A stretch of 52,228 nucleotides of DNA from Bacteroidaceae bacterium (GTDB lineage: Bacteria; Bacteroidota; Bacteroidia; Bacteroidales; Bacteroidaceae), in contig JAGBBX010000005.1 of the NCBI GenBank assembly GCA_017938245.1, positions 1 through 52,228 of the forward strand. Reading direction: 5' to 3'. The position numbers and the translations under genes were made by a program. This document shows, piece by piece, positions 1 through 52,228 of the stretch (its first letter is position 1; every line of letters starts with the position of its first letter). The notes beneath the pieces are model-generated. The model searched no databases, was not told the origin of the DNA, and worked only from the letters and a program-made list of their open reading frames with translations.

Positions 1-871
1 TGTCTATGCGGTTGGTCTCACGCATAAGGTCAAGACGCAGGCGGTGCTTCATCTCGCGGGCTTTCTTCACACGCTCCTTGAGTTCTGCCATAGAGACAAA
101 CTCCTCGGCATTGTAGGGATTCATCTCTATATGCTGTGAACGACGCAGGAAGACCATTATCTTGGTGTTGAAGTTATCTACACCTACCGAAGTGAAGGCG
201 TGAGGTGCTAACCTTGTCTGTCCGATGAAGGAGAAATCCTCGTTCACTCTTCCTACACGGCTCTTCTCCCAGAACTCATTCTGCATAAAGGAGGCAGGAA
301 CTATGATCATCAGGAAGCCTGCGGGATTGAGCAGATGATAGGCTTTGTCGATGTAGTACTCTTGTGATAGTCGGAAGTCGAACTTCAGATTGAACGGAGG
401 ATTACCGATGATGGCATCAAAGCGTTGCTCGGAATGGTACTGCTGTATGTCGCATTTCTCGATATGCGCATCGGGATAGAGATACCTTGCAACAGCCACT
501 GCCTTGCTGTCTATGTCAAAGCCATAGACATTGTGTTGGTTCGGCAGATGGTTGAAGAAGTTACCCATACCACAACACATATCGAGAATCATTTCCGATG
601 ATGTGGGAGAGAGTATATCTACCATATCCCGACATACCTCGTGCGGTGTGAAGAACTGGCCCATCTCGAACTCCTTCTTTGCCTCGGCATACTCGTGGTA
701 GCTGGCGAAGTCCGACTGCTTGAGGTTATGCAGTCCTCCGATACCTGTATAGCAGTTGTATATACTCTCCGCAGGAATCATATCCTTACCGGAGTTGATG
801 GCAAAGAGAATCTTCTCGTTGATCTCTGCACGCTTGTTCTGCGGTATCTGTTGTGGTATGATGGCATACAT
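1..871 (-). CDS. N6-adenine DNA methyltransferase, 3' end cut by window
   Basis: Reading leftward from ATG at 871, 290 codons stay open to the window edge, so the C-terminus is missing. The protein has a GQFFTP motif at residues 71-76, a SAM-binding motif I (DMCCGMGNF, 97-105), an acidic motif II region (GFDID, 117-121) and the catalytic NPPF at 157-160. This is the signature of gamma-type N6-adenine methylases of the HsdM/type IIG kind. Such genes are common cargo of Bacteroides conjugative elements, sometimes fused to a helicase, but nothing beyond the methylase domain can be seen. It lies 81 bases downstream of a DUF4942-like gene on the same strand and is probably co-transcribed with it. 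The family is confident; whether it is an orphan methylase or part of a restriction or anti-restriction system is open. Confidence 0.88.
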   Translation of the reverse strand, partial: MYAIIPQQIPQNKRAEINEKILFAINSGKDMIPAESIYNCYTGIGGLHNLKQSDFASYHEYAEAKKEFEMGQFFTPHEVCRDMVDILSPTSSEMILDMCCGMGNFFNHLPNQHNVYGFDIDSKAVAVARYLYPDAHIEKCDIQQYHSEQRFDAIIGNPPFNLKFDFRLSQEYYIDKAYHLLNPAGFLMIIVPASFMQNEFWEKSRVGRVNEDFSFIGQTRLAPHAFTSVGVDNFNTKIMVFLRRSQHIEMNPYNAEEFVSMAELKERVKKAREMKHRLRLDLMRETNRID

Positions 872-903
872 AGCTGTAGTGATTAGAGTGGATAATAATG
901 AAA

Positions 904-934
904 GACACTCCGGAAGCATAGCCTACGGAGTGTC
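904..934 (-). terminator. Intercistronic hairpin
   Basis: Perfect 9-base arms (GACACTCCG / CGGAGTGTC) with a 13-base loop lie between the DUF4942-like gene and the methyltransferase start. No T-run follows on the minus strand, so it may act as partial terminator or mRNA stabiliser rather than full stop. Confidence 0.5.
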
Positions 935-952
935 ATACATATCGTGTGGTCA

Positions 953-1903
953 TCAGTTCTCGTCTCTCAGTTTGATTTCATTCAATCGTAGTCGCTTGAA
1001 ACAGCTCTCAGCGGTTGCACTGTCCTTGAATTTGACATCGATGCGACCATTGGCGTAGAACTTTATGCTCAAGGCATTGGTTGTAGTCAGGTCGTACCAT
1101 CTGGATATATCGACATTACGAGTGTCAAGTCCCATAATCATCTCGATACTTCCACATAGTACATCATCTGCACCAAAGGCAATACCTTCGCAGAACCGGC
1201 TTACCTTACGGTCTGACTCATATTCAAAGTCATACTCTTTGTAATACTCATAGTGAATGGAATCCCAAGAGACAATATCAGGGAAGATGATTTTGTCCTT
1301 CTTCAATTCGGGCTTAACCTTACTCCAGCAAGAAGGTCTGACTGTTTCCAGGAAACGTTTGATCAGTTCATCTTCTGCCGTATCACGGAAACTCTTGCCT
1401 CCGAGATGCTCAATGACTACATCTACATAGGTATTATAGACAGGACGAAAGCCCATAGGCAGAGTCTTCTCATCAACCTTTGGAGATTCAACCGAAACAT
1501 TGTAGGTGTTGTTGAAATACCCGATGATGCGGTTGATGAAGTTCTGTACCGCACTGTGATTCTTGCTTACAAGTTCATTCATAATCTGGAATGGCTTGAA
1601 CTCGTGATGCGTGTAGTCCTCCTTCTCCTTGTTGTAGTAGTCGTGATAACTACGGACGGTATTGCTGCCGTTCTCTTCATACTTGAACTTGATACGACCT
1701 TCGTACTTGTCGGCTTCTGCCTTGAAGATGTTGTACCAACCCTCAATCTGGTCGAGCGTCTTGTAAAGCTCGTTCTGCTGGTTCTGACAATAGATACGGT
1801 CTTGCTCCGTAATCTTGTCCTCGTTTCTCACTTGTACCTTCAAGATACCTGATAGTAGGTCGGTATGACCTGTTTGACTGTTGTTAGATACTACTTGTGA
1901 CAT
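953..1903 (-). CDS. DUF4942-like protein of a mobile element
   Basis: A 316-residue protein from ATG at 1903. The reading frame extends further upstream, but that extension runs through a GC-rich foldback structure and has no protein-like character, so 1903 was chosen. No signal peptide or membrane segment is visible. The C-terminus (NALSIKFYANGRIDVKFKD, near residues 275-293) resembles the end of DUF4942 domains, which are found in phage and Bacteroides mobile-element proteins, often beside or fused to DNA methylases. The methyltransferase immediately downstream agrees with that context. The molecular role is unknown and the DUF4942 assignment rests on recollection of the family, so it is moderate only. 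Confidence 0.65.
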   Translation of the reverse strand: MSQVVSNNSQTGHTDLLSGILKVQVRNEDKITEQDRIYCQNQQNELYKTLDQIEGWYNIFKAEADKYEGRIKFKYEENGSNTVRSYHDYYNKEKEDYTHHEFKPFQIMNELVSKNHSAVQNFINRIIGYFNNTYNVSVESPKVDEKTLPMGFRPVYNTYVDVVIEHLGGKSFRDTAEDELIKRFLETVRPSCWSKVKPELKKDKIIFPDIVSWDSIHYEYYKEYDFEYESDRKVSRFCEGIAFGADDVLCGSIEMIMGLDTRNVDISRWYDLTTTNALSIKFYANGRIDVKFKDSATAESCFKRLRLNEIKLRDEN

Positions 1904-1940
1904 AACATTATTATATTTCTTGTTAGTCCGGCTATTCGGG

Positions 1941-2118
1941 GCCGGAGTTCCCAAACTACAGGCTCTAAAAGGTCGTGTTCTCGTCAGGCAAGGTTGTGTG
2001 GAAAAATACCGCAAGCCCCACGGGGCGAGGATGATTTTTCCACGACACCCGCAGGGCTTGACCTTGCTTGGACGAAAAGAACACGAGTTACCTTTGCCTG
2101 TGGTTTGGTGAACTCGGC
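1941..2118. repeat. 178-base imperfect foldback structure
   Basis: The two halves are near reverse complements in blocks: GCCGGAGTTC with GAACTCGGC, CCAAACTACAGGC with GCCTGTGGTTTGG, TCGTGTTC with GAACACGA, TCGTC with GACGA, GCAAGGT with ACCTTGC, and TGTGGAAAAAT with ATTTTTCCACGACA. The centre carries CAAGCCCCACGGGG and CCCGCAGGGCTTG. It is clearly more GC-rich than its surroundings and lies just upstream of the DUF4942-like gene at the element edge. It could fold in single-stranded DNA or RNA. Function is unknown. Confidence 0.7.
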
Positions 2119-2196
2119 TACGAAATTGTTATGTCTTTTTCTTTATTTCAAAGAGAGTTTTTTTAGGGGATGGATTCTGAAATTGGAGAAAAAATC

Positions 2197-2206
2197 GTAT
2201 CTTTGC
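2197..2206. other. CTnDOT-type core-like 10-mer, possible element end
   Basis: GTATCTTTGC fits GTAnnTTTGC, the core recognised by CTnDOT-family integrases in Bacteroides. It lies between mobile-element genes on the left and chromosome-like genes on the right, as an att site would. The same letters also satisfy the TAnnTTTG promoter box, so this may be only a promoter; no well-spaced TTTG is seen upstream. GTATATTTGC recurs at 2491-2500 and 33310-33319, which shows how easily the motif occurs. Confidence 0.35.
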
Positions 2207-2357
2207 TCTTAGAAAAGAGTTATTTGAAAAGCATGAGGAATATAGTGTAACAAAGCAAGTTAGCAATTTCTTATCCATTGCCCATTCTCATGCAAGTTCT
2301 TCTTAATAGTTTGATATTCAAAGATTCTTAATCAAACTACATCAAATATAAATAAAA

Positions 2358-2490
2358 ACGAGCGAAAAACATTCAAGCAAGCTTGATGTTTCTCGCTCGT
2401 TTGTTCCCAAATTTGCTGTGAACAGCGAATATACACTGCACTCGCTGTGAAAAACATTCAAGCAAGCTTGATGTTTCTCGCTCGTTTGTT
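2358..2490. repeat. Two 42-base repeats with hairpins before the LysM gene
   Basis: An identical 42-base segment occurs at 2364-2405 and 2449-2490. Each holds the arms CAAGC/GCTTG flanked by AAACA/TGTTT. The first copy is extended by ACGAGCGA (2358-2365) pairing with TCGCTCGT (2393-2400). The spacer also has GCTGTGAACAGC. Both copies are followed by an (A/T)ATTTGC segment, so an 85-base unit appears to have been tandemly duplicated and then diverged. Confidence 0.8.
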
Positions 2491-2499
2491 GTATATTTG
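2468..2499 (+). promoter_or_regulatory. Promoter of the LysM gene
   Basis: TATATTTG (2492-2499) is a perfect Bacteroidetes -7 box. CTTG ending at 2470 leaves 21 bases and could serve as the -33 box; it lies inside the second 42-base hairpin repeat, so hairpin formation and promoter use may interfere. Confidence 0.55.
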
Positions 2500-2574
2500 C
2501 AAAATATTATAATAATAACACAAGAAAGACAACACAGCCTATTGACAAGTTGTTTAATTTATATCCTAAGCATT

Positions 2575-4413
2575 ATGAAGAGAATCACATATTTAACCCT
2601 ACTTCTACTACTGTTCACAATAACAGCTACAGCCCAAAGCAGCGACTATTTCATACACACTGTAAGTAAAGGGCAGACCCTATACTCAATCTCCCGTATG
2701 TATCAGACAACAGTGAAAGAGATTATAGACCGGAATCCCGAGTGTGTAAACAAGCTATCCATAGGACAAAAAATTAAAATACGTCAGAACAAACTGCAAA
2801 GTCAGCAACAGGATAGTACAAACAACGGCGAGCGCTATCACACAATACAGCCGGGCGAAACACTGTATCGTTTGGGGCAAAAATACGGTATTACCCCGCA
2901 AGAAATTTGCGAGGCGAACCCCGGCCTTACAATATCGAATTTCCGCAGTGGCGAGGTAATTCTTATCCCTGCACCAAAACAGTCCGCACAACAACCCGTT
3001 GTTGAGCAAAAAGCACCTATCGAACAGACACAACCCGATACTATACCCATACGCACCACACACAAGGTAGCAAAGGGCGAGACTGTGTACCGCATAACAA
3101 AGCTCTATAACATAAGCGAAGAGGAACTGCGCGCAGTTAACCCCGGAATAAAGAAAAACAAACTAAAGAAGAATACAGTAATTAATATTCCATACTCCGC
3201 TCGAGAGCTTGCGCTGATACGTTTCAAAGAGATTGAAAAGCAGCAGAGAGAACAAACCAATGCCGAAGTATTCAAGCGCATTGAGCAGATAAAAGACTCA
3301 ATATCAAACAACGATACATTCGAAGGAATACGCGCAGCAGTAATACTACCCTTCCTCCTCGACAGTTACTCGCCCAACGAGCAGGCGCGTATGGTCGAGT
3401 ATTACGAAGGTTTCCTTATGGCAGTTGAGAAGCTGAAACGTTACGGTTACTCATTCGAGATACACACATTCGACTCGGGAAAAGAGAGCAACAGCCTCGA
3501 GCCCCTCATCGCCGGCGGCGAACTCGACAATATGGACATCATCTTCGGTGCCCTCTACCCCAAGCATAACAAGCAATTGGCCGACTTTGCACGTAAAAAA
3601 GAGATACCCCTCATAATCCCCTTTACTTCTAAAGAGGACGAGATTTTCCGCAACCCGATGGTATATGTGGTGAACACTATGCAATCATACTTTTACTCCG
3701 AAGTCATCGACCACTTCAGCGTAGAGTTCCCCAATGCAAACGTGGTATTTGTAAGCGATAGCATAAACAACAAGAAAGAGTTTGTATCGGCACTAAGCGA
3801 GAGTTTCCAGCAGCGCGGTACCCCCTACTCGACAATATCGTTAAGCGATATTACCAATCCCGAGGTAAACAAAGCAAAACTGCAAGAGCTGATGAAAGAG
3901 GATAAACAGAATATCTTTATTCCCACATCCTCGAATGAGGTAACACTAAGCACTCTGCTTCCCACCCTCATACTTTTGAACAATGACACTATCAACCTAC
4001 CCGATTTCAAACTCTTTGGTTACCCCGAGTGGCAGATATATGCAGGCAATATGCGTAACGAGATATATGAAGTGGACACCTATTTCTACGCATCATTCTT
4101 CAGCCACTATACCCTTCCCGAAGCAAATGCTTTCCAGAACGAATATATCCGCTGGTACAACCGCGCACCACAGAATATTTATCCACGTTACGGAATGTTA
4201 GGATACGACACCGGATACGTATTCCTGCTTGCAATAAGCAAATTCGGGAACAATATGCCCGATAACATAAACAAAGTCTCCTTTACACCGGTACAAACCG
4301 GATTCAAGTTCGAACGCGTAAACAATTGGGGAGGAATGGTAAACAAAAAGATATATTTTGTACGCTACACCCCCGAATACACCATCAAGAAAATTGATTT
4401 TGACAAAAAATGA
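2575..4413 (+). CDS. LysM and periplasmic-binding-like domain protein
   Basis: A 612-residue exported protein. The frame is open from 2497, but the signal peptide starts at ATG 2575 (MKRITYLTLL, cleavage near ATAQ-21) and the promoter -7 box ends at 2499. Three LysM repeats follow at about 25-69, 88-133 and 160-206, each with the G-E/Q-T-L/V-Y core, for binding peptidoglycan. After a short helical linker, from about residue 255, comes a type I periplasmic-binding-like domain beginning with VILPFLLDSY. This architecture is typical of Bacteroidetes proteins often labelled amino-acid ABC substrate-binding, but no transporter genes are nearby. A peptidoglycan-anchored sensor or scaffold is therefore at least as likely. 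It overlaps the next gene by ATGA. Confidence 0.88.
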   Translation: MKRITYLTLLLLLFTITATAQSSDYFIHTVSKGQTLYSISRMYQTTVKEIIDRNPECVNKLSIGQKIKIRQNKLQSQQQDSTNNGERYHTIQPGETLYRLGQKYGITPQEICEANPGLTISNFRSGEVILIPAPKQSAQQPVVEQKAPIEQTQPDTIPIRTTHKVAKGETVYRITKLYNISEEELRAVNPGIKKNKLKKNTVINIPYSARELALIRFKEIEKQQREQTNAEVFKRIEQIKDSISNNDTFEGIRAAVILPFLLDSYSPNEQARMVEYYEGFLMAVEKLKRYGYSFEIHTFDSGKESNSLEPLIAGGELDNMDIIFGALYPKHNKQLADFARKKEIPLIIPFTSKEDEIFRNPMVYVVNTMQSYFYSEVIDHFSVEFPNANVVFVSDSINNKKEFVSALSESFQQRGTPYSTISLSDITNPEVNKAKLQELMKEDKQNIFIPTSSNEVTLSTLLPTLILLNNDTINLPDFKLFGYPEWQIYAGNMRNEIYEVDTYFYASFFSHYTLPEANAFQNEYIRWYNRAPQNIYPRYGMLGYDTGYVFLLAISKFGNNMPDNINKVSFTPVQTGFKFERVNNWGGMVNKKIYFVRYTPEYTIKKIDFDKK

Positions 4414-5102
4414 GCAAAAGAGTATTCCACATTATTGCAGCACTGATGCTGGCAATATCGGCAGCAGCACAAGTAGAACAACCACGCAACATCCTTGAGA
4501 TTGGTGTTGCCGGCGGACTTAATATGAGCCAGATGGATATGCAGCCAAAGATTGGTCAGAAGTATCTTAACGGCCTTAATGGTGGTCTCAGCATACGATA
4601 CACCAGCGAGAAGTATTTCAATATGATATGCGCTGCACAACTCGAGGTCAACTTCTCGCAAAGAGGATGGGAAGAAGATTTCGACGACCAGACCGGCAAC
4701 AGCTACAAGAGAACGCTCAACTACATTGAGATACCTTTCTTTGCCCATTTAGCTTTTGGAAAAGAGCCACGCGGAGCACAGTTCTTCATCAATCTTGGTC
4801 CTCAGGTAGGTTTTCTCTTAGGTGACGAAGAGGAGTATATAGGCAGTTGGGACATCGAGAGTCGCCCTATAAGCACACAACCCGTCTACGGCAAGAGTGT
4901 AGATAAGAAATTTGAATATGGAATTGCGGGAGGTCTTGGACTCGAAGTAAAAACCAAAGCCGGCAACTTCATTATAGAGGGCCGATACTACTACGGACTG
5001 AGCGATATATTCAACAACTCAAAAACCGACGATTACGGGCGCTCGGCAAACAATACAATTTCGGCAAGAATAGGATATTCGATACCAATATTTAATCGTT
5101 AA
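4410..5102 (+). CDS. PorT-like outer-membrane beta-barrel protein
   Basis: A 230-residue protein with a signal peptide (cleaved near AISAAAQ-21). Alternating amphipathic strands follow, such as EIGVAGGLNMSQM, GLSIRYTSEKYFNMICAAQL, YIEIPFFAHLAFG and a terminal strand ISARIGYSIPIF. The ILEIGVAGGLN start and YIEIPF segment are typical of the PorT/outer-membrane beta-barrel family of Bacteroidetes. The start overlaps the stop of the LysM/PBP gene (ATGA), implying translational coupling and a joint envelope role. The function of this particular barrel is unknown. A strong terminator follows directly. Confidence 0.85.
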   Translation: MSKRVFHIIAALMLAISAAAQVEQPRNILEIGVAGGLNMSQMDMQPKIGQKYLNGLNGGLSIRYTSEKYFNMICAAQLEVNFSQRGWEEDFDDQTGNSYKRTLNYIEIPFFAHLAFGKEPRGAQFFINLGPQVGFLLGDEEEYIGSWDIESRPISTQPVYGKSVDKKFEYGIAGGLGLEVKTKAGNFIIEGRYYYGLSDIFNNSKTDDYGRSANNTISARIGYSIPIFNR

Positions 5103-5146
5103 ACAAAAACAACACCGCTCATTGTGAAGCGGCGTTGTTTTTGTTT
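5101..5146. terminator. Bidirectional terminator
   Basis: A long stem pairs AAACAAAAACAAC plus CCGC with GCGG plus GTTGTTTTTGTTT, with T-rich tails on both strands. It ends the rightward LysM/barrel pair and the leftward gene at 5164. Confidence 0.9.
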
Positions 5147-5163
5147 ACGATATTTACAAATTA

Positions 5164-5952
5164 TCAGATGCTTCGATTATATCCATCAGCATCCCTGCCA
5201 TCAAATGTTACATCCTCTGCAGGTGATGCAGGGTTACCATCATTAGAGAGTCTGTAATACAATTCCACATACATAAACTCCGAGATAATAGATGTCACAT
5301 ATAATCCAACACAACAACAGATAAATCCCACTATATTCAAAAGTACTACAATAATACCAATCAATAACAAATCAAAGAAACGTCCCTCTGTCATATTCCA
5401 AGAACGAGAAAACACTTCACTGAGTGTAAGCTCCGGTTTATTGGCTGCTATAATAGGAACAAACATCAAGCGTACTTGTAAGAATATACCCGGTAAGATA
5501 CAAAATACATAACCTATACCTATAATAATTCCCGATAGCAACGTACATATCAGGAAGAACCAGTAACCACTGAACCCGCCTTTTATTATCGCTGTCATAT
5601 CGACACTATCTTTCTCCTTGGCACTAAGCAACACACGATTACGCACCAAGTCGATATACATACGAATTAAACCGCACACAAGTGCCAAAAGAAGCATTAC
5701 CGCGTAGTTTTTCAGCAAAGAAACAGGAGCAGCATCAATCTGTTTTGCAATCCACTCCTCCTCGGTCAAGTAATTACCACTCAACAGCTCTGCATAATAA
5801 CTCGAATAGAAGTAGCTGCTTGGCATATTATAGAGCATTCCGCCAACCAACATTAAAAGAAATATTGGCAAGAAATGCTTCTTGGTAAGTCCCCAAGCAG
5901 AGTCAAAGACACTACTAACACCCAAATCGGGTACAAAAGTTTTATTTTCCAT
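5164..5952 (-). CDS. Polytopic membrane protein, DUF975/GPDPase-membrane-like
   Basis: A 262-residue protein with about five or six hydrophobic segments, including FLPIFLLMLVGGMLYN (about 27-42), YAVMLLLALVCGLIRMYI, FFLICTLLSGIIIGIGYVF and LLLIGIIVVLLNIVGFICCC. The segment GIFLQVRLMFVPIIAANKPELTLSEVF-SWNMTEG matches a pattern seen in bacterial DUF975 and GPDPase-membrane-type proteins. There is no catalytic domain. Homologues in Bacteroidetes are uncharacterised and occasionally mislabelled as a monooxygenase. It is followed by a DUF2752 gene upstream on the same strand with a 12-base gap, so the two are probably one transcript. Confidence 0.7.
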   Translation of the reverse strand: MENKTFVPDLGVSSVFDSAWGLTKKHFLPIFLLMLVGGMLYNMPSSYFYSSYYAELLSGNYLTEEEWIAKQIDAAPVSLLKNYAVMLLLALVCGLIRMYIDLVRNRVLLSAKEKDSVDMTAIIKGGFSGYWFFLICTLLSGIIIGIGYVFCILPGIFLQVRLMFVPIIAANKPELTLSEVFSRSWNMTEGRFFDLLLIGIIVVLLNIVGFICCCVGLYVTSIISEFMYVELYYRLSNDGNPASPAEDVTFDGRDADGYNRSI

Positions 5953-5964
5953 ATAATTTAAAAA

Positions 5965-6339
5965 TTAAATATAATTTCTTATTATTCCCCATAGCAATAA
6001 TATAATAAGGTACACAAGCAGAGCTCTATCGGTAAATAGCACAGCCAATGTATAATGCGGATGTCGATTGGCATAATCGGGGAAAAGCAGCCTCACAACA
6101 CCAAGCAATATCAACGGTAATGCGCAAAAGAGCAGACGATTATAATTATATGCTTCTGTCCACTCGCCTTGCAGTATCGAGGCAACCATACGCTGTCCGC
6201 CACATAAAGGGCAATCCCAACCAGTCAACTGATGAAAAGGGCATATAACCATCCACTTCTCACCAATAGGAGAAGCCATAAGCAGCAATTCCACAACAAA
6301 TATGCCGATAATAATACCGCTTACCCACCTGTTACTCAT
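5965..6339 (-). CDS. DUF2752 membrane protein
   Basis: A 124-residue membrane protein with three hydrophobic segments. It carries the family signature CPFHQLTGWDCPLCGGQR at residues 33-50, followed by LQGEWTEAYNYN, which fits the DUF2752 pattern (cysteines, GGxR, then a small A-x-x-x-N segment). The cysteines may bind metal or form a disulfide, but no function is established. It sits six bases downstream of rfbD on the same strand and 12 bases upstream of the membrane-protein gene, so it may be co-transcribed with rfbCD. Confidence 0.88.
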   Translation of the reverse strand: MSNRWVSGIIIGIFVVELLLMASPIGEKWMVICPFHQLTGWDCPLCGGQRMVASILQGEWTEAYNYNRLLFCALPLILLGVVRLLFPDYANRHPHYTLAVLFTDRALLVYLIILLLWGIIRNYI

Positions 6340-6345
6340 TTTCTA

Positions 6346-7221
6346 TTACAAAGATTGCCTCGCATATATTCTCTTCAAACAATATATGAGCGACTCTCGC
6401 CAATGCGGAATATCCACCCCAAAAGTACTCTTTATCTTGCTCTTGTCGAGCACCGAATATGGAGGACGCGTCACCGGCGAAGGAAACTCATTGCTGTGGC
6501 AAGGCTCTATGCGGCAGTTCTTATGTCCAACGAGACGTGCTATCTCAACGGCAAAGTCGTACCACGAGCAGACACCCTCGTCGCTGAAATGGTAAATACC
6601 CTCGTTACCACTGTAGAGATTACCCTCGATAATAGAAAATATTGTAAGCGCAAGGTCGCCTGCGTATGTAGGTGAACCCACCTGGTCGAATACGACTTTT
6701 ATACTCTCTTTCTCGGCTGTGAGACGAAGCATTGTCTTAACAAAATTATGACCGAATTCGCTGTATAGCCACGCAGTACGTATTACAATAGCCTTACAAC
6801 CTACTCGCTTAACCGCCTCTTCTCCGGCCAATTTAGTGCGTCCGTATGCACCAAGAGGGGCAAGAGACATATCCTCGGTACGCGGTGTGTTGCCGTCGGT
6901 TCCAAAGACATAATCGGTGGATATATGAAACAATGTGCCATCGACACTCTTTACAGCCTTTGCGATATTCTCCACAGCAGTGGCATTTACCTTGTAAGCA
7001 GTCTCTTCATCACTCTCGGCTTTGTCGACATTGGTATATGCGACACAGTTAACAACCACTTCTACCCCATTCTCTGAGACGAATCGTTGCACAGCGTCGG
7101 CATCGGTTACATCAAGTTCCTCAATATCTGTAAAAAGATAATTATTGGACGACAATTCGCCCAAACGACGCATCTCATTGCCAAGTTGACCATTGGCACC
7201 GGTTACTAAAATCGTCTTCAT
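6346..7221 (-). CDS. rfbD: dTDP-4-dehydrorhamnose reductase
   Basis: A 291-residue short-chain reductase that performs the last NAD(P)H-dependent step of dTDP-L-rhamnose synthesis. The glycine motif TGANGQLGNEMR is at residues 7-18, the ISTDYVFGT segment supplies the catalytic Ser/Thr, and YGRTK holds the catalytic Tyr and Lys. Length fits RmlD. The start overlaps the stop of rfbC (ATGA), so the two are translated together. The partner genes rfbA and rfbB are about 11 kb away in the exopolysaccharide operon on the opposite strand. Confidence 0.95.
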   Translation of the reverse strand: MKTILVTGANGQLGNEMRRLGELSSNNYLFTDIEELDVTDADAVQRFVSENGVEVVVNCVAYTNVDKAESDEETAYKVNATAVENIAKAVKSVDGTLFHISTDYVFGTDGNTPRTEDMSLAPLGAYGRTKLAGEEAVKRVGCKAIVIRTAWLYSEFGHNFVKTMLRLTAEKESIKVVFDQVGSPTYAGDLALTIFSIIEGNLYSGNEGIYHFSDEGVCSWYDFAVEIARLVGHKNCRIEPCHSNEFPSPVTRPPYSVLDKSKIKSTFGVDIPHWRESLIYCLKRIYARQSL

Positions 7222-7790
7222 TCGTAAAGATTCTCGTTATAATCGAACAGATAGTCGGCATCGGAGAGTCTCTTATGATGTTTATCTTTCTCTGAGAGAA
7301 TCACCTTATCGGCAGGAATATGCCAATCAATAGCCAACTGTTCATCGTCCCAAGCTATTGCCCCCTCGCTCTCGCGGCAGTAGTAATTATCGCATTTATA
7401 TTGAAATATCACCTCGGGTGTAAGCACCGAGAATCCGTGAGCGAAGCCGCGCGGAATAAAAAGCTGACGGTGGTTCTCTTCGCTCAGCTCTACTGCGACA
7501 TATTTCCCGAATGTAGGCGAGCCTTTTCTTATATCAACCGCAACATCAAGCACTGCACCTTTTACAACACGTACCAGCTTGCTTTGCGAATGTTTGCCTT
7601 TCTGAAAATGCAGCCCACGCAACACCCCGTATGATGATTTTGACTCGTTATCCTGCACAAACTCCATTGGGCGCACATTTTTGTTGAAATCGGCCTGCGA
7701 AAATGTCTCCTTAAAGTAGCCACGTTCGTCACAGATTACACGAGGTTCAATAATCACCACCCCATCAATATCTGTCTTTATATATTCCAT
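7218..7790 (-). CDS. rfbC: dTDP-4-dehydrorhamnose 3,5-epimerase
   Basis: A 190-residue cupin epimerase of the RmlC family, converting dTDP-4-keto-6-deoxyglucose to the L-lyxo form. The diagnostic stretch GVLRGLHFQ carries the catalytic His; KLVRVVKGAVLDVAVDIR and FIPRGFAHGFSVL are the core cupin strands. Length is standard. It is the first gene of a leftward unit with rfbD. The region upstream (7812-8006) is a repeat-like element with terminal inverted repeats rather than an obvious promoter. Confidence 0.96.
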   Translation of the reverse strand: MEYIKTDIDGVVIIEPRVICDERGYFKETFSQADFNKNVRPMEFVQDNESKSSYGVLRGLHFQKGKHSQSKLVRVVKGAVLDVAVDIRKGSPTFGKYVAVELSEENHRQLFIPRGFAHGFSVLTPEVIFQYKCDNYYCRESEGAIAWDDEQLAIDWHIPADKVILSEKDKHHKRLSDADYLFDYNENLYE

Positions 7791-7811
7791 TGTTTTTTCT
7801 ATTTCTCTATT

Positions 7812-8006
7812 AGAATCTGTTTGAATTTTATTTCGAGATTATTTGAGGACTATTTTTCGAGCATATTTCTGTTTGGGCTATGCAGGTAATAGCGGGCTAT
7901 TTTCAAATAGCACAAACGAAAAGATGCCGAAAAGAGTCTCAAAGAAGCCGAAACTAATTTTCGCAGCAACAGACTAACTCTTTTAATAAAATTCAAAACA
8001 GATTCT
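7812..8006. repeat. 195-base element with terminal inverted repeats (MITE-like)
   Basis: The left end AGAATCTGTTTGAATTTTAT (7812 onward) matches the reverse complement of the right end (7985-8006) except for one extra T. The interior has further small inverted repeats such as GCTATTTTCAAATAGC. No coding frame is visible. A shortened relative of the left end lies at 33826-33863. Size and terminal repeats suggest a non-autonomous element or a dispersed regulatory repeat. Confidence 0.6.
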
Positions 8007-8012
8007 TATAGT

Positions 8013-8042
8013 GACCGTGCAAGGTTTCAATCCTGCACGGTC
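8013..8042 (-). terminator. Hairpin downstream of the beta-galactosidase gene
   Basis: Perfect 9-base arms (GACCGTGCA / TGCACGGTC) with a 12-base loop lie 80 bases past the stop of the leftward GH2 gene. The T-run is weak on the minus strand (ACTATAAG) and better on the plus strand (TATTTT). Confidence 0.6.
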
Positions 8043-8123
8043 TATTTTACAAAGGGCGCTAATCTCTATATTACAACACCAAAAATATTGTAAATATCAG
8101 CCACCGCTTATTGGAACAGTTTC

Positions 8124-11100
8124 TTACTTCTGCACCTTGATAAGTTCGAACTCGGCACCCGAACCAAAGTCCTGACCATTCTGTGAGCTAAGGGCAGTGA
8201 ATCTTACGTAACGTGCCTTCACGGGCTCCTTAAAGATTACAACCTGCTGCTTGCTGTTTTTCTCGAACTCGCCCTCACATACCGGCTCGCTCCAGTTCTT
8301 ACCGTCGTTGCTTATCTGTATTCTATAGGCCTTGATATTACCATTGTCGCCATCCTGACGAGGCAGATACTTAAAGCCCTTAATCATTGTCTCCTCGGCA
8401 GCATCAAAGTCAATCCAGTGAGGATAGCTTGCCACTGTTACCGAATACATTGTATGCCATATTGTAGAGGGGTCGCCATCGACGAGCTTAGAAGCCTCGT
8501 TACCATTCTCCTGGCTCGATGCAAATACCACTGTTACGGGAATTGCACTTACCTCGGGATAGCTGTAGGTAGCGGCGAGGTCGGGAGTAGCTTTCTCCCA
8601 AACTGTAATATCGCCACCCTTGCTCATATCAATGGGCTGTGTGTAGAGAGTCTTTTTGCCACGCTTGCCAATCTTATAATAAATCTGTGCGCCATCCTTC
8701 TTGCAACTCATTGTAAGAGTACCCTTAAGGTCGCGTGACAATACAACGGGAACAACACCCGACGAAAGAACATTAGCCTTCTGAGTATAGTCGTCGCCCT
8801 TAACGACAGGACGGATGATAAAGCCCATTGTATTCTCTACCGACTTAACGCGGTCGTAGTCGAGAGGACCACCCTGACCACAGCTGTTACCACCAAGACC
8901 GTTAACCTTCTTGTCGATATGCAACCAGGTACCCGAAGAGGCAGGCAACTGATAGGGGTGAGCAGCAAGAGTAAGCTCTACGTCGTTCCAAGGAAGTGCT
9001 GTTGTCGACATACCCTCGGTAGCAACAAAGATAAGACCCTCGCCATTATCATTTGTGAGCGCAGCCCAACGTACATCCTCACGGTTAGCCATATCCTGTG
9101 GCTTGGGGAAGTGAACAAACTGGTCTTTTACAGTGCTGCTATACTGCTCGATGAACGAACCCGAGCAACGGTCGTTGTAGTTATTCCAGGGGCCGCGACC
9201 ATAGTAGGTATAATTCTTAAACTCGGCAGGCAACTGAATCTCGTAACCAAGACGAGCAAGGTCGAGGCTCTTGTTACCGCTGAGACTGCTGTTGAACTCG
9301 ACAGAGCCATCGGGATAGATAGTGTAAATACGGTTCGAGATAAAGTGGAAGTCATTGGCACCAAAGGGACGCGCATCTTCAACAAATTTCCAAGTATTAT
9401 CGTCGTTCTTCACACGACGCACGGCGTTGGGAGCCTGTGAATAAACTGTATACTGCAATACTACGCTACCATCCTTATTCACCTTTGAGACGAATGAAAT
9501 TACGCTATCCTGCAAATTATGGAGACCATTTGCATACCAGTTATTCCAAGCCCAATTATCGTTGTCAACGGGAGCACGATAAGCGCCAATCTTCATCACA
9601 TTACCATCGGCAAAAATCTCTTTACTGTTGTAAGCAACACTCTTGAACACACCCTTGGCATTATCGAATACAATAGAGAACGAACCATCGACAGCCGATA
9701 CTGTGGTTGTTACATTATCCTTGCTCTTCTCCATCTTAGTCTTTGCACCCTTAGCAACGTCGGCAAGCAGGAGACTCTTCTCGGCAGCCTTCAGAGGAAG
9801 CTGCTCCTCCATCTGCACATAACCCTTCTTTGCCCACGGCTGGTCTTTCTTCAGAAGAAGCTGAATCTTCACGAAATACTCCTTATCGGCCTTCATCTGA
9901 TAATTACCAAACTGCAATTTAAACTCCTTGCTTGTGCGGGGAGCAATTACCATATCGGGCATAAAGAAGTGCTCAACCTCTTTACCATCCTCCCACAGAG
10001 AAGCGCGGATATTCATATCGCACAAGCATTTGAAGTAACGTTTGTTGAAAATCTTAACATTGCCATTCTCCTGCATAGTGATACCGACATTCTGGTACAC
10101 TTTCTTAACCTCCCAATACTGTGGCTTGGGCGAGTGGTCGGGGAACATAACACCATTCATACAGAATGTGTGGTCATTGGGACGGTCGCCAAAGTCGCCA
10201 CCATAACCCATATAACGGTCACCTGTCTTGGAATCTACGTTCCAAAAAGCCTGGTCGGCCCAGTCCCAGATGGCACCACCCATAAAGAAGTTTGTGCTCT
10301 CCATTGCATCCCAGTAATCCTTGAGGTTACCGCCTGCATTACCCATACAGTGTGCATACTCCGAAATGTGGAAAGGATACTTAATTCCTGCGTTACCTTG
10401 TACTGCATACTGCACCCAACCGATTGAGGGATACTGGTTAGAACCCATATCCACGATGTTATTGTTACGTTCGTACTGAACAGGACGTGTAGTATCAAAA
10501 GCCTTAAGTGCCTCGTATGCACGTACAAAGTTTACACCGGGGCCTGCCTCGTTTCCAAGCGACCATATAACAACCGAAGGACGGTTCATTGTGGCGTATG
10601 CCATCTCCATTACACGTGCAACGTGTGCGTCCTCGAACTCGGGAACGTGAGACAACGATGCTGCATCATAATAATATTGGTGACTCTCGATGTTAGCCTC
10701 GTCCTCGAGATAAATACCGTACTTATCGCACAGATAGTACCAATAGGGGTCATCGGGATAGTGCGAGTTACGCACGTGGTTGATGTTACCCTGAAGCATC
10801 AGCATAACCTCTTTGTGCATCTGCTCGCGTGTGATGGCGTGTCCGCGCTCAAGATTACTCTCGTGACGGTTTACACCCTTCATCTTGATAGGTTTACCGT
10901 TGAGATAGTAGTAGCGTCCTGCAAGACCAAACTCATCATCCTCGGCCTTAGTATCGCGAATCTCAACCTCACGGAAACCAATATAGGTAGATGCAGTCTC
11001 AACTACTCGACCTTTCTTGTCAATCAACTGCACAAGCAGAGTGTAACGATTAGGTTCCTCGGCACTCCACTTTGCAGGATTCTCAACAGCGATAGCAAGT

Positions 11101-12146
11101 TCAGCGGTAGTCTTTGCACCGGGTTCAACAACAACAAGTTCACCAACAGCATTTGCACCCTCTACGATTGCATTATCATCGCTGTAAAGTGCATTCTTGT
11201 AAAGCTGTGCCTGAAGTTTATACCCCTTTGCTTTTTTCTTGGCAAGGTTACGTACATCCACAGCAATCTTTGCTACAGCATCCTTATACTCGGCATCGAG
11301 GTCGGTTACTACACGAATGTCGCGAAGCTCAAGAGGATTGGTCGATGTAAGATAAACATCGCGGAAGATACCCGGCAGACGGAACATATCCTGAGACTCG
11401 AGGAACGAAGCATCGCTGTTACGATAAACCTCTACTGCAACAGTATTCTCACCCTCGACAAGATACTTTGTAATGTTAAATGCGGCAAGGTTACGCGAGT
11501 TCTTAGAGAATCCCACATATTTACCGTTTATCCAAAGATAGAAGAAGGGGTCTACACCGTCGAAATTAAGATAAACCTGACGGTCTTTCCACTCGGCAGG
11601 AACAGTAAAGTTACGACGATACGAACCAACCTCGTTACGATTCTTATATGTTGTATGATGCTTTGCGGGTTCGCGCATTACACCACCCTTCCAGTCACCC
11701 ACAGCAACCGAGTGTTTGAAGATTACCGGTTGGTTTACATAGATAGGAGTACCATACTTTTGACTGCCATCCTTCTGCAAGCCATAGACATTCCAGTTCA
11801 TAGGAACCTCTACCTTATCCCAAGCCGACACATCATAATCGGTCTTATAAAAATTCTCGGGACGTTCCCAAGGGTTACCTACCCAATGGAAACTCCAAGT
11901 TCCGTTAAGCGACATCTGATAATCGCTATACTCGGGAAGTACTTTTCGTGCACTCTCCTCATTGGCAAAAGTAAAAAACCAACCTTTAGGCTGCTCCTTA
12001 TTCAGGGCCAACTCTGTCGGAGACTCCCACTCGCCACCGGTGGGAGCGACTACATCGCCGTATGCAAAGCCCTTCAGATTCTGCGCCATTGCCGAGGCAA
12101 AAAACGAGAGAGCAACTACGGCCAAAGAAACGATTCGTTTTCTCAT
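8124..12146 (-). CDS. Secreted GH2 beta-galactosidase with discoidin-like domain
   Basis: A 1340-residue glycoside hydrolase family 2 enzyme with a signal peptide (residues 1-21, ending SAMAQ). Order: sugar-binding jelly roll (about 70-270), immunoglobulin-like domain, TIM barrel (about 400-690) with MKGVNRHESN and HVRNSHYPDD, a Bgal_small-like beta-sandwich (YYGRGPWNNYNDR), then a C-terminal F5/8 type C / CBM32-like domain (about 1205-1340; KLVDGDPSTIWHT, KAYRIQISNDGKNW, ARYVRFTA). Predicted catalytic acid/base is E533 in LGNEAG and nucleophile E596 in ISEYAH. It probably acts in the periplasm or at the cell surface on beta-galactosides. No SusC/SusD pair or regulator is adjacent, so it is not in a typical polysaccharide-utilisation locus. 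Substrate is inferred from the LacZ-like motifs; other beta-glycosides are possible. Confidence 0.93.
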   Translation of the reverse strand: MRKRIVSLAVVALSFFASAMAQNLKGFAYGDVVAPTGGEWESPTELALNKEQPKGWFFTFANEESARKVLPEYSDYQMSLNGTWSFHWVGNPWERPENFYKTDYDVSAWDKVEVPMNWNVYGLQKDGSQKYGTPIYVNQPVIFKHSVAVGDWKGGVMREPAKHHTTYKNRNEVGSYRRNFTVPAEWKDRQVYLNFDGVDPFFYLWINGKYVGFSKNSRNLAAFNITKYLVEGENTVAVEVYRNSDASFLESQDMFRLPGIFRDVYLTSTNPLELRDIRVVTDLDAEYKDAVAKIAVDVRNLAKKKAKGYKLQAQLYKNALYSDDNAIVEGANAVGELVVVEPGAKTTAELAIAVENPAKWSAEEPNRYTLLVQLIDKKGRVVETASTYIGFREVEIRDTKAEDDEFGLAGRYYYLNGKPIKMKGVNRHESNLERGHAITREQMHKEVMLMLQGNINHVRNSHYPDDPYWYYLCDKYGIYLEDEANIESHQYYYDAASLSHVPEFEDAHVARVMEMAYATMNRPSVVIWSLGNEAGPGVNFVRAYEALKAFDTTRPVQYERNNNIVDMGSNQYPSIGWVQYAVQGNAGIKYPFHISEYAHCMGNAGGNLKDYWDAMESTNFFMGGAIWDWADQAFWNVDSKTGDRYMGYGGDFGDRPNDHTFCMNGVMFPDHSPKPQYWEVKKVYQNVGITMQENGNVKIFNKRYFKCLCDMNIRASLWEDGKEVEHFFMPDMVIAPRTSKEFKLQFGNYQMKADKEYFVKIQLLLKKDQPWAKKGYVQMEEQLPLKAAEKSLLLADVAKGAKTKMEKSKDNVTTTVSAVDGSFSIVFDNAKGVFKSVAYNSKEIFADGNVMKIGAYRAPVDNDNWAWNNWYANGLHNLQDSVISFVSKVNKDGSVVLQYTVYSQAPNAVRRVKNDDNTWKFVEDARPFGANDFHFISNRIYTIYPDGSVEFNSSLSGNKSLDLARLGYEIQLPAEFKNYTYYGRGPWNNYNDRCSGSFIEQYSSTVKDQFVHFPKPQDMANREDVRWAALTNDNGEGLIFVATEGMSTTALPWNDVELTLAAHPYQLPASSGTWLHIDKKVNGLGGNSCGQGGPLDYDRVKSVENTMGFIIRPVVKGDDYTQKANVLSSGVVPVVLSRDLKGTLTMSCKKDGAQIYYKIGKRGKKTLYTQPIDMSKGGDITVWEKATPDLAATYSYPEVSAIPVTVVFASSQENGNEASKLVDGDPSTIWHTMYSVTVASYPHWIDFDAAEETMIKGFKYLPRQDGDNGNIKAYRIQISNDGKNWSEPVCEGEFEKNSKQQVVIFKEPVKARYVRFTALSSQNGQDFGSGAEFELIKVQK

Positions 12147-12263
12147 AGTTTTAATGTCAATTAAAGTTTTTATAGTTTATGTTAATAAATATCATAATGT
12201 ATATCATCGCATTAAGTAAATCTTCCAAGATTGCAATGTCATTTATGCTATACAAATATTTTG

Positions 12264-12295
12264 CGAAAATACAATTAATTTCCTATTATAACAAA
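12264..12295 (-). promoter_or_regulatory. Likely promoter of the GH2 gene
   Basis: On the minus strand TTTG (12295-12292) is followed after 20 bases by TATTTTCG (12271-12264), one mismatch from TAnnTTTG. This gives a leader of about 110 bases. Confidence 0.45.
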
Positions 12296-12422
12296 TATTA
12301 TATAATTTCCTTATTAATTTTATTACCGAATTTATTTTCCAAATTTTATAATCAAACAACATTCAGCATTAAAAGTTTCTTAAACCAAGAACCAATATGT
12401 AGTAAACAATATTTACAAACAA

Positions 12423-12477
12423 TGTCAGCATTAAAAAAATAAAAGCCATAAAGACTTTTATTTTTTTAATGCTGACA
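12423..12477. terminator. Strong bidirectional terminator
   Basis: A perfect 23-base stem (TGTCAGCATT plus an A-rich stretch, paired with its complement) and a 9-base loop follow the leftward histone-like gene. The T-tract is inside the stem on both strands. Confidence 0.9.
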
Positions 12478-12496
12478 GCACCTTAATTACAACTAA

Positions 12497-12673
12497 TTAA
12501 GCCTTAGCTGCCTCGATAGAAGCTTTACGGAATTCCTTCATCAGCTCCTGAATCTTAAGAGAGCTTTTGCGTGCACGTGTACCTGCAGCTTTATTACCCT
12601 TCTCTACCTGTGCGATGGCATCTGCCTCGAAAGCAGCATAAGCTGCCTGAATCTGTTCAACAAGTTCCTTCAT
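12497..12673 (-). CDS. Histone H1-like small DNA-binding protein
   Basis: A 58-residue, Lys/Arg/Ala-rich helical protein, MKELVEQIQAAYAAFEADAI at the start, then QVEKGNKAAGTRARKSSLKI. The GNKAAGTRARKSSL block is the hallmark of the small H1-like nucleoid proteins of Bacteroides and relatives (histone H1/Hc1-like family). It probably binds DNA non-specifically. It stands alone between two unrelated genes with its own -7 box (TATCTTTG, minus strand 12712-12705) and a very strong terminator, fitting a highly expressed monocistronic gene. Confidence 0.9.
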   Translation of the reverse strand: MKELVEQIQAAYAAFEADAIAQVEKGNKAAGTRARKSSLKIQELMKEFRKASIEAAKA

Positions 12674-12704
12674 AATATTATAAGTTAATTAGGTTAACGA
12701 TGCA

Positions 12705-12712
12705 CAAAGATA
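12705..12712 (-). promoter_or_regulatory. -7 box of the histone-like gene
   Basis: TATCTTTG on the minus strand, 32 bases before the start codon, is a perfect TAnnTTTG. No clear TTTG was found at the usual upstream distance. Confidence 0.5.
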
Positions 12713-13287
12713 ACAAAAAACAATATAAAAAATAATTCTGAGGATTTTTTTTATCACAAATATCGCACAAAGCACAAATTTCTAAGCAAAATAGAGATAA
12801 ACACCATTAAGATAACAGACTTTTTTGGTACAAAACAGATAAAAGCCACACTGCGACACTGTTTCAGCAAATAAAAAATCACTTGGCAATCACAGCAAAA
12901 GCAGCATTTTACATAGCACCGATTTCCTTATCATATCAGTGACCTTTAAAACGGAGCAGAGAAACAGACAAAGATAGCTGCACATATTTCACAAAGCCCA
13001 AGCTACACTTTATTAATAAAAGCATATTACCCTTATTTTCACCAACGCCGTACCTAAAAAAAGAGAACGAACACCCTTAAATGGAAATCTCGAACACAGG
13101 ATAAATAAAACTACCACAGAATCCGGTTCAAACAAGCTTTACTTGGTAAATTTTCATTACATTTTAAATTAAAACATCTGACAAGCTACGCATTACAGAC
13201 TCAAACAGGCACAAACATTCGCATCTTTTTTCTAATGTTTTTTTAAAAATAAAAAGAGAAACACTTCGCCATATTAAATAAAATCAC
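12713..13287. other. AT-rich gap without a gene
   Basis: About 570 bases between the histone-like gene and the exopolysaccharide promoter. No convincing open frame, tRNA or long repeat was seen on either strand; base composition is strongly AT. Confidence 0.6.
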
Positions 13288-13490
13288 TATTTTTGCCATA
13301 TACTTACATCAAGTATACAAAATTGACCATAAAGTCAACCAGACATTTTCCCCGGATTTCTTTATGCTTAAAGCAAACTTAAATCTGTAACTAATTGACA
13401 ATGACACCATTAAGTCATTGACAATGTCCCCCGAATATACACCAAGCATAAAGTAGAATAGAAAAAGAATAAATTATAAACAAAACAAAT
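13288..13490 (+). promoter_or_regulatory. Promoter and repeat-containing leader of the exopolysaccharide operon
   Basis: TATTTTTG (13288-13295) fits the -7 box and would give a leader of about 190 bases. The leader holds TTGACCATAAAGTCAA (a small palindrome), the inverted pair CAATGAC/GTCATTG (about 13399-13423), a 9-base direct repeat TTGACAATG and two related CCCCGGAT/CCCCCGAAT segments. CTTTATGCTT near 13365 pairs with AAGCATAAAG near 13445. Leader control of surface-polysaccharide loci is known in Bacteroides (UpxY antitermination), but no UpxY gene is in this window. Confidence 0.5.
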
Positions 13491-14276
13491 ATGAGGAAGA
13501 TTTTAACAATTTTCAGCCTGCTGTTAATGCTGGCATCGTGCAGTTCCACAAAGGATATTGCATATTTTCAGGATGTAGAGCACGGCGCAACAACAAGTGT
13601 TGCCCATAAGCAATTGACACTTCTCCCCGAAGACAAGATCAGCATTTTGGTAAACACCCGAAATCAAGAGCTTACCAATAGTCTGAATTTGCCGTATGTA
13701 ACCCGACAAATCGGTAACAGCGCCGCCTCAACATCACAGGGTATGGCCGGCTACACCATCGACAAAGACGGTTATATCTACTTTCCTCAAATAGGGAAAT
13801 TACATATTGCAGGAATGACCCGCAGCGAAGTTTCAGAATTCATCAAGAAAGAGCTTAACGAGAAAGGTATTGCAAAAGATGCCATTGTCACTGTAGAATT
13901 CTCAAACCTCAAATACTCGGTACTTGGTGAAGTTAAGTCGCCCAACACATACGCAATAGACCGCGACGCGATAACCATTCTCGATGCGATAAGTAAAGCA
14001 GGAGACCTCACGATACAAGGTGAAAGAACAAATATTCAGGTCATAAGAAGAGAAAACAATAACGAAGAAAAAGTCTACACATTGAATCTTTGCTCTTTGC
14101 AAGATATTCAGCAGTCACCTGCATACTACATACAGCAAAACGATGTTATCTACGTTAAGCCCAACAGAATGCGTGAGCGTCAGTCGACAGTAAACGGCAA
14201 TAACATACGCTCATCGGCATTTTGGATTTCTATAGCATCACTACTTACCTCTGTAATCAACCTAATCACACGATAA
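13491..14276 (+). CDS. Outer-membrane polysaccharide export lipoprotein (Wza-like)
   Basis: A 261-residue lipoprotein with lipobox LASC-17. The export domain starts near residue 40 (LLPEDKISILVNTRNQEL), followed by YTIDKDGYIYFPQIGKLHIAG and an SLBB-type segment (YSVLGEVKSPNTYAIDRDAITILDAISKAGDLT). A C-terminal hydrophobic helix (FWISIASLLTSVINLI) anchors or gates the ring. It forms the outer-membrane channel for exopolysaccharide or capsule with the Wzc-like kinase encoded four bases downstream. First gene of the operon. Confidence 0.94.
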   Translation: MRKILTIFSLLLMLASCSSTKDIAYFQDVEHGATTSVAHKQLTLLPEDKISILVNTRNQELTNSLNLPYVTRQIGNSAASTSQGMAGYTIDKDGYIYFPQIGKLHIAGMTRSEVSEFIKKELNEKGIAKDAIVTVEFSNLKYSVLGEVKSPNTYAIDRDAITILDAISKAGDLTIQGERTNIQVIRRENNNEEKVYTLNLCSLQDIQQSPAYYIQQNDVIYVKPNRMRERQSTVNGNNIRSSAFWISIASLLTSVINLITR

Positions 14277-14279
14277 ATT

Positions 14280-16778
14280 ATGGATAACAATCTCATAAAC
14301 AACTTCAACCGTCAATCCGAGGAGGAGTTCAACATCAGAGACTTTTTGTTTCTTTGTTTAGCTAAATGGCGTTGGTTTGCACTATCGCTGCTTATTTGCT
14401 TGAGTATAGCTGTATATAAAGTATCGACCACCCACCCAACATACTCGCGCTACACCGATATCCTCATTAAATCGGGACAGCAGGGTAATATGAGCGAACA
14501 GATGGAGAAATTCGCCTCAATGGGCGCATTTCGTGGCAACACCACTGTATATAACGAGATTTATGCGCTTCAGTCCCCCTCGAACATTTACGAGGTTGTG
14601 AACCGATTGAATCTTGATATGAACTACGAGCGTAAGGGCTTTTTATACAATAAAGTTCTCTATGGCAGTGAGTTACCTTTCAAAGCCACTATAGTTGGCA
14701 TCCCCGATAATGCGTTTGCATCATTTAAGGTAACACTGCGTCCCGATGGCAGTTACACCATCAACGAGTTCAACTATGCATACGGTTCCGAGAGCTACGA
14801 AATAGACCCGAAAGTAGAGAAAACCGGCCGTCTTTCGACTTTTAAATCGGATATTGCAGGAGGTGACACAATCGACACACCGTTTGGACGACAAATAGTA
14901 ATTGCATCTACTCCATATTACAAAGAGGGTGACGAGGAGCAGGTAATATATGTAACCCGCAGAGGATTGTATAGCACCGCTAACAGCTATGCAGCAAGAT
15001 TGTCATTCAGTCTTAAAGATAAAGAAGCCGATATTATTACAGTATCAATGGGTGACTTATCGACCAAACGTGCCGAGGATGTTCTTAGAACTGTTATCGA
15101 GGTATATAATGAAAGATGGATTGCCGACAAGAACCAACTTGCCGAACACACCTCTATCTTCATCAACGACCGTCTCGAAGACATAGCCCTTGAGCTCGAG
15201 AATGTAGATAGTATAATATCGACATACAAGAGCCAGAATCTGCTGCCCGATATTAACTCTACTACATCGATGTATATGAGCCAAAATCAAAAGATAAGCA
15301 GTCAGATTATCGACCTTAACAACGAACTTGCGATATCAAACTTTATCTTGGATTATCTGGCCGACAACAAGACCAAGAACCAGATACTCCCCTCGCTGCA
15401 ACTGAAAAACTCGGGCGTAAGTTCTCAGATAGAGAAATACAATCTCGCAATACTCCAGCGTAACAACCTGGTAGCAAACAGTAGCGAGAACAACCCCCTT
15501 GTAATAGAGCTTGACGACTATTTAGGTTCGGTTCGCGACGGTATTATCAGTTCGGTGAGCAACCTTATAAATACTCTTAAGACTCAGATAAGCACCTTAG
15601 AACAAGAGAGAGAGAATACCAAAGAGTTGTTGGCAAAGAACCCTGCACAGTCTAAGTTCCTTACAGCAGAGGGTCGTAATCAGACAGTGAAAGAGCAGCT
15701 ATATCTCTTCCTGCTACAGAAACGCGAAGAGAATGAACTCTCAAAAGCTTTTACCGCCTACAACACACGCATCGTAACACCTCCTACAGGTAGCTTAAGT
15801 GCGATTGGCCCCAACAAGAAGAAGACATATATGTTTGCTTTTGCCATTGCACTCATCATCCCCATTGGCTTGCTGATAGCCCGCGAATTCCTTGATACAA
15901 AGATTCGCAGTCGTAAAGACCTTGAGGGAATAGATATCTCGATAATTGGCGAAATACCCCTTGCTTATCGTCGCAAGCGTCAGCTACCTTGGAGAAAACA
16001 GAGTGAAAAGCTTAAGATTGTTGTCAAGAACGGAAGCCGTAATATTATAAACGAGGCATTCCGTGTAATGCGTACCAATATCGACTTTATGGTTAAAGAT
16101 AACGACCAACACGTTATCATCATAACATCATTCAACCCCGGTAGCGGTAAATCGTTCATTACAATGAACTTGGGAGCATCAATGGCACTAAAGGGCAAGC
16201 GAGTGTTGCTCATCGACGGTGATATGCGCCACGCATCACTGAGTACATTTGTGAATGCTCCTAAACTCGGACTCAGCAACTACCTTGCAGGACTTGAAGA
16301 GAACATAGAGAGCTGCAAGATAAAGAGCGAAGTATTCCCCGGACTCGAAGTAATTCCCGTAGGAACAATTCCTCCCAATCCCACCGAGTTGCTCGAGAAT
16401 CCACGCTTCAATAAATTAATCGAGTCGTCACGCAGTAAATACGACTTTGTAATAATCGACTGTCCTCCCATTGACATTGTTGCCGATACAAGTATCATAG
16501 AGAAATCGGCCGACCGCACAATGTTCGTTGTCCGTAGTGGTCTTTTGGAGCGCAGTATGGTACCCGAGATTGATAATCTTGTTAAGGAAGAGCGTTTCAA
16601 GAGCATCAGCCTTATTATCAACGGTATCGAAGACAAAGGTGGACGTTATAGCGGACGCTACGGCTACCGTTATGGCTACCGTTACGGATACAGCTATGGT
16701 TACGGATATGGTTACAGCCACGGTTATGGCTATTACAGTGATGAAGAGTCTGACAAATCCGATAGTACAAAACTGTAA
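14280..16778 (+). CDS. Polysaccharide copolymerase with BY-kinase domain (Wzc-like)
   Basis: An 832-residue inner-membrane protein. A Wzz-type N-terminus has a first membrane segment near 33-50 (FALSLLICLSIAVYKV). A long periplasmic coiled-coil region ends at the GNVR-like domain and second membrane segment (YMFAFAIALIIPIGLLIA, about 520-537). The cytoplasmic tyrosine-kinase domain has Walker A GSGKS (621-625), Walker A' LLIDGDMRH (about 643-651) and Walker B VIIDCPP (about 724-730). The last about 45 residues form a striking Tyr/Gly/Arg tail with GYRYGY-type repeats, the autophosphorylation cluster that controls Wza-Wzc assembly. It works with the Wza-like protein upstream to control chain length and export. 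Confidence 0.95.
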   Translation: MDNNLINNFNRQSEEEFNIRDFLFLCLAKWRWFALSLLICLSIAVYKVSTTHPTYSRYTDILIKSGQQGNMSEQMEKFASMGAFRGNTTVYNEIYALQSPSNIYEVVNRLNLDMNYERKGFLYNKVLYGSELPFKATIVGIPDNAFASFKVTLRPDGSYTINEFNYAYGSESYEIDPKVEKTGRLSTFKSDIAGGDTIDTPFGRQIVIASTPYYKEGDEEQVIYVTRRGLYSTANSYAARLSFSLKDKEADIITVSMGDLSTKRAEDVLRTVIEVYNERWIADKNQLAEHTSIFINDRLEDIALELENVDSIISTYKSQNLLPDINSTTSMYMSQNQKISSQIIDLNNELAISNFILDYLADNKTKNQILPSLQLKNSGVSSQIEKYNLAILQRNNLVANSSENNPLVIELDDYLGSVRDGIISSVSNLINTLKTQISTLEQERENTKELLAKNPAQSKFLTAEGRNQTVKEQLYLFLLQKREENELSKAFTAYNTRIVTPPTGSLSAIGPNKKKTYMFAFAIALIIPIGLLIAREFLDTKIRSRKDLEGIDISIIGEIPLAYRRKRQLPWRKQSEKLKIVVKNGSRNIINEAFRVMRTNIDFMVKDNDQHVIIITSFNPGSGKSFITMNLGASMALKGKRVLLIDGDMRHASLSTFVNAPKLGLSNYLAGLEENIESCKIKSEVFPGLEVIPVGTIPPNPTELLENPRFNKLIESSRSKYDFVIIDCPPIDIVADTSIIEKSADRTMFVVRSGLLERSMVPEIDNLVKEERFKSISLIINGIEDKGGRYSGRYGYRYGYRYGYSYGYGYGYSHGYGYYSDEESDKSDSTKL

Positions 16779-16804
16779 CAATATTCGTCAAAGCAATGAT
16801 TAAG

Positions 16805-16844
16805 AGTTTGCATATACCAATTCGCGAATTGGTATATGCAAACT
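16805..16844. repeat. Perfect 40-base palindrome
   Basis: AGTTTGCATATACCAATTCG is followed immediately by its exact reverse complement, with no loop. It lies in the 104-base gap between the Wzc-like gene and the nucleotidyltransferase fusion gene. It lacks a proper U-run, so it may be an operator, an RNA-processing hairpin or an attenuator within the operon. Confidence 0.85.
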
Positions 16845-16882
16845 TATATAATAAGAGTACGAACAATTATATACTCAATTAA

Positions 16883-18703
16883 GTGCAAGCAATAATTTTA
16901 GCAGCAGGAATGGGGCGACGCCTTGGCGAGTTTACCAAGGAGAACACAAAATGTATGGTGCAGGTAAACGGCACACGTCTCATCGACCGTTTATTGAACC
17001 AATTATCCAAGTTATCTCTCACTCGAATAGTTATTGTCATTGGCTATGAGGGAGATAAAGTCGTCGACCACGTCGGATACGAATATCAAGGAATTAAGAT
17101 TGAGTATATAAAGAATCCTATATACGACAAAACAAATAACATCTACTCACTTGCTCTTGCCAAGAAACAGATGCAAGAAGACGACACCTTGTTAATAGAG
17201 AGCGACCTGATCTTTGATGACAAGATGTTCGAACTAATCATAGGAACCCACTACCCCAATCTCGCACTTGTGGCAAAATACGAGAGTTGGATGGACGGTA
17301 CAATGGTCTGTATCGACAGCGATAACAATATCATAAATTTTGTACCCAAGGATGCTTTCGACTACAGTCAGAAAGAGAAGTATTACAAGACCATAAATAT
17401 ATACAAACTCTCGAAAGAATTTTGTAGGACAAAGTATCTCCCCTTCCTCGAAGCTTACACAAAAGCAGTAGGAAACAACGAGTACTACGAGAATGTACTG
17501 CGCATAATCACTTTCCTTAACAACAATGAGCTAAAGGCCCTACCCGTAACCAACGAAAAATGGTACGAGATAGACGACAAGCAAGATCTTGACATAGCCG
17601 AAGCTCTTTTTGCCGAAGAAAAAGACATACTTCGCAAATACTATGGCAGGTTCGGCGGCTATTGGCGTTTCCCGCAGATGCTCGATTTCTGTTATCTTGT
17701 CAACCCCTATTTTGGCAGTTCAAGGATTATCGACGAAATGCAAGCCAATTTTGGGACATTGGTAATGGAGTATCCCTCGGGAATGAAAGTAAACACCCTG
17801 CTCGCCAGCAAATGTTGGGGAATAAGAGAAGAGTACATAATACCGGGCAATGGAGCAGCCGAGCTAATCAAGGCATTGATGGAGTTGCTACCCGGCACAG
17901 TAGGAATAATACGTCCCACTTTCGAGGAGTACCCCAATCGCCGCGATAAAGACTCGCTCGTAACATTCACTCCACAGAACGACGAATTCCGATATACAGC
18001 ACAAGACCTAATGGAATTCTTCGACAAAAACCACGCCGACAACATATTACTCATAAACCCCGACAACCCATCGGGTAATTTCATTCCAAAGAACGATATA
18101 TTGTCATTAGCATTCTGGTGCGAGAAGAAAGGAATCCGCCTTATTGTCGACGAGAGCTTTGTCGACTTCAGCGAAGATTGGGAGCAAAACACCCTGCTTC
18201 ACGACCACATACTCGAGAGTTACCCCCGTATGATGGTAATGAAATCCATCAGCAAGAGCTACGGTGTTCCGGGAATACGTTTAGGTATACTCTGCTCGGC
18301 CGACAAAGAGATTATCTCTAAGATAAAGCAGATGGTAAGCATTTGGAATATAAATTCCTTTGCCGAATTCTTTATGCAGATATTCAATAAGTACGAGAAA
18401 GAGTACAAACGAGCTTGCGAACGTTTCATCGAAGAACGCAACCGATTCTACAAGCTATTATGCGAAATACCTTATTTACGAGTAATCCCCTCACAAGCCA
18501 ACTATTTTTTGGTAGAGGTGCAACCACCATATACTGCAAATGGTTTGGTGCTTAAGATGCTTAAAAATTTCAACATTCTTATGCGCGATTGTTCGGGGAA
18601 AGCCGGTCTGCAAGGTAAACAGTATATGCGTATAGCAGTACGAGATAAAAAAGACAACAACCGCCTTATAACAGCTTTAAAGCAGTTAGAGTCGGCAGAA
18701 TAA
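16883..18703 (+). CDS. Nucleotidyltransferase fused to CobD-like PLP enzyme
   Basis: A 606-residue two-domain protein with a GTG start; the nucleotidyltransferase motif begins at once (ILAAGMGRRLGEFT, residues 4-17), so there is no room for a later start. Residues 1 to about 235 resemble LicC/PntC-type cytidylyltransferases (TNNIYSLALAKKQM, ESDLIFD). Residues about 250-606 form a fold-type I PLP enzyme: NPDNPSGNF, DESFVDFS and SISKSYGVPGIRLG with PLP Lys458. These resemble CobD (threonine-phosphate decarboxylase) more than histidinol-phosphate aminotransferase. Inference: it may make and activate an amino-alcohol phosphate (for example phosphoethanolamine to CDP-ethanolamine) or aminophosphonate for decorating the polysaccharide. 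No PepM or phosphonopyruvate decarboxylase gene is near, which argues against a phosphonate. The actual substrates are unknown. Confidence 0.82.
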   Translation: MQAIILAAGMGRRLGEFTKENTKCMVQVNGTRLIDRLLNQLSKLSLTRIVIVIGYEGDKVVDHVGYEYQGIKIEYIKNPIYDKTNNIYSLALAKKQMQEDDTLLIESDLIFDDKMFELIIGTHYPNLALVAKYESWMDGTMVCIDSDNNIINFVPKDAFDYSQKEKYYKTINIYKLSKEFCRTKYLPFLEAYTKAVGNNEYYENVLRIITFLNNNELKALPVTNEKWYEIDDKQDLDIAEALFAEEKDILRKYYGRFGGYWRFPQMLDFCYLVNPYFGSSRIIDEMQANFGTLVMEYPSGMKVNTLLASKCWGIREEYIIPGNGAAELIKALMELLPGTVGIIRPTFEEYPNRRDKDSLVTFTPQNDEFRYTAQDLMEFFDKNHADNILLINPDNPSGNFIPKNDILSLAFWCEKKGIRLIVDESFVDFSEDWEQNTLLHDHILESYPRMMVMKSISKSYGVPGIRLGILCSADKEIISKIKQMVSIWNINSFAEFFMQIFNKYEKEYKRACERFIEERNRFYKLLCEIPYLRVIPSQANYFLVEVQPPYTANGLVLKMLKNFNILMRDCSGKAGLQGKQYMRIAVRDKKDNNRLITALKQLESAE

Positions 18704-18728
18704 ATAATACAATAAATGCTATAATATT

Positions 18729-19613
18729 ATGAAAGGAATTGTATTAGCAGGAGGTTCGGGAACACGTCTCTACCCCATAACAAAAGGAGTGAGCAAACAG
18801 TTGCTCCCAATATACGACAAGCCAATGGTCTACTACCCTATTTCCGTTCTTATGCTTGCCGGTATTCGTGAGATACTCATAATATCAACCCCTCAAGACC
18901 TCCCCGGTTTCCGTCGCTTGCTTGGCGACGGTAGCGACTATGGCGTACAATTCGAATATGCCGAGCAACCCTCACCCGACGGTCTTGCACAGGCATTTAT
19001 CATAGGAGAAAAGTTTATCGGCAACGATGCAGCCTGCCTTGTTCTTGGCGACAATATTTTCTATGGCGCCGGATTCACATCGATGCTTCGTGAAGCACTT
19101 CGTACAGCCGAGGAGGATGGAAAAGCAACCGTGTTCGGCTACCGTGTCGAAGATCCCGAGCGTTATGGTGTAGCCGAGTTTGACGAGCAAGGCAATTGCC
19201 TTTCAATAGAAGAAAAGCCTCAACATCCCAAGAGTAACTATGCAGTAGTGGGACTCTACTTCTATCCTAATAAAGTTGTAGACATAGCTAAACAGATAAA
19301 ACCCTCGGCACGAGGTGAATTAGAGATAACAACCGTAAACCAATACTTCCTTGCCAACAACGAGCTGAAAGTACAGACATTAGGTCGTGGTTTCGCCTGG
19401 TTGGACACCGGAACCCACGACTCACTAAGCGAGGCATCAACTTTTGTCGAGGTAATAGAAAAACGACAAGGCCTTAAGATAGCCTGTTTAGAGGGAATAG
19501 CCTACCGTCGCGGATGGATAGACGAAGAGAAGATGCGCCAATTGGCTCAACCAATGATAAAGAACCAATATGGTCAATATCTGTTGAAAGTAATAGAGGA
19601 TTCCAAGAGATAA
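18729..19613 (+). CDS. rfbA: Glucose-1-phosphate thymidylyltransferase
   Basis: A 294-residue RmlA enzyme that makes dTDP-glucose from dTTP and glucose-1-phosphate. The N-terminus [20 protein letters not shown] is the nucleotide-binding signature, followed by [23 protein letters not shown] and [13 protein letters not shown] are further family motifs. Length is standard. It is the first committed step of dTDP-rhamnose synthesis, followed 36 bases later by rfbB. Confidence 0.97.
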
Positions 19614-19649
19614 AATCTCAATCTTTAAATAACATAACCTATACAAGAT

Positions 19650-20792
19650 ATGGATTTCAGAAGAAATATATTAATAACAGGCGGCGCCGGATTCATAGGC
19701 AGTCACGTTGTACGTCTTTTTGTAAACAAATACCCCGACTACCATATAATATGCCTCGACAAGCTCACCTACGCGGGTAATCTGGCTAATCTTAAAGACA
19801 TTGAGGATGTCCCTAACTACACCTTTATAAAAGCCGATATTTGCGACTACGAGACGATACAATCGCTTATGCAGCAGTACAATATCGACGGCATTATCCA
19901 CCTTGCAGCCGAAAGCCACGTCGACCGCAGCATAAAAGACCCTTTCACCTTTGCACGTACAAACGTAATGGGTACCCTATCGCTTCTGCAGGCTGCAAAA
20001 CTCTATTGGGAGTCGCAACCCGAGCGCTATGACGGGAAGCTATTCTACCACATCTCAACCGATGAGGTATACGGCGCACTCGAACTAAGCCATCCCGAAG
20101 GCATCGAGCCCCCCTTTACCACAACAGCCTCATCGGGTGAGCATCATCTTGCCTACGGAACCGATTTCTTCTACGAGACAACAAAATATAACCCGCATAG
20201 TCCCTATTCGGCCTCAAAAGCAAGCAGCGACCACTTTGTACGCGCTTTTCACGATACATACGGAATGCCTACAATAGTCACCAACTGCTCGAACAACTAC
20301 GGTCCCTATCAGTTCCCCGAGAAACTTATACCTTTGTTCATAAATAACATACGCCGGCGTAAGCCACTACCCGTATATGGCAAGGGCGAGAATGTACGCG
20401 ATTGGCTCTATGTTGTAGACCACGCACGTGCCATAGATATAATCTTCCACAAAGGAGAGCCTGCCGAGACATACAACATCGGAGGCTTTAACGAGTGGAA
20501 GAACATAGACCTTATAAAGGTAATGATAAAGACTGTAGACCGTCTTTTAGGCAACCCCGAGGGATACTCCGACGAGCTTGTTACCTATGTAACCGACCGC
20601 GCCGGCCACGACCTGCGTTATGCAATCGATAGCACCAAACTAAAGAACGAATTAGGTTGGGAGCCCTCACTGCAGTTCGAAGAGGGAATAGAAAAAACCG
20701 TACGTTGGTATCTCGACAATCAAGAGTGGTTAGACAACATAATCAGTGGAGACTACGAGAGATACTACGACGATATGTATAAAAACAGATAA
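19650..20792 (+). CDS. rfbB: dTDP-glucose 4,6-dehydratase
   Basis: A 380-residue extended short-chain dehydrogenase of the RmlB family that converts dTDP-glucose to dTDP-4-keto-6-deoxyglucose. It has the NAD-binding [12 protein letters not shown] near residue 9, HLAAESHVDRS, the catalytic STDEVYG (Thr-Asp-Glu), and the active-site YSASK. The protein is slightly longer than the usual about 350 residues because of an internal segment near ATTASSGEHHLAYG, as seen in other Bacteroidales. Operon position between rfbA and the polymerase. Confidence 0.96.
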   Translation: MDFRRNILITGGAGFIGSHVVRLFVNKYPDYHIICLDKLTYAGNLANLKDIEDVPNYTFIKADICDYETIQSLMQQYNIDGIIHLAAESHVDRSIKDPFTFARTNVMGTLSLLQAAKLYWESQPERYDGKLFYHISTDEVYGALELSHPEGIEPPFTTTASSGEHHLAYGTDFFYETTKYNPHSPYSASKASSDHFVRAFHDTYGMPTIVTNCSNNYGPYQFPEKLIPLFINNIRRRKPLPVYGKGENVRDWLYVVDHARAIDIIFHKGEPAETYNIGGFNEWKNIDLIKVMIKTVDRLLGNPEGYSDELVTYVTDRAGHDLRYAIDSTKLKNELGWEPSLQFEEGIEKTVRWYLDNQEWLDNIISGDYERYYDDMYKNR

Positions 20793-20810
20793 AACCAACC
20801 TATACAAAGT

Positions 20811-21998
20811 ATGTTATTACTACTACAAAGCTGCCTTGTATATGGTCTGATGATTCTCGTGATGCTGCACGCAGGCAAATTTGCCTACGAGCAGCAATAT
20901 CCCGATGGTTTTCTTGGCAACGATATATATGCCAATGAAAAGTTATCTTTTTTGGATATTATAACAAAATCACATTTTATAATACCAATACTGGTATTCT
21001 GTCTGTTTGCCGCTTTACGATATAATGTAGGTGTAGATTGTGGCTCATATAGGCAAGATTTCTACGATATGCTTCAAAAAGGTAGCACAGGGCGTGATAA
21101 CTACGAAATGGGCTACCTGTTCCTTTTGAAAATAACGACACTATTTACCAACAAGCACTACCTGCACCTTGGCTTACTATCCTTCTTGCAGATATCACTG
21201 CTATATTATGCTATGCGTAAAGAGAGCTATCTCTTTATGTTTTACGGGCTTGCATTGTTTTTTACCGGAACATATTTCTCACTTATGAATGGAATCAGAC
21301 AGAATATTGCAGCTACGGCATTTGTAGCAATGATTCCTCTATTCCTAAATAAGAAGTACTGGATATACATATTACCGGCAGTAATTGCAGCAATGCTCTT
21401 TCATAAGAGTGCCATCCTTATTATTCTATTTGGTTTTCTCGGCTACATACTCAGAAACAAGATGTTAAGTTCCAATATACAATTAGCAATACTGTTTCTG
21501 TGCCTTGTATGTATGAACGAATTTGGACTCGACTTTTTAAGATTTAACAATATATCTGATTACGGTGCACAAATCGGATACCAAGAAGGAGAGATAGAGG
21601 GATATGTCGAAAACGAGAATATGGATATTACATTTGGCCTGCGTTCCTGTATTCTTCTCTTAAACTACATTATAGTAATACTTTATAGTAGAAAATTGGA
21701 CGAGTTCTTTAATTCTCAGAAATTCCGTTGCTGCTACAATATTTTTTTCTGGGGTATTTGTCTAAGTCACCTTTTCTACAACAATTTTACTATGAAACGA
21801 ATACTATTCTACACTACAATATTCAATCCTTTAATAATATCGTATCTACTTTTTTACCTTTGGTTCAATAAGAACAAAAGCAATTACACAGTTCTCACCA
21901 TTGTTATAGCAACCCTTACAACTTTCTTTGGATATTTTCTTTTTGAAGCAGTACAACTCTATCCCTTTGAGAGTTTGTTATACAAATTCGATTTTTAA
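20811..21998 (+). CDS. EpsG-family polysaccharide polymerase (Wzy-like)
   Basis: A 395-residue polytopic inner-membrane protein with about ten hydrophobic segments. The EpsG signature is present: RYNVGVDCGSYRQDF near residues 79-93, a variant of the RxxxGxDxxxY pattern, and GIRQNIAATAFVAM near 164-177. EpsG/Wzy proteins polymerise repeat units on the periplasmic face. It sits 18 bases after rfbB. Base composition falls here compared with rfbA and rfbB, typical of the variable central part of polysaccharide loci. Confidence 0.85.
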   Translation: MLLLLQSCLVYGLMILVMLHAGKFAYEQQYPDGFLGNDIYANEKLSFLDIITKSHFIIPILVFCLFAALRYNVGVDCGSYRQDFYDMLQKGSTGRDNYEMGYLFLLKITTLFTNKHYLHLGLLSFLQISLLYYAMRKESYLFMFYGLALFFTGTYFSLMNGIRQNIAATAFVAMIPLFLNKKYWIYILPAVIAAMLFHKSAILIILFGFLGYILRNKMLSSNIQLAILFLCLVCMNEFGLDFLRFNNISDYGAQIGYQEGEIEGYVENENMDITFGLRSCILLLNYIIVILYSRKLDEFFNSQKFRCCYNIFFWGICLSHLFYNNFTMKRILFYTTIFNPLIISYLLFYLWFNKNKSNYTVLTIVIATLTTFFGYFLFEAVQLYPFESLLYKFDF

Positions 21999-22011
21999 GG
22001 AATATACATAA

Positions 22012-22299
22012 GACCATAGCGAAAAAGAGATTATAAGCGAGGATCTTATTTTTAATCTCGATTTTATTTCACATTCGACCCAAGTAGCCTTATTGTTTAT
22101 AGGTAATAATCGAACAGCCATACAGCAATATATGTCATCACCACTCCCCTACAGCAACAAGAAAGCCTGGCTAAAAGAGCATCTCTCCATCCCCCTATGG
22201 CAGGCACTTTACCGAACCTCAATTGGAAGGAGCTCCCCAAATATCCAAAAATATTTTTCTACCTATGCGCAAAGAAAAAGATATTTGCGCTCTATTTAA
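22012..22299 (+). pseudogene. Possible remnant of a polysaccharide-locus gene
   Basis: An open frame without a good start (TTG at 22093 is the first candidate) encodes a basic tail including YMSSPLPYSNKKAWLKEHLS and FSTYAQRKRYLRSI. This looks more protein-like than the overlapping frame read into the following gene. It could be the C-terminal fragment of a lost glycosyltransferase or pyruvyltransferase gene, or chance. No family is recognised. Confidence 0.25.
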
Positions 22300-22379
22300 T
22301 TTCGGTGTTGCGCAAGAGAATATTAGCGATAACCGGTAAATCGATTAACATCAAACACAGCCATTTGAACATTATCCAA

Positions 22380-23348
22380 ATGAAAAAAGAGTCTGACGGA
22401 GTATACAAGCCACATTTTAAAGATTATATATCCTTTTTTATAGGAGATATAAAAATTTGTATTAAGCAATTACGCTATATACATAAACTGCGTTTCAAAC
22501 GTGCAAAAAAAAGAGGGGTTTTTTATATGGTTTTTGAACCGTTCCGAGGACACCCCGGACTGGCCGACCGCCTAAAGGCCATTATAAACACATATAATCT
22601 TGCAAAGTCAAACGGCTACGACTTTAAAATATATTATACTACACCATTCAAGCTATCCGATTATCTTACACCCAACAAAGATTGGGAATGTAGTATCGAA
22701 GAGTTGGAATATTCACTACAAGACACAAAATTTTTCCGAGAGATTAGTTGGAGAGAGCGTACCAAACTAAAGCCAAACAAACAATATCACTGTTACTATT
22801 ATTGTGGCAATACAATGCCACGTATTTTACCACACACAGGCTACAAGTGGTGCGACCTATTCAAGGAACTTTTTACACCAAGCACAAATTTAGTAAATGC
22901 ATACAAAGAGCTAAATATACCTCCACGTACGTATATATCGGTGCACATAAGATTTGTTAATGCATTAGAACAATTCGAGAACACCTTTTTCGATAATCAT
23001 TTGAAAGAGCAATCTCAACGCGATGCACTTATACAACGTTGCAAAAATGGCATAAGGAGCATAATCAAAGAAAACAAAGAAACACCTATATATGTATTCT
23101 CCGACAGCAAAGTATTTCTTAACTCATTAGGCGATTTACCCGTTTATACATTAGATAATTCAGAAATTAAACATATAAGTTCGACAAGCGGCGATAGCTC
23201 AACACTGAAAACATTTCTCGACCTATATGTAATGTCGCAATCACAAACCATATATAGATTCTGCGCACCCGAATTATATTCAATTTCCCATTATGCCTTA
23301 TTAGCAGCAACTATAGGCGATATACCTTTTTACGATTTAGATGTATAA
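22380..23348 (+). CDS. Fucosyltransferase-like glycosyltransferase
   Basis: A 322-residue protein from ATG 22380. The frame is open back to 22197, but the upstream part overlaps another protein-like frame and is not convincing, so the start is uncertain. GHPGLADRLKAI (about 58-67) and YISVHIRF (about 185) resemble the nucleotide-sugar-binding features of GT11/GT23-type alpha-fucosyltransferases (G-x-L-x-N/D-R and the H-x-R loop). No signal peptide. As the last gene of the exopolysaccharide operon it probably adds a sugar to the repeat unit; fucose as donor sugar is inferred only. A strong terminator follows. Confidence 0.6.
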   Translation: MKKESDGVYKPHFKDYISFFIGDIKICIKQLRYIHKLRFKRAKKRGVFYMVFEPFRGHPGLADRLKAIINTYNLAKSNGYDFKIYYTTPFKLSDYLTPNKDWECSIEELEYSLQDTKFFREISWRERTKLKPNKQYHCYYYCGNTMPRILPHTGYKWCDLFKELFTPSTNLVNAYKELNIPPRTYISVHIRFVNALEQFENTFFDNHLKEQSQRDALIQRCKNGIRSIIKENKETPIYVFSDSKVFLNSLGDLPVYTLDNSEIKHISSTSGDSSTLKTFLDLYVMSQSQTIYRFCAPELYSISHYALLAATIGDIPFYDLDV

Positions 23349-23447
23349 ATAATCTGCTTGCTCGAATATCTTATAGCGAATGTAGAGAATTTTTAAGATT
23401 AATCTCAAAGAATCCTAAAGTTCAACCTATAAATTAATATGCGATAA

Positions 23448-23494
23448 AATAAATAAAATTGCACAATGTCGCCCATTGTGCAATTTTATTTATT
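23448..23494. terminator. Terminator of the exopolysaccharide operon
   Basis: Perfect 21-base stem (AATAAATAAAATTGCACAATG and its complement) with a 5-base loop, T-rich on both strands, 100 bases after the last glycosyltransferase gene. Confidence 0.92.
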
Positions 23495-23588
23495 ACAGAG
23501 TTTTACTATTTTCTAGTTTACACTATCTTTGCTCAATATAAAGTCTTAAATTAGAAATACTACTGCACAAAAAAGAAAGACAAACTCC

Positions 23589-23689
23589 ATTAACCAACAA
23601 AGCCAATGACCACCGAGACACCACAATCAAACGAGCATAATAAGCAAGAGTACCAGCCTATGCATAACGGTGAGTTTAACACATCACCA
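23589..23689 (+). repeat. Direct repeat A, 5' end of the RhuM-Fic gene
   Basis: This 101-base segment recurs at 24629-24729 with roughly 87% identity at an exact offset of 1040 bases, which equals one gene length plus spacer. It starts with ATTAACCAACAAA, which at the second site is the gene's own 3' end. Confidence 0.9.
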
Positions 23690-24649
23690 ATTGCAATATA
23701 CACAAGTGAAGACAATACGATTTCGCTTGATGTAAAGTTGGAGAACGAAACCGTATGGCTGTCACAAGCACAGATGAGTCTATTATTTGATAAAGACCAA
23801 TCAGTAGTCGCAAGACATATTGCCAACGTTTTTAAAGAGGGAGAACTTGAAGAATATAGTAATATGCAAATTTTGCATAATACTTTTTCCAAATTCAAAC
23901 CAACAAAGGTTTATAGTTTAGATGTCATAATTTCCGTCGGCTACCGTGTAAAAAGCAAGCGTGGCACGCAGTTCCGCATTTGGGCAAACAGAGTGCTGAA
24001 AGACTACATTGTAAAAGGATATGCCATAAACGACAAGATAAGAATCGAGCATTACAACGAACTCAAAGATGTTGTCCGCTTGCTTGCACACACAGTCCAT
24101 TCACAGGAAAAACTGACCGATGAGCAGTCAAAAGGACTTTTCTCTGTCGTAAGCGACTATGTATACGCCCTCGACACTCTTGACCGTTACGACTACCAGC
24201 AACTGACAATTGAGAATACAACAAAAGAAGAACGCTTCCATGCGACTTATGAAAATGCAATGGAAGCAATCATGAGCCTCAAAGACAAATTCGGCGAGAG
24301 CAAGCTGTTTGCAAACGAAAAAGACAACTCATTCAAAAGCTCTATCGGACAGATATACCAGACCTTTGGCGGAGTAGAACTCTACCCCAGCATTGAAGAG
24401 AAGGCTGCAATGCTGCTATACCTTGTAACGAAGAACCACTCATTCAGCGACGGTAACAAACGCATAGCCGCAATGCTGTTCCTTTGGTTTATGGAGCGTA
24501 ACGGCATACTCTACCGCACTGATGGCAGCAAACGAATTGCCGACAACACACTCGTTGCATTAACGCTTATGATTGCCGAGAGCCGAACCGAGGAGAAAGA
24601 TATAATGGTAAAAGTAGTTGTAAACCTCATTAACCAACAAAACCTATGA
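23606..24649 (+). CDS. RhuM-Fic protein (Fic/Doc AMP-transferase-like)
   Basis: A 347-residue cytoplasmic protein. The N-terminal half (about 25-170) is the RhuM domain: VWLSQAQMSLLFDKDQSVVARHI, then KVYSLDVIISVGYRVKS-RGTQFRIWAN. The C-terminal half is a Fic/Doc domain with HSFSDGNKR at residues 278-286, matching the catalytic Hx(F)x(D/E)GNxR loop. Fic proteins usually transfer AMP or phosphate to proteins and often act as toxins; RhuM-Fic fusions are common in mobile islands but their targets are not known. A -7 box (TATCTTTG, 23524-23531) lies upstream. The stop overlaps the ATG of a truncated second copy, and its first 100 bases are duplicated there. Confidence 0.9.
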   Translation: MTTETPQSNEHNKQEYQPMHNGEFNTSPIAIYTSEDNTISLDVKLENETVWLSQAQMSLLFDKDQSVVARHIANVFKEGELEEYSNMQILHNTFSKFKPTKVYSLDVIISVGYRVKSKRGTQFRIWANRVLKDYIVKGYAINDKIRIEHYNELKDVVRLLAHTVHSQEKLTDEQSKGLFSVVSDYVYALDTLDRYDYQQLTIENTTKEERFHATYENAMEAIMSLKDKFGESKLFANEKDNSFKSSIGQIYQTFGGVELYPSIEEKAAMLLYLVTKNHSFSDGNKRIAAMLFLWFMERNGILYRTDGSKRIADNTLVALTLMIAESRTEEKDIMVKVVVNLINQQNL

Positions 24650-24738
24650 CCACCGAAACACCGATACTCAACGAGCATAATAAACAAGAGTACCCGCCTA
24701 TGCATAACGGCGAGTTTGACATATCACAAATATTTTAA
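24646..24738 (+). pseudogene. Truncated second RhuM-Fic copy (30 residues)
   Basis: ATG at 24646 overlaps the stop of the full gene. The reading gives MTTETPILNEHNKQEYPPMH then NGEFDISQIF and stop, parallel to the first 30 residues of the full protein (MTTETPQSNEHNKQEYQPMH). The homology ends abruptly near 24729. It is the stump of a tandem duplicate, not a functional gene. Confidence 0.85.
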
Positions 24739-24842
24739 TTCAAAAACAGTCCTATATCGGCAAAAGTGAATGCCGTTTTTAGGAAATAAAAACAAAATGT
24801 GTTATAATACCTTGACAATAGGCAATATAGCACATTTTTATA

Positions 24843-24870
24843 ATATTCACTTCTGTCTATTAGTGAATAT
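24843..24870. terminator. Hairpin at the end of the Mrr-like gene
   Basis: Perfect 9-base arms ATATTCACT / AGTGAATAT with a 10-base loop; the right arm reaches into the stop codon of the leftward gene. Confidence 0.6.
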
Positions 24871-25787
24871 CACACATCTTTATTTTCGTATTCAAAAGGG
24901 AAATAACCATTTTTAGTTTTCATAAGACAGGTTGATTTATCTCCTTTCTCTATTACAACCATTCTTGATTCTGTATCTTTAAAAATAAACTCTGTTGCTT
25001 TAACATCAATTACCCCTTGTTTAATTTTCTTGCAACTGGTAACCACTCCATTGGTCAATTTGAAATCCACAACCATTTCATACCTAAAAGCCATAACATA
25101 ACATCTTTTGTTACCTTTATTTACTGCATGTAATAGTTTTGTTGTTGAGAATGACATATAGTGTCTAAACGGACTTTTCTTCAATTTAAAAAAGGTATTC
25201 GCTAGCGGAGCATATTCCTCTGCACTCATTTTATGTATGCGACTCTCAAATATCTTTTCAGCTGTCAATCTTGCATCATCAAATTGAATCTCTGAAGCAG
25301 GAACTTCATAAAAGAAACCAATTCTATCATAATCCTGTATGATACACTTCGTATTCTTGATATCAAATTCTGGTATTGCCGTATAAACATCATTTTTCAA
25401 GATTATTTCACTAATAGGAACATCTTCAAATGGGTACAGCAAAACACCATTACTCTTTGCTTTTAATACCGCACTATCTGTAAAGCCAGTTGTTGATACT
25501 ATTATTTTACTACATATTTGGGGAATATCCTTACACTTACCTATAACTGCATCAACCACCTTAACATCCACTTTTGTTTTTTTCAATGAGGTAGAATAAT
25601 CTTTGCATTCAAAAGCAATATAAATTGAGATTCCTTGAACTATAGTTTCTACAAGCACATCAATTTCCCTAGGAATTCCATTATTGTCATTGATTTCTCT
25701 ACCAACATATACGGATGTACTTGGTGTATCTGACACAAATTCTTGTATATAACCAACAAGTTGTTCTAATGCTTTCCCCTTCTTCAT
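24870..25787 (-). CDS. Mrr-like PD-(D/E)XK nuclease
   Basis: A 305-residue protein from ATG 25787; the frame opens at a TTG four codons earlier, which is less likely. The N-terminal domain is a PD-(D/E)XK nuclease of the Mrr type: REIDVLV with D43, and AFECKDYS with E60 and K62. It is followed by the typical IIVSTTGFTDSAVLKAKSNG and VLLYPF strands. The C-terminal 160 residues are unrecognised and may bind DNA or sense modification. A -7 box (TATCTTTG, minus strand 25821-25814) lies 27 bases upstream of the start. It lies in the same island as a C5-cytosine methyltransferase, so it may be the cutting partner, or alternatively a modification-dependent nuclease as in Mrr proper. Confidence 0.8.
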   Translation of the reverse strand: MKKGKALEQLVGYIQEFVSDTPSTSVYVGREINDNNGIPREIDVLVETIVQGISIYIAFECKDYSTSLKKTKVDVKVVDAVIGKCKDIPQICSKIIVSTTGFTDSAVLKAKSNGVLLYPFEDVPISEIILKNDVYTAIPEFDIKNTKCIIQDYDRIGFFYEVPASEIQFDDARLTAEKIFESRIHKMSAEEYAPLANTFFKLKKSPFRHYMSFSTTKLLHAVNKGNKRCYVMAFRYEMVVDFKLTNGVVTSCKKIKQGVIDVKATEFIFKDTESRMVVIEKGDKSTCLMKTKNGYFPFEYENKDV

Positions 25788-25938
25788 AAAATTCAACAAA
25801 AAACTCTTATATGCAAAGATATTATTTTTATGCTATACCATCATCTTTATTCACTTACAAATAAAAGTGAAAAAAGATTCGGTCGTTCCAGATAATATGC
25901 CCATATTTGCCAAAAGAATTCTCTAAAACAATATTTAT

Positions 25939-26697
25939 ATGGATTGTCTAGCATTTAACAGAAAGATTGTAAGAAGTAAAAGTTTTAGTACAAATGTAAA
26001 AGCGAAAAAAGAAGCATTGGTAAACCATTCTAAATCTTTAAGTGGAAAAACAACTGTTGGAAATTATGATTACCACTGTTTGTGGAAATCTGCCGATTCT
26101 AAATACGAAGTAGGTGTTGGTAAATATGGTAAAGAGTATTACCTCAACACAATAAAATGGAAAGACGGTCATAAAGGAAATAATCCCAATGACATGCGCC
26201 CAATAGTTTCTGTAAACGGAAAAGAATTAGACTTTGATTCAAGTTTTGACCACATTTTTCGTTTCTTTCAAGAGGTAAGTAAAATAGATGAAAAAGCATT
26301 AAATATATTAGGATGTCTAATGTATAGAAATGCCTATTTAGAAGACCACAAAGCTGATAAAAATGGAGTATATAAATATTGTCCACCTCAAGAAGCGATT
26401 GATTACCTAAATAAAATAATTCCCGAATATGATGGCATTAGCATTGAAGCATATTTGCATTATATGGAAGCAATCGCATGGAACGAAGATGTCAAGTATA
26501 GCACATTGGGATATGATATCAACAAAGGAACTGGCAGACAAAACAATATGCTTACTTATGCTCATATCATATCAATATTTCTAGGTGTTGGGTCAATTGC
26601 AAAACTTTGCTCACAGTTCTCACGCCCACCAGTAGGAGTATCTGCTATTCCCCAAAACATAGCGATAAAAGCATTCCCAGACCTTAAAATTTATTAA
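25939..26697 (+). CDS. Unrecognised protein between nuclease and methyltransferase
   Basis: A 252-residue soluble protein, Lys- and Tyr-rich, with no signal peptide or clear membrane helix. Visible features are a basic N-terminus (RKIVRSKSFSTNVKAKKEAL), a possible beta-hairpin region around YDYHCLWKSADSKYEVGVGK, and a hydrophobic stretch near the end (AHIISIFLGVGSIAKL). No PD-(D/E)XK, HNH or GIY-YIG motif could be identified. It is transcribed divergently from the Mrr-like gene and convergently with the cytosine methyltransferase, with a shared terminator. Position suggests a restriction or other defence component, but this is inference from neighbours only. Confidence 0.75.
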   Translation: MDCLAFNRKIVRSKSFSTNVKAKKEALVNHSKSLSGKTTVGNYDYHCLWKSADSKYEVGVGKYGKEYYLNTIKWKDGHKGNNPNDMRPIVSVNGKELDFDSSFDHIFRFFQEVSKIDEKALNILGCLMYRNAYLEDHKADKNGVYKYCPPQEAIDYLNKIIPEYDGISIEAYLHYMEAIAWNEDVKYSTLGYDINKGTGRQNNMLTYAHIISIFLGVGSIAKLCSQFSRPPVGVSAIPQNIAIKAFPDLKIY

Positions 26698-26702
26698 AAA
26701 AG

Positions 26703-26739
26703 AATGGAGTGACCCCCAATATTTTGAGGTCACTCCATT
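26703..26739. terminator. Bidirectional terminator between convergent genes
   Basis: A perfect 12-base stem (AATGGAGTGACC / GGTCACTCCATT) with a 13-base loop separates the 252-residue gene and the methyltransferase. Confidence 0.88.
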
Positions 26740-26755
26740 TTCAATGTCATTCTTA

Positions 26756-28012
26756 TTATTTAAGTCTGCTATATATTTCCTCGCCTATTTTTGTAACAAT
26801 TCCACATACTAAAGCATTTCCCATAAAGAATGCTCTCTTGGTGTCATTTTCACCAATAGTATGATGGTCTGGGAACATATTCAACCTCTCCAATTCCAAT
26901 GGTATAAGTCTACGCAATCTGCCATCAATTGGGTCTTTTATAACATGTTTAAATCTTGACGGAGTTTTTCCTCCCTCTGATGTTATAATTGTCCTTGACG
27001 GTCTATCCAACAAGTCAGGGAAAACCATACCTCCCTCATTATAGAAGAAAACATTGCCATTTTTAGTTTTCCTTTCTTCGTGCTTTGCTCCCTTTAGATA
27101 TTCCCATTTAGGCAAATCGCTGTCAGAGATATAAAAGTCTTCTGATAAAAACCGTCTATCATCACCTTTTACTATTATATCCGACAACAAGGTTTCTTCT
27201 CCCGTATATAGAGGATTTGTTTTGTAGGTGAAATACTCACCATCTATCATTAATCCCGAGTTTTCAAATGGTTTTGTTTTATTCAATTTATTAAACTCCA
27301 CACTCAAGTCTGCCAAGTCCTTATTTTCTCCATTTTTTAAACTTGTTGGGAATAGAGGAAATGCATTCTGATAATCTTCTACGGGGAATGCTGTTGCAAA
27401 AATACCTGTTGTAAAAATCCAGTCTGTTGGGTCTTTGATTTGCTTTGCAATTACCGAATCCTTTGAGTATGCCAAAATATATGTTCTACGCCTTCTTTGT
27501 GGCATTCCATAATCTGCGGCATTAATAATTCTCCATTCAACAATATAACCTAAATCGGACAAGGATTGAAGGATTATCGCAAAATCCCTTCCTCTCTGTT
27601 GCGCTGGAGATTGTACCAACCTATCCACATTTTCAAGAAACAGAATTTGAGGTTTATTCTCCCCTTTTTCTTTTATTATTCTATGAATCTCCCACCACAG
27701 AACACCCTTTTTACCTTCTAGTCCAACAGCTTGACTTAAAGTTCTTGCAACAGAATAATCTTGGCACGGAAATCCTCCAACCAACATATCATGATTTGGG
27801 ATATCCGCAGTTTGGACTTTTGCAATATCCATATTTACATGTCCTTCTTCGCCAAATCTTGCAGTATATGTTCTTGAAGCATGCTGAATTTTTGTAGACG
27901 GTTCAAACTGATTGCTCCATATTGTTTTGTAAAAATCAGACCCTGCTCTATCGAGTCCAATTCTAAATCCACCAACTCCTGCAAAAAGTTCAATGACCTT
28001 ACACTCTCTCAT
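26756..28012 (-). CDS. C5-cytosine DNA methyltransferase
   Basis: A complete 418-residue DNA (cytosine-5) methyltransferase. Motif I VIELFAGVGGFRIGLDRAG (6-24), motif IV GGFPCQDYS with catalytic Cys83, motif VI ENVDRL (about 126-131), motif VIII QRRRRTYIL (about 172) and motifs IX/X (RRLIPLELERLNMFPD, GNALVCGIVTKIGEEI) are all in order. The target-recognition region lies between VIII and IX. It probably protects against a restriction enzyme in the island; the Mrr-like nuclease is the only nuclease-like neighbour. The promoter overlaps a perfect palindrome, suggesting self- or regulator-controlled expression. Confidence 0.95.
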   Translation of the reverse strand: MRECKVIELFAGVGGFRIGLDRAGSDFYKTIWSNQFEPSTKIQHASRTYTARFGEEGHVNMDIAKVQTADIPNHDMLVGGFPCQDYSVARTLSQAVGLEGKKGVLWWEIHRIIKEKGENKPQILFLENVDRLVQSPAQQRGRDFAIILQSLSDLGYIVEWRIINAADYGMPQRRRRTYILAYSKDSVIAKQIKDPTDWIFTTGIFATAFPVEDYQNAFPLFPTSLKNGENKDLADLSVEFNKLNKTKPFENSGLMIDGEYFTYKTNPLYTGEETLLSDIIVKGDDRRFLSEDFYISDSDLPKWEYLKGAKHEERKTKNGNVFFYNEGGMVFPDLLDRPSRTIITSEGGKTPSRFKHVIKDPIDGRLRRLIPLELERLNMFPDHHTIGENDTKRAFFMGNALVCGIVTKIGEEIYSRLK

Positions 28013-28053
28013 TTTATTGCGTTATATTCAATTCTAAAATAATATTGACTATG

Positions 28054-28092
28054 TTTGGTGCAAAATTTTGCACCAAATATGCTACAAAGATA
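28054..28092 (-). promoter_or_regulatory. Methyltransferase promoter with palindromic operator
   Basis: TATCTTTG (minus strand 28092-28085) is a perfect -7 box. Directly downstream lies a perfect 24-base palindrome at 28054-28077 (TTTGGTGCAAAA and its complement), placed at or just past the expected start of transcription. This is a good position for repression. No separate control-protein gene is visible next to it. Confidence 0.65.
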
Positions 28093-28164
28093 AGACTTTT
28101 TGACTTGTAGCGAGAAGAAAAAAATGGATTTTGTCTATAGTTGTTTATAAAATAATACCCAAAC

Positions 28165-28755
28165 CTAAAAGTCAAGCAAATCATAACAACCCATTATCTC
28201 ATCTTTTCTAATTCCAAGATAACGCTTTGTAATAGCAATGTTAGAGTGATTAAACAGCTCACTTAACATAACCAATGCCAACTCTCCATTTGTTGAAGCG
28301 TTTTCATAGATATGTCTGCCGAAGGTTTTGCGAAGACTATGGGTAGAGAAGTTCTTGACTGATTTCAACCCATATCCAGTCTTCATTTCCTTCAAGAGTA
28401 CATTTATACGCTGAATAGTGTAAACTCTGTTCCTGTGACTGATAAAGCACCTTTCCTGCTTGTTTAGAATGCCGAGTTTCTTGTAGCAATCTCTGATATG
28501 CTTCTGAAAGTTGATGTTGATTCTAACTTCTCTCTGTTTCTTTGTCTTTTTCTCGACAATCTCGAAGGAACTGCCATCGAGCAACATTGCCCAAGTCAGT
28601 TGGAGAAGGTCGCTGATACGCAAACCAAAGAATATGCCACAACCAATGAGCAAACTCATTCTATAGTTGCCGTCATTGTAAAGGCGGTGTACCAAATTAA
28701 CCGCCTTCTCCCACTCAATGTAATCACTTGTTGTATTGCTGTTCTTCAAACTCAT
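28165..28755 (-). CDS. Tyrosine recombinase, catalytic domain only
   Basis: A 196-residue integrase-family protein. The catalytic set is visible: Arg46 in GLRISDLL, His139 and Arg142 in STHSLRKTFG, His170 in LFNHSN and the nucleophile Tyr179 in KRYLGI. It lacks the SAM-like and arm-binding N-terminal domains of full integrases (usually about 400 residues). It starts 12 bases after the stop of a WYL_2 gene on the same strand, so the two are one transcript. It may resolve dimers or invert a segment, or assist the large serine recombinase of the island; no inverted target pair was found. Confidence 0.88.
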   Translation of the reverse strand: MSLKNSNTTSDYIEWEKAVNLVHRLYNDGNYRMSLLIGCGIFFGLRISDLLQLTWAMLLDGSSFEIVEKKTKKQREVRININFQKHIRDCYKKLGILNKQERCFISHRNRVYTIQRINVLLKEMKTGYGLKSVKNFSTHSLRKTFGRHIYENASTNGELALVMLSELFNHSNIAITKRYLGIRKDEIMGCYDLLDF

Positions 28756-28767
28756 AATATCTGCTGT

Positions 28768-29097
28768 TTAGAATACTTGTACCAATGATTCCCAACGAAA
28801 ACTTCTCCATGCACCTTTTGTAACATCATAGAAAGCTGTTGTTGCATACTGTTCTCTGCTCTCTCCTCTGCCATTTGTCATAGCATTGGCAAGGGCAGAC
28901 TGGGTAGTTCCCCAACATTCTCTCAACTCGCCATTTTTCTTACGGAACACGAAATGGGCAACGCCGTGTTTCATCTTCTCCTTCAAATTCTCAATCATCA
29001 TCGCCTTTACAAGACCAATCTCTGTTGAGTTTGTACGGTTAGCGATTACATTTGCTCTTTCTGCTGTTGCTCCATTGATTACTGTGATGTTTGTCAT
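28768..29097 (-). CDS. WYL_2 / DUF2693 SH3-fold protein
   Basis: A 109-residue protein with the WYL_2 (DUF2693) core: GVAHFVFRKKNGELRECWGT, then TAFYDVTKGAWRSFRWESLV at the end. These small SH3-like, Sm-fold proteins are very common in Bacteroides mobile elements; the role is unknown. It is first in a two-gene unit with the tyrosine recombinase and has a strong promoter. Confidence 0.85.
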   Translation of the reverse strand: MTNITVINGATAERANVIANRTNSTEIGLVKAMMIENLKEKMKHGVAHFVFRKKNGELRECWGTTQSALANAMTNGRGESREQYATTAFYDVTKGAWRSFRWESLVQVF

Positions 29098-29139
29098 ATC
29101 CTTGTACTGTTTAGTTGTTATTATCTCTGTTTACCAGGA

Positions 29140-29171
29140 CAAAGATATGGAATCTATTTAATATAATCAAA
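29140..29171 (-). promoter_or_regulatory. Promoter of the WYL_2-recombinase unit
   Basis: On the minus strand TTTG (29171-29168), 20 bases, then TATCTTTG (29147-29140): a full match to the Bacteroidetes -33/-7 consensus. Confidence 0.8.
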
Positions 29172-29197
29172 CATTTTACAATAAATTTATGGAATAT

Positions 29198-29228
29198 TTT
29201 GATTATTTTCCATATTTCACTACTTTTG
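29198..29228 (+). promoter_or_regulatory. Promoter of the 74-residue gene
   Basis: TTTG (29198-29201), 19 bases, then TACTTTTG (29221-29228): full -33/-7 match. It is divergent from the WYL_2 promoter, about 30 bases apart. The expected transcription start leaves only a 12-base or so leader. Confidence 0.8.
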
Positions 29229-29246
29229 CCACAAATTTTAGATTCT

Positions 29247-29471
29247 ATGGAAGCGAACAAACAAGAAAGGTCAGTAATACATTTGGAAATAGACGGCGAA
29301 CATCACTATTTTGGTAGTGTCAAGGCACTTTGCGACCACTTTGGCAAAGAAAAGATTGGCATTGGATATAAAAGTCTTGCTAACTATGGTGTTTCATTAG
29401 AAAAACCTTACCAAAACAAATACTGCACTATTCGCAAGGGCATATTGATAACTGCTCCAAAGGCAGAATGA
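29247..29471 (+). CDS. Small hypothetical protein of the island
   Basis: A 74-residue protein from ATG 29247. The frame extends upstream through the promoter, so the later ATG is the real start. The sequence has IHLEIDGEHHYFGSVKALCD and YKSLANYGVSLEKPY, which looks like a small mixed alpha/beta fold in which SVKALCDHF could be a DNA-binding helix. No known family is recognised. It is the only rightward gene in this stretch and is divergently transcribed from the WYL_2-recombinase pair, an arrangement often used for regulators. Confidence 0.7.
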   Translation: MEANKQERSVIHLEIDGEHHYFGSVKALCDHFGKEKIGIGYKSLANYGVSLEKPYQNKYCTIRKGILITAPKAE

Positions 29472-29550
29472 TTTATTTAGCAGTTATAAATTTTATTGGG
29501 GCGTTACAAGATAAACAGTTATTTTCTGCACCAGAAGACTTGTGAGGGTA

Positions 29551-29913
29551 TTATTGCGGTTCCTTATCATTACCAACCTTGTAACATTCTGAAATGACTT
29601 TGTATATTTCTGCTTTTACAATCTCTTGGATTCTGTCCTTGCCCAGCATAATGGCAATAAAATTTATTGCTTGCTGAACGCTGTTGAAAGATAGTTCGTT
29701 AGTGTCTAAAAGGTGTCTTAAAACCTCTTTACGAGCATTTTCGCTAGTATCTGCATAATCCAGCAACTCTTGTTCTTTGAGTGCTTTCCTGATGGTTTCA
29801 TAGCGTTGCTTTTGACTGTCGCTAATCTTCTTCTTGGTGTCTGTTGAGTGTCTTTTTCCAAACATAGGATTGAGATTGCCACTCTTTGCCATGCTTTGCT
29901 TACTGTTGTTCAT
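29551..29913 (-). CDS. NUMOD3-motif protein
   Basis: A 120-residue protein whose N-terminus carries a NUMOD3-type DNA-binding motif (NLNPMFGKRHSTDTKKKIS, about 13-31), normally found in homing endonucleases and their relatives. The rest is helical with no nuclease motif. The start overlaps the stop of the 67-residue gene upstream (ATGA). Probably a DNA-binding helper of the island, with unknown target. Confidence 0.75.
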   Translation of the reverse strand: MNNSKQSMAKSGNLNPMFGKRHSTDTKKKISDSQKQRYETIRKALKEQELLDYADTSENARKEVLRHLLDTNELSFNSVQQAINFIAIMLGKDRIQEIVKAEIYKVISECYKVGNDKEPQ

Positions 29914-30113
29914 CGTACATCCCTCCTGTCATATCTTTTCACTATAGTATTGAAGGGTATGCCCTTTTCGATTAGTTGTTTCTTGGTGTAGAGATTGCAA
30001 GGGTCTATGCTACTTCTGTAATAATCTCTATCGTTGATGTCGATTGGCATTGCATTTATTGGAGCATTCCAACCTAATCTGTCTTTCAGTTCTTGGATTG
30101 AAGTTTTCTTCAT
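29910..30113 (-). CDS. Small hypothetical protein, coupled to the NUMOD3 gene
   Basis: A 67-residue protein (MKKTSIQELKDRLGWNAPIN at the start; LYTKKQLIEKGIPFNTIVKR later). The second half reads like a helix-turn-helix (KKQLIEKGIPFNTIVKRY), which would make it a small DNA-binding protein, but no family is recognised. It is translationally coupled to the NUMOD3-motif gene and lies downstream of a 190-base gap with two inverted repeats. Confidence 0.65.
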   Translation of the reverse strand: MKKTSIQELKDRLGWNAPINAMPIDINDRDYYRSSIDPCNLYTKKQLIEKGIPFNTIVKRYDRRDVR

Positions 30114-30151
30114 ATTCTACCTTTTTTATTGAATTTATTTTCATATCAGTC

Positions 30152-30285
30152 GAAGTAACTAAAATGGACTTACATTGAAGTTACTTCTTTATTATAAATA
30201 TCAAGTAAATTGGAAAAAGAAGAAAAAATAAATTATGTTAGCATATTGACTAACTTAATATTGGAATATTAGTCAATACACTAAC
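30152..30285. repeat. Two inverted repeats, possible origin or transfer site
   Basis: GAAGTAACT (30152-30160) pairs with AGTTACTTC (30179-30187). GTTAGCATATTGACTAA (30237-30253) pairs with TTAGTCAATACACTAAC (30269-30285), 15 of 17 positions. Both lie in the AT-rich gap just downstream of the replication-type gene. Confidence 0.65.
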
Positions 30286-30303
30286 AGTTACAAATTCAAC
30301 ATA

Positions 30304-31044
30304 TCAATTTGGATTAAAGTTATAGTTTAAGTTTGAAAACAATCCATTCATTTTGAAATAGTCATGTCTTGTTTCCTCGTTCTCCTTCAACATATTCCTA
30401 AAGTAAACAAAGCAATTCCAATCTGTCGGAGCAAGGCATTTTGCCACATCCTCCAACGACATCCCTTGCTCCAACATATTATATATTCTACTACTATATT
30501 CTATTTCTTTATTATTTATAATATCTTTATTTTCTATAGTATCTATATATTCTATATTGTTCGTACTTTGGGAAACTTGTGGGATTTCTGTGGGGAGTTG
30601 ATGAGGCGTTTGCTTGGAAACTTCCTTCAAATAACTTGGGGAATACCCTTTCTTATTATACCCCTCAACTGTGGTAATCTTCAACTCTGGATTTTTCAAC
30701 TCATCGAAGGAATACGCTTCAAAATCTCTGAACTTATCCAAATTCAATCTGAACTTGTTGGAGTGTTTACCCTTTCCTTTTCCAACACTACAAATCTGCA
30801 CTATACCTTTACTATAAAGAGTGTCAAGGGTTGCTCTTACTAATTTCTCACTTAATCCACTCTGTTCAACCAAATCTGCATTGGTACGGAAGAACACTCC
30901 TTGCTCATCTGCGAATTGGTCTGCAAGTTGGCAAAGGACAAATAACATTCTGCTACTATTTACATCAAGAGCAGTCATCAATTTAGACGGCACTGCCGTA
31001 AACTGAAATTCGATTTTTCTTTCTAATTCTTTTCTTTCTGTCAT
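30304..31044 (-). CDS. Winged-helix protein, replication-initiator-like
   Basis: A 246-residue protein. The N-terminal half is a winged helix-turn-helix (SRMLFVLCQLADQFADEQGV, then LVEQSGLSEKLVRATLDTLY and a basic wing GKGKGKHSNKFRL), of the kind found in plasmid and phage replication or DnaD-like proteins. The middle is an Asn/Ile-rich linker and the C-terminus a short helical region. The sequence fits replication proteins of Bacteroides mobile elements, but no catalytic motif is visible, so a regulator is also possible. It has a perfect promoter and a terminator-like hairpin in its leader. Confidence 0.65.
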   Translation of the reverse strand: MTERKELERKIEFQFTAVPSKLMTALDVNSSRMLFVLCQLADQFADEQGVFFRTNADLVEQSGLSEKLVRATLDTLYSKGIVQICSVGKGKGKHSNKFRLNLDKFRDFEAYSFDELKNPELKITTVEGYNKKGYSPSYLKEVSKQTPHQLPTEIPQVSQSTNNIEYIDTIENKDIINNKEIEYSSRIYNMLEQGMSLEDVAKCLAPTDWNCFVYFRNMLKENEETRHDYFKMNGLFSNLNYNFNPN

Positions 31045-31080
31045 TTTTTAATAGATTTTAACATATTGTTTTCAATCAAT

Positions 31081-31124
31081 AAAAAAGGAGGTGGAACGCA
31101 ATACAAGCGTTCTCCTCCATTTTC
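31081..31124 (-). terminator. Attenuator-like hairpin in the leader of the winged-helix gene
   Basis: On the minus strand GGAGG-GAACGC pairs with GCGTTC-CCTCC and is followed by TTTTTT. It begins only a few bases after the expected transcription start set by the promoter at 31134-31165, and it lies 36 bases before the gene. It may also stop transcripts arriving from the recombinase gene. Confidence 0.8.
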
Positions 31125-31133
31125 TTATATATG

Positions 31134-31165
31134 CAAATATATCTAAAATTTATGAGAAAAACAAA
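31134..31165 (-). promoter_or_regulatory. Promoter of the winged-helix gene
   Basis: Minus strand TTTG (31165-31162), 20 bases, TATATTTG (31141-31134): full consensus. Confidence 0.8.
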
Positions 31166-31282
31166 TTTTCAAACATTAAATGTTAAAATTTGTATAAAAA
31201 TGTTTTCCAGAAATTTTGGAAACAACTGTTATGATGTATATGCACTAGCCTCATCTTTTTTAGCGATTCAAGTTACCTACAA

Positions 31283-33304
31283 TTAAAGCAGCTCAATTCT
31301 ATCATTATTTGGAACTATTTTCGGTAGGTCGCTTTCAGCATCATTCAACCCATCAGTTTCCGCCTTTTTATTTGAAGATAAATCCTCATATAAATAAAGA
31401 GAGAAACTTCCCATATTTTGTGATTCTATCATATATTGATTCATTCTTTCATAATCATACTCACCCTGTTCCAAATCGGGATATAAATCATTTCCACCTT
31501 GATATATAATAATTTTGCGTTCTTTATCATAAATAAAAGAGTGATTGGTATTATCAACAACCCAAGTTTGAAACTCAACACCATATCTACAACAGCATTC
31601 ATCATAAAACAACTCATCATTTTTGTAACGAGCATTTTTTATCTTTCCCCACAACTCGACTCCATTCTTATACTTAATGACAACAAGAAACCAAAGTTTA
31701 TGCATACGGTATATGATTACATTTTCTATGTACTCATCAACCATTGTTTTTATAAGTCCTCTATCTGCACGAACATCGTGCATTTTTGCGTACAAGTTTG
31801 CGTTTACATTTAGTTTTCTGATGTTATTTATATTAACTCGCAATGATGAAATTCTTTGCACTAATTTTGCAATATCACTCTTTAACTTTCCACTATTCTG
31901 TTGATATTTACTCTGTTCTTCTTTTATTAGTTCTTCAAGCATTAAATCATCATCCAACAATATCAATCGTTTCAACAGTTTCTTATAATCCGCTTCCACT
32001 TGCAAAAGTTCTTGTTCTTTTGCTACTTTAATTGCTGTCAGACTTTCTATTTCCTCGCTAATCTTCTTTATTAGATTTTCATTGGTTTCTGCAATATTAG
32101 TTTCTGCAAACATCTTCAAACTGAACTGCAACACCAAACCATCTAATTTAGTCATTGCAATCTGTCCACCTTCGCTACATGTTTGCTTTTTACAACTTGC
32201 GCCTTTTGCACCATAGCAAGCATATTTTCTATCATATTTGTTGATGGTTTTTACATATTGAGAATTAACCGTACTTCCCGAAACACTAAAATTACTTCCA
32301 CATTCGCCACATACCATCAATGCTTTTAGGAGATTTTCTCGTTTTACAGCATTGTTTTTGTTATACGATGCTTTCAATAATCTATCTTGCACAGCATACC
32401 AAAGTTCATCAGATATGATACGCAAATTTTCATCGTATTCGTTATACTCAAATACAACCTCTCTATCTTTTCTCTTATCAACAGGAACTGGATTTGTTGG
32501 GTCTGGTTTATGGAATATCACATTTTTCTTTCCTATATAGATTTTATTATGCATTAGTCTATTCAAGGATGAGGGTCGCCACATCAATTCATCCAAATCA
32601 AAGCGTTTATACTCTTTCTCATCCAAACCTAGCCTTCTCCTTTCCTCCCTTTTCTCTCCAAGTCGTTTTTTGTATGGACTAGGCACTCCTTCTGCATTCA
32701 AAATATCACATATTCGAATAGAACTTTTACCATTTGCATATTCGGTAAAAATTCGCTCTACGACTTGTGCTTCATCATCTATTTTAACAAGTTTCTTTGC
32801 TTCATTAAGTTTATAACCATAAGCAAATTCTATTCCACCACCGCCACCAGCTTGAAGTTTGTTTATTTTACCCGATAGACTACGCTCTGCAAACAATTCT
32901 ATTTCATAACTTGACATAACCGCCAAGACATGCAACAAAATTGTACATCCTAAATCAGTTTTGTCATGAGTAACCCAAATATTTTGTTTCTCAAAATACA
33001 AATCAATCTTTCTTTCCCTAAAGAAATTCACTTGTTCTAACAGTTCTGTTGCATTTCGTGCCAATCGACTGAACTCACTAAACAATACACAAGTAATCCC
33101 TTTGGGTGCTAATTCACTCAACATTCGGGAAAATTCAGGGCGAACTTCTCCCGCCTTGAATCCACTAATAACATCAACATAAATCTTGTCATCAGAAATT
33201 TCCCAACCTTTGTTGCTTGCTAACGCCAGCAATTCCTCACGCTGACGGTCGGTGGATTGCATTTGAGTTGATACACGACAATAGATTGCTACATTATGTT
33301 CCAT
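31283..33304 (-). CDS. Large serine recombinase
   Basis: A 673-residue site-specific recombinase, starting at ATG 33304; the frame extends upstream but the resolvase domain begins here. Catalytic Ser12 is in AIYCRVSTQMQS. The resolvase domain (1 to about 160) includes LFSEFSRLARNATELL. A recombinase domain follows (about 165-300), then a zinc ribbon (CGECGSNFSVSG ... CKKQTC), a coiled coil rich in Glu/Lys (about 440-520), and an unusual extra C-terminal segment of about 100 residues. It probably integrates and excises the island. Its promoter region overlaps the 5' end of the neighbouring chromosomal gene, as expected for an integrase next to its attachment site. Confidence 0.93.
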   Translation of the reverse strand: MEHNVAIYCRVSTQMQSTDRQREELLALASNKGWEISDDKIYVDVISGFKAGEVRPEFSRMLSELAPKGITCVLFSEFSRLARNATELLEQVNFFRERKIDLYFEKQNIWVTHDKTDLGCTILLHVLAVMSSYEIELFAERSLSGKINKLQAGGGGGIEFAYGYKLNEAKKLVKIDDEAQVVERIFTEYANGKSSIRICDILNAEGVPSPYKKRLGEKREERRRLGLDEKEYKRFDLDELMWRPSSLNRLMHNKIYIGKKNVIFHKPDPTNPVPVDKRKDREVVFEYNEYDENLRIISDELWYAVQDRLLKASYNKNNAVKRENLLKALMVCGECGSNFSVSGSTVNSQYVKTINKYDRKYACYGAKGASCKKQTCSEGGQIAMTKLDGLVLQFSLKMFAETNIAETNENLIKKISEEIESLTAIKVAKEQELLQVEADYKKLLKRLILLDDDLMLEELIKEEQSKYQQNSGKLKSDIAKLVQRISSLRVNINNIRKLNVNANLYAKMHDVRADRGLIKTMVDEYIENVIIYRMHKLWFLVVIKYKNGVELWGKIKNARYKNDELFYDECCCRYGVEFQTWVVDNTNHSFIYDKERKIIIYQGGNDLYPDLEQGEYDYERMNQYMIESQNMGSFSLYLYEDLSSNKKAETDGLNDAESDLPKIVPNNDRIELL

Positions 33305-33334
33305 ATTTAGTATATTTGCAAAAACAATGAAATT

Positions 33335-33814
33335 ATGAATACAAATATAGACATAAATCAACCAAACTCCAAATTTAGTGATATGTCAATCGCACCTATG
33401 CACACCGTCGAGCACATACTTAACCAAACGATGGTAAGAATGTTCGGCTGCGAGAGAAGCCGCAACGCACATATCGAGCGAAAGAAAAGTAAGTGCGACT
33501 ACCTGCTTACCACCGCACCAAGTGAGGAACAGATAACAGCTATTGAGACGCAGGTAAACAGCGTGATAGCACAGAATCTGCCGGTGACAATAGAGTACTG
33601 CAACCGCGGCAGTGTTCCACAAGGCGTTGACCTCGGCAAACTTCCCCAGGACGCAAGCGACACACTGCGCATAGTGCGCATAGGCGACTACGACACCTGC
33701 GCCTGTATAGGAACCCACGTAGCAAACACCAATGAAATAGGTACATTCAAAATCATAAGTCACACGTGGGAAAATGGTACTCTGCGCCTGCGTTTCAAAC
33801 TTATAAAAGAGTAA
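33335..33814 (+). CDS. AlaX-like tRNA-editing domain protein
   Basis: A 159-residue protein. HTVEH (HxxxH) near residue 23 and CIGTH (CxxxH) near residue 127 form the zinc site of the second additional domain of alanyl/threonyl-tRNA synthetases and free-standing AlaX editing enzymes; ERKKSKCDY and LRIVRIGDYDTCACIGTHV support this. It probably deacylates mischarged tRNA. The first about 16 residues (MNTNIDINQPNSKFSD) may be altered by the nearby integration, and ATG 33383 is an alternative start. GC rises sharply here compared with the island, marking return to the chromosome. Confidence 0.75.
   Translation: MNTNIDINQPNSKFSDMSIAPMHTVEHILNQTMVRMFGCERSRNAHIERKKSKCDYLLTTAPSEEQITAIETQVNSVIAQNLPVTIEYCNRGSVPQGVDLGKLPQDASDTLRIVRIGDYDTCACIGTHVANTNEIGTFKIISHTWENGTLRLRFKLIKE
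33342..33373 (-). promoter_or_regulatory. Promoter of the serine recombinase
   Basis: Minus strand TTTG (33373-33370), 20 bases, TATATTTG (33349-33342). It lies inside the first codons of the rightward AlaX-like gene. That gene's own -7 box, TATATTTG at 33311-33318, lies in the recombinase leader, so the two promoters overlap back to back. Confidence 0.75.
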
Positions 33815-33825
33815 TTTCGCTATTA

Positions 33826-33863
33826 AGAAGCTGTTTAATTCGGGATTATTTGAGAGATATTTT
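33826..33863. repeat. Partial relative of the 7812-8006 element
   Basis: AGAAGCTGTTTAATTCGGGA then TTATTTGAGAGATATTTT mirrors the left end of the 195-base element (AGAATCTGTTT ... TTCGAGATTATTTGAG), including the preceding CTATT. No right-hand partner was found here. It lies upstream of the RNase Z gene. Confidence 0.5.
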
Positions 33864-33911
33864 AAAGTACATTTTCTTAGTTATATTGCCACAAGAGAAA
33901 AGAGACAAACA

Positions 33912-34829
33912 ATGGAACCATTTGAAGTACATATATTAGGATGCGGTTCGGCGCTACCCACCACCCGCCACAATGCCACCTCACAGATAGTACGTATATG
34001 CAACAAGCAGTTTATGATAGACTGTGGCGAGGGCACACAGCTTCAGATGCGACGCTCACACATACATTTCTCCTTTGTAAACCACATATTCATCTCGCAT
34101 CTTCACGGCGACCACTGCTTTGGACTCATTGGGTTAATATCCACATTCGGTCTCCTTGGACGTACAGCCCCACTGCATATATATGCCGACCCATTGTTGC
34201 AACGCCTTATGCAACCGCAACTCAATTTCTTTTGCAACGGTCTGAAATATCCGCTTCATTTCCATAACATTGACGCAACAAAGCAGGCTGTAATATACGA
34301 GGACAAAAGCATAACAGTAGAGACAATCCCACTGCAACACCGTATTCCCTGCTGTGGTTTTTTGTTCAAGGAAAAGCCCAAGAAACGCCATCTGATAGCC
34401 TCGATGATAGAGTATTACAATATCCCCAATCATCTGCGTGCGGGCATTAAGGAGGGTAACGACTACACTACCGCCGATGGGACAATCATTCCCAACAGCA
34501 GGCTGACGACCGATGCCGCCCCCTCGCGCAGCTATGCTTTTTGCAGCGACACACTTCCCTGCCCCGGTATAGTGGAACAGATAAAAGAAGTAGACCTTCT
34601 CTATCACGAAGCCACCTTTGCCGAGGCCGAAGAGTCTCGTGCCAAAGAGACCTTTCACAGCACAGCACGACAAGCTGCACAAATTGCCAAAGCGGCAAAT
34701 GTCAAACAGCTTGTAATTGGACATTTCTCATCGCGCTACAAAGATGACGAGCCATTGCTAAAGGAAGCAAAAGAGGTATTTCCTGCTACATCACTTGCTG
34801 ACGAAGAGAATATCTTTCATATCCGATGA
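33912..34829 (+). CDS. rnz: Ribonuclease Z
   Basis: A 305-residue metallo-beta-lactamase-fold endonuclease that matures tRNA 3' ends. The zinc motif HLHGDH is at residues 63-68, preceded by GCGSALPTTRHNATSQ, which is typical of bacterial RNase Z (ElaC). The second His near PLQHRIPCCGFLF, the Asp in FCSDT and the final VIGHFSSRY complete the set. Length is standard. It is monocistronic. Confidence 0.96.
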   Translation: MEPFEVHILGCGSALPTTRHNATSQIVRICNKQFMIDCGEGTQLQMRRSHIHFSFVNHIFISHLHGDHCFGLIGLISTFGLLGRTAPLHIYADPLLQRLMQPQLNFFCNGLKYPLHFHNIDATKQAVIYEDKSITVETIPLQHRIPCCGFLFKEKPKKRHLIASMIEYYNIPNHLRAGIKEGNDYTTADGTIIPNSRLTTDAAPSRSYAFCSDTLPCPGIVEQIKEVDLLYHEATFAEAEESRAKETFHSTARQAAQIAKAANVKQLVIGHFSSRYKDDEPLLKEAKEVFPATSLADEENIFHIR

Positions 34830-34931
34830 CAAAATACAGGCATCCAGAGAAATCGCACAGATTCCTTTAAACCTTTGAGAAAAAAGAGAGTCAAATATTA
34901 GTGTATTACTGCAACGAGTATTTATTCTACA

Positions 34932-35492
34932 ATGTCAATAGTAGCAAACACATACGATGAGAAAGAGCTTATTCAGGCCCTGCAGGACAACGTCCGCAGG
35001 GATGCAGCTTTTGCCATCCTTGTCAAGCTATACAGCGAGCAACTCTATTGGCAAATACGTCGTATGGTACTAAACCACGACGACAGCGACGACATTCTAC
35101 AGAACACCTTTATAAAAGTATTAAACAGCATACACAATTTCAGAGGTGACTCGCAACTATCTACCTGGCTACATCGTATTGCAATAAACGAGACATTAAC
35201 ATTCCTTAATCATAAACAAGCCGAGACCGTTTCTCTCGACAGCGAAGAGGGTGTAATAGCCGAACTGTTAGAGGGCGATTCACTTTTCAACGGCAGTCAC
35301 GCCGATGCCCTCCTCCAAGAGGCAATAGCTAAATTACCCCAAAAACAGCGCCTCATTTTTAATATGAAATATTACGACGATATGAAGTACGAACAGATTT
35401 CCGAGATTTTAGGAACAAGCGTAGGCGCCTTAAAAGCCTCGTACCACATAGCCGTAAAAAAAATAGAGAACCACCTTTTAGAGAACGATTAA
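34932..35492 (+). CDS. ECF-type RNA polymerase sigma factor
   Basis: A 186-residue sigma factor. Region 2 (about 20-90) has LYWQIRRMVLNHDDSDDILQ and NTFIKVLNSIHNFRGDSQLS-TWLHRIAINE. Region 4 (about 130-180) has LPQKQRLIFNMKYYDDMKYEQ and ISEILGTSVGALKASYH for -35-type recognition. It heads a three-gene unit with a membrane protein in the anti-sigma position and a periplasmic helical protein. By analogy with such modules it probably controls an envelope response. Confidence 0.93.
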   Translation: MSIVANTYDEKELIQALQDNVRRDAAFAILVKLYSEQLYWQIRRMVLNHDDSDDILQNTFIKVLNSIHNFRGDSQLSTWLHRIAINETLTFLNHKQAETVSLDSEEGVIAELLEGDSLFNGSHADALLQEAIAKLPQKQRLIFNMKYYDDMKYEQISEILGTSVGALKASYHIAVKKIENHLLEND

Positions 35493-35536
35493 ACCTTTAT
35501 AATTTTAAAGAGTCAAAATAACGTAACAGAATAAGT

Positions 35537-35929
35537 ATGAAGATAGAAGAAAGAAAAGCAGAGCAAAAATGGGAGCTTACGGCAAAAGCAGGTAAGAACC
35601 CGTTTAGCACCCCCGACGGTTATTTCGACAGCCTGCCCGACAGGTTGCTTGCCCGTCTGCATCCTACTGCAGCTTCAACACATACAGTCCACAGTTCCAA
35701 GATACGTACAATAGATACCATCAGAAGCGGTTGGGGATATGCAGCGGCAATGGTGCTGCTGTTTACAATAGGCGGATACCTCTTTTATAACGACAGTTCA
35801 ACTGTTGAGAGCCGATATGCCAACGTCGAGGAGTATAGTAACGACTTTTTCGACGACCTATACTACAACCTCGACATCGACGACTATACCATATACAACT
35901 ATCTTGCAAGCAGTAATACCGATTTCTAA
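35537..35929 (+). CDS. Small membrane protein in anti-sigma position
   Basis: A 130-residue protein with one membrane helix (GYAAAMVLLFTIGGYLFY, about 72-89). The cytoplasmic N-terminus has KNPFSTPDGYFDSLPDRLLARL, a motif common to small Bacteroidetes proteins encoded right after ECF sigma factors. The outer C-terminus is acidic and Asp/Tyr-rich (DDLYYNLDIDDYTIYNYL). It is 44 bases after the sigma gene. A role as anti-sigma factor is inferred from position and topology, since no ZAS motif is seen. Confidence 0.75.
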   Translation: MKIEERKAEQKWELTAKAGKNPFSTPDGYFDSLPDRLLARLHPTAASTHTVHSSKIRTIDTIRSGWGYAAAMVLLFTIGGYLFYNDSSTVESRYANVEEYSNDFFDDLYYNLDIDDYTIYNYLASSNTDF

Positions 35930-35941
35930 AAACATACAGCA

Positions 35942-36427
35942 ATGAAAAAAACTATAATATTTATAATCACACTATTTGCCTTTTCCGCAACCTTCTTTGC
36001 GCAAGAGCAAAATAAAAAAGAGGACAAAAAAAAGCGTTTCTCACTTGAAGAGTTCCAGAACCGTCAGCGCGAGTTTATTACCAAGCACGCTCGTCTGACC
36101 CCCGAAGAGGCCGAAGCATTCTTCCCCATATTTTTCGAGCTTCAGAAAAAGAAGTGGCTCATAAATAAAGAGGCACGCAACAAAGTCGAGAGCAAATATG
36201 GTAAAGAACACAGCGAAGAGAAGTGTCTCTTAATTGTAAACGAATTTGCAGACGCCAAAATAAAGATTGCCGAATTAGAGAAAGAGTACATCGAGAAGTA
36301 CCTAAAGGCCATATCGGCAAAAAAATTATTAGGTATACAGCGGGCCGAAGACAATTTCCAGAAAGATATGTTAAGACGTATGTGGGATAGAGGACGTAAG
36401 AATCCCCGCAACCAACATAAAAAATAG
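35942..36427 (+). CDS. Spy/CpxP-like periplasmic helical protein
   Basis: A 161-residue exported protein with a signal peptide (MKKTIIFIITLFAFSATFFA then Q). The mature part is almost wholly charged helix, with LTPEEAEAFFPIFFELQKKK resembling LTxxQ/EE segments of the Spy/CpxP/periplasmic chaperone group. It starts 12 bases after the membrane protein. Together with the ECF sigma gene this looks like an envelope-stress module in which the periplasmic protein senses or buffers misfolded protein. Function is by analogy only. Confidence 0.75.
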   Translation: MKKTIIFIITLFAFSATFFAQEQNKKEDKKKRFSLEEFQNRQREFITKHARLTPEEAEAFFPIFFELQKKKWLINKEARNKVESKYGKEHSEEKCLLIVNEFADAKIKIAELEKEYIEKYLKAISAKKLLGIQRAEDNFQKDMLRRMWDRGRKNPRNQHKK

Positions 36428-36463
36428 AATCTGATATTAGAAATACATTTCAAAAATACAATA

Positions 36464-36499
36464 ATTGTCTCACAATAGTAAATTCTATTGTGGGACAAT
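36464..36499. terminator. Terminator of the ECF unit
   Basis: ATTGTCTCACAATAG pairs with CTATTGTGGGACAAT (one GT wobble), with a short loop, followed by ATTTATATTA. It ends the sigma-factor operon. Confidence 0.75.
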
Positions 36500-36555
36500 A
36501 TTTATATTACCTAAAATGTTAACTTTCAAAGCTTCATTAGTATATATCCATTATA

Positions 36556-36742
36556 CATTTGCACATATACAGAATAGTTAATATCTTTGCAAAAAATATA
36601 GCCACATAACAACACTAAACAACACTCATAATAAGAGAAAAAACACCCACAATTACGCATCTAAACAATACAGATAAAAAGACAACAAAATCTAAAATTT
36701 CGATTCAATAAAGAAAAATCCTCGCGAAGAGGACTATTCTTT
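36556..36742 (+). promoter_or_regulatory. Promoter and structured leader of the BspA-like gene
   Basis: TTTG (36556-36559), 20 bases, TATCTTTG (36580-36587): full consensus. The leader is about 230 bases and holds a hairpin at 36710-36742 (AAAGAA, TCCTC / GAGGA, TTCTTT). No other gene is seen in this 396-base gap. Confidence 0.75.
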
Positions 36743-36823
36743 AATTATATCATTTGCTTATTAGAGCAATGAAGACAGTGTGATATCATATATTACCCAT
36801 AGACACATAATAAAACAATAAAT

Positions 36824-38350
36824 ATGAAGAAACTATTATTAGCAATTATGCTAACCCTATTTACCATTTCAGGGTTACAGGCAGAGGTTTATGATGGTAC
36901 CGTTGACAAAAAAATAGATTGGAGCGTCGACACCGAGACCGGTATACTCAAATTCAGTTCCACCGGTAACAATAATAATATTCCCAATGTAGAGCCGGAC
37001 ACCCATTGGAAAAAACACAAAGAGCACATTACAACCGTAATTTTAGGCGACGGAATAACAAAAGTAGAAGCAGGAGCCTTGAACGGTCTCAACATTGTAT
37101 CTATTGTTATCTTCGACAACAACAAAGGCACAGGTAACACCAGTGGTATACCCGAGATAGATAGTGATAATTTCACAGACACCGACGTCGATAACATCAC
37201 AATCGTTGTTCCCGAAGATGCCAGCGATAGTGACCTTGATAAATTGGCCGGCAGTCTTGGTGGAGAAAGCGGTTCTATCACCGACAAAGTAGTAACAGGC
37301 GACCCCGACAACATCACTATTGCCAAGTGCGGTGAAAGACTCAATTATATGTTATCTGATAACAACCTGAAAATAACCGGTAACGGCGAAATGTACAACT
37401 ATACCGAGTCGACTGCTGCACCCTGGGGCACAACAGTTCAAACTATCGAAATTGGCAACCAGGTCACATCCATTGGCAGTTACGCATTCAAGGGATGTAC
37501 CCCATTGCAAGCTATTGAGTTAAGCAGTGCTATTGTTAACATTGGCGACAACGCATTCAGCGGATGCACAGCACTCACAACCGTAACCCTTAACAGTAAC
37601 GCTAAAATAGGCACAGATGCCATACCTTCGACAGCAACAACACATTTCATACTGAACGATAAGCAGCAGTTACTTCTAAACAACAACAGCTACAACCAAG
37701 TGAGCTACGTGCGCACCTATAACAACACTAACTGGCAGGCGCTATATCTCCCCTATGAGATAAACTACCTGGATTGGAGCGAGAACTTCGACGTTGCACG
37801 AATAAACAATTTACACCAATACGACGATAACGAAGACGGCAATATCGACAGAACAACAATTGAAATCATATATCTTAAGAGCGGCTCACTAAAAGCAAAC
37901 ACGCCCTATTTCATCAAGGCAAAATCAGCAGGTACTATAACACTCACTGTTAGTGACAAGACAGTCACTCCCATTGATGCTAAAAATGTATCGTGTGCAT
38001 CTACTACCCACGAATACACTTTTGTAGGAACATATCAAGGCGTCTCGGGCGAAGAGATGATGAACAATAACTACTATGGAATGAGCGGCGGTTCACTAAT
38101 CTCGACTACAAACCCCGAATACGGACTAACCGCAATGCGTTGGTATCTGAAGATTGATAGTAAAGATGATGCACAATTCATTCGCCCAAACAGAATAAAA
38201 ATACAAGAAATTGGTGGAACAACCGATATTCAAGATATTACAAGCAATGAGAAGAAGCACGACACATACTACGACCTAAGCGGTCGCCCGGTCGAGAACC
38301 CTACACGCGGTATTTATATACTAAACAACAGGAAAGTATTTATAAAATAA
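36824..38350 (+). CDS. Secreted BspA-like leucine-rich-repeat protein
   Basis: A 508-residue exported protein with a signal peptide (cleaved near SGLQA-20). At about residues 205-265 it has two or three LRR_5/BspA-type repeats (VTSIGSYAFKGCTPLQAIEL, IVNIGDNAFSGCTALTTVTL). A beta-rich region follows (LPYEINYLDW). The C-terminal end YYDLSGRPVENPTRGIYILN plus NRKVFIK matches a recurrent tail of secreted Bacteroidales proteins. Such proteins often mediate adhesion; here surface location and ligand are inferred. It is followed by a 53-residue gene typical of this setting. Confidence 0.82.
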   Translation: MKKLLLAIMLTLFTISGLQAEVYDGTVDKKIDWSVDTETGILKFSSTGNNNNIPNVEPDTHWKKHKEHITTVILGDGITKVEAGALNGLNIVSIVIFDNNKGTGNTSGIPEIDSDNFTDTDVDNITIVVPEDASDSDLDKLAGSLGGESGSITDKVVTGDPDNITIAKCGERLNYMLSDNNLKITGNGEMYNYTESTAAPWGTTVQTIEIGNQVTSIGSYAFKGCTPLQAIELSSAIVNIGDNAFSGCTALTTVTLNSNAKIGTDAIPSTATTHFILNDKQQLLLNNNSYNQVSYVRTYNNTNWQALYLPYEINYLDWSENFDVARINNLHQYDDNEDGNIDRTTIEIIYLKSGSLKANTPYFIKAKSAGTITLTVSDKTVTPIDAKNVSCASTTHEYTFVGTYQGVSGEEMMNNNYYGMSGGSLISTTNPEYGLTAMRWYLKIDSKDDAQFIRPNRIKIQEIGGTTDIQDITSNEKKHDTYYDLSGRPVENPTRGIYILNNRKVFIK

Positions 38351-38419
38351 GCAATTTTATAAGTTATTTTATAATAGTCAGGCTAACGATTAGAAATATC
38401 CACGACAAAAAACCATAAT

Positions 38420-38581
38420 ATGAAAAAGATATATATTGCACCCCAAATATACAGTATAGAATTAGACACCACGTCTATAATAGCTTCGTCAAGCGAATCA
38501 GATGAGATTGTTATCGGCCCCGGCAGCGGCCCATACGACTCAAAACGCGTAATAAACGACTGGGATATGATTTGGAAATAA
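38420..38581 (+). CDS. Small conserved-type peptide, MKK-YIAPQ family
   Basis: A 53-residue peptide, MKKIYIAPQIYSIELDTTSI then IASSSESDEIVIG, ending WDMIWK. Short proteins starting MKKxYxxPxxxxxxLxTxxxIA are frequent in Bacteroidales, often beside secreted or BspA-like genes, and have no known function. There is no classical signal peptide. It lies 69 bases downstream of the BspA-like gene and just before a strong terminator, so it is the last gene of that transcript. Confidence 0.7.
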   Translation: MKKIYIAPQIYSIELDTTSIIASSSESDEIVIGPGSGPYDSKRVINDWDMIWK

Positions 38582-38591
38582 ACCATCCGAT

Positions 38592-38635
38592 TATATATTT
38601 AGAGCCGACCTTGCGGGGTCGGCTCTAAATATATA
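38592..38635. terminator. Strong bidirectional terminator
   Basis: Perfect 19-base stem (TATATATTTAGAGCCGACC and its complement) with a 6-base loop after the 53-residue gene. Confidence 0.92.
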
Positions 38636-38637
38636 AT

Positions 38638-38694
38638 ATTACTGTCCGATAATAATAGAATAATCCCCAAAAGTGCTATTGACGAAGCCTAAAT
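38638..38694. repeat. 57-base dispersed repeat, copy 1
   Basis: Begins ATTACTGTCCGATAATAATA and contains GCTATTGACGAAGCC. It matches 52016-52072 at about 52 of 57 positions. The rest of this 220-base gap up to mazG has no gene. Confidence 0.8.
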
Positions 38695-38855
38695 GGGAGA
38701 CTGAAAAAGTTTTACCGGACGCCAATAAATCTATAATATTGAATCTTATTTATACAATAACTTCGGTAACTTTTCCACTGGCATCGGGAGAGTTATGAGG
38801 TACTATTCCATTCGGTACAAATTTAACAAAACCTATTAGAATATTTCAAACAATT

Positions 38856-39662
38856 TCAATGGTTTTTAGCATCTGCTTCTCTTTCGAGTCTCTTAGCCTC
38901 GTTCCACAGCTCGTCCATCTGTTCAAGCGTCATATCTTTAAGGTTACGACCCTGCTTTATCGAGTGTTCCTCGACATAATTGAATCGGTTGCGGAATTTT
39001 TTATTTGTCTGTTCAAGAGCATTATCGGGGTTAATATCATAGAAACGAGCAATATTAACAAGGCTGAAGATGAAATCTCCAAACTCCTTCTCCATATTCA
39101 CCTTATCGCCTTTGTCAAGCTCGGCTTTCAGTTCGTCAATCTCTTCGTGTACCTTCTCCCACACCTGCTCGCGGCGGTCCCAATCGAATCCCACATTAGC
39201 CGCCTTCTCCTGCATACGATAGGCCTTTATGAGCGACGGCATCGAGGCGGGTACTCCGCTGAGTATGCTTTTGTTAGCACCCTTCTCACTCATCTTCAAC
39301 TGCTCCCAATTTTTGCACACCTCACCTGCTGTCTCGGCCTTAGTGGTGCCAAATACGTGCGGATGACGATAGATTAGTTTATCGCACAAACGGTCGCACA
39401 CATCTTTCATATCGAACTGCTGTTTCTCGCTTGCAATCTTGGCATAGAAAGCAACGTGCAACAAAACATCGCCAAGCTCCTTGCATATATTCTGCGTATC
39501 ATCGTTCACAAGCGCATCGGAGAGTTCAAAAACCTCCTCTATACTATTTGGGCGCAAGCTCTCGTTTGTCTGTTTGCGGTCCCAGGGACATTTCTCACGC
39601 AGTTCATCAAGAACATCAAGAAAACGGCCAAAAGCCTCCATCATTTCCTCTCTACTATGCAT
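38856..39662 (-). CDS. mazG: Nucleoside triphosphate pyrophosphohydrolase MazG
   Basis: A 268-residue all-alpha NTP pyrophosphohydrolase from ATG 39662 (the frame opens 13 codons earlier). It has tandem MazG domains: the first with CPWDRKQTNESLRPN, IEEVFEL and KELGDVLLHVAFYAKIA (EExxE and ExxD metal motifs), the second with EEIDELKAELD and EKEFGDFIFSLVNIARF. It clears non-canonical or excess NTPs. It is divergent from valS. Confidence 0.95.
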   Translation of the reverse strand: MHSREEMMEAFGRFLDVLDELREKCPWDRKQTNESLRPNSIEEVFELSDALVNDDTQNICKELGDVLLHVAFYAKIASEKQQFDMKDVCDRLCDKLIYRHPHVFGTTKAETAGEVCKNWEQLKMSEKGANKSILSGVPASMPSLIKAYRMQEKAANVGFDWDRREQVWEKVHEEIDELKAELDKGDKVNMEKEFGDFIFSLVNIARFYDINPDNALEQTNKKFRNRFNYVEEHSIKQGRNLKDMTLEQMDELWNEAKRLEREADAKNH

Positions 39663-39791
39663 ATTTTCGTTAATTTTATTCCTTTTACACTTATTAAACA
39701 ATTATTTTGTCGCACAAAGTTAATTATTTTAATAATTATAACTAACTTCGCAGGTTGTAATTTTGAATAATAATAAAAATACTATAATACT

Positions 39792-42542
39792 ATGAGTTTA
39801 GCAACCAACTACATTCCCGCCGAGGTAGAAGAAAAATGGTACAAATATTGGATGGACAACAAACTGTTCCACTCCGAGCCCGATGAGAGAGAACCCTATA
39901 CAATAGTAATTCCTCCTCCCAACGTAACAGGAGTATTGCATATGGGCCATATGCTCAACAACACCATACAGGATATTCTTGTGCGCCACGCACGTATGAC
40001 AGGCAAGAACGCCTGCTGGGTACCGGGTACCGACCACGCTTCAATCGCCACCGAGGCAAAAGTAGTGAAAAAACTTGCCGAGCAGGGCATTAAGAAGAGC
40101 GACCTCACACGCGAGGAGTTCCTTAAACACGCTTGGGAGTGGACCGACGAGCACGGAGGCATCATCCTCAAACAGTTGCGCAAATTGGGTGCATCGTGCG
40201 ATTGGGACCGCACCGCATTCACAATGGACGAGACACGCAGCCGCAGCGTAATAAAAGTATTCTGCGACCTCTATAACAAAGGTCTCATCTATCGTGGCCT
40301 GCGTATGGTAAACTGGGACCCCAAGGCACAGACAGCACTCAGCAACGAAGAGGTAATATATAAGGAAGAGAACAGCAAACTCTACTACCTGCGCTATTTT
40401 GTAGACGAAGCAGCAGGCAGCACCGACGGAGAGGAGCCCAACGCAGTAACCCTCGCACCTACCGACCCATTTGACGCTGCCGTAAAGCACCAAATACTGC
40501 ACCGCACTGCCGACGGACGTCGCTACGCAGTTGTTGCCACCACTCGTCCCGAGACCATTATGGGCGATACAGCAATGTGCATCAACCCCAAAGACCCCAA
40601 GAACAGCTGGCTCAAAGGCAAGCGCGTAATTGTTCCCCTTGTAGGACGCAGCATCCCCGTAGTGGAAGACCGCTACGTAGAGATTGAGTTCGGAACAGGC
40701 TGTCTAAAGGTAACCCCCGCCCACGACACCAACGACTATATGCTGGGTAAGAAGCACAACCTCGACACAATCGACATTTTCAATCCCGATGCTACACTGA
40801 GCGAGGCAGCAGGAATGTACGTTGGAATGGACCGTATGGAGGTGCGCAAGCAGATAGTAAAAGACCTCGAGGCAGCAGGACTTTTGGAAAAGGTAGAGGA
40901 GTACGTCAACAAGGTAGGTTACAGCGAGCGTAATGCCGACACCGCAGTAGAGCCCCGACTCTGTATGCAGTGGTTCCTCAGTATGCAGCACTTTGCCGAC
41001 ATCGCCCTCCCTCCCGTACTTAACGACCAACTGAAATTCTACCCCACAAAATACAAGACAACATACAAAAACTGGCTCGAGAACATACAGGATTGGTGCA
41101 TCAGCCGCCAACTGTGGTGGGGACACCGCATACCCGCCTATTTCCTCCCCACAGCCGAGGGACAAGAGGAGCTCTTTGTGGTAGCCGAGAGTATCGACGA
41201 AGCTGTTGAGAAAGCAAGAGCAATAGCAGGCTACGAGACAATCACCGCCCGGCAGCTTACACAGGACGAGGACGCCCTCGACACCTGGTTCAGTTCGTGG
41301 TTGTGGCCCGTATCACTGTTCAACGGTATTCTCGACCCCGACAATAAGGAGATAAACTACTACTACCCCACCGCCGACCTTGTAACCGGCCCCGATATTA
41401 TCTTCTTCTGGGTAGCACGAATGATTATGGCAGGCTACGAGTACAAGGGAGATATGCCATTTAAGAATGTATATTTCACAGGTATCGTGCGCGACAAGCT
41501 GGGTCGTAAGATGAGTAAATCGCTTGGCAACAGCCCCGACCCCCTCGACCTTATTGCACGCTACGGCGCCGACGGAGTGCGTATGGGTATTATGCTCTCG
41601 GCACCTGCCGGAAACGATATTCTCTTCGACGAGAGCCTTTGCGAACAGGGACGTAACTTCTGCAACAAGATATGGAACGCCTTCCGCCTTGTCAACGGCT
41701 GGAACGTAAGCGACGAAATTGCGCAGCCCGAGAGTTCAAAGATTGCCATCGAGTGGTTCAACGAGGCACTTGCAAAATCGGCAGCCCTGCTCGAGGACCA
41801 GTTTAGCAAGTACCGCATCAGCGAAGCACTTATGAACCTCTACACCCTCTTCTGGGACGAATTCTCGGCGTGGTACCTCGAGATGATTAAGCCCGCATAC
41901 GGCTCACCCATCGACCGCACCACATACGAGGCAACACTATCGTTCTTCGACTCTCTAATGCGTCTGTTGCATCCATTTATGCCCTTCATTACCGAGGAAC
42001 TGTGGCAATCAATCAAAGAGCGCAAGGCAGGCGAGAGCCTTATGACACAGAACGTAACAGACCTCAACCGCCCCTGCAACGAAGAGCTGATAAGCCGCAT
42101 CGAGGCGCTAAAGGAGATTGTTGGTAACGTACGCTCAATACGTCAGCAGAAGAACCTCTCGCCCCGTGAGTCCCTTGCACTGCAAATTGTAGGCGAGTCA
42201 CACGTTACAGGCCTCGAGAGCGTACTAACAAAGATGGCAAACCTCTCATCAATAGAGAGCACCGCAACACCCGACGACACAGCAGTATCGTTCCGCATAA
42301 GCACCACCGAGTATGCAGTGCCTATGGGCAGCCTCATCGACAAAGATGCCGAGATAGCAAAGATGCGCGAAGAGCTTGCCTACCAAGAGAAATTCCTTAA
42401 GAGTGTCGAGGCAAAGCTTGGCAACCCCAACTTTGTAAGCAAGGCACCCGAGAAGATTATTGCCATCGAGCGCAAGAAACAGTCCGACGCCAAGGAGAAG
42501 ATTGCAATGCTCACCGAAAGCATAGAAAAACTCTCAAAGTAA
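39792..42542 (+). CDS. valS: Valyl-tRNA synthetase
   Basis: A 916-residue class I synthetase charging tRNA-Val. [12 protein letters not shown] holds the HIGH-type motif (HMGH) and [10 protein letters not shown] the KMSKS loop. The editing domain ([29 protein letters not shown]) and the C-terminal coiled-coil arm are present. [14 protein letters not shown] is typical ValRS sequence. Length is slightly longer than average. It is followed by a coiled-coil membrane protein gene six bases downstream. Confidence 0.98.
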
Positions 42543-42548
42543 AGTAAG

Positions 42549-43430
42549 ATGGAGAACAATAAAATAAAATACATACTTTACAGTGCCATAGGCCTATTGC
42601 TCGTTGCAGCAATAGCCTTTGGCACAATGTGGGTAAACAACACCAAGCAGATAGAGGAGATGGAAGAGCTCTTTGCAATAGAGAAAGAGGAGCTCGAAAG
42701 CGAATACTCCACATTTGCCACACAGTACGACGAACTTAAGATACGCATCAGCAACGACTCACTGCGTATAAAACTCGACCAAGAGAAATTGCGTACACAA
42801 CAACTTCTCGAAGAGCTGAAACAGACAAAAGCCACCGACGCTGCCGAGATTACCCGATTGAAGAAAGAGCTTAAGACCGTACGTGCCGTAATGCGCAGCT
42901 ATGTCATTCAGATTGACTCTTTAAATCGCGTAAACGACAAGCTCACAAAAGAGAACAAGCGCGTAAAAGCAAAGATGAAAGAGGCAAATGAGACCATCAC
43001 CACACTAAGCGAAGAGAAAGAAGCACTCAGCGAGAAAGTAGAGCTTGCATCGCAGCTCGACGTGATGGGATTAAAGATGTTCCCAGCCAAGAAAAGCGGT
43101 AAAGAGGTAAGCAAAATAAAGAAAGCCAAGAAATTGGTTATCAGTTTCCTCATTGCCAAAAACATTACAGCATCTACAGGCGACAAAACCATCTATGCAC
43201 ACATCATCGCACCCGATGGCAACGTCCTCACCAAAGAGAGCAGCAATCGTTTCACCTACGAGAACAAAGAGATTAACTACTCTATAAAAAAATACATAGA
43301 GTACACAGGCGAAGAGCAAGAGATTACAATGTATTGGGACATCGAAGAGTATCTTCAACCGGGACGCTACCGTCTGCATATTTTCGCCGACGGCAATATG
43401 ATAGGTTACAACGACTTTAATTTCGAGTAA
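42549..43430 (+). CDS. Coiled-coil membrane-anchored protein
   Basis: A 293-residue protein with one N-terminal membrane helix (YILYSAIGLLLVAAIAFGTMWV, about 8-29), a long charged coiled coil (about 35-175), and a C-terminal beta-rich domain of about 110 residues (LVISFLIAKN, IYAHIIAPDGNVL, YRLHIFADG). It is probably a periplasmic protein anchored in the inner membrane. Homologues are widespread in Bacteroidales but uncharacterised. It is probably co-transcribed with valS (six-base gap). Confidence 0.75.
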   Translation: MENNKIKYILYSAIGLLLVAAIAFGTMWVNNTKQIEEMEELFAIEKEELESEYSTFATQYDELKIRISNDSLRIKLDQEKLRTQQLLEELKQTKATDAAEITRLKKELKTVRAVMRSYVIQIDSLNRVNDKLTKENKRVKAKMKEANETITTLSEEKEALSEKVELASQLDVMGLKMFPAKKSGKEVSKIKKAKKLVISFLIAKNITASTGDKTIYAHIIAPDGNVLTKESSNRFTYENKEINYSIKKYIEYTGEEQEITMYWDIEEYLQPGRYRLHIFADGNMIGYNDFNFE

Positions 43431-43458
43431 TATAATTACCCGATAGACAATGATATAT

Positions 43459-43495
43459 ATAGCTGCACTATTTTCATTAGGTGCAGCTATTTTTA
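43459..43495 (+). terminator. Terminator after the coiled-coil gene
   Basis: ATAGCTGCAC pairs with GTGCAGCTAT, 12-base loop, followed by TTTTTAT. Confidence 0.9.
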
Positions 43496-43516
43496 TACCC
43501 CTGAAAGGGCAAAATA

Positions 43517-43575
43517 TTATTATTATCCGATAATAACGCAACGAATCCATTTAATGTCGATAAGAGTATATTTAT
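43517..43575. repeat. Possible degenerate third copy of the dispersed repeat
   Basis: ATTATTATCCGATAATAACG followed by AACGAATCC resembles the start of the 57-base repeat (ATTACTGTCCGATAATAATA ... AATCC), but similarity fades after about 30 bases. Confidence 0.3.
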
Positions 43576-43889
43576 TCAGAATTTATGGTACTCGTTAAAA
43601 TGATAAGCCGACTGCGGTAGTTCCGCCGACAGAAAGAAGCAAAGACCTCTGCTGCGGAAAATCTTAACATAAAATGCCGTTTTTTGGGTGTTACTATCTG
43701 TCTTTTCACTTCTTTCTGTGCCCTGTGTCTAAATCAAATATTGAAAACATATCCAATAAAATTAGAAAAGTTTCTTATATTATTCCCTAAATAATTGTAA
43801 GTTTAGAAACTTATAATTAAGTTTGCGCAAAGATTGTCGAATAGGCAATCATTTTTTGATGGTATTTAGGCTATTGGCTTTGTAACAAA

Positions 43890-43987
43890 AACGACCAATT
43901 TTTAGAAACAAAAACACCAATAGGCACTTTAAATACCACGCTTTATAGCGTGGGTTGTGCTTATGTTTTTGTGGGTGCTTGGTCGTT
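43890..43987. repeat. 98-base nested hairpin element
   Basis: Arms pair in order: AACGACCAA with TTGGTCGTT (9 of 9), ACAAAAACA with TGTTTTTGT (9 of 9), GCAC with GTGC, and CCACGC with GCGTGG around TTTATA. A second overlapping pairing is GGTATTTAGGCTATTGG (from 43861) with CCAATAGGC...TTTAAATACC. The 650-base gap around it has no convincing gene; a 63-codon minus-strand frame over it is judged incidental. Confidence 0.7.
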
Positions 43988-44087
43988 CCCTGTTGCAAAT
44001 AAGTACGCCCACGTTTCTTTATTTTCCGGTAGCCACCCATCTTAACAAAAAAAGCACTAACCTATTATAAACTTAATAAAAACCATT

Positions 44088-45017
44088 ATGAAAAACAAAA
44101 TTTCAATAATTTTCTTGCCGTTACTATTGATTGCGACAGTAGTAGGTTGCACAAACGGCACAAAGACAGACAGCAGACAAGCACTCCCCGCAGTTACACA
44201 CGACACGGTACAACCACAATTCCCCGGTGGTAAAGAAGCGCTCGACAAGCATCTGAAAGAGATAAAAGAGATTATTATCATCGAGGTTGACGAGAAAGGA
44301 AAAGCATCATACGTCAATTATGGAAGTCGAATCATCGTAAATGACGATAAAACAATTGAATTAATAAACGCATTACCCAATTGGACACCGGGTAAAATAG
44401 ATAGCAAGCCCACCCGCTTCTGTTTCATATATGATAACGACGAAAAGGCACCCCTGTTTAAGTGTATCAACGCAGGAGAGCGAAGCGACCGCCACGAACT
44501 CGCTAAGCTGTGGACACTGTGTAAAACAGAAAGCAAGGGCTTAGAGACACACCCCATATATAAACTACACAAAAATGATGAGATTCACATCTCGTTCAAC
44601 TACAACTACGAACTACTTCAGACAATAGGCACCTCTTACTTCGACAGCAACAACGAGTCGGAATATCTTTACAGCGTAGTATCGGATAGCACAAACAAAT
44701 TTGCAATAAGACATAACGACAATGTGGCAATCACATACAGTTACAAAATAAGCAAAGACGGCAACAGACTCACGACATACTACACCGACAAAGAGGGTAA
44801 CAGACAATACTTGATTTGGGTAAATACAACCTTCTTCGAGAAAAATAATTTCCTGGAAAACGAGAAAGTAGTACCTCCCCCTCCTTCAGCAAAGCAGGTT
44901 ACAGAGCTTCTGGTGATTGTAGAGGATGACGAGATTGAAGATAGTGAGCTTAAGTCGTTAGAAGGCGGTGAAGTTGTCGAATTTAACGAGGATGCAACCA
45001 AAGATGCAAACGAATAG
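44088..45017 (+). CDS. Lipoprotein with TonB_C-like domain
   Basis: A 309-residue lipoprotein (lipobox VVGC-21). Near residues 43-115 it has a divergent TonB C-terminal-like domain: QPQFPGGKEALDKHLKEI, then IIEVDEKGKASYV and LPNWTPGKIDSKPTRF. This is the FPGG ... WxPGKxxGKP pattern seen in Bacteroidetes energy-transducer TonB proteins, here without an N-terminal membrane helix and instead lipidated. The rest is unrecognised. The region right after the stop codon continues in frame with a second VEQQPEFPGG motif, so the gene probably once encoded a second TonB_C-like domain. Confidence 0.75.
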   Translation: MKNKISIIFLPLLLIATVVGCTNGTKTDSRQALPAVTHDTVQPQFPGGKEALDKHLKEIKEIIIIEVDEKGKASYVNYGSRIIVNDDKTIELINALPNWTPGKIDSKPTRFCFIYDNDEKAPLFKCINAGERSDRHELAKLWTLCKTESKGLETHPIYKLHKNDEIHISFNYNYELLQTIGTSYFDSNNESEYLYSVVSDSTNKFAIRHNDNVAITYSYKISKDGNRLTTYYTDKEGNRQYLIWVNTTFFEKNNFLENEKVVPPPPSAKQVTELLVIVEDDEIEDSELKSLEGGEVVEFNEDATKDANE

Positions 45018-45078
45018 ACTGTAGAGAGTGAACGTATCTATCAGCTGGTAGAGCAGCAGCCCGAATTCCCAGGTGGTA
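45018..45078 (+). pseudogene. Remnant of a second TonB_C-like domain
   Basis: In the same frame as the lipoprotein gene, directly after its TAG, the translation reads TVESERIYQLVEQQPEFPGG (45018-45077). The xxQxVEQxPEFPGG motif is the conserved start of TonB_C domains. After FPGG the sequence turns into a terminator stem, so the rest of the domain has been lost. Confidence 0.7.
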
Positions 45079-45118
45079 TTTTCCCTCGCTTGTACTTTAA
45101 GATGCAAGCGAGGGAAAA
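45079..45118. terminator. Terminator after the lipoprotein gene
   Basis: Perfect 14-base stem (TTTTCCCTCGCTTG / CAAGCGAGGGAAAA) with a 12-base loop. Confidence 0.9.
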
Positions 45119-45289
45119 CTTTATCTGCCGCAACCACATTTTTAACATTCAACTGCAAAAACAATCGAGAATATAAACCTTAGATAAAAATAAAATATTA
45201 TTTTTGCAGATAATAAGCATTTTGCAGTAATGTGGACTATTCTGTTTATACAATAGTAGACCACTCTGCCAATATATAACTTAATTATA

Positions 45290-46225
45290 ATGAAGAGAAT
45301 ACTTGTAACCGGAGGAGCCGGATTCATCGGTTCGCACCTATGCGAACGCCTTCTTAAAGAGGGGAACGATGTAATCTGCCTCGACAACTACTTTACCGGC
45401 AGCAAAGACAACATACGCCATCTTATAGGCAACGACCACTTCGAGCTTGTGCGTCACGACGTTACACAGCCCTATACAGCCGAGGTTGACGAGATTTATA
45501 ACCTTGCCTGCCCAGCCTCGCCCATTCACTATCAGTACGACCCCGTAAAGACCATACAGACCTGCGTCATTGGTTCAATGAATATGCTTGGCCTGGCAAA
45601 ATTGGTACGTGCAAAGATTCTGCAAGCATCGACCAGCGAGGTCTACGGCGACCCTAACATCCACCCACAGGTCGAGAGCTATTGGGGTAATGTCAACCCC
45701 ATAGGCATACGCTCGTGCTACGACGAAGGCAAGCGCTGCGCCGAGACACTCTTTATGGACTATCACCGTCAGAACAACATACGCATAAAAATCATTCGCA
45801 TATTCAACACCTACGGCCCGCGAATGAGTATGAACGACGGGCGCGTGGTATCTAATTTCATCGTACAGGCATTGCGTGGCGAAGATATCACCATCTATGG
45901 CGACGGACAGCAGACACGCAGTTTCCAATATGTCGACGACCTTATCGAAGGAATGATACGTATGATGTGCACAGGCGACGACTTTACAGGCCCTGTGAAC
46001 ATCGGTAACCCCGGAGAATTCACAATGCTGGAGCTTGCACAAAAGGTAATTGAGCTAACAGGCTCAAAATCGAAGATAATATTCCAGCCGCTGCCACAGG
46101 ACGACCCCCGTCAGCGCAAACCCGATATAAGCCTTGCCCACGAGAAACTTGGCGGTTGGGAACCAACAATAAAGCTCGAAGAGGGGCTAAAGCATACAAT
46201 AGAATATTTCAAGAAACTCGTATAA
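45290..46225 (+). CDS. UDP-glucuronate decarboxylase (UDP-xylose synthase)
   Basis: A 311-residue extended short-chain dehydrogenase. [16 protein letters not shown] binds [42 protein letters not shown] and the catalytic Tyr/Lys in [11 protein letters not shown] are the diagnostic UXS motifs that separate it from the related epimerases and dehydratases; [10 protein letters not shown] also fits. It makes UDP-xylose for surface glycans. It lies 31 bases before lysS, away from the exopolysaccharide locus, and a -7 box (TATTTTTG, 45199-45206) is upstream. Confidence 0.93.
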
Positions 46226-46256
46226 TAAAAGAAATAGAACAAATACATATAAAGCA

Positions 46257-47984
46257 ATGAATATATTAGAACTAAGCGAACAAGAGATTGTGCGCCGCGA
46301 AGCGCTAAACGAATTACGTAATATGGGCATCGAGCCCTATCCCGCAGCCGAGTACCCCACCAACGCATTCTCGACCGATATCATTGAGGAGTTCAAGGAT
46401 GACGAGGAGCAGCGTCAAGTGTGCATCGCCGGCCGCCTTATGAGTCGTCGTGTAATGGGTAAAGCATCGTTCATCGAGCTTCAGGACTCAAAAGGTCGCG
46501 TGCAGGTATATATCACACGCGACGAATTGTGCCCCGGCGAGAACAAAGACCTTTACAACGTAGTATTCAAGCGTCTTTTGGACATTGGCGACTTTGTAGG
46601 AGTAAAAGGATTCGTATTCCGCACACAGACAGGCGAGATTACCGTTCACGCACAAGAGCTTACACTGCTCTCGAAGAGCATACGTCCCCTGCCCATTGTA
46701 AAATACAAGGATGGTGTTGCATACGACAAATTCGAGGACCCCGAGCTGCGCTACCGCCAGCGTTACGTCGACCTTGTTGTAAACGACGAGATTAAAGATA
46801 TATTCATCAAGCGCAACAAGATTTACACCTCGATGCGCGAGTATTTCAACTCTAAGGGTTATATGGAGGTAGAGACACCCGTGTTGCAGTCAATCCCAGG
46901 CGGAGCAGCTGCGCGTCCCTTCATCACACACCACAATGCGCTGGACATTCCCCTTTATCTGCGTATCGCCAACGAGCTTTACCTTAAGCGCCTTATCGTT
47001 GGTGGATTCGAGGGAGTATATGAGTTCTCTAAGAACTTCCGCAACGAGGGAATGGACCGCACACACAACCCCGAGTTTACCTGTATGGAGATTTACGTCT
47101 CTTACAAAGACTATAATTGGATGATGAGCTTCACCGAGCAGATGCTCGAGAAGATAGCCCTCGACGTTAACGGAACCACCGAGGTACAAGTTGGCGAGCA
47201 CACAATCAGCTTCAAGGCCCCCTTCCGTCGCGTACCTATGCTCGAGGCAATAAAGGAGTTCACCGGCTACGACCTCAACGGCAAGAGCGAGGAGGAGATT
47301 TTCGCCATCTGCAAAGAGCTTAAGATGGACGTTGACAGCACAATGGGTAAAGGCAAGCTCATCGACGAGATTTTCGGCGAATTTTGCGAGGGCAACTACA
47401 TACAGCCCACCTTCATTACCGACTACCCCATCGAGATGTCGCCCCTGTGCAAACGCCACCGCGAGAACCCCGACCTCACCGAGCGCTTCGAGCTTATGGT
47501 AAACGGCAAGGAGTTGTGTAACGCCTACAGCGAGCTCAACGACCCCATCGACCAGGCCGAGCGTTTCCAGGAGCAGCTACGTCTGAGCGAGAAGGGCGAC
47601 GACGAAGCAATGTTCATCGACCAGGATTTTGTTCGCGCATTGGAGTATGGTATGCCCCCCACCTCGGGAATGGGAATTGGTATGGACCGTTTGGCAATGC
47701 TTATGACAGGACAGACCGCCATTCAAGAGGTACTCTTCTTCCCCCAGATGCGTCCCGAAAAACGTATCCCCAAAGACCCCGCATCGGCCTTTACAGCCAT
47801 TGGCATTGCCGAGGAGTGGGTTCCCGTGCTACAGAAAGCAGGCTACAATATGGTTGCCGACCTTAAGGGCGAAAATCCCCAGAAGGTACAGCAACTCATT
47901 GGAGGAATAAACAAAAAATACAAATTAGGCTATACCAACCCATCGGTAAACGACGTTGCCGCTTGGATTGAGAAGCTCGCATAA
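46257..47984 (+). CDS. lysS: Lysyl-tRNA synthetase, class II
   Basis: A 575-residue class II LysRS. An OB-fold anticodon domain ([21 protein letters not shown]) precedes the catalytic core with motif 2 ([20 protein letters not shown]) and motif 3 ([15 protein letters not shown]). The protein is about 70 residues longer than the E. coli enzyme because of a helical C-terminal extension ([20 protein letters not shown], ending [12 protein letters not shown]), as in other Bacteroidales. It is followed by gpsA 18 bases later. Confidence 0.97.
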
Positions 47985-48002
47985 CCATAAAACCCCGGAG
48001 CT

Positions 48003-49001
48003 ATGGAATTAGCAAATAAACAGGTCGCGATTATGGGTGGCGGAAGCTGGGCAACAGCTATTGCCAAGATACTAATGAGCAATGTCGACACCATTAACTG
48101 GTACATCAGACGCGACGACCGCATCGAGGAGTTCAAGCGTTTGGGACACAACCCTGCTTATCTGTCATCGGTAAAGTTCGACACCAACAGAATCAATTTC
48201 TCATCCAACATCAACAAGATTGTAAAGGAGAGCGATATTTTGGTGTTTGTAACCCCTTCGCCCTATCTAAAGAGCCACCTTAAGAAGTTGAAAGAGGATT
48301 TGTCGGACAAATTCATTGTAAATGCCATCAAAGGAATTGTTCCCGACGAGAACCTCATCATCTCGGAGTATTTCCACAAAGAGTACCACGTACCCTACGA
48401 GAATATCGCCGTAATTGCCGGTCCCTGTCACGCCGAAGAGGTTGCCCTTGAGCGCCTCTCGTACCTTACAGTAGGTTGCTCGAGCATACACCACGCCACA
48501 CAGTTTGCCAAGAAAATAGCCAACAGCTTCGTAAAGACCTCGGTGAGCGACGATGTTGTGGGAATAGAATACGGCTCGGTACTAAAGAACATCTACGCCA
48601 TTGCAACAGGTATCTGTAACGGCCTTAAATATGGCGACAACTTCCAGGCAGTGCTGATGTCTAACGCTGTGATAGAGATGAACCGCTTTATAAACGTGGT
48701 ACACCCCATCGAGCGTACCATAAACGACAGCGTATATCTGGGCGACCTATTGGTAACAGGATACTCCAACTTCAGCCGCAACCGCGTATTCGGTACAATG
48801 ATTGGCCGAGGTTACTCGGTAAAGAGCGCACAAATTGAGATGGAGATGATAGCCGAGGGTTACTACGCAGCAAAATGTATAAAGGAGATAAACGAGCACT
48901 ACCGAGTGAACACCCCAATTATAGATGCCGTTTACAATATCCTGTACGAGCACATTTCGCCTGTCATCGAGATTAAATTGCTTACCGATTCATTTAAATA
49001 A
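48003..49001 (+). CDS. gpsA: Glycerol-3-phosphate dehydrogenase (NAD(P)+)
   Basis: A 332-residue dehydrogenase making sn-glycerol-3-phosphate for phospholipids. The Rossmann motif is MGGGSWATAIAKIL (about 11-24); VFVTPSPYLKSHL, the catalytic Lys in NAIKGIVPDENLIISEYF, and GPCHAEEVALERLSYLT with EYGSVLKNIYAIATGI are family motifs. Length fits. It lies in the conserved lysS-gpsA-pgi order seen in Bacteroides. Confidence 0.96.
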   Translation: MELANKQVAIMGGGSWATAIAKILMSNVDTINWYIRRDDRIEEFKRLGHNPAYLSSVKFDTNRINFSSNINKIVKESDILVFVTPSPYLKSHLKKLKEDLSDKFIVNAIKGIVPDENLIISEYFHKEYHVPYENIAVIAGPCHAEEVALERLSYLTVGCSSIHHATQFAKKIANSFVKTSVSDDVVGIEYGSVLKNIYAIATGICNGLKYGDNFQAVLMSNAVIEMNRFINVVHPIERTINDSVYLGDLLVTGYSNFSRNRVFGTMIGRGYSVKSAQIEMEMIAEGYYAAKCIKEINEHYRVNTPIIDAVYNILYEHISPVIEIKLLTDSFK

Positions 49002-49078
49002 AAAGAGGGAGTAAGCAAGGAATCCCGAGAAACGAATATTTTACACATTACCAAATTTGAAACTAAATTTTTACAAAA

Positions 49079-50419
49079 ATGAAAAATATATCACTGAACA
49101 TCGACAAAGTAACAGGCTTTGTTACACGTGAGCAGATTGAGGCCCTTAAGCCTCAGGTAGAGGCTGCACAGAAAGCACTCGAAGAGGGTACACTCCCCGG
49201 CAACGACTTCCTGGGTTGGTTGCATCTCCCCTCATCAATAAGCAGCGAGTTTATTCAGCAGCTGAAAGAAGTTGCACAGATACTGCGCAACAAGTGCGAG
49301 ATAGTTGTGGTAGCAGGTATCGGCGGCAGCTACCTTGGTGCACGCGCAGTCATCGAGGCACTGAGCAACAATTTTGCGGCTCTTCTGCCTGCTTGTGGCC
49401 CCCGCGTAATATTCGCAGGACACAACATCAGCGAGGATTATCTAAGCGAGCTTATGGCCTACCTTAAAGGCAAGAAGTTTGGTGTAATAAACATCTCAAA
49501 ATCGGGCACAACTACCGAGACAGCTCTTGCTTTCCGCCTTTTGAAGAAACAGTGTGAGGAGCAGTGGGGCAAGGCCGAGGCTAGCGAGGTTATTGTTGCA
49601 ATCACCGATGCCGTTAAGGGTGCAGCACGCGTAACAGCCGACAAAGAGGGTTACAAGAGCTTCATTATTCCCGACAACGTTGGTGGTCGTTTCTCGGTAC
49701 TCACACCCGTAGGTCTTCTGCCCATTGCCGTTGCAGGATACGACATCGAGGCACTCGTAAGCGGTGCACAGCAGATGGAGAAGGATTGTTCTCCCGCCGT
49801 TCCTTTCGAAGAGAACATCGCAGCAATGTATGCAGCCACACGTAACGCCCTCTATGCAGCAGGCAAGAAGATTGAGATTCTTGTAAACTACCAGCCCAAG
49901 CTGCACTTCACCTCGGAGTGGTGGAAGCAGCTATACGGCGAGAGCGAGGGTAAAGACCACAAGGGAATTTTCCCCGCATCGGTAGACTTCAGCACCGACC
50001 TTCACTCAATGGGTCAGTGGATTCAGGATGGCGAGCGCACAATCTTCGAGACAGTGCTTTCGATTGAGAAGCCCAACAGCTCACTGCTCGTTCCCTGTGA
50101 TGACGAGAACCTCGACGGTCTTAACTTCCTCGCAGGCAAGCACGTCGACGAGGTTAACAAGATGGCCGAGCTTGGTACACAGCTTGCACACGTCGATGGC
50201 GGTGTTCCCAATATGCGCATCTCAATCCCCGAGCTCAACGAGTACTACATCGGTCAGCTCATCTACTTCTTCGAGATTGCCTGCGGTATCAGCGGTTACG
50301 TTCTTGGCGTTAACCCCTTCAACCAGCCCGGTGTAGAGGATTACAAGAGAAATATGTTCGCACTGCTCGACAAGCCCGGCTACGAGGAGCAGAGCAAAGC
50401 AATTCGCGCACGTCTCTAA
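49079..50419 (+). CDS. pgi: Glucose-6-phosphate isomerase
   Basis: A 446-residue phosphoglucose isomerase of the shorter bacterial type. [16 protein letters not shown] (about 81-96) and [17 protein letters not shown] hold the sugar-phosphate site, [14 protein letters not shown] is the PGI signature, and [20 protein letters not shown] is typical. It links glycolysis with fructose-6-phosphate supply for glycans. Strong G/C-ending codon use and high conservation suggest high expression. The stop overlaps the ATG of the next gene by one base. Confidence 0.97.
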
Positions 50420-51150
50420 TGAACTATAAAGAATCAATTGAGAAATATGAGCAACTGCAAGGTCACAAGGCCTTGCAGTTGCGTGCTGTATTGTTCGATA
50501 TGGACGGTGTCCTGTTCGACTCTATGCCCTTTCACGCCGATGCCTGGTCACAGGTGATGACAGAGGCAGGGTTCAACTTCAGCCGCGAGGATGTATATAT
50601 GAACGAAGGACGCACAGGTGCCGACACTATAAACACAGCCAGCATAGCACAGTTCGGTCATCCATCGACCCCCGAACAGATTGAGGCATTGTGTAAGGCA
50701 AAATGTGATATTTTTGCCACCTACCCGCCCACACCCCGTATGCCCGGAGCATTGGAACTTATTGAAAAGGTAAAAGCCTGCGGACTCACACCGATGATTG
50801 TGACAGGCTCGGGAACCCCCACCCTGCTCGACCGCATACAGAGTAATTTCCCCGGCCTTTTCGACGAGAATCATATTGTCACAAGTTTCAACGTCAAACG
50901 CGGAAAGCCATACCCCGACCCCTATCTGTTGGCATTGGAGAAAGGCGGCTTTGCCCCCAATGAAGCAATCGTCGTCGAGAATGCACCATTAGGCGTTACC
51001 GCAGGCGTTGCAGCAGGACTCTTTACAATAGCCGCCAATACCGGCCCATTAAAGGACAGCGTCCTCAGCAATGCAGGCGCAAGCCTTGTGTTCCCCTCGA
51101 TACAGGCACTATGCGACGAGTGGGACAACCTATACGCAGCACTATCGTGA
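50419..51150 (+). CDS. HAD phosphatase, beta-phosphoglucomutase-like
   Basis: A 243-residue HAD-superfamily protein. Motif I LFDMDGVLFDSMPFH has the two catalytic Asp residues (about 28-30), a helical cap follows (MTEAGFNFSREDVYM-GRTGADTI), motif II is IVTGSG, motif III the Lys in FNVKRGKPYPDPYL and motif IV VVENAPLGVTAGVAAG. It resembles beta-phosphoglucomutase and sugar-phosphate phosphatases. It is translationally coupled to pgi, which suggests a sugar-phosphate substrate. The exact substrate is unknown. Confidence 0.85.
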   Translation: MNYKESIEKYEQLQGHKALQLRAVLFDMDGVLFDSMPFHADAWSQVMTEAGFNFSREDVYMNEGRTGADTINTASIAQFGHPSTPEQIEALCKAKCDIFATYPPTPRMPGALELIEKVKACGLTPMIVTGSGTPTLLDRIQSNFPGLFDENHIVTSFNVKRGKPYPDPYLLALEKGGFAPNEAIVVENAPLGVTAGVAAGLFTIAANTGPLKDSVLSNAGASLVFPSIQALCDEWDNLYAALS

Positions 51151-51989
51151 AAGGTATTCTGCAACAGATACGCACCCGATTAGGCAGTTACTACACCACA
51201 AGCGAAGTAACTGCCCTTTCGCGTATTCTCGCCACCGAACTTTTAGGCGTCAAGGAGAGCATCTACTTTCTGAAAGACCCCGTAACACTCACCCACGAGC
51301 AGCAACAAATGCTCGACAAAGCGTTAGAGCGTCTGCAAACGTACACCCCCATACAACATATTCTTGGCTACGAGAGTTTCTGCGGACTGCAGTTCAAGGT
51401 AAACAGCAACGTACTGATTCCCCGTCCCGAGACACAAGAGCTTGTTACGTGGATAGAGAGCGAAGCAACGGGCAAAGAGAGAATACTCGACATAGGTACA
51501 GGCAGCGGATGTATAGCCATAACCCTTGCAAAAAGACTCCCCCACTGCACAGTAGAAGCGTGGGATATATCGTCCGAGGCACTATCGGTGGCACAAGAGA
51601 ACAACCGTATCAACGAAACACAAGTAAAATTCGAGCAGAGAGACATACTCGCATACAGCCCAACGAACGAGCAGCTCGATATTATTGTGAGCAACCCACC
51701 ATATATAAGAGAGATAGAGAAAGAGTCGATGGAGGCTAATGTACTGCAATGGGAACCACACACAGCCCTCTTTGTCCCCGACAACGACCCGTTGCTCTTC
51801 TACCGCACAATAGCACAAAAAGCCCTCACAATGCTCTCGCCCGGTGGACACCTCTATTTCGAGATTAACCGCGCCTACGGCAAAGAGACCTGTCAAATGC
51901 TTGCAGAGCTTGGTTACAGCAATATAGAACTGCGCAAAGACTTTGCCGACAACGACCGTATGGTGAGAGCCGCATTAAGGGTTATATAA
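51147..51989 (+). CDS. prmC: Release factor glutamine methyltransferase
   Basis: A 280-residue enzyme methylating the GGQ glutamine of peptide release factors. SAM motif ILDIGTGSGCIAITLAKRLP and catalytic NPPYIRE (with the preceding VSNPPY) are typical, as is VLIPRPETQELV. The GTG at 51147 overlaps the upstream TGA (GTGA) and fits the usual N-terminus. The frame opens earlier at 51111 but would overlap the HAD gene by 40 bases, so 51147 is preferred. Confidence 0.94.
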   Translation: MKGILQQIRTRLGSYYTTSEVTALSRILATELLGVKESIYFLKDPVTLTHEQQQMLDKALERLQTYTPIQHILGYESFCGLQFKVNSNVLIPRPETQELVTWIESEATGKERILDIGTGSGCIAITLAKRLPHCTVEAWDISSEALSVAQENNRINETQVKFEQRDILAYSPTNEQLDIIVSNPPYIREIEKESMEANVLQWEPHTALFVPDNDPLLFYRTIAQKALTMLSPGGHLYFEINRAYGKETCQMLAELGYSNIELRKDFADNDRMVRAALRVI

Positions 51990-52228
51990 ATGGGAAAAAG
52001 TATTATACAGAAATTATTACTGTCCGATAAAAATAGAATAATCCCAAAAAGGGCTATTGACGAAGCTTATATTGCCACTTTTACCTCGAAAATACTAAAG
52101 CAAGCCCACTTTTTCATAAAATCATAAGGTTGTTCATTGGTGCGCCGTATGAAAATTAGTAAAATGGTAGATGTTTTTTGGATTAAGTGCGAGGATGTTT
52201 GAGCGAAGCGAGTTCCGCAGCACCCAAA
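51990..52228. repeat. Gene-free end with dispersed repeat, copy 2
   Basis: 52016-52072 is the second copy of the 57-base repeat at 38638 (ATTACTGTCCGATAAAAATA at its start). The last 60 bases turn GC-richer (GTGCGAGGATGTTTGAGCGA and onward) and are cut by the window edge; whether a gene begins there cannot be told. Confidence 0.7.

Follow-up and report, generated by a model that had tools for sequence, protein, structure and literature searches.

A cytidylyltransferase fused to a predicted serine-phosphate decarboxylase: a candidate route to N-carboxyalkylated ethanolamine phosphate on bacterial glycans

The stretch of DNA analysed here (the window, 52,228 nucleotides of contig JAGBBX010000005.1 from a Bacteroidaceae bacterium, GCA_017938245.1) encodes a cytidylyltransferase fused to a PLP enzyme. 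We consider it probable that this fusion makes CDP-ethanolamine and that, together with an octopine-dehydrogenase-like (OpDH) or an ornithine-cyclodeaminase/mu-crystallin-like (OCD) protein and LicD, it leads to N-(1-carboxyalkyl)ethanolamine phosphate on a glycan. As the entry enzyme, the bifunctional fusion would convert O-phospho-L-serine and CTP to CDP-ethanolamine, the PLP domain removing the carboxylate and the N-terminal domain transferring CMP, in either order. OpDH or OCD would serve as an NAD(P)H-dependent imine reductase that couples a 2-oxo acid, with pyruvate as the likeliest one, to the amino group of ethanolamine phosphate or CDP-ethanolamine and so yields the N-(1-carboxyalkyl)ethanolamine phosphate donor. 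A LicD-family transferase would then attach the resulting phosphodiester to a capsular or exopolysaccharide sugar. We infer every enzyme activity, the substrates phosphoserine and pyruvate and the glycan acceptor from the families of the parts, the clade of the PLP domain, active-site residues, gene linkage, the mutual exclusion of the two reductases and their swaps, a reductase-LicD fusion, and an operon for 2-aminoethylphosphonate (AEP). Such a pathway would define genes, open to experiment, for the steps that lead from serine phosphate to the glycan. It would set a predicted serine-phosphate decarboxylase at the start of CDP-alcohol chemistry and give a role to a 600-aa protein which annotated plasmid records call simply a class I/II aminotransferase.

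The fusion gene and its operon

The fusion ORF (positions 16883-18703, forward strand) has a GTG start and encodes 606 aa with no internal stop according to the ORF list and its translation; the reverse-strand frame across it contains many stops, and the longest listed opposing ORF inside it has 161 aa. Pfam assigns residues 3-122 to NTP_transf_3 (PF12804, 49.2 bits, cut-off 27) and residues 315-599 to Aminotran_1_2 (PF00155, 115.8 bits, cut-off 19.7). The LicC/PntC-like cytidylyltransferase domain (residues 1-245, positions 16883-17617, forward strand) carries Lys23, Glu106, Glu203 and the motif WYEIDD, and the predicted CobD/SMUL_1544-like PLP decarboxylase domain (residues 252-606, positions 17636-18700, forward strand) carries Asp423, Lys458, Trp488, Arg583 and Arg587. 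Both CobD-like motifs named in the original prediction were found, DESFVDF at residues 423-429 and SISKSYGVPGIRLG at 455-468, Lys458 being the PLP lysine. A scan of the contig collection gave 130 relatives, of which the best 80 were kept (81 loci with the window). Each of these best 80 of 130 matches nearly the full query length at 62-92% identity; they stem from Bacteroidaceae, Prevotellaceae, Fibrobacter and other MAGs and isolates, and the closest among them (L005, 92%) is a Bacteroidaceae MAG from yak rectum. Since 80 loci match nearly the whole query, the fusion is neither a chance product nor an assembly join, and the view that a single polypeptide unites a LicC/PntC-like cytidylyltransferase with a CobD-like PLP enzyme is borne out by the open frame, the Pfam domains and these relatives alike.

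The polysaccharide-operon setting proposed earlier is equally apparent from the neighbouring genes. A Wza-like polysaccharide export lipoprotein (13491-14276, forward; Pfam Poly_export and SLBB) and a Wzc-like chain-length/tyrosine kinase (14280-16778, forward; TIGR01007, 148.8 bits, cut-off 108) precede the fusion, and a perfect 40-bp palindrome, with one copy in the window and a 92.5% match in L005, lies between the kinase gene and the fusion (16805-16844). Downstream, on the forward strand, follow RmlA, a glucose-1-phosphate thymidylyltransferase beginning 25 bp after the fusion (18729-19613; TIGR01207 above cut-off), RmlB, a dTDP-glucose 4,6-dehydratase (19650-20792; TIGR01181 above cut-off), an EpsG-family membrane protein and candidate polymerase (20811-21998; Pfam EpsG) and a 383-aa protein with no Pfam or NCBIfam match, by eye possibly a glycosyltransferase (22197-23348). 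RmlD-like (6346-7221; Pfam RmlD_sub_bind, for dTDP-rhamnose supply) and RmlC-like (7218-7790; Pfam dTDP_sugar_isom) genes are encoded on the reverse strand. A profile search of all six frames found no reductase in the window. The operon of L006, whose fusion is 80% identical, is alike, with an extra block separating the fusion from rmlA; this block, absent from the window operon, comprises OpDH, a UDP-GlcNAc 2-epimerase-family gene and a gene that by eye is nucleotide-sugar-dehydrogenase-like.

Reductases and transferases in relatives of the fusion

A reductase was found by profile search on 74 of the 81 loci (OpDH on 55, OCD on 19, both on none, neither on seven). The ORF caller recovered the fusion in 78 of the 80 relatives and in the window, and 77 of these fusions have a next ORF, which is a reductase in 65 cases (48 OpDH, 17 OCD); the places -1 and +2 are occupied by 40 and 39 different clusters, respectively. 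An exact 4-bp overlap with the fusion, with ORF starts as called here, occurs in 31 of 64 same-strand partners. When the 79 fusions were collapsed at 95% identity, 69 groups remained, 44 with OpDH, 17 with OCD, six with none and two with both kinds, in different genomes. The OpDH of L026 matches PF02317 (114.9 bits, cut-off 30) together with an N-terminal NAD-binding domain, and the members other than those of L026 and L064 were assigned by clustering and profile. Among the seven loci with neither reductase, the contigs of L005 and L070 stop within 140 bp of the fusion; a reductase is found elsewhere in the genome for L005 and L083 (OCD) and for L046 (OpDH), and none was found in the genomes of L069, L070 and L076, of which that of L076 measures 1.3 Mb and the L070 contig stops after the fusion. 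The original prediction overlooked this reductase, which follows the fusion in most relatives examined.

The two reductase families replace each other at the same spot. Loci L026 and L023, with fusions 98.7% identical, share 82% identity through the end of the fusion, differ in the partner and then match at 94% for 9 kb; a like OpDH/OCD swap separates L041 and L048 from L042, with 93-94% identity before and 90-91% after it. LicD was detected on 54 of the 81 loci by profile search, and in two of them, L064 (Octopine_DH 116 bits, LicD 138 bits) and L066 (by profile), OpDH and LicD form a single protein. Prevotella ruminicola KHT3 (L021), a cultured carrier, has the fusion, OpDH and LicD as consecutive genes. 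The survey of neighbours for a phospho-amino-alcohol transferase, proposed along with the original prediction, was therefore positive among the relatives, whereas neither LicD nor another recognised gene of this kind was found in the window operon by Pfam and profile search. Given how regularly a reductase comes directly after the fusion in the relatives examined, the glycan probably ends up with an N-carboxyalkylated ethanolamine phosphate. The fusion, one or the other of two exchangeable reductases and a transferase together have the look of a pathway not yet described. The clean reductase swap points to variation of a zwitterionic surface group in gut and rumen bacteria through the exchange of one gene. 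More tentatively, the swap could be a stereochemical switch of a surface antigen between (R)- and (S)-N-(1-carboxyalkyl)ethanolamine phosphate on capsules that are alike in all else, with the two reductases attacking opposite imine faces, and the same reductases might act on AEP, that is, on phosphate as well as phosphonate, in rumen and gut Bacteroidota and Fibrobacter. DUF1015 genes occur near the fusion in L013, L014 and Fusobacterium; a role for them in serine phosphorylation is a guess.

The draft genome to which the window belongs (85.95% complete, 63 contigs) holds one full fusion (C30), one OCD (C40) and one LicD (C37), and no OpDH match was found in this 85.95% complete draft. Its OCD shares 78% identity with the OCD next to the fusion in L012 and matches PF02423 (88 bits, cut-off 24), staying below the cut-offs of all 13 NCBIfam models matched. 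Its LicD shares 63-65% identity with LicDs that lie close to fusions in L029 and L014. The gene beside it looks by eye like that of ribosomal protein S16, and the fusions of L015, L028 and L029 stand just after this S16-like gene. The pathway seems to be whole in this genome and dispersed over three contigs, so that cooperation of the three parts there rests on the relatives.

Co-occurrence was followed in 247 genomes drawn from the order (at least 90% complete, plus the genome of the window; at most five candidates scored per genome). Both halves of the fusion are present in 9 of the 247, in one of them (G228) as two adjoining ORFs. OCD occurs in four and OpDH in seven of the 247 at E<=1e-30; with OpDH at E<=1e-60, found in three, and OCD as before, six of the seven genomes are fusion genomes. 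A reductase is hence present in 6 of 9 fusion genomes vs 1 of 238 others (Fisher p 2e-9, with kinship ignored and the threshold chosen post hoc), and setting OpDH at E<=1e-30 instead raises the background to 5 of 238, the four additional fusion-free genomes having a distant OpDH of 29-30% identity. In a sample of 392 genomes of the phylum, OCD was found solely in the genome of the window at E<=1e-30 and OpDH in none at the same threshold, the latter a weak result from a sample that had no known positive.

Neither reductase was found at E<=1e-10 in three of the nine fusion genomes (G091, G245 and G136), and in the first two a LicD-like gene (by Pfam for that of G245) directly follows the fusion, so plain ethanolamine phosphate is a possible product there and may be the actual one. 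Extended to the family, the fusion would make CDP-ethanolamine and the glycan would bear plain ethanolamine phosphate, with the reductases acting elsewhere, for example in supplying or removing an amino acid. This reading, which we regard as unlikely though deserving of consideration, would also suit the window operon with its lack of a reductase and the unfused relatives that stand beside a CDP-alcohol phosphatidyltransferase-like gene (by Pfam in L102 only). Against it, the reductase is the most constant neighbour of the fusion (65 of 77), and two reductase families replace each other at one spot, one of them being fused to LicD.

In fifteen records of a plasmid collection a single place spans 80% or more of the fusion, and among the part inspected are relatives on plasmids of Fusobacterium vincentii (49.7%), Pseudonocardia and Priestia; the Gloeothece relative is followed by a methyltransferase and LicD, that of Erwinia by a CDP-alcohol phosphatidyltransferase, and a shorter Agrobacterium relative likewise precedes a CDP-alcohol phosphatidyltransferase. 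Four genomes of the order (L095, L100, L101 and L102) have separate halves and then a CDP-alcohol phosphatidyltransferase-like gene, called by Pfam for L102 (55.3 bits, cut-off 22) and by eye for the other three. These CDP-alcohol phosphatidyltransferase and methyltransferase neighbours are compatible with a CDP-activated amino alcohol, and the unfused trio hints at a lipid route. The findings suggest that the fused unit occurs more widely than the glycan pathway, and its presence is not enough to define the pathway, given these other neighbours outside Bacteroidota. A Proteus record has an OpDH-like gene (26.8%) in a different cluster, next to a gene that by eye is cysteine-synthase-like.

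Substrates of the two domains

The best solved relatives of the CYTIDYLYLTRANSFERASE domain are the PntC domain of Tde1415 (6pd1, 45.6 bits) and LicC (1jyk, 44 bits). Lys23, Glu106 and Glu203 are invariant in 34 of 34 aligned fusions, and Glu106 and Glu203 align with Glu104 and Glu196 of Tde-PntC; at the second of these sites the phmmer alignment is one residue off from that of MAFFT, which was followed. PF12804, the catalytic lysine and an acidic amine site thus occur together in the fusion, as in PntC/LicC cytidylyltransferases. According to the available portion of PMC6697681, which also describes the role of Lys25 of PntC, the Tde-PntC residues Glu104 and Glu196 point towards the AEP amine, both positions are Asp in LicC, and LicC favours phosphocholine 2700-fold over phosphoethanolamine. 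A sugar nucleotidyltransferase joined to a plain aminotransferase was rejected: the fusion has ESD and WYEIDD as in the PntC rows vs LGD in the RmlA of the window, and the PLP domain is CobD-like.

In the phylogeny of the PLP domain that had been called for, the fusions group together with their unfused kin and SMUL_1544 (6oux), with five CobD-type rows outside and CobD and HisC excluded at 100/99.7. The CobD model TIGR01140 gives 181.4 bits and does not reach its cut-off of 290.55, nor does the HisC model TIGR01141 (141 vs 276.6 bits), and the fusion has Trp488 and Arg587 where HisC has F/Y and G/S. The class V PLP domain PF00266 found no match in the fusion at E<=0.001, PF00155 matching instead, while a PntC-AEPT gene used for comparison (L093) does match PF00266 and TIGR03301. 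SMUL_1544 is, by sequence, the solved protein closest to the PLP domain, and it shares the top of the fold match list with CobD (residues 248-606; mean pLDDT 73.5, too low for side chains). Residues of the SMUL_1544 type are kept among the aligned fusions: D423 in 29/29, K458 in 28/29, R583 in 28/29 and R587 in 29/29, the fusion of L069 having serine in place of the PLP lysine K458. By the tests made on the sequence, the PLP domain belongs with SMUL_1544 and is not a CobD, HisC or AEP transaminase, and the tree, model scores, residues and fold list agree with the earlier characterisation of it as CobD-like rather than HisC- or AEPT-like.

A parallel comes from an order genome (G201, locus L093) that has no fusion at E<=1e-60. 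Its OCD, 65% identical to that in the genome of the window, has a 4-bp overlap with a PntC-AEPT fusion of 611 aa which stands behind Ppd and PepM; PepM, Ppd and PntC-AEPT all score above their NCBIfam cut-offs. The same reductase family seems, from this one genome, to serve a pathway with the amine of AEP, and since a related reductase sits in a true PepM-Ppd-PntC-AEPT operon, the product of the fusion should resemble AEP. The simplest product that such a reductase could share would be ethanolamine phosphate or CDP-ethanolamine. Between the CDP-ethanolamine and CDP-aminopropanol of the original prediction, ethanolamine phosphate is the better supported and aminopropanol phosphate the less so, because SMUL_1544 is the closest solved relative, a related reductase lies in an AEP operon and the Glu pair is of the PntC type. 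The formation of CDP-ethanolamine from phosphoserine appears to be the best reading of the fusion. Use of threonine phosphate by the PLP domain, giving CDP-(R)-1-aminopropan-2-ol, is very unlikely: the score lies far under the CobD cut-off (181 vs 290.6), the clade is that of SMUL_1544 and not of the CobDs, and the amine of the AEP operon with its related OCD has no methyl branch.

A phosphonate pathway, in which the fusion would take part in the tailoring of AEP or phosphonoalanine, is highly improbable as well. In its favour, the solved cytidylyltransferase domain closest to that of the fusion is PntC, and Bradyrhizobium and Rhizobium plasmids carry the halves unfused with PepM nearby, in Rhizobium with a more distant OpDH (142 bits) within the PepM cluster. 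In the 59 genomes searched with TIGR02320 (58 with the fusion, and G201), PepM scores above cut-off in G201 and in 4 of the 58; 54 have none above cut-off, the single match of G228 being below it, and no match was found in the 85.95% complete draft of the window genome. In three of the four PepM-bearing fusion genomes PepM lies on a contig of another length than that of the fusion, and in the genome of L016, where the two lengths are equal, it lies some 16 kb downstream; the four PepM regions (L103-L106) contain no OCD or OpDH. The fusion is independent of PepM, and its PLP domain is of class I/II and CobD-like, not class V; the lack of a PepM match stands as an argument against a phosphonate. 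Least credible is a transaminase that would turn, for example, dihydroxyacetone phosphate into serinol phosphate and so give CDP-serinol, for although the fold family includes many transaminases and Cj1437 of the Campylobacter jejuni capsule performs that reaction according to the available portion of PMC11800397, the CobD-type Trp488 and Arg587, the clade shared with a decarboxylase and the AEP parallel argue against it.

Comparison with known systems

The PLP domain has its closest counterpart in SMUL_1544 of Sulfurospirillum multivorans, which we take to be the L-serine phosphate decarboxylase of norcobamide synthesis, a cobamide and not a glycan pathway. Clade and fold (where CobD ties with it) connect it to the fusion; it differs in being a stand-alone protein, with 25% identity over the aligned fold. 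FrbH of FR-900098 biosynthesis has the same domain plan, with a cytidylyltransferase joined to a PLP decarboxylase, and the fused architecture is therefore no novelty; compared by description, FrbH differs in serving a phosphonate antibiotic pathway. FrbH performs cytidylyl transfer to 2-amino-4-phosphonobutyrate (cited in the available portion of PMC6697681). A serine phosphate decarboxylase for a capsule, likened here by description to the activity predicted for the fusion, is Cj1436 of C. jejuni, which makes ethanolamine phosphate; this is amidated to glucuronate, and no CDP activation is described in the available portion of PMC11800397.

The chemistry of the predicted product has a precedent on O-antigens, where N-carboxyalkyl ethanolamine phosphates are already known. 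N-[(R)-1-carboxyethyl]ethanolamine phosphate (R-Cet-EtnP), which is of the predicted type by its chemistry, is listed for Proteus and Klebsiella O-polysaccharides in a figure legend and the glossary of PMC9630907, the available portion of which gives no biosynthetic gene for it. The terms carboxyethyl, ethanolamine, cyclodeaminase, LicD and opine are all absent from the main text of PMC5560731 on Proteus, as far as it was available. Our search of the open-access literature found no assigned synthesis of N-carboxyalkyl ethanolamine phosphates, a result that does not show that none has been published. We also know of no synthesis assigned to these compounds. Polymers of Fibrobacter S85 reportedly contain N-(2-hydroxyethyl)alanine, which was not used as evidence.

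The module as a whole is best compared with two activation systems. The LicC/LicD phosphocholine pathway shares with it cytidylyl activation followed by LicD transfer onto a surface glycan, and is not known to include a PLP domain or a reductase. At its amine site LicC has Asp and not Glu, and it prefers choline phosphate (available portion of PMC6697681). Tde1415 PntC-AEPT of Treponema denticola (6pd1) is likewise a cytidylyltransferase fused to an amine-making PLP enzyme, with the same Glu pair; it differs in its class V AEP transaminase half, its PepM/Ppd cluster and its product, CMP-AEP. The module found here would work much as LicC-LicD or PntC does, except that a serine-phosphate decarboxylase of its own would replace the kinase or the synthesis of AEP and that a step of reductive N-alkylation would be added.

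Surroundings of the fusion gene in the window

The fusion gene (16883-18703, forward strand), which joins a LicC/PntC-like cytidylyltransferase to a CobD-like PLP domain, is separated from the upstream wzc-like gene (14280-16778) by an interval containing a perfect 40-bp palindrome (16805-16844). This palindrome, which may act as a regulatory hairpin or as a protein site, occurs only once in the window and is matched at 92.5% in L005, the yak-rectum Bacteroidaceae MAG locus with the closest relative of the fusion. Directly after the short polysaccharide operon lies an island (23606-28755) encoding a RhuM-Fic protein, a C5 cytosine methylase, a phage integrase and an Mrr-like nuclease that scores slightly below its Pfam cut-off.

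Additional genes and an altered fusion in relatives

Two genes separate the fusion from the octopine-dehydrogenase-like (OpDH) or ornithine-cyclodeaminase-like (OCD) reductase in two loci of other genomes, L017 (11821-14061) and L031 (11837-14067). In L031 Pfam identifies one of the two as an amino acid permease and the other as a further cytidylyltransferase (NTP_transf_3) that is PntC-like by alignment. In three further loci a DUF1015 gene (L013, 1196-2443; L014, 7939-9204; L110, 10820-11869) adjoins the fusion or lies two genes away, and we would guess that its product supplies serine phosphate. The fusion of L069 (8631-10478) carries a serine in place of the PLP lysine, and neither reductase (OpDH, OCD) was found in its genome; it is possibly a decaying or cytidylyltransferase-only copy.

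Lipid- and phosphonate-type neighborhoods

An unfused cytidylyltransferase, a CobD-like PLP gene and a CDP-alcohol phosphatidyltransferase-like gene are consecutive in four loci (L095, 1922-4489; L100, 6693-9256; L101, 710-3273; L102, 4001-6578); together they may convert serine phosphate into an ethanolamine-bearing phospholipid or sphingolipid. On a plasmid of Rhizobium sp. 007 (L116, 1-12343), PepM, cytidylyltransferase genes, a CDP-alcohol phosphatidyltransferase, a CobD-like PLP enzyme, an octopine dehydrogenase and a methyltransferase are grouped, possibly representing a phosphonoalanine decarboxylation version of the fusion-pathway chemistry. PepM-like and Ppd-like genes (L104, 7814-11936) also share one polysaccharide region with a fusion in the genome of L016, and the 371-aa gene between them, if it is the alcohol dehydrogenase that we read by eye, would lead to hydroxyethylphosphonate. 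Finally, a region of Priestia megaterium plasmid pBM700 (L114, 3534-11638) holds a fusion close to genes of the ATP-grasp family and to an additional gene for DXP reductoisomerase, the kind of neighborhood that a pathway to a fosmidomycin- or fosfoxacin-like product would be expected to have.
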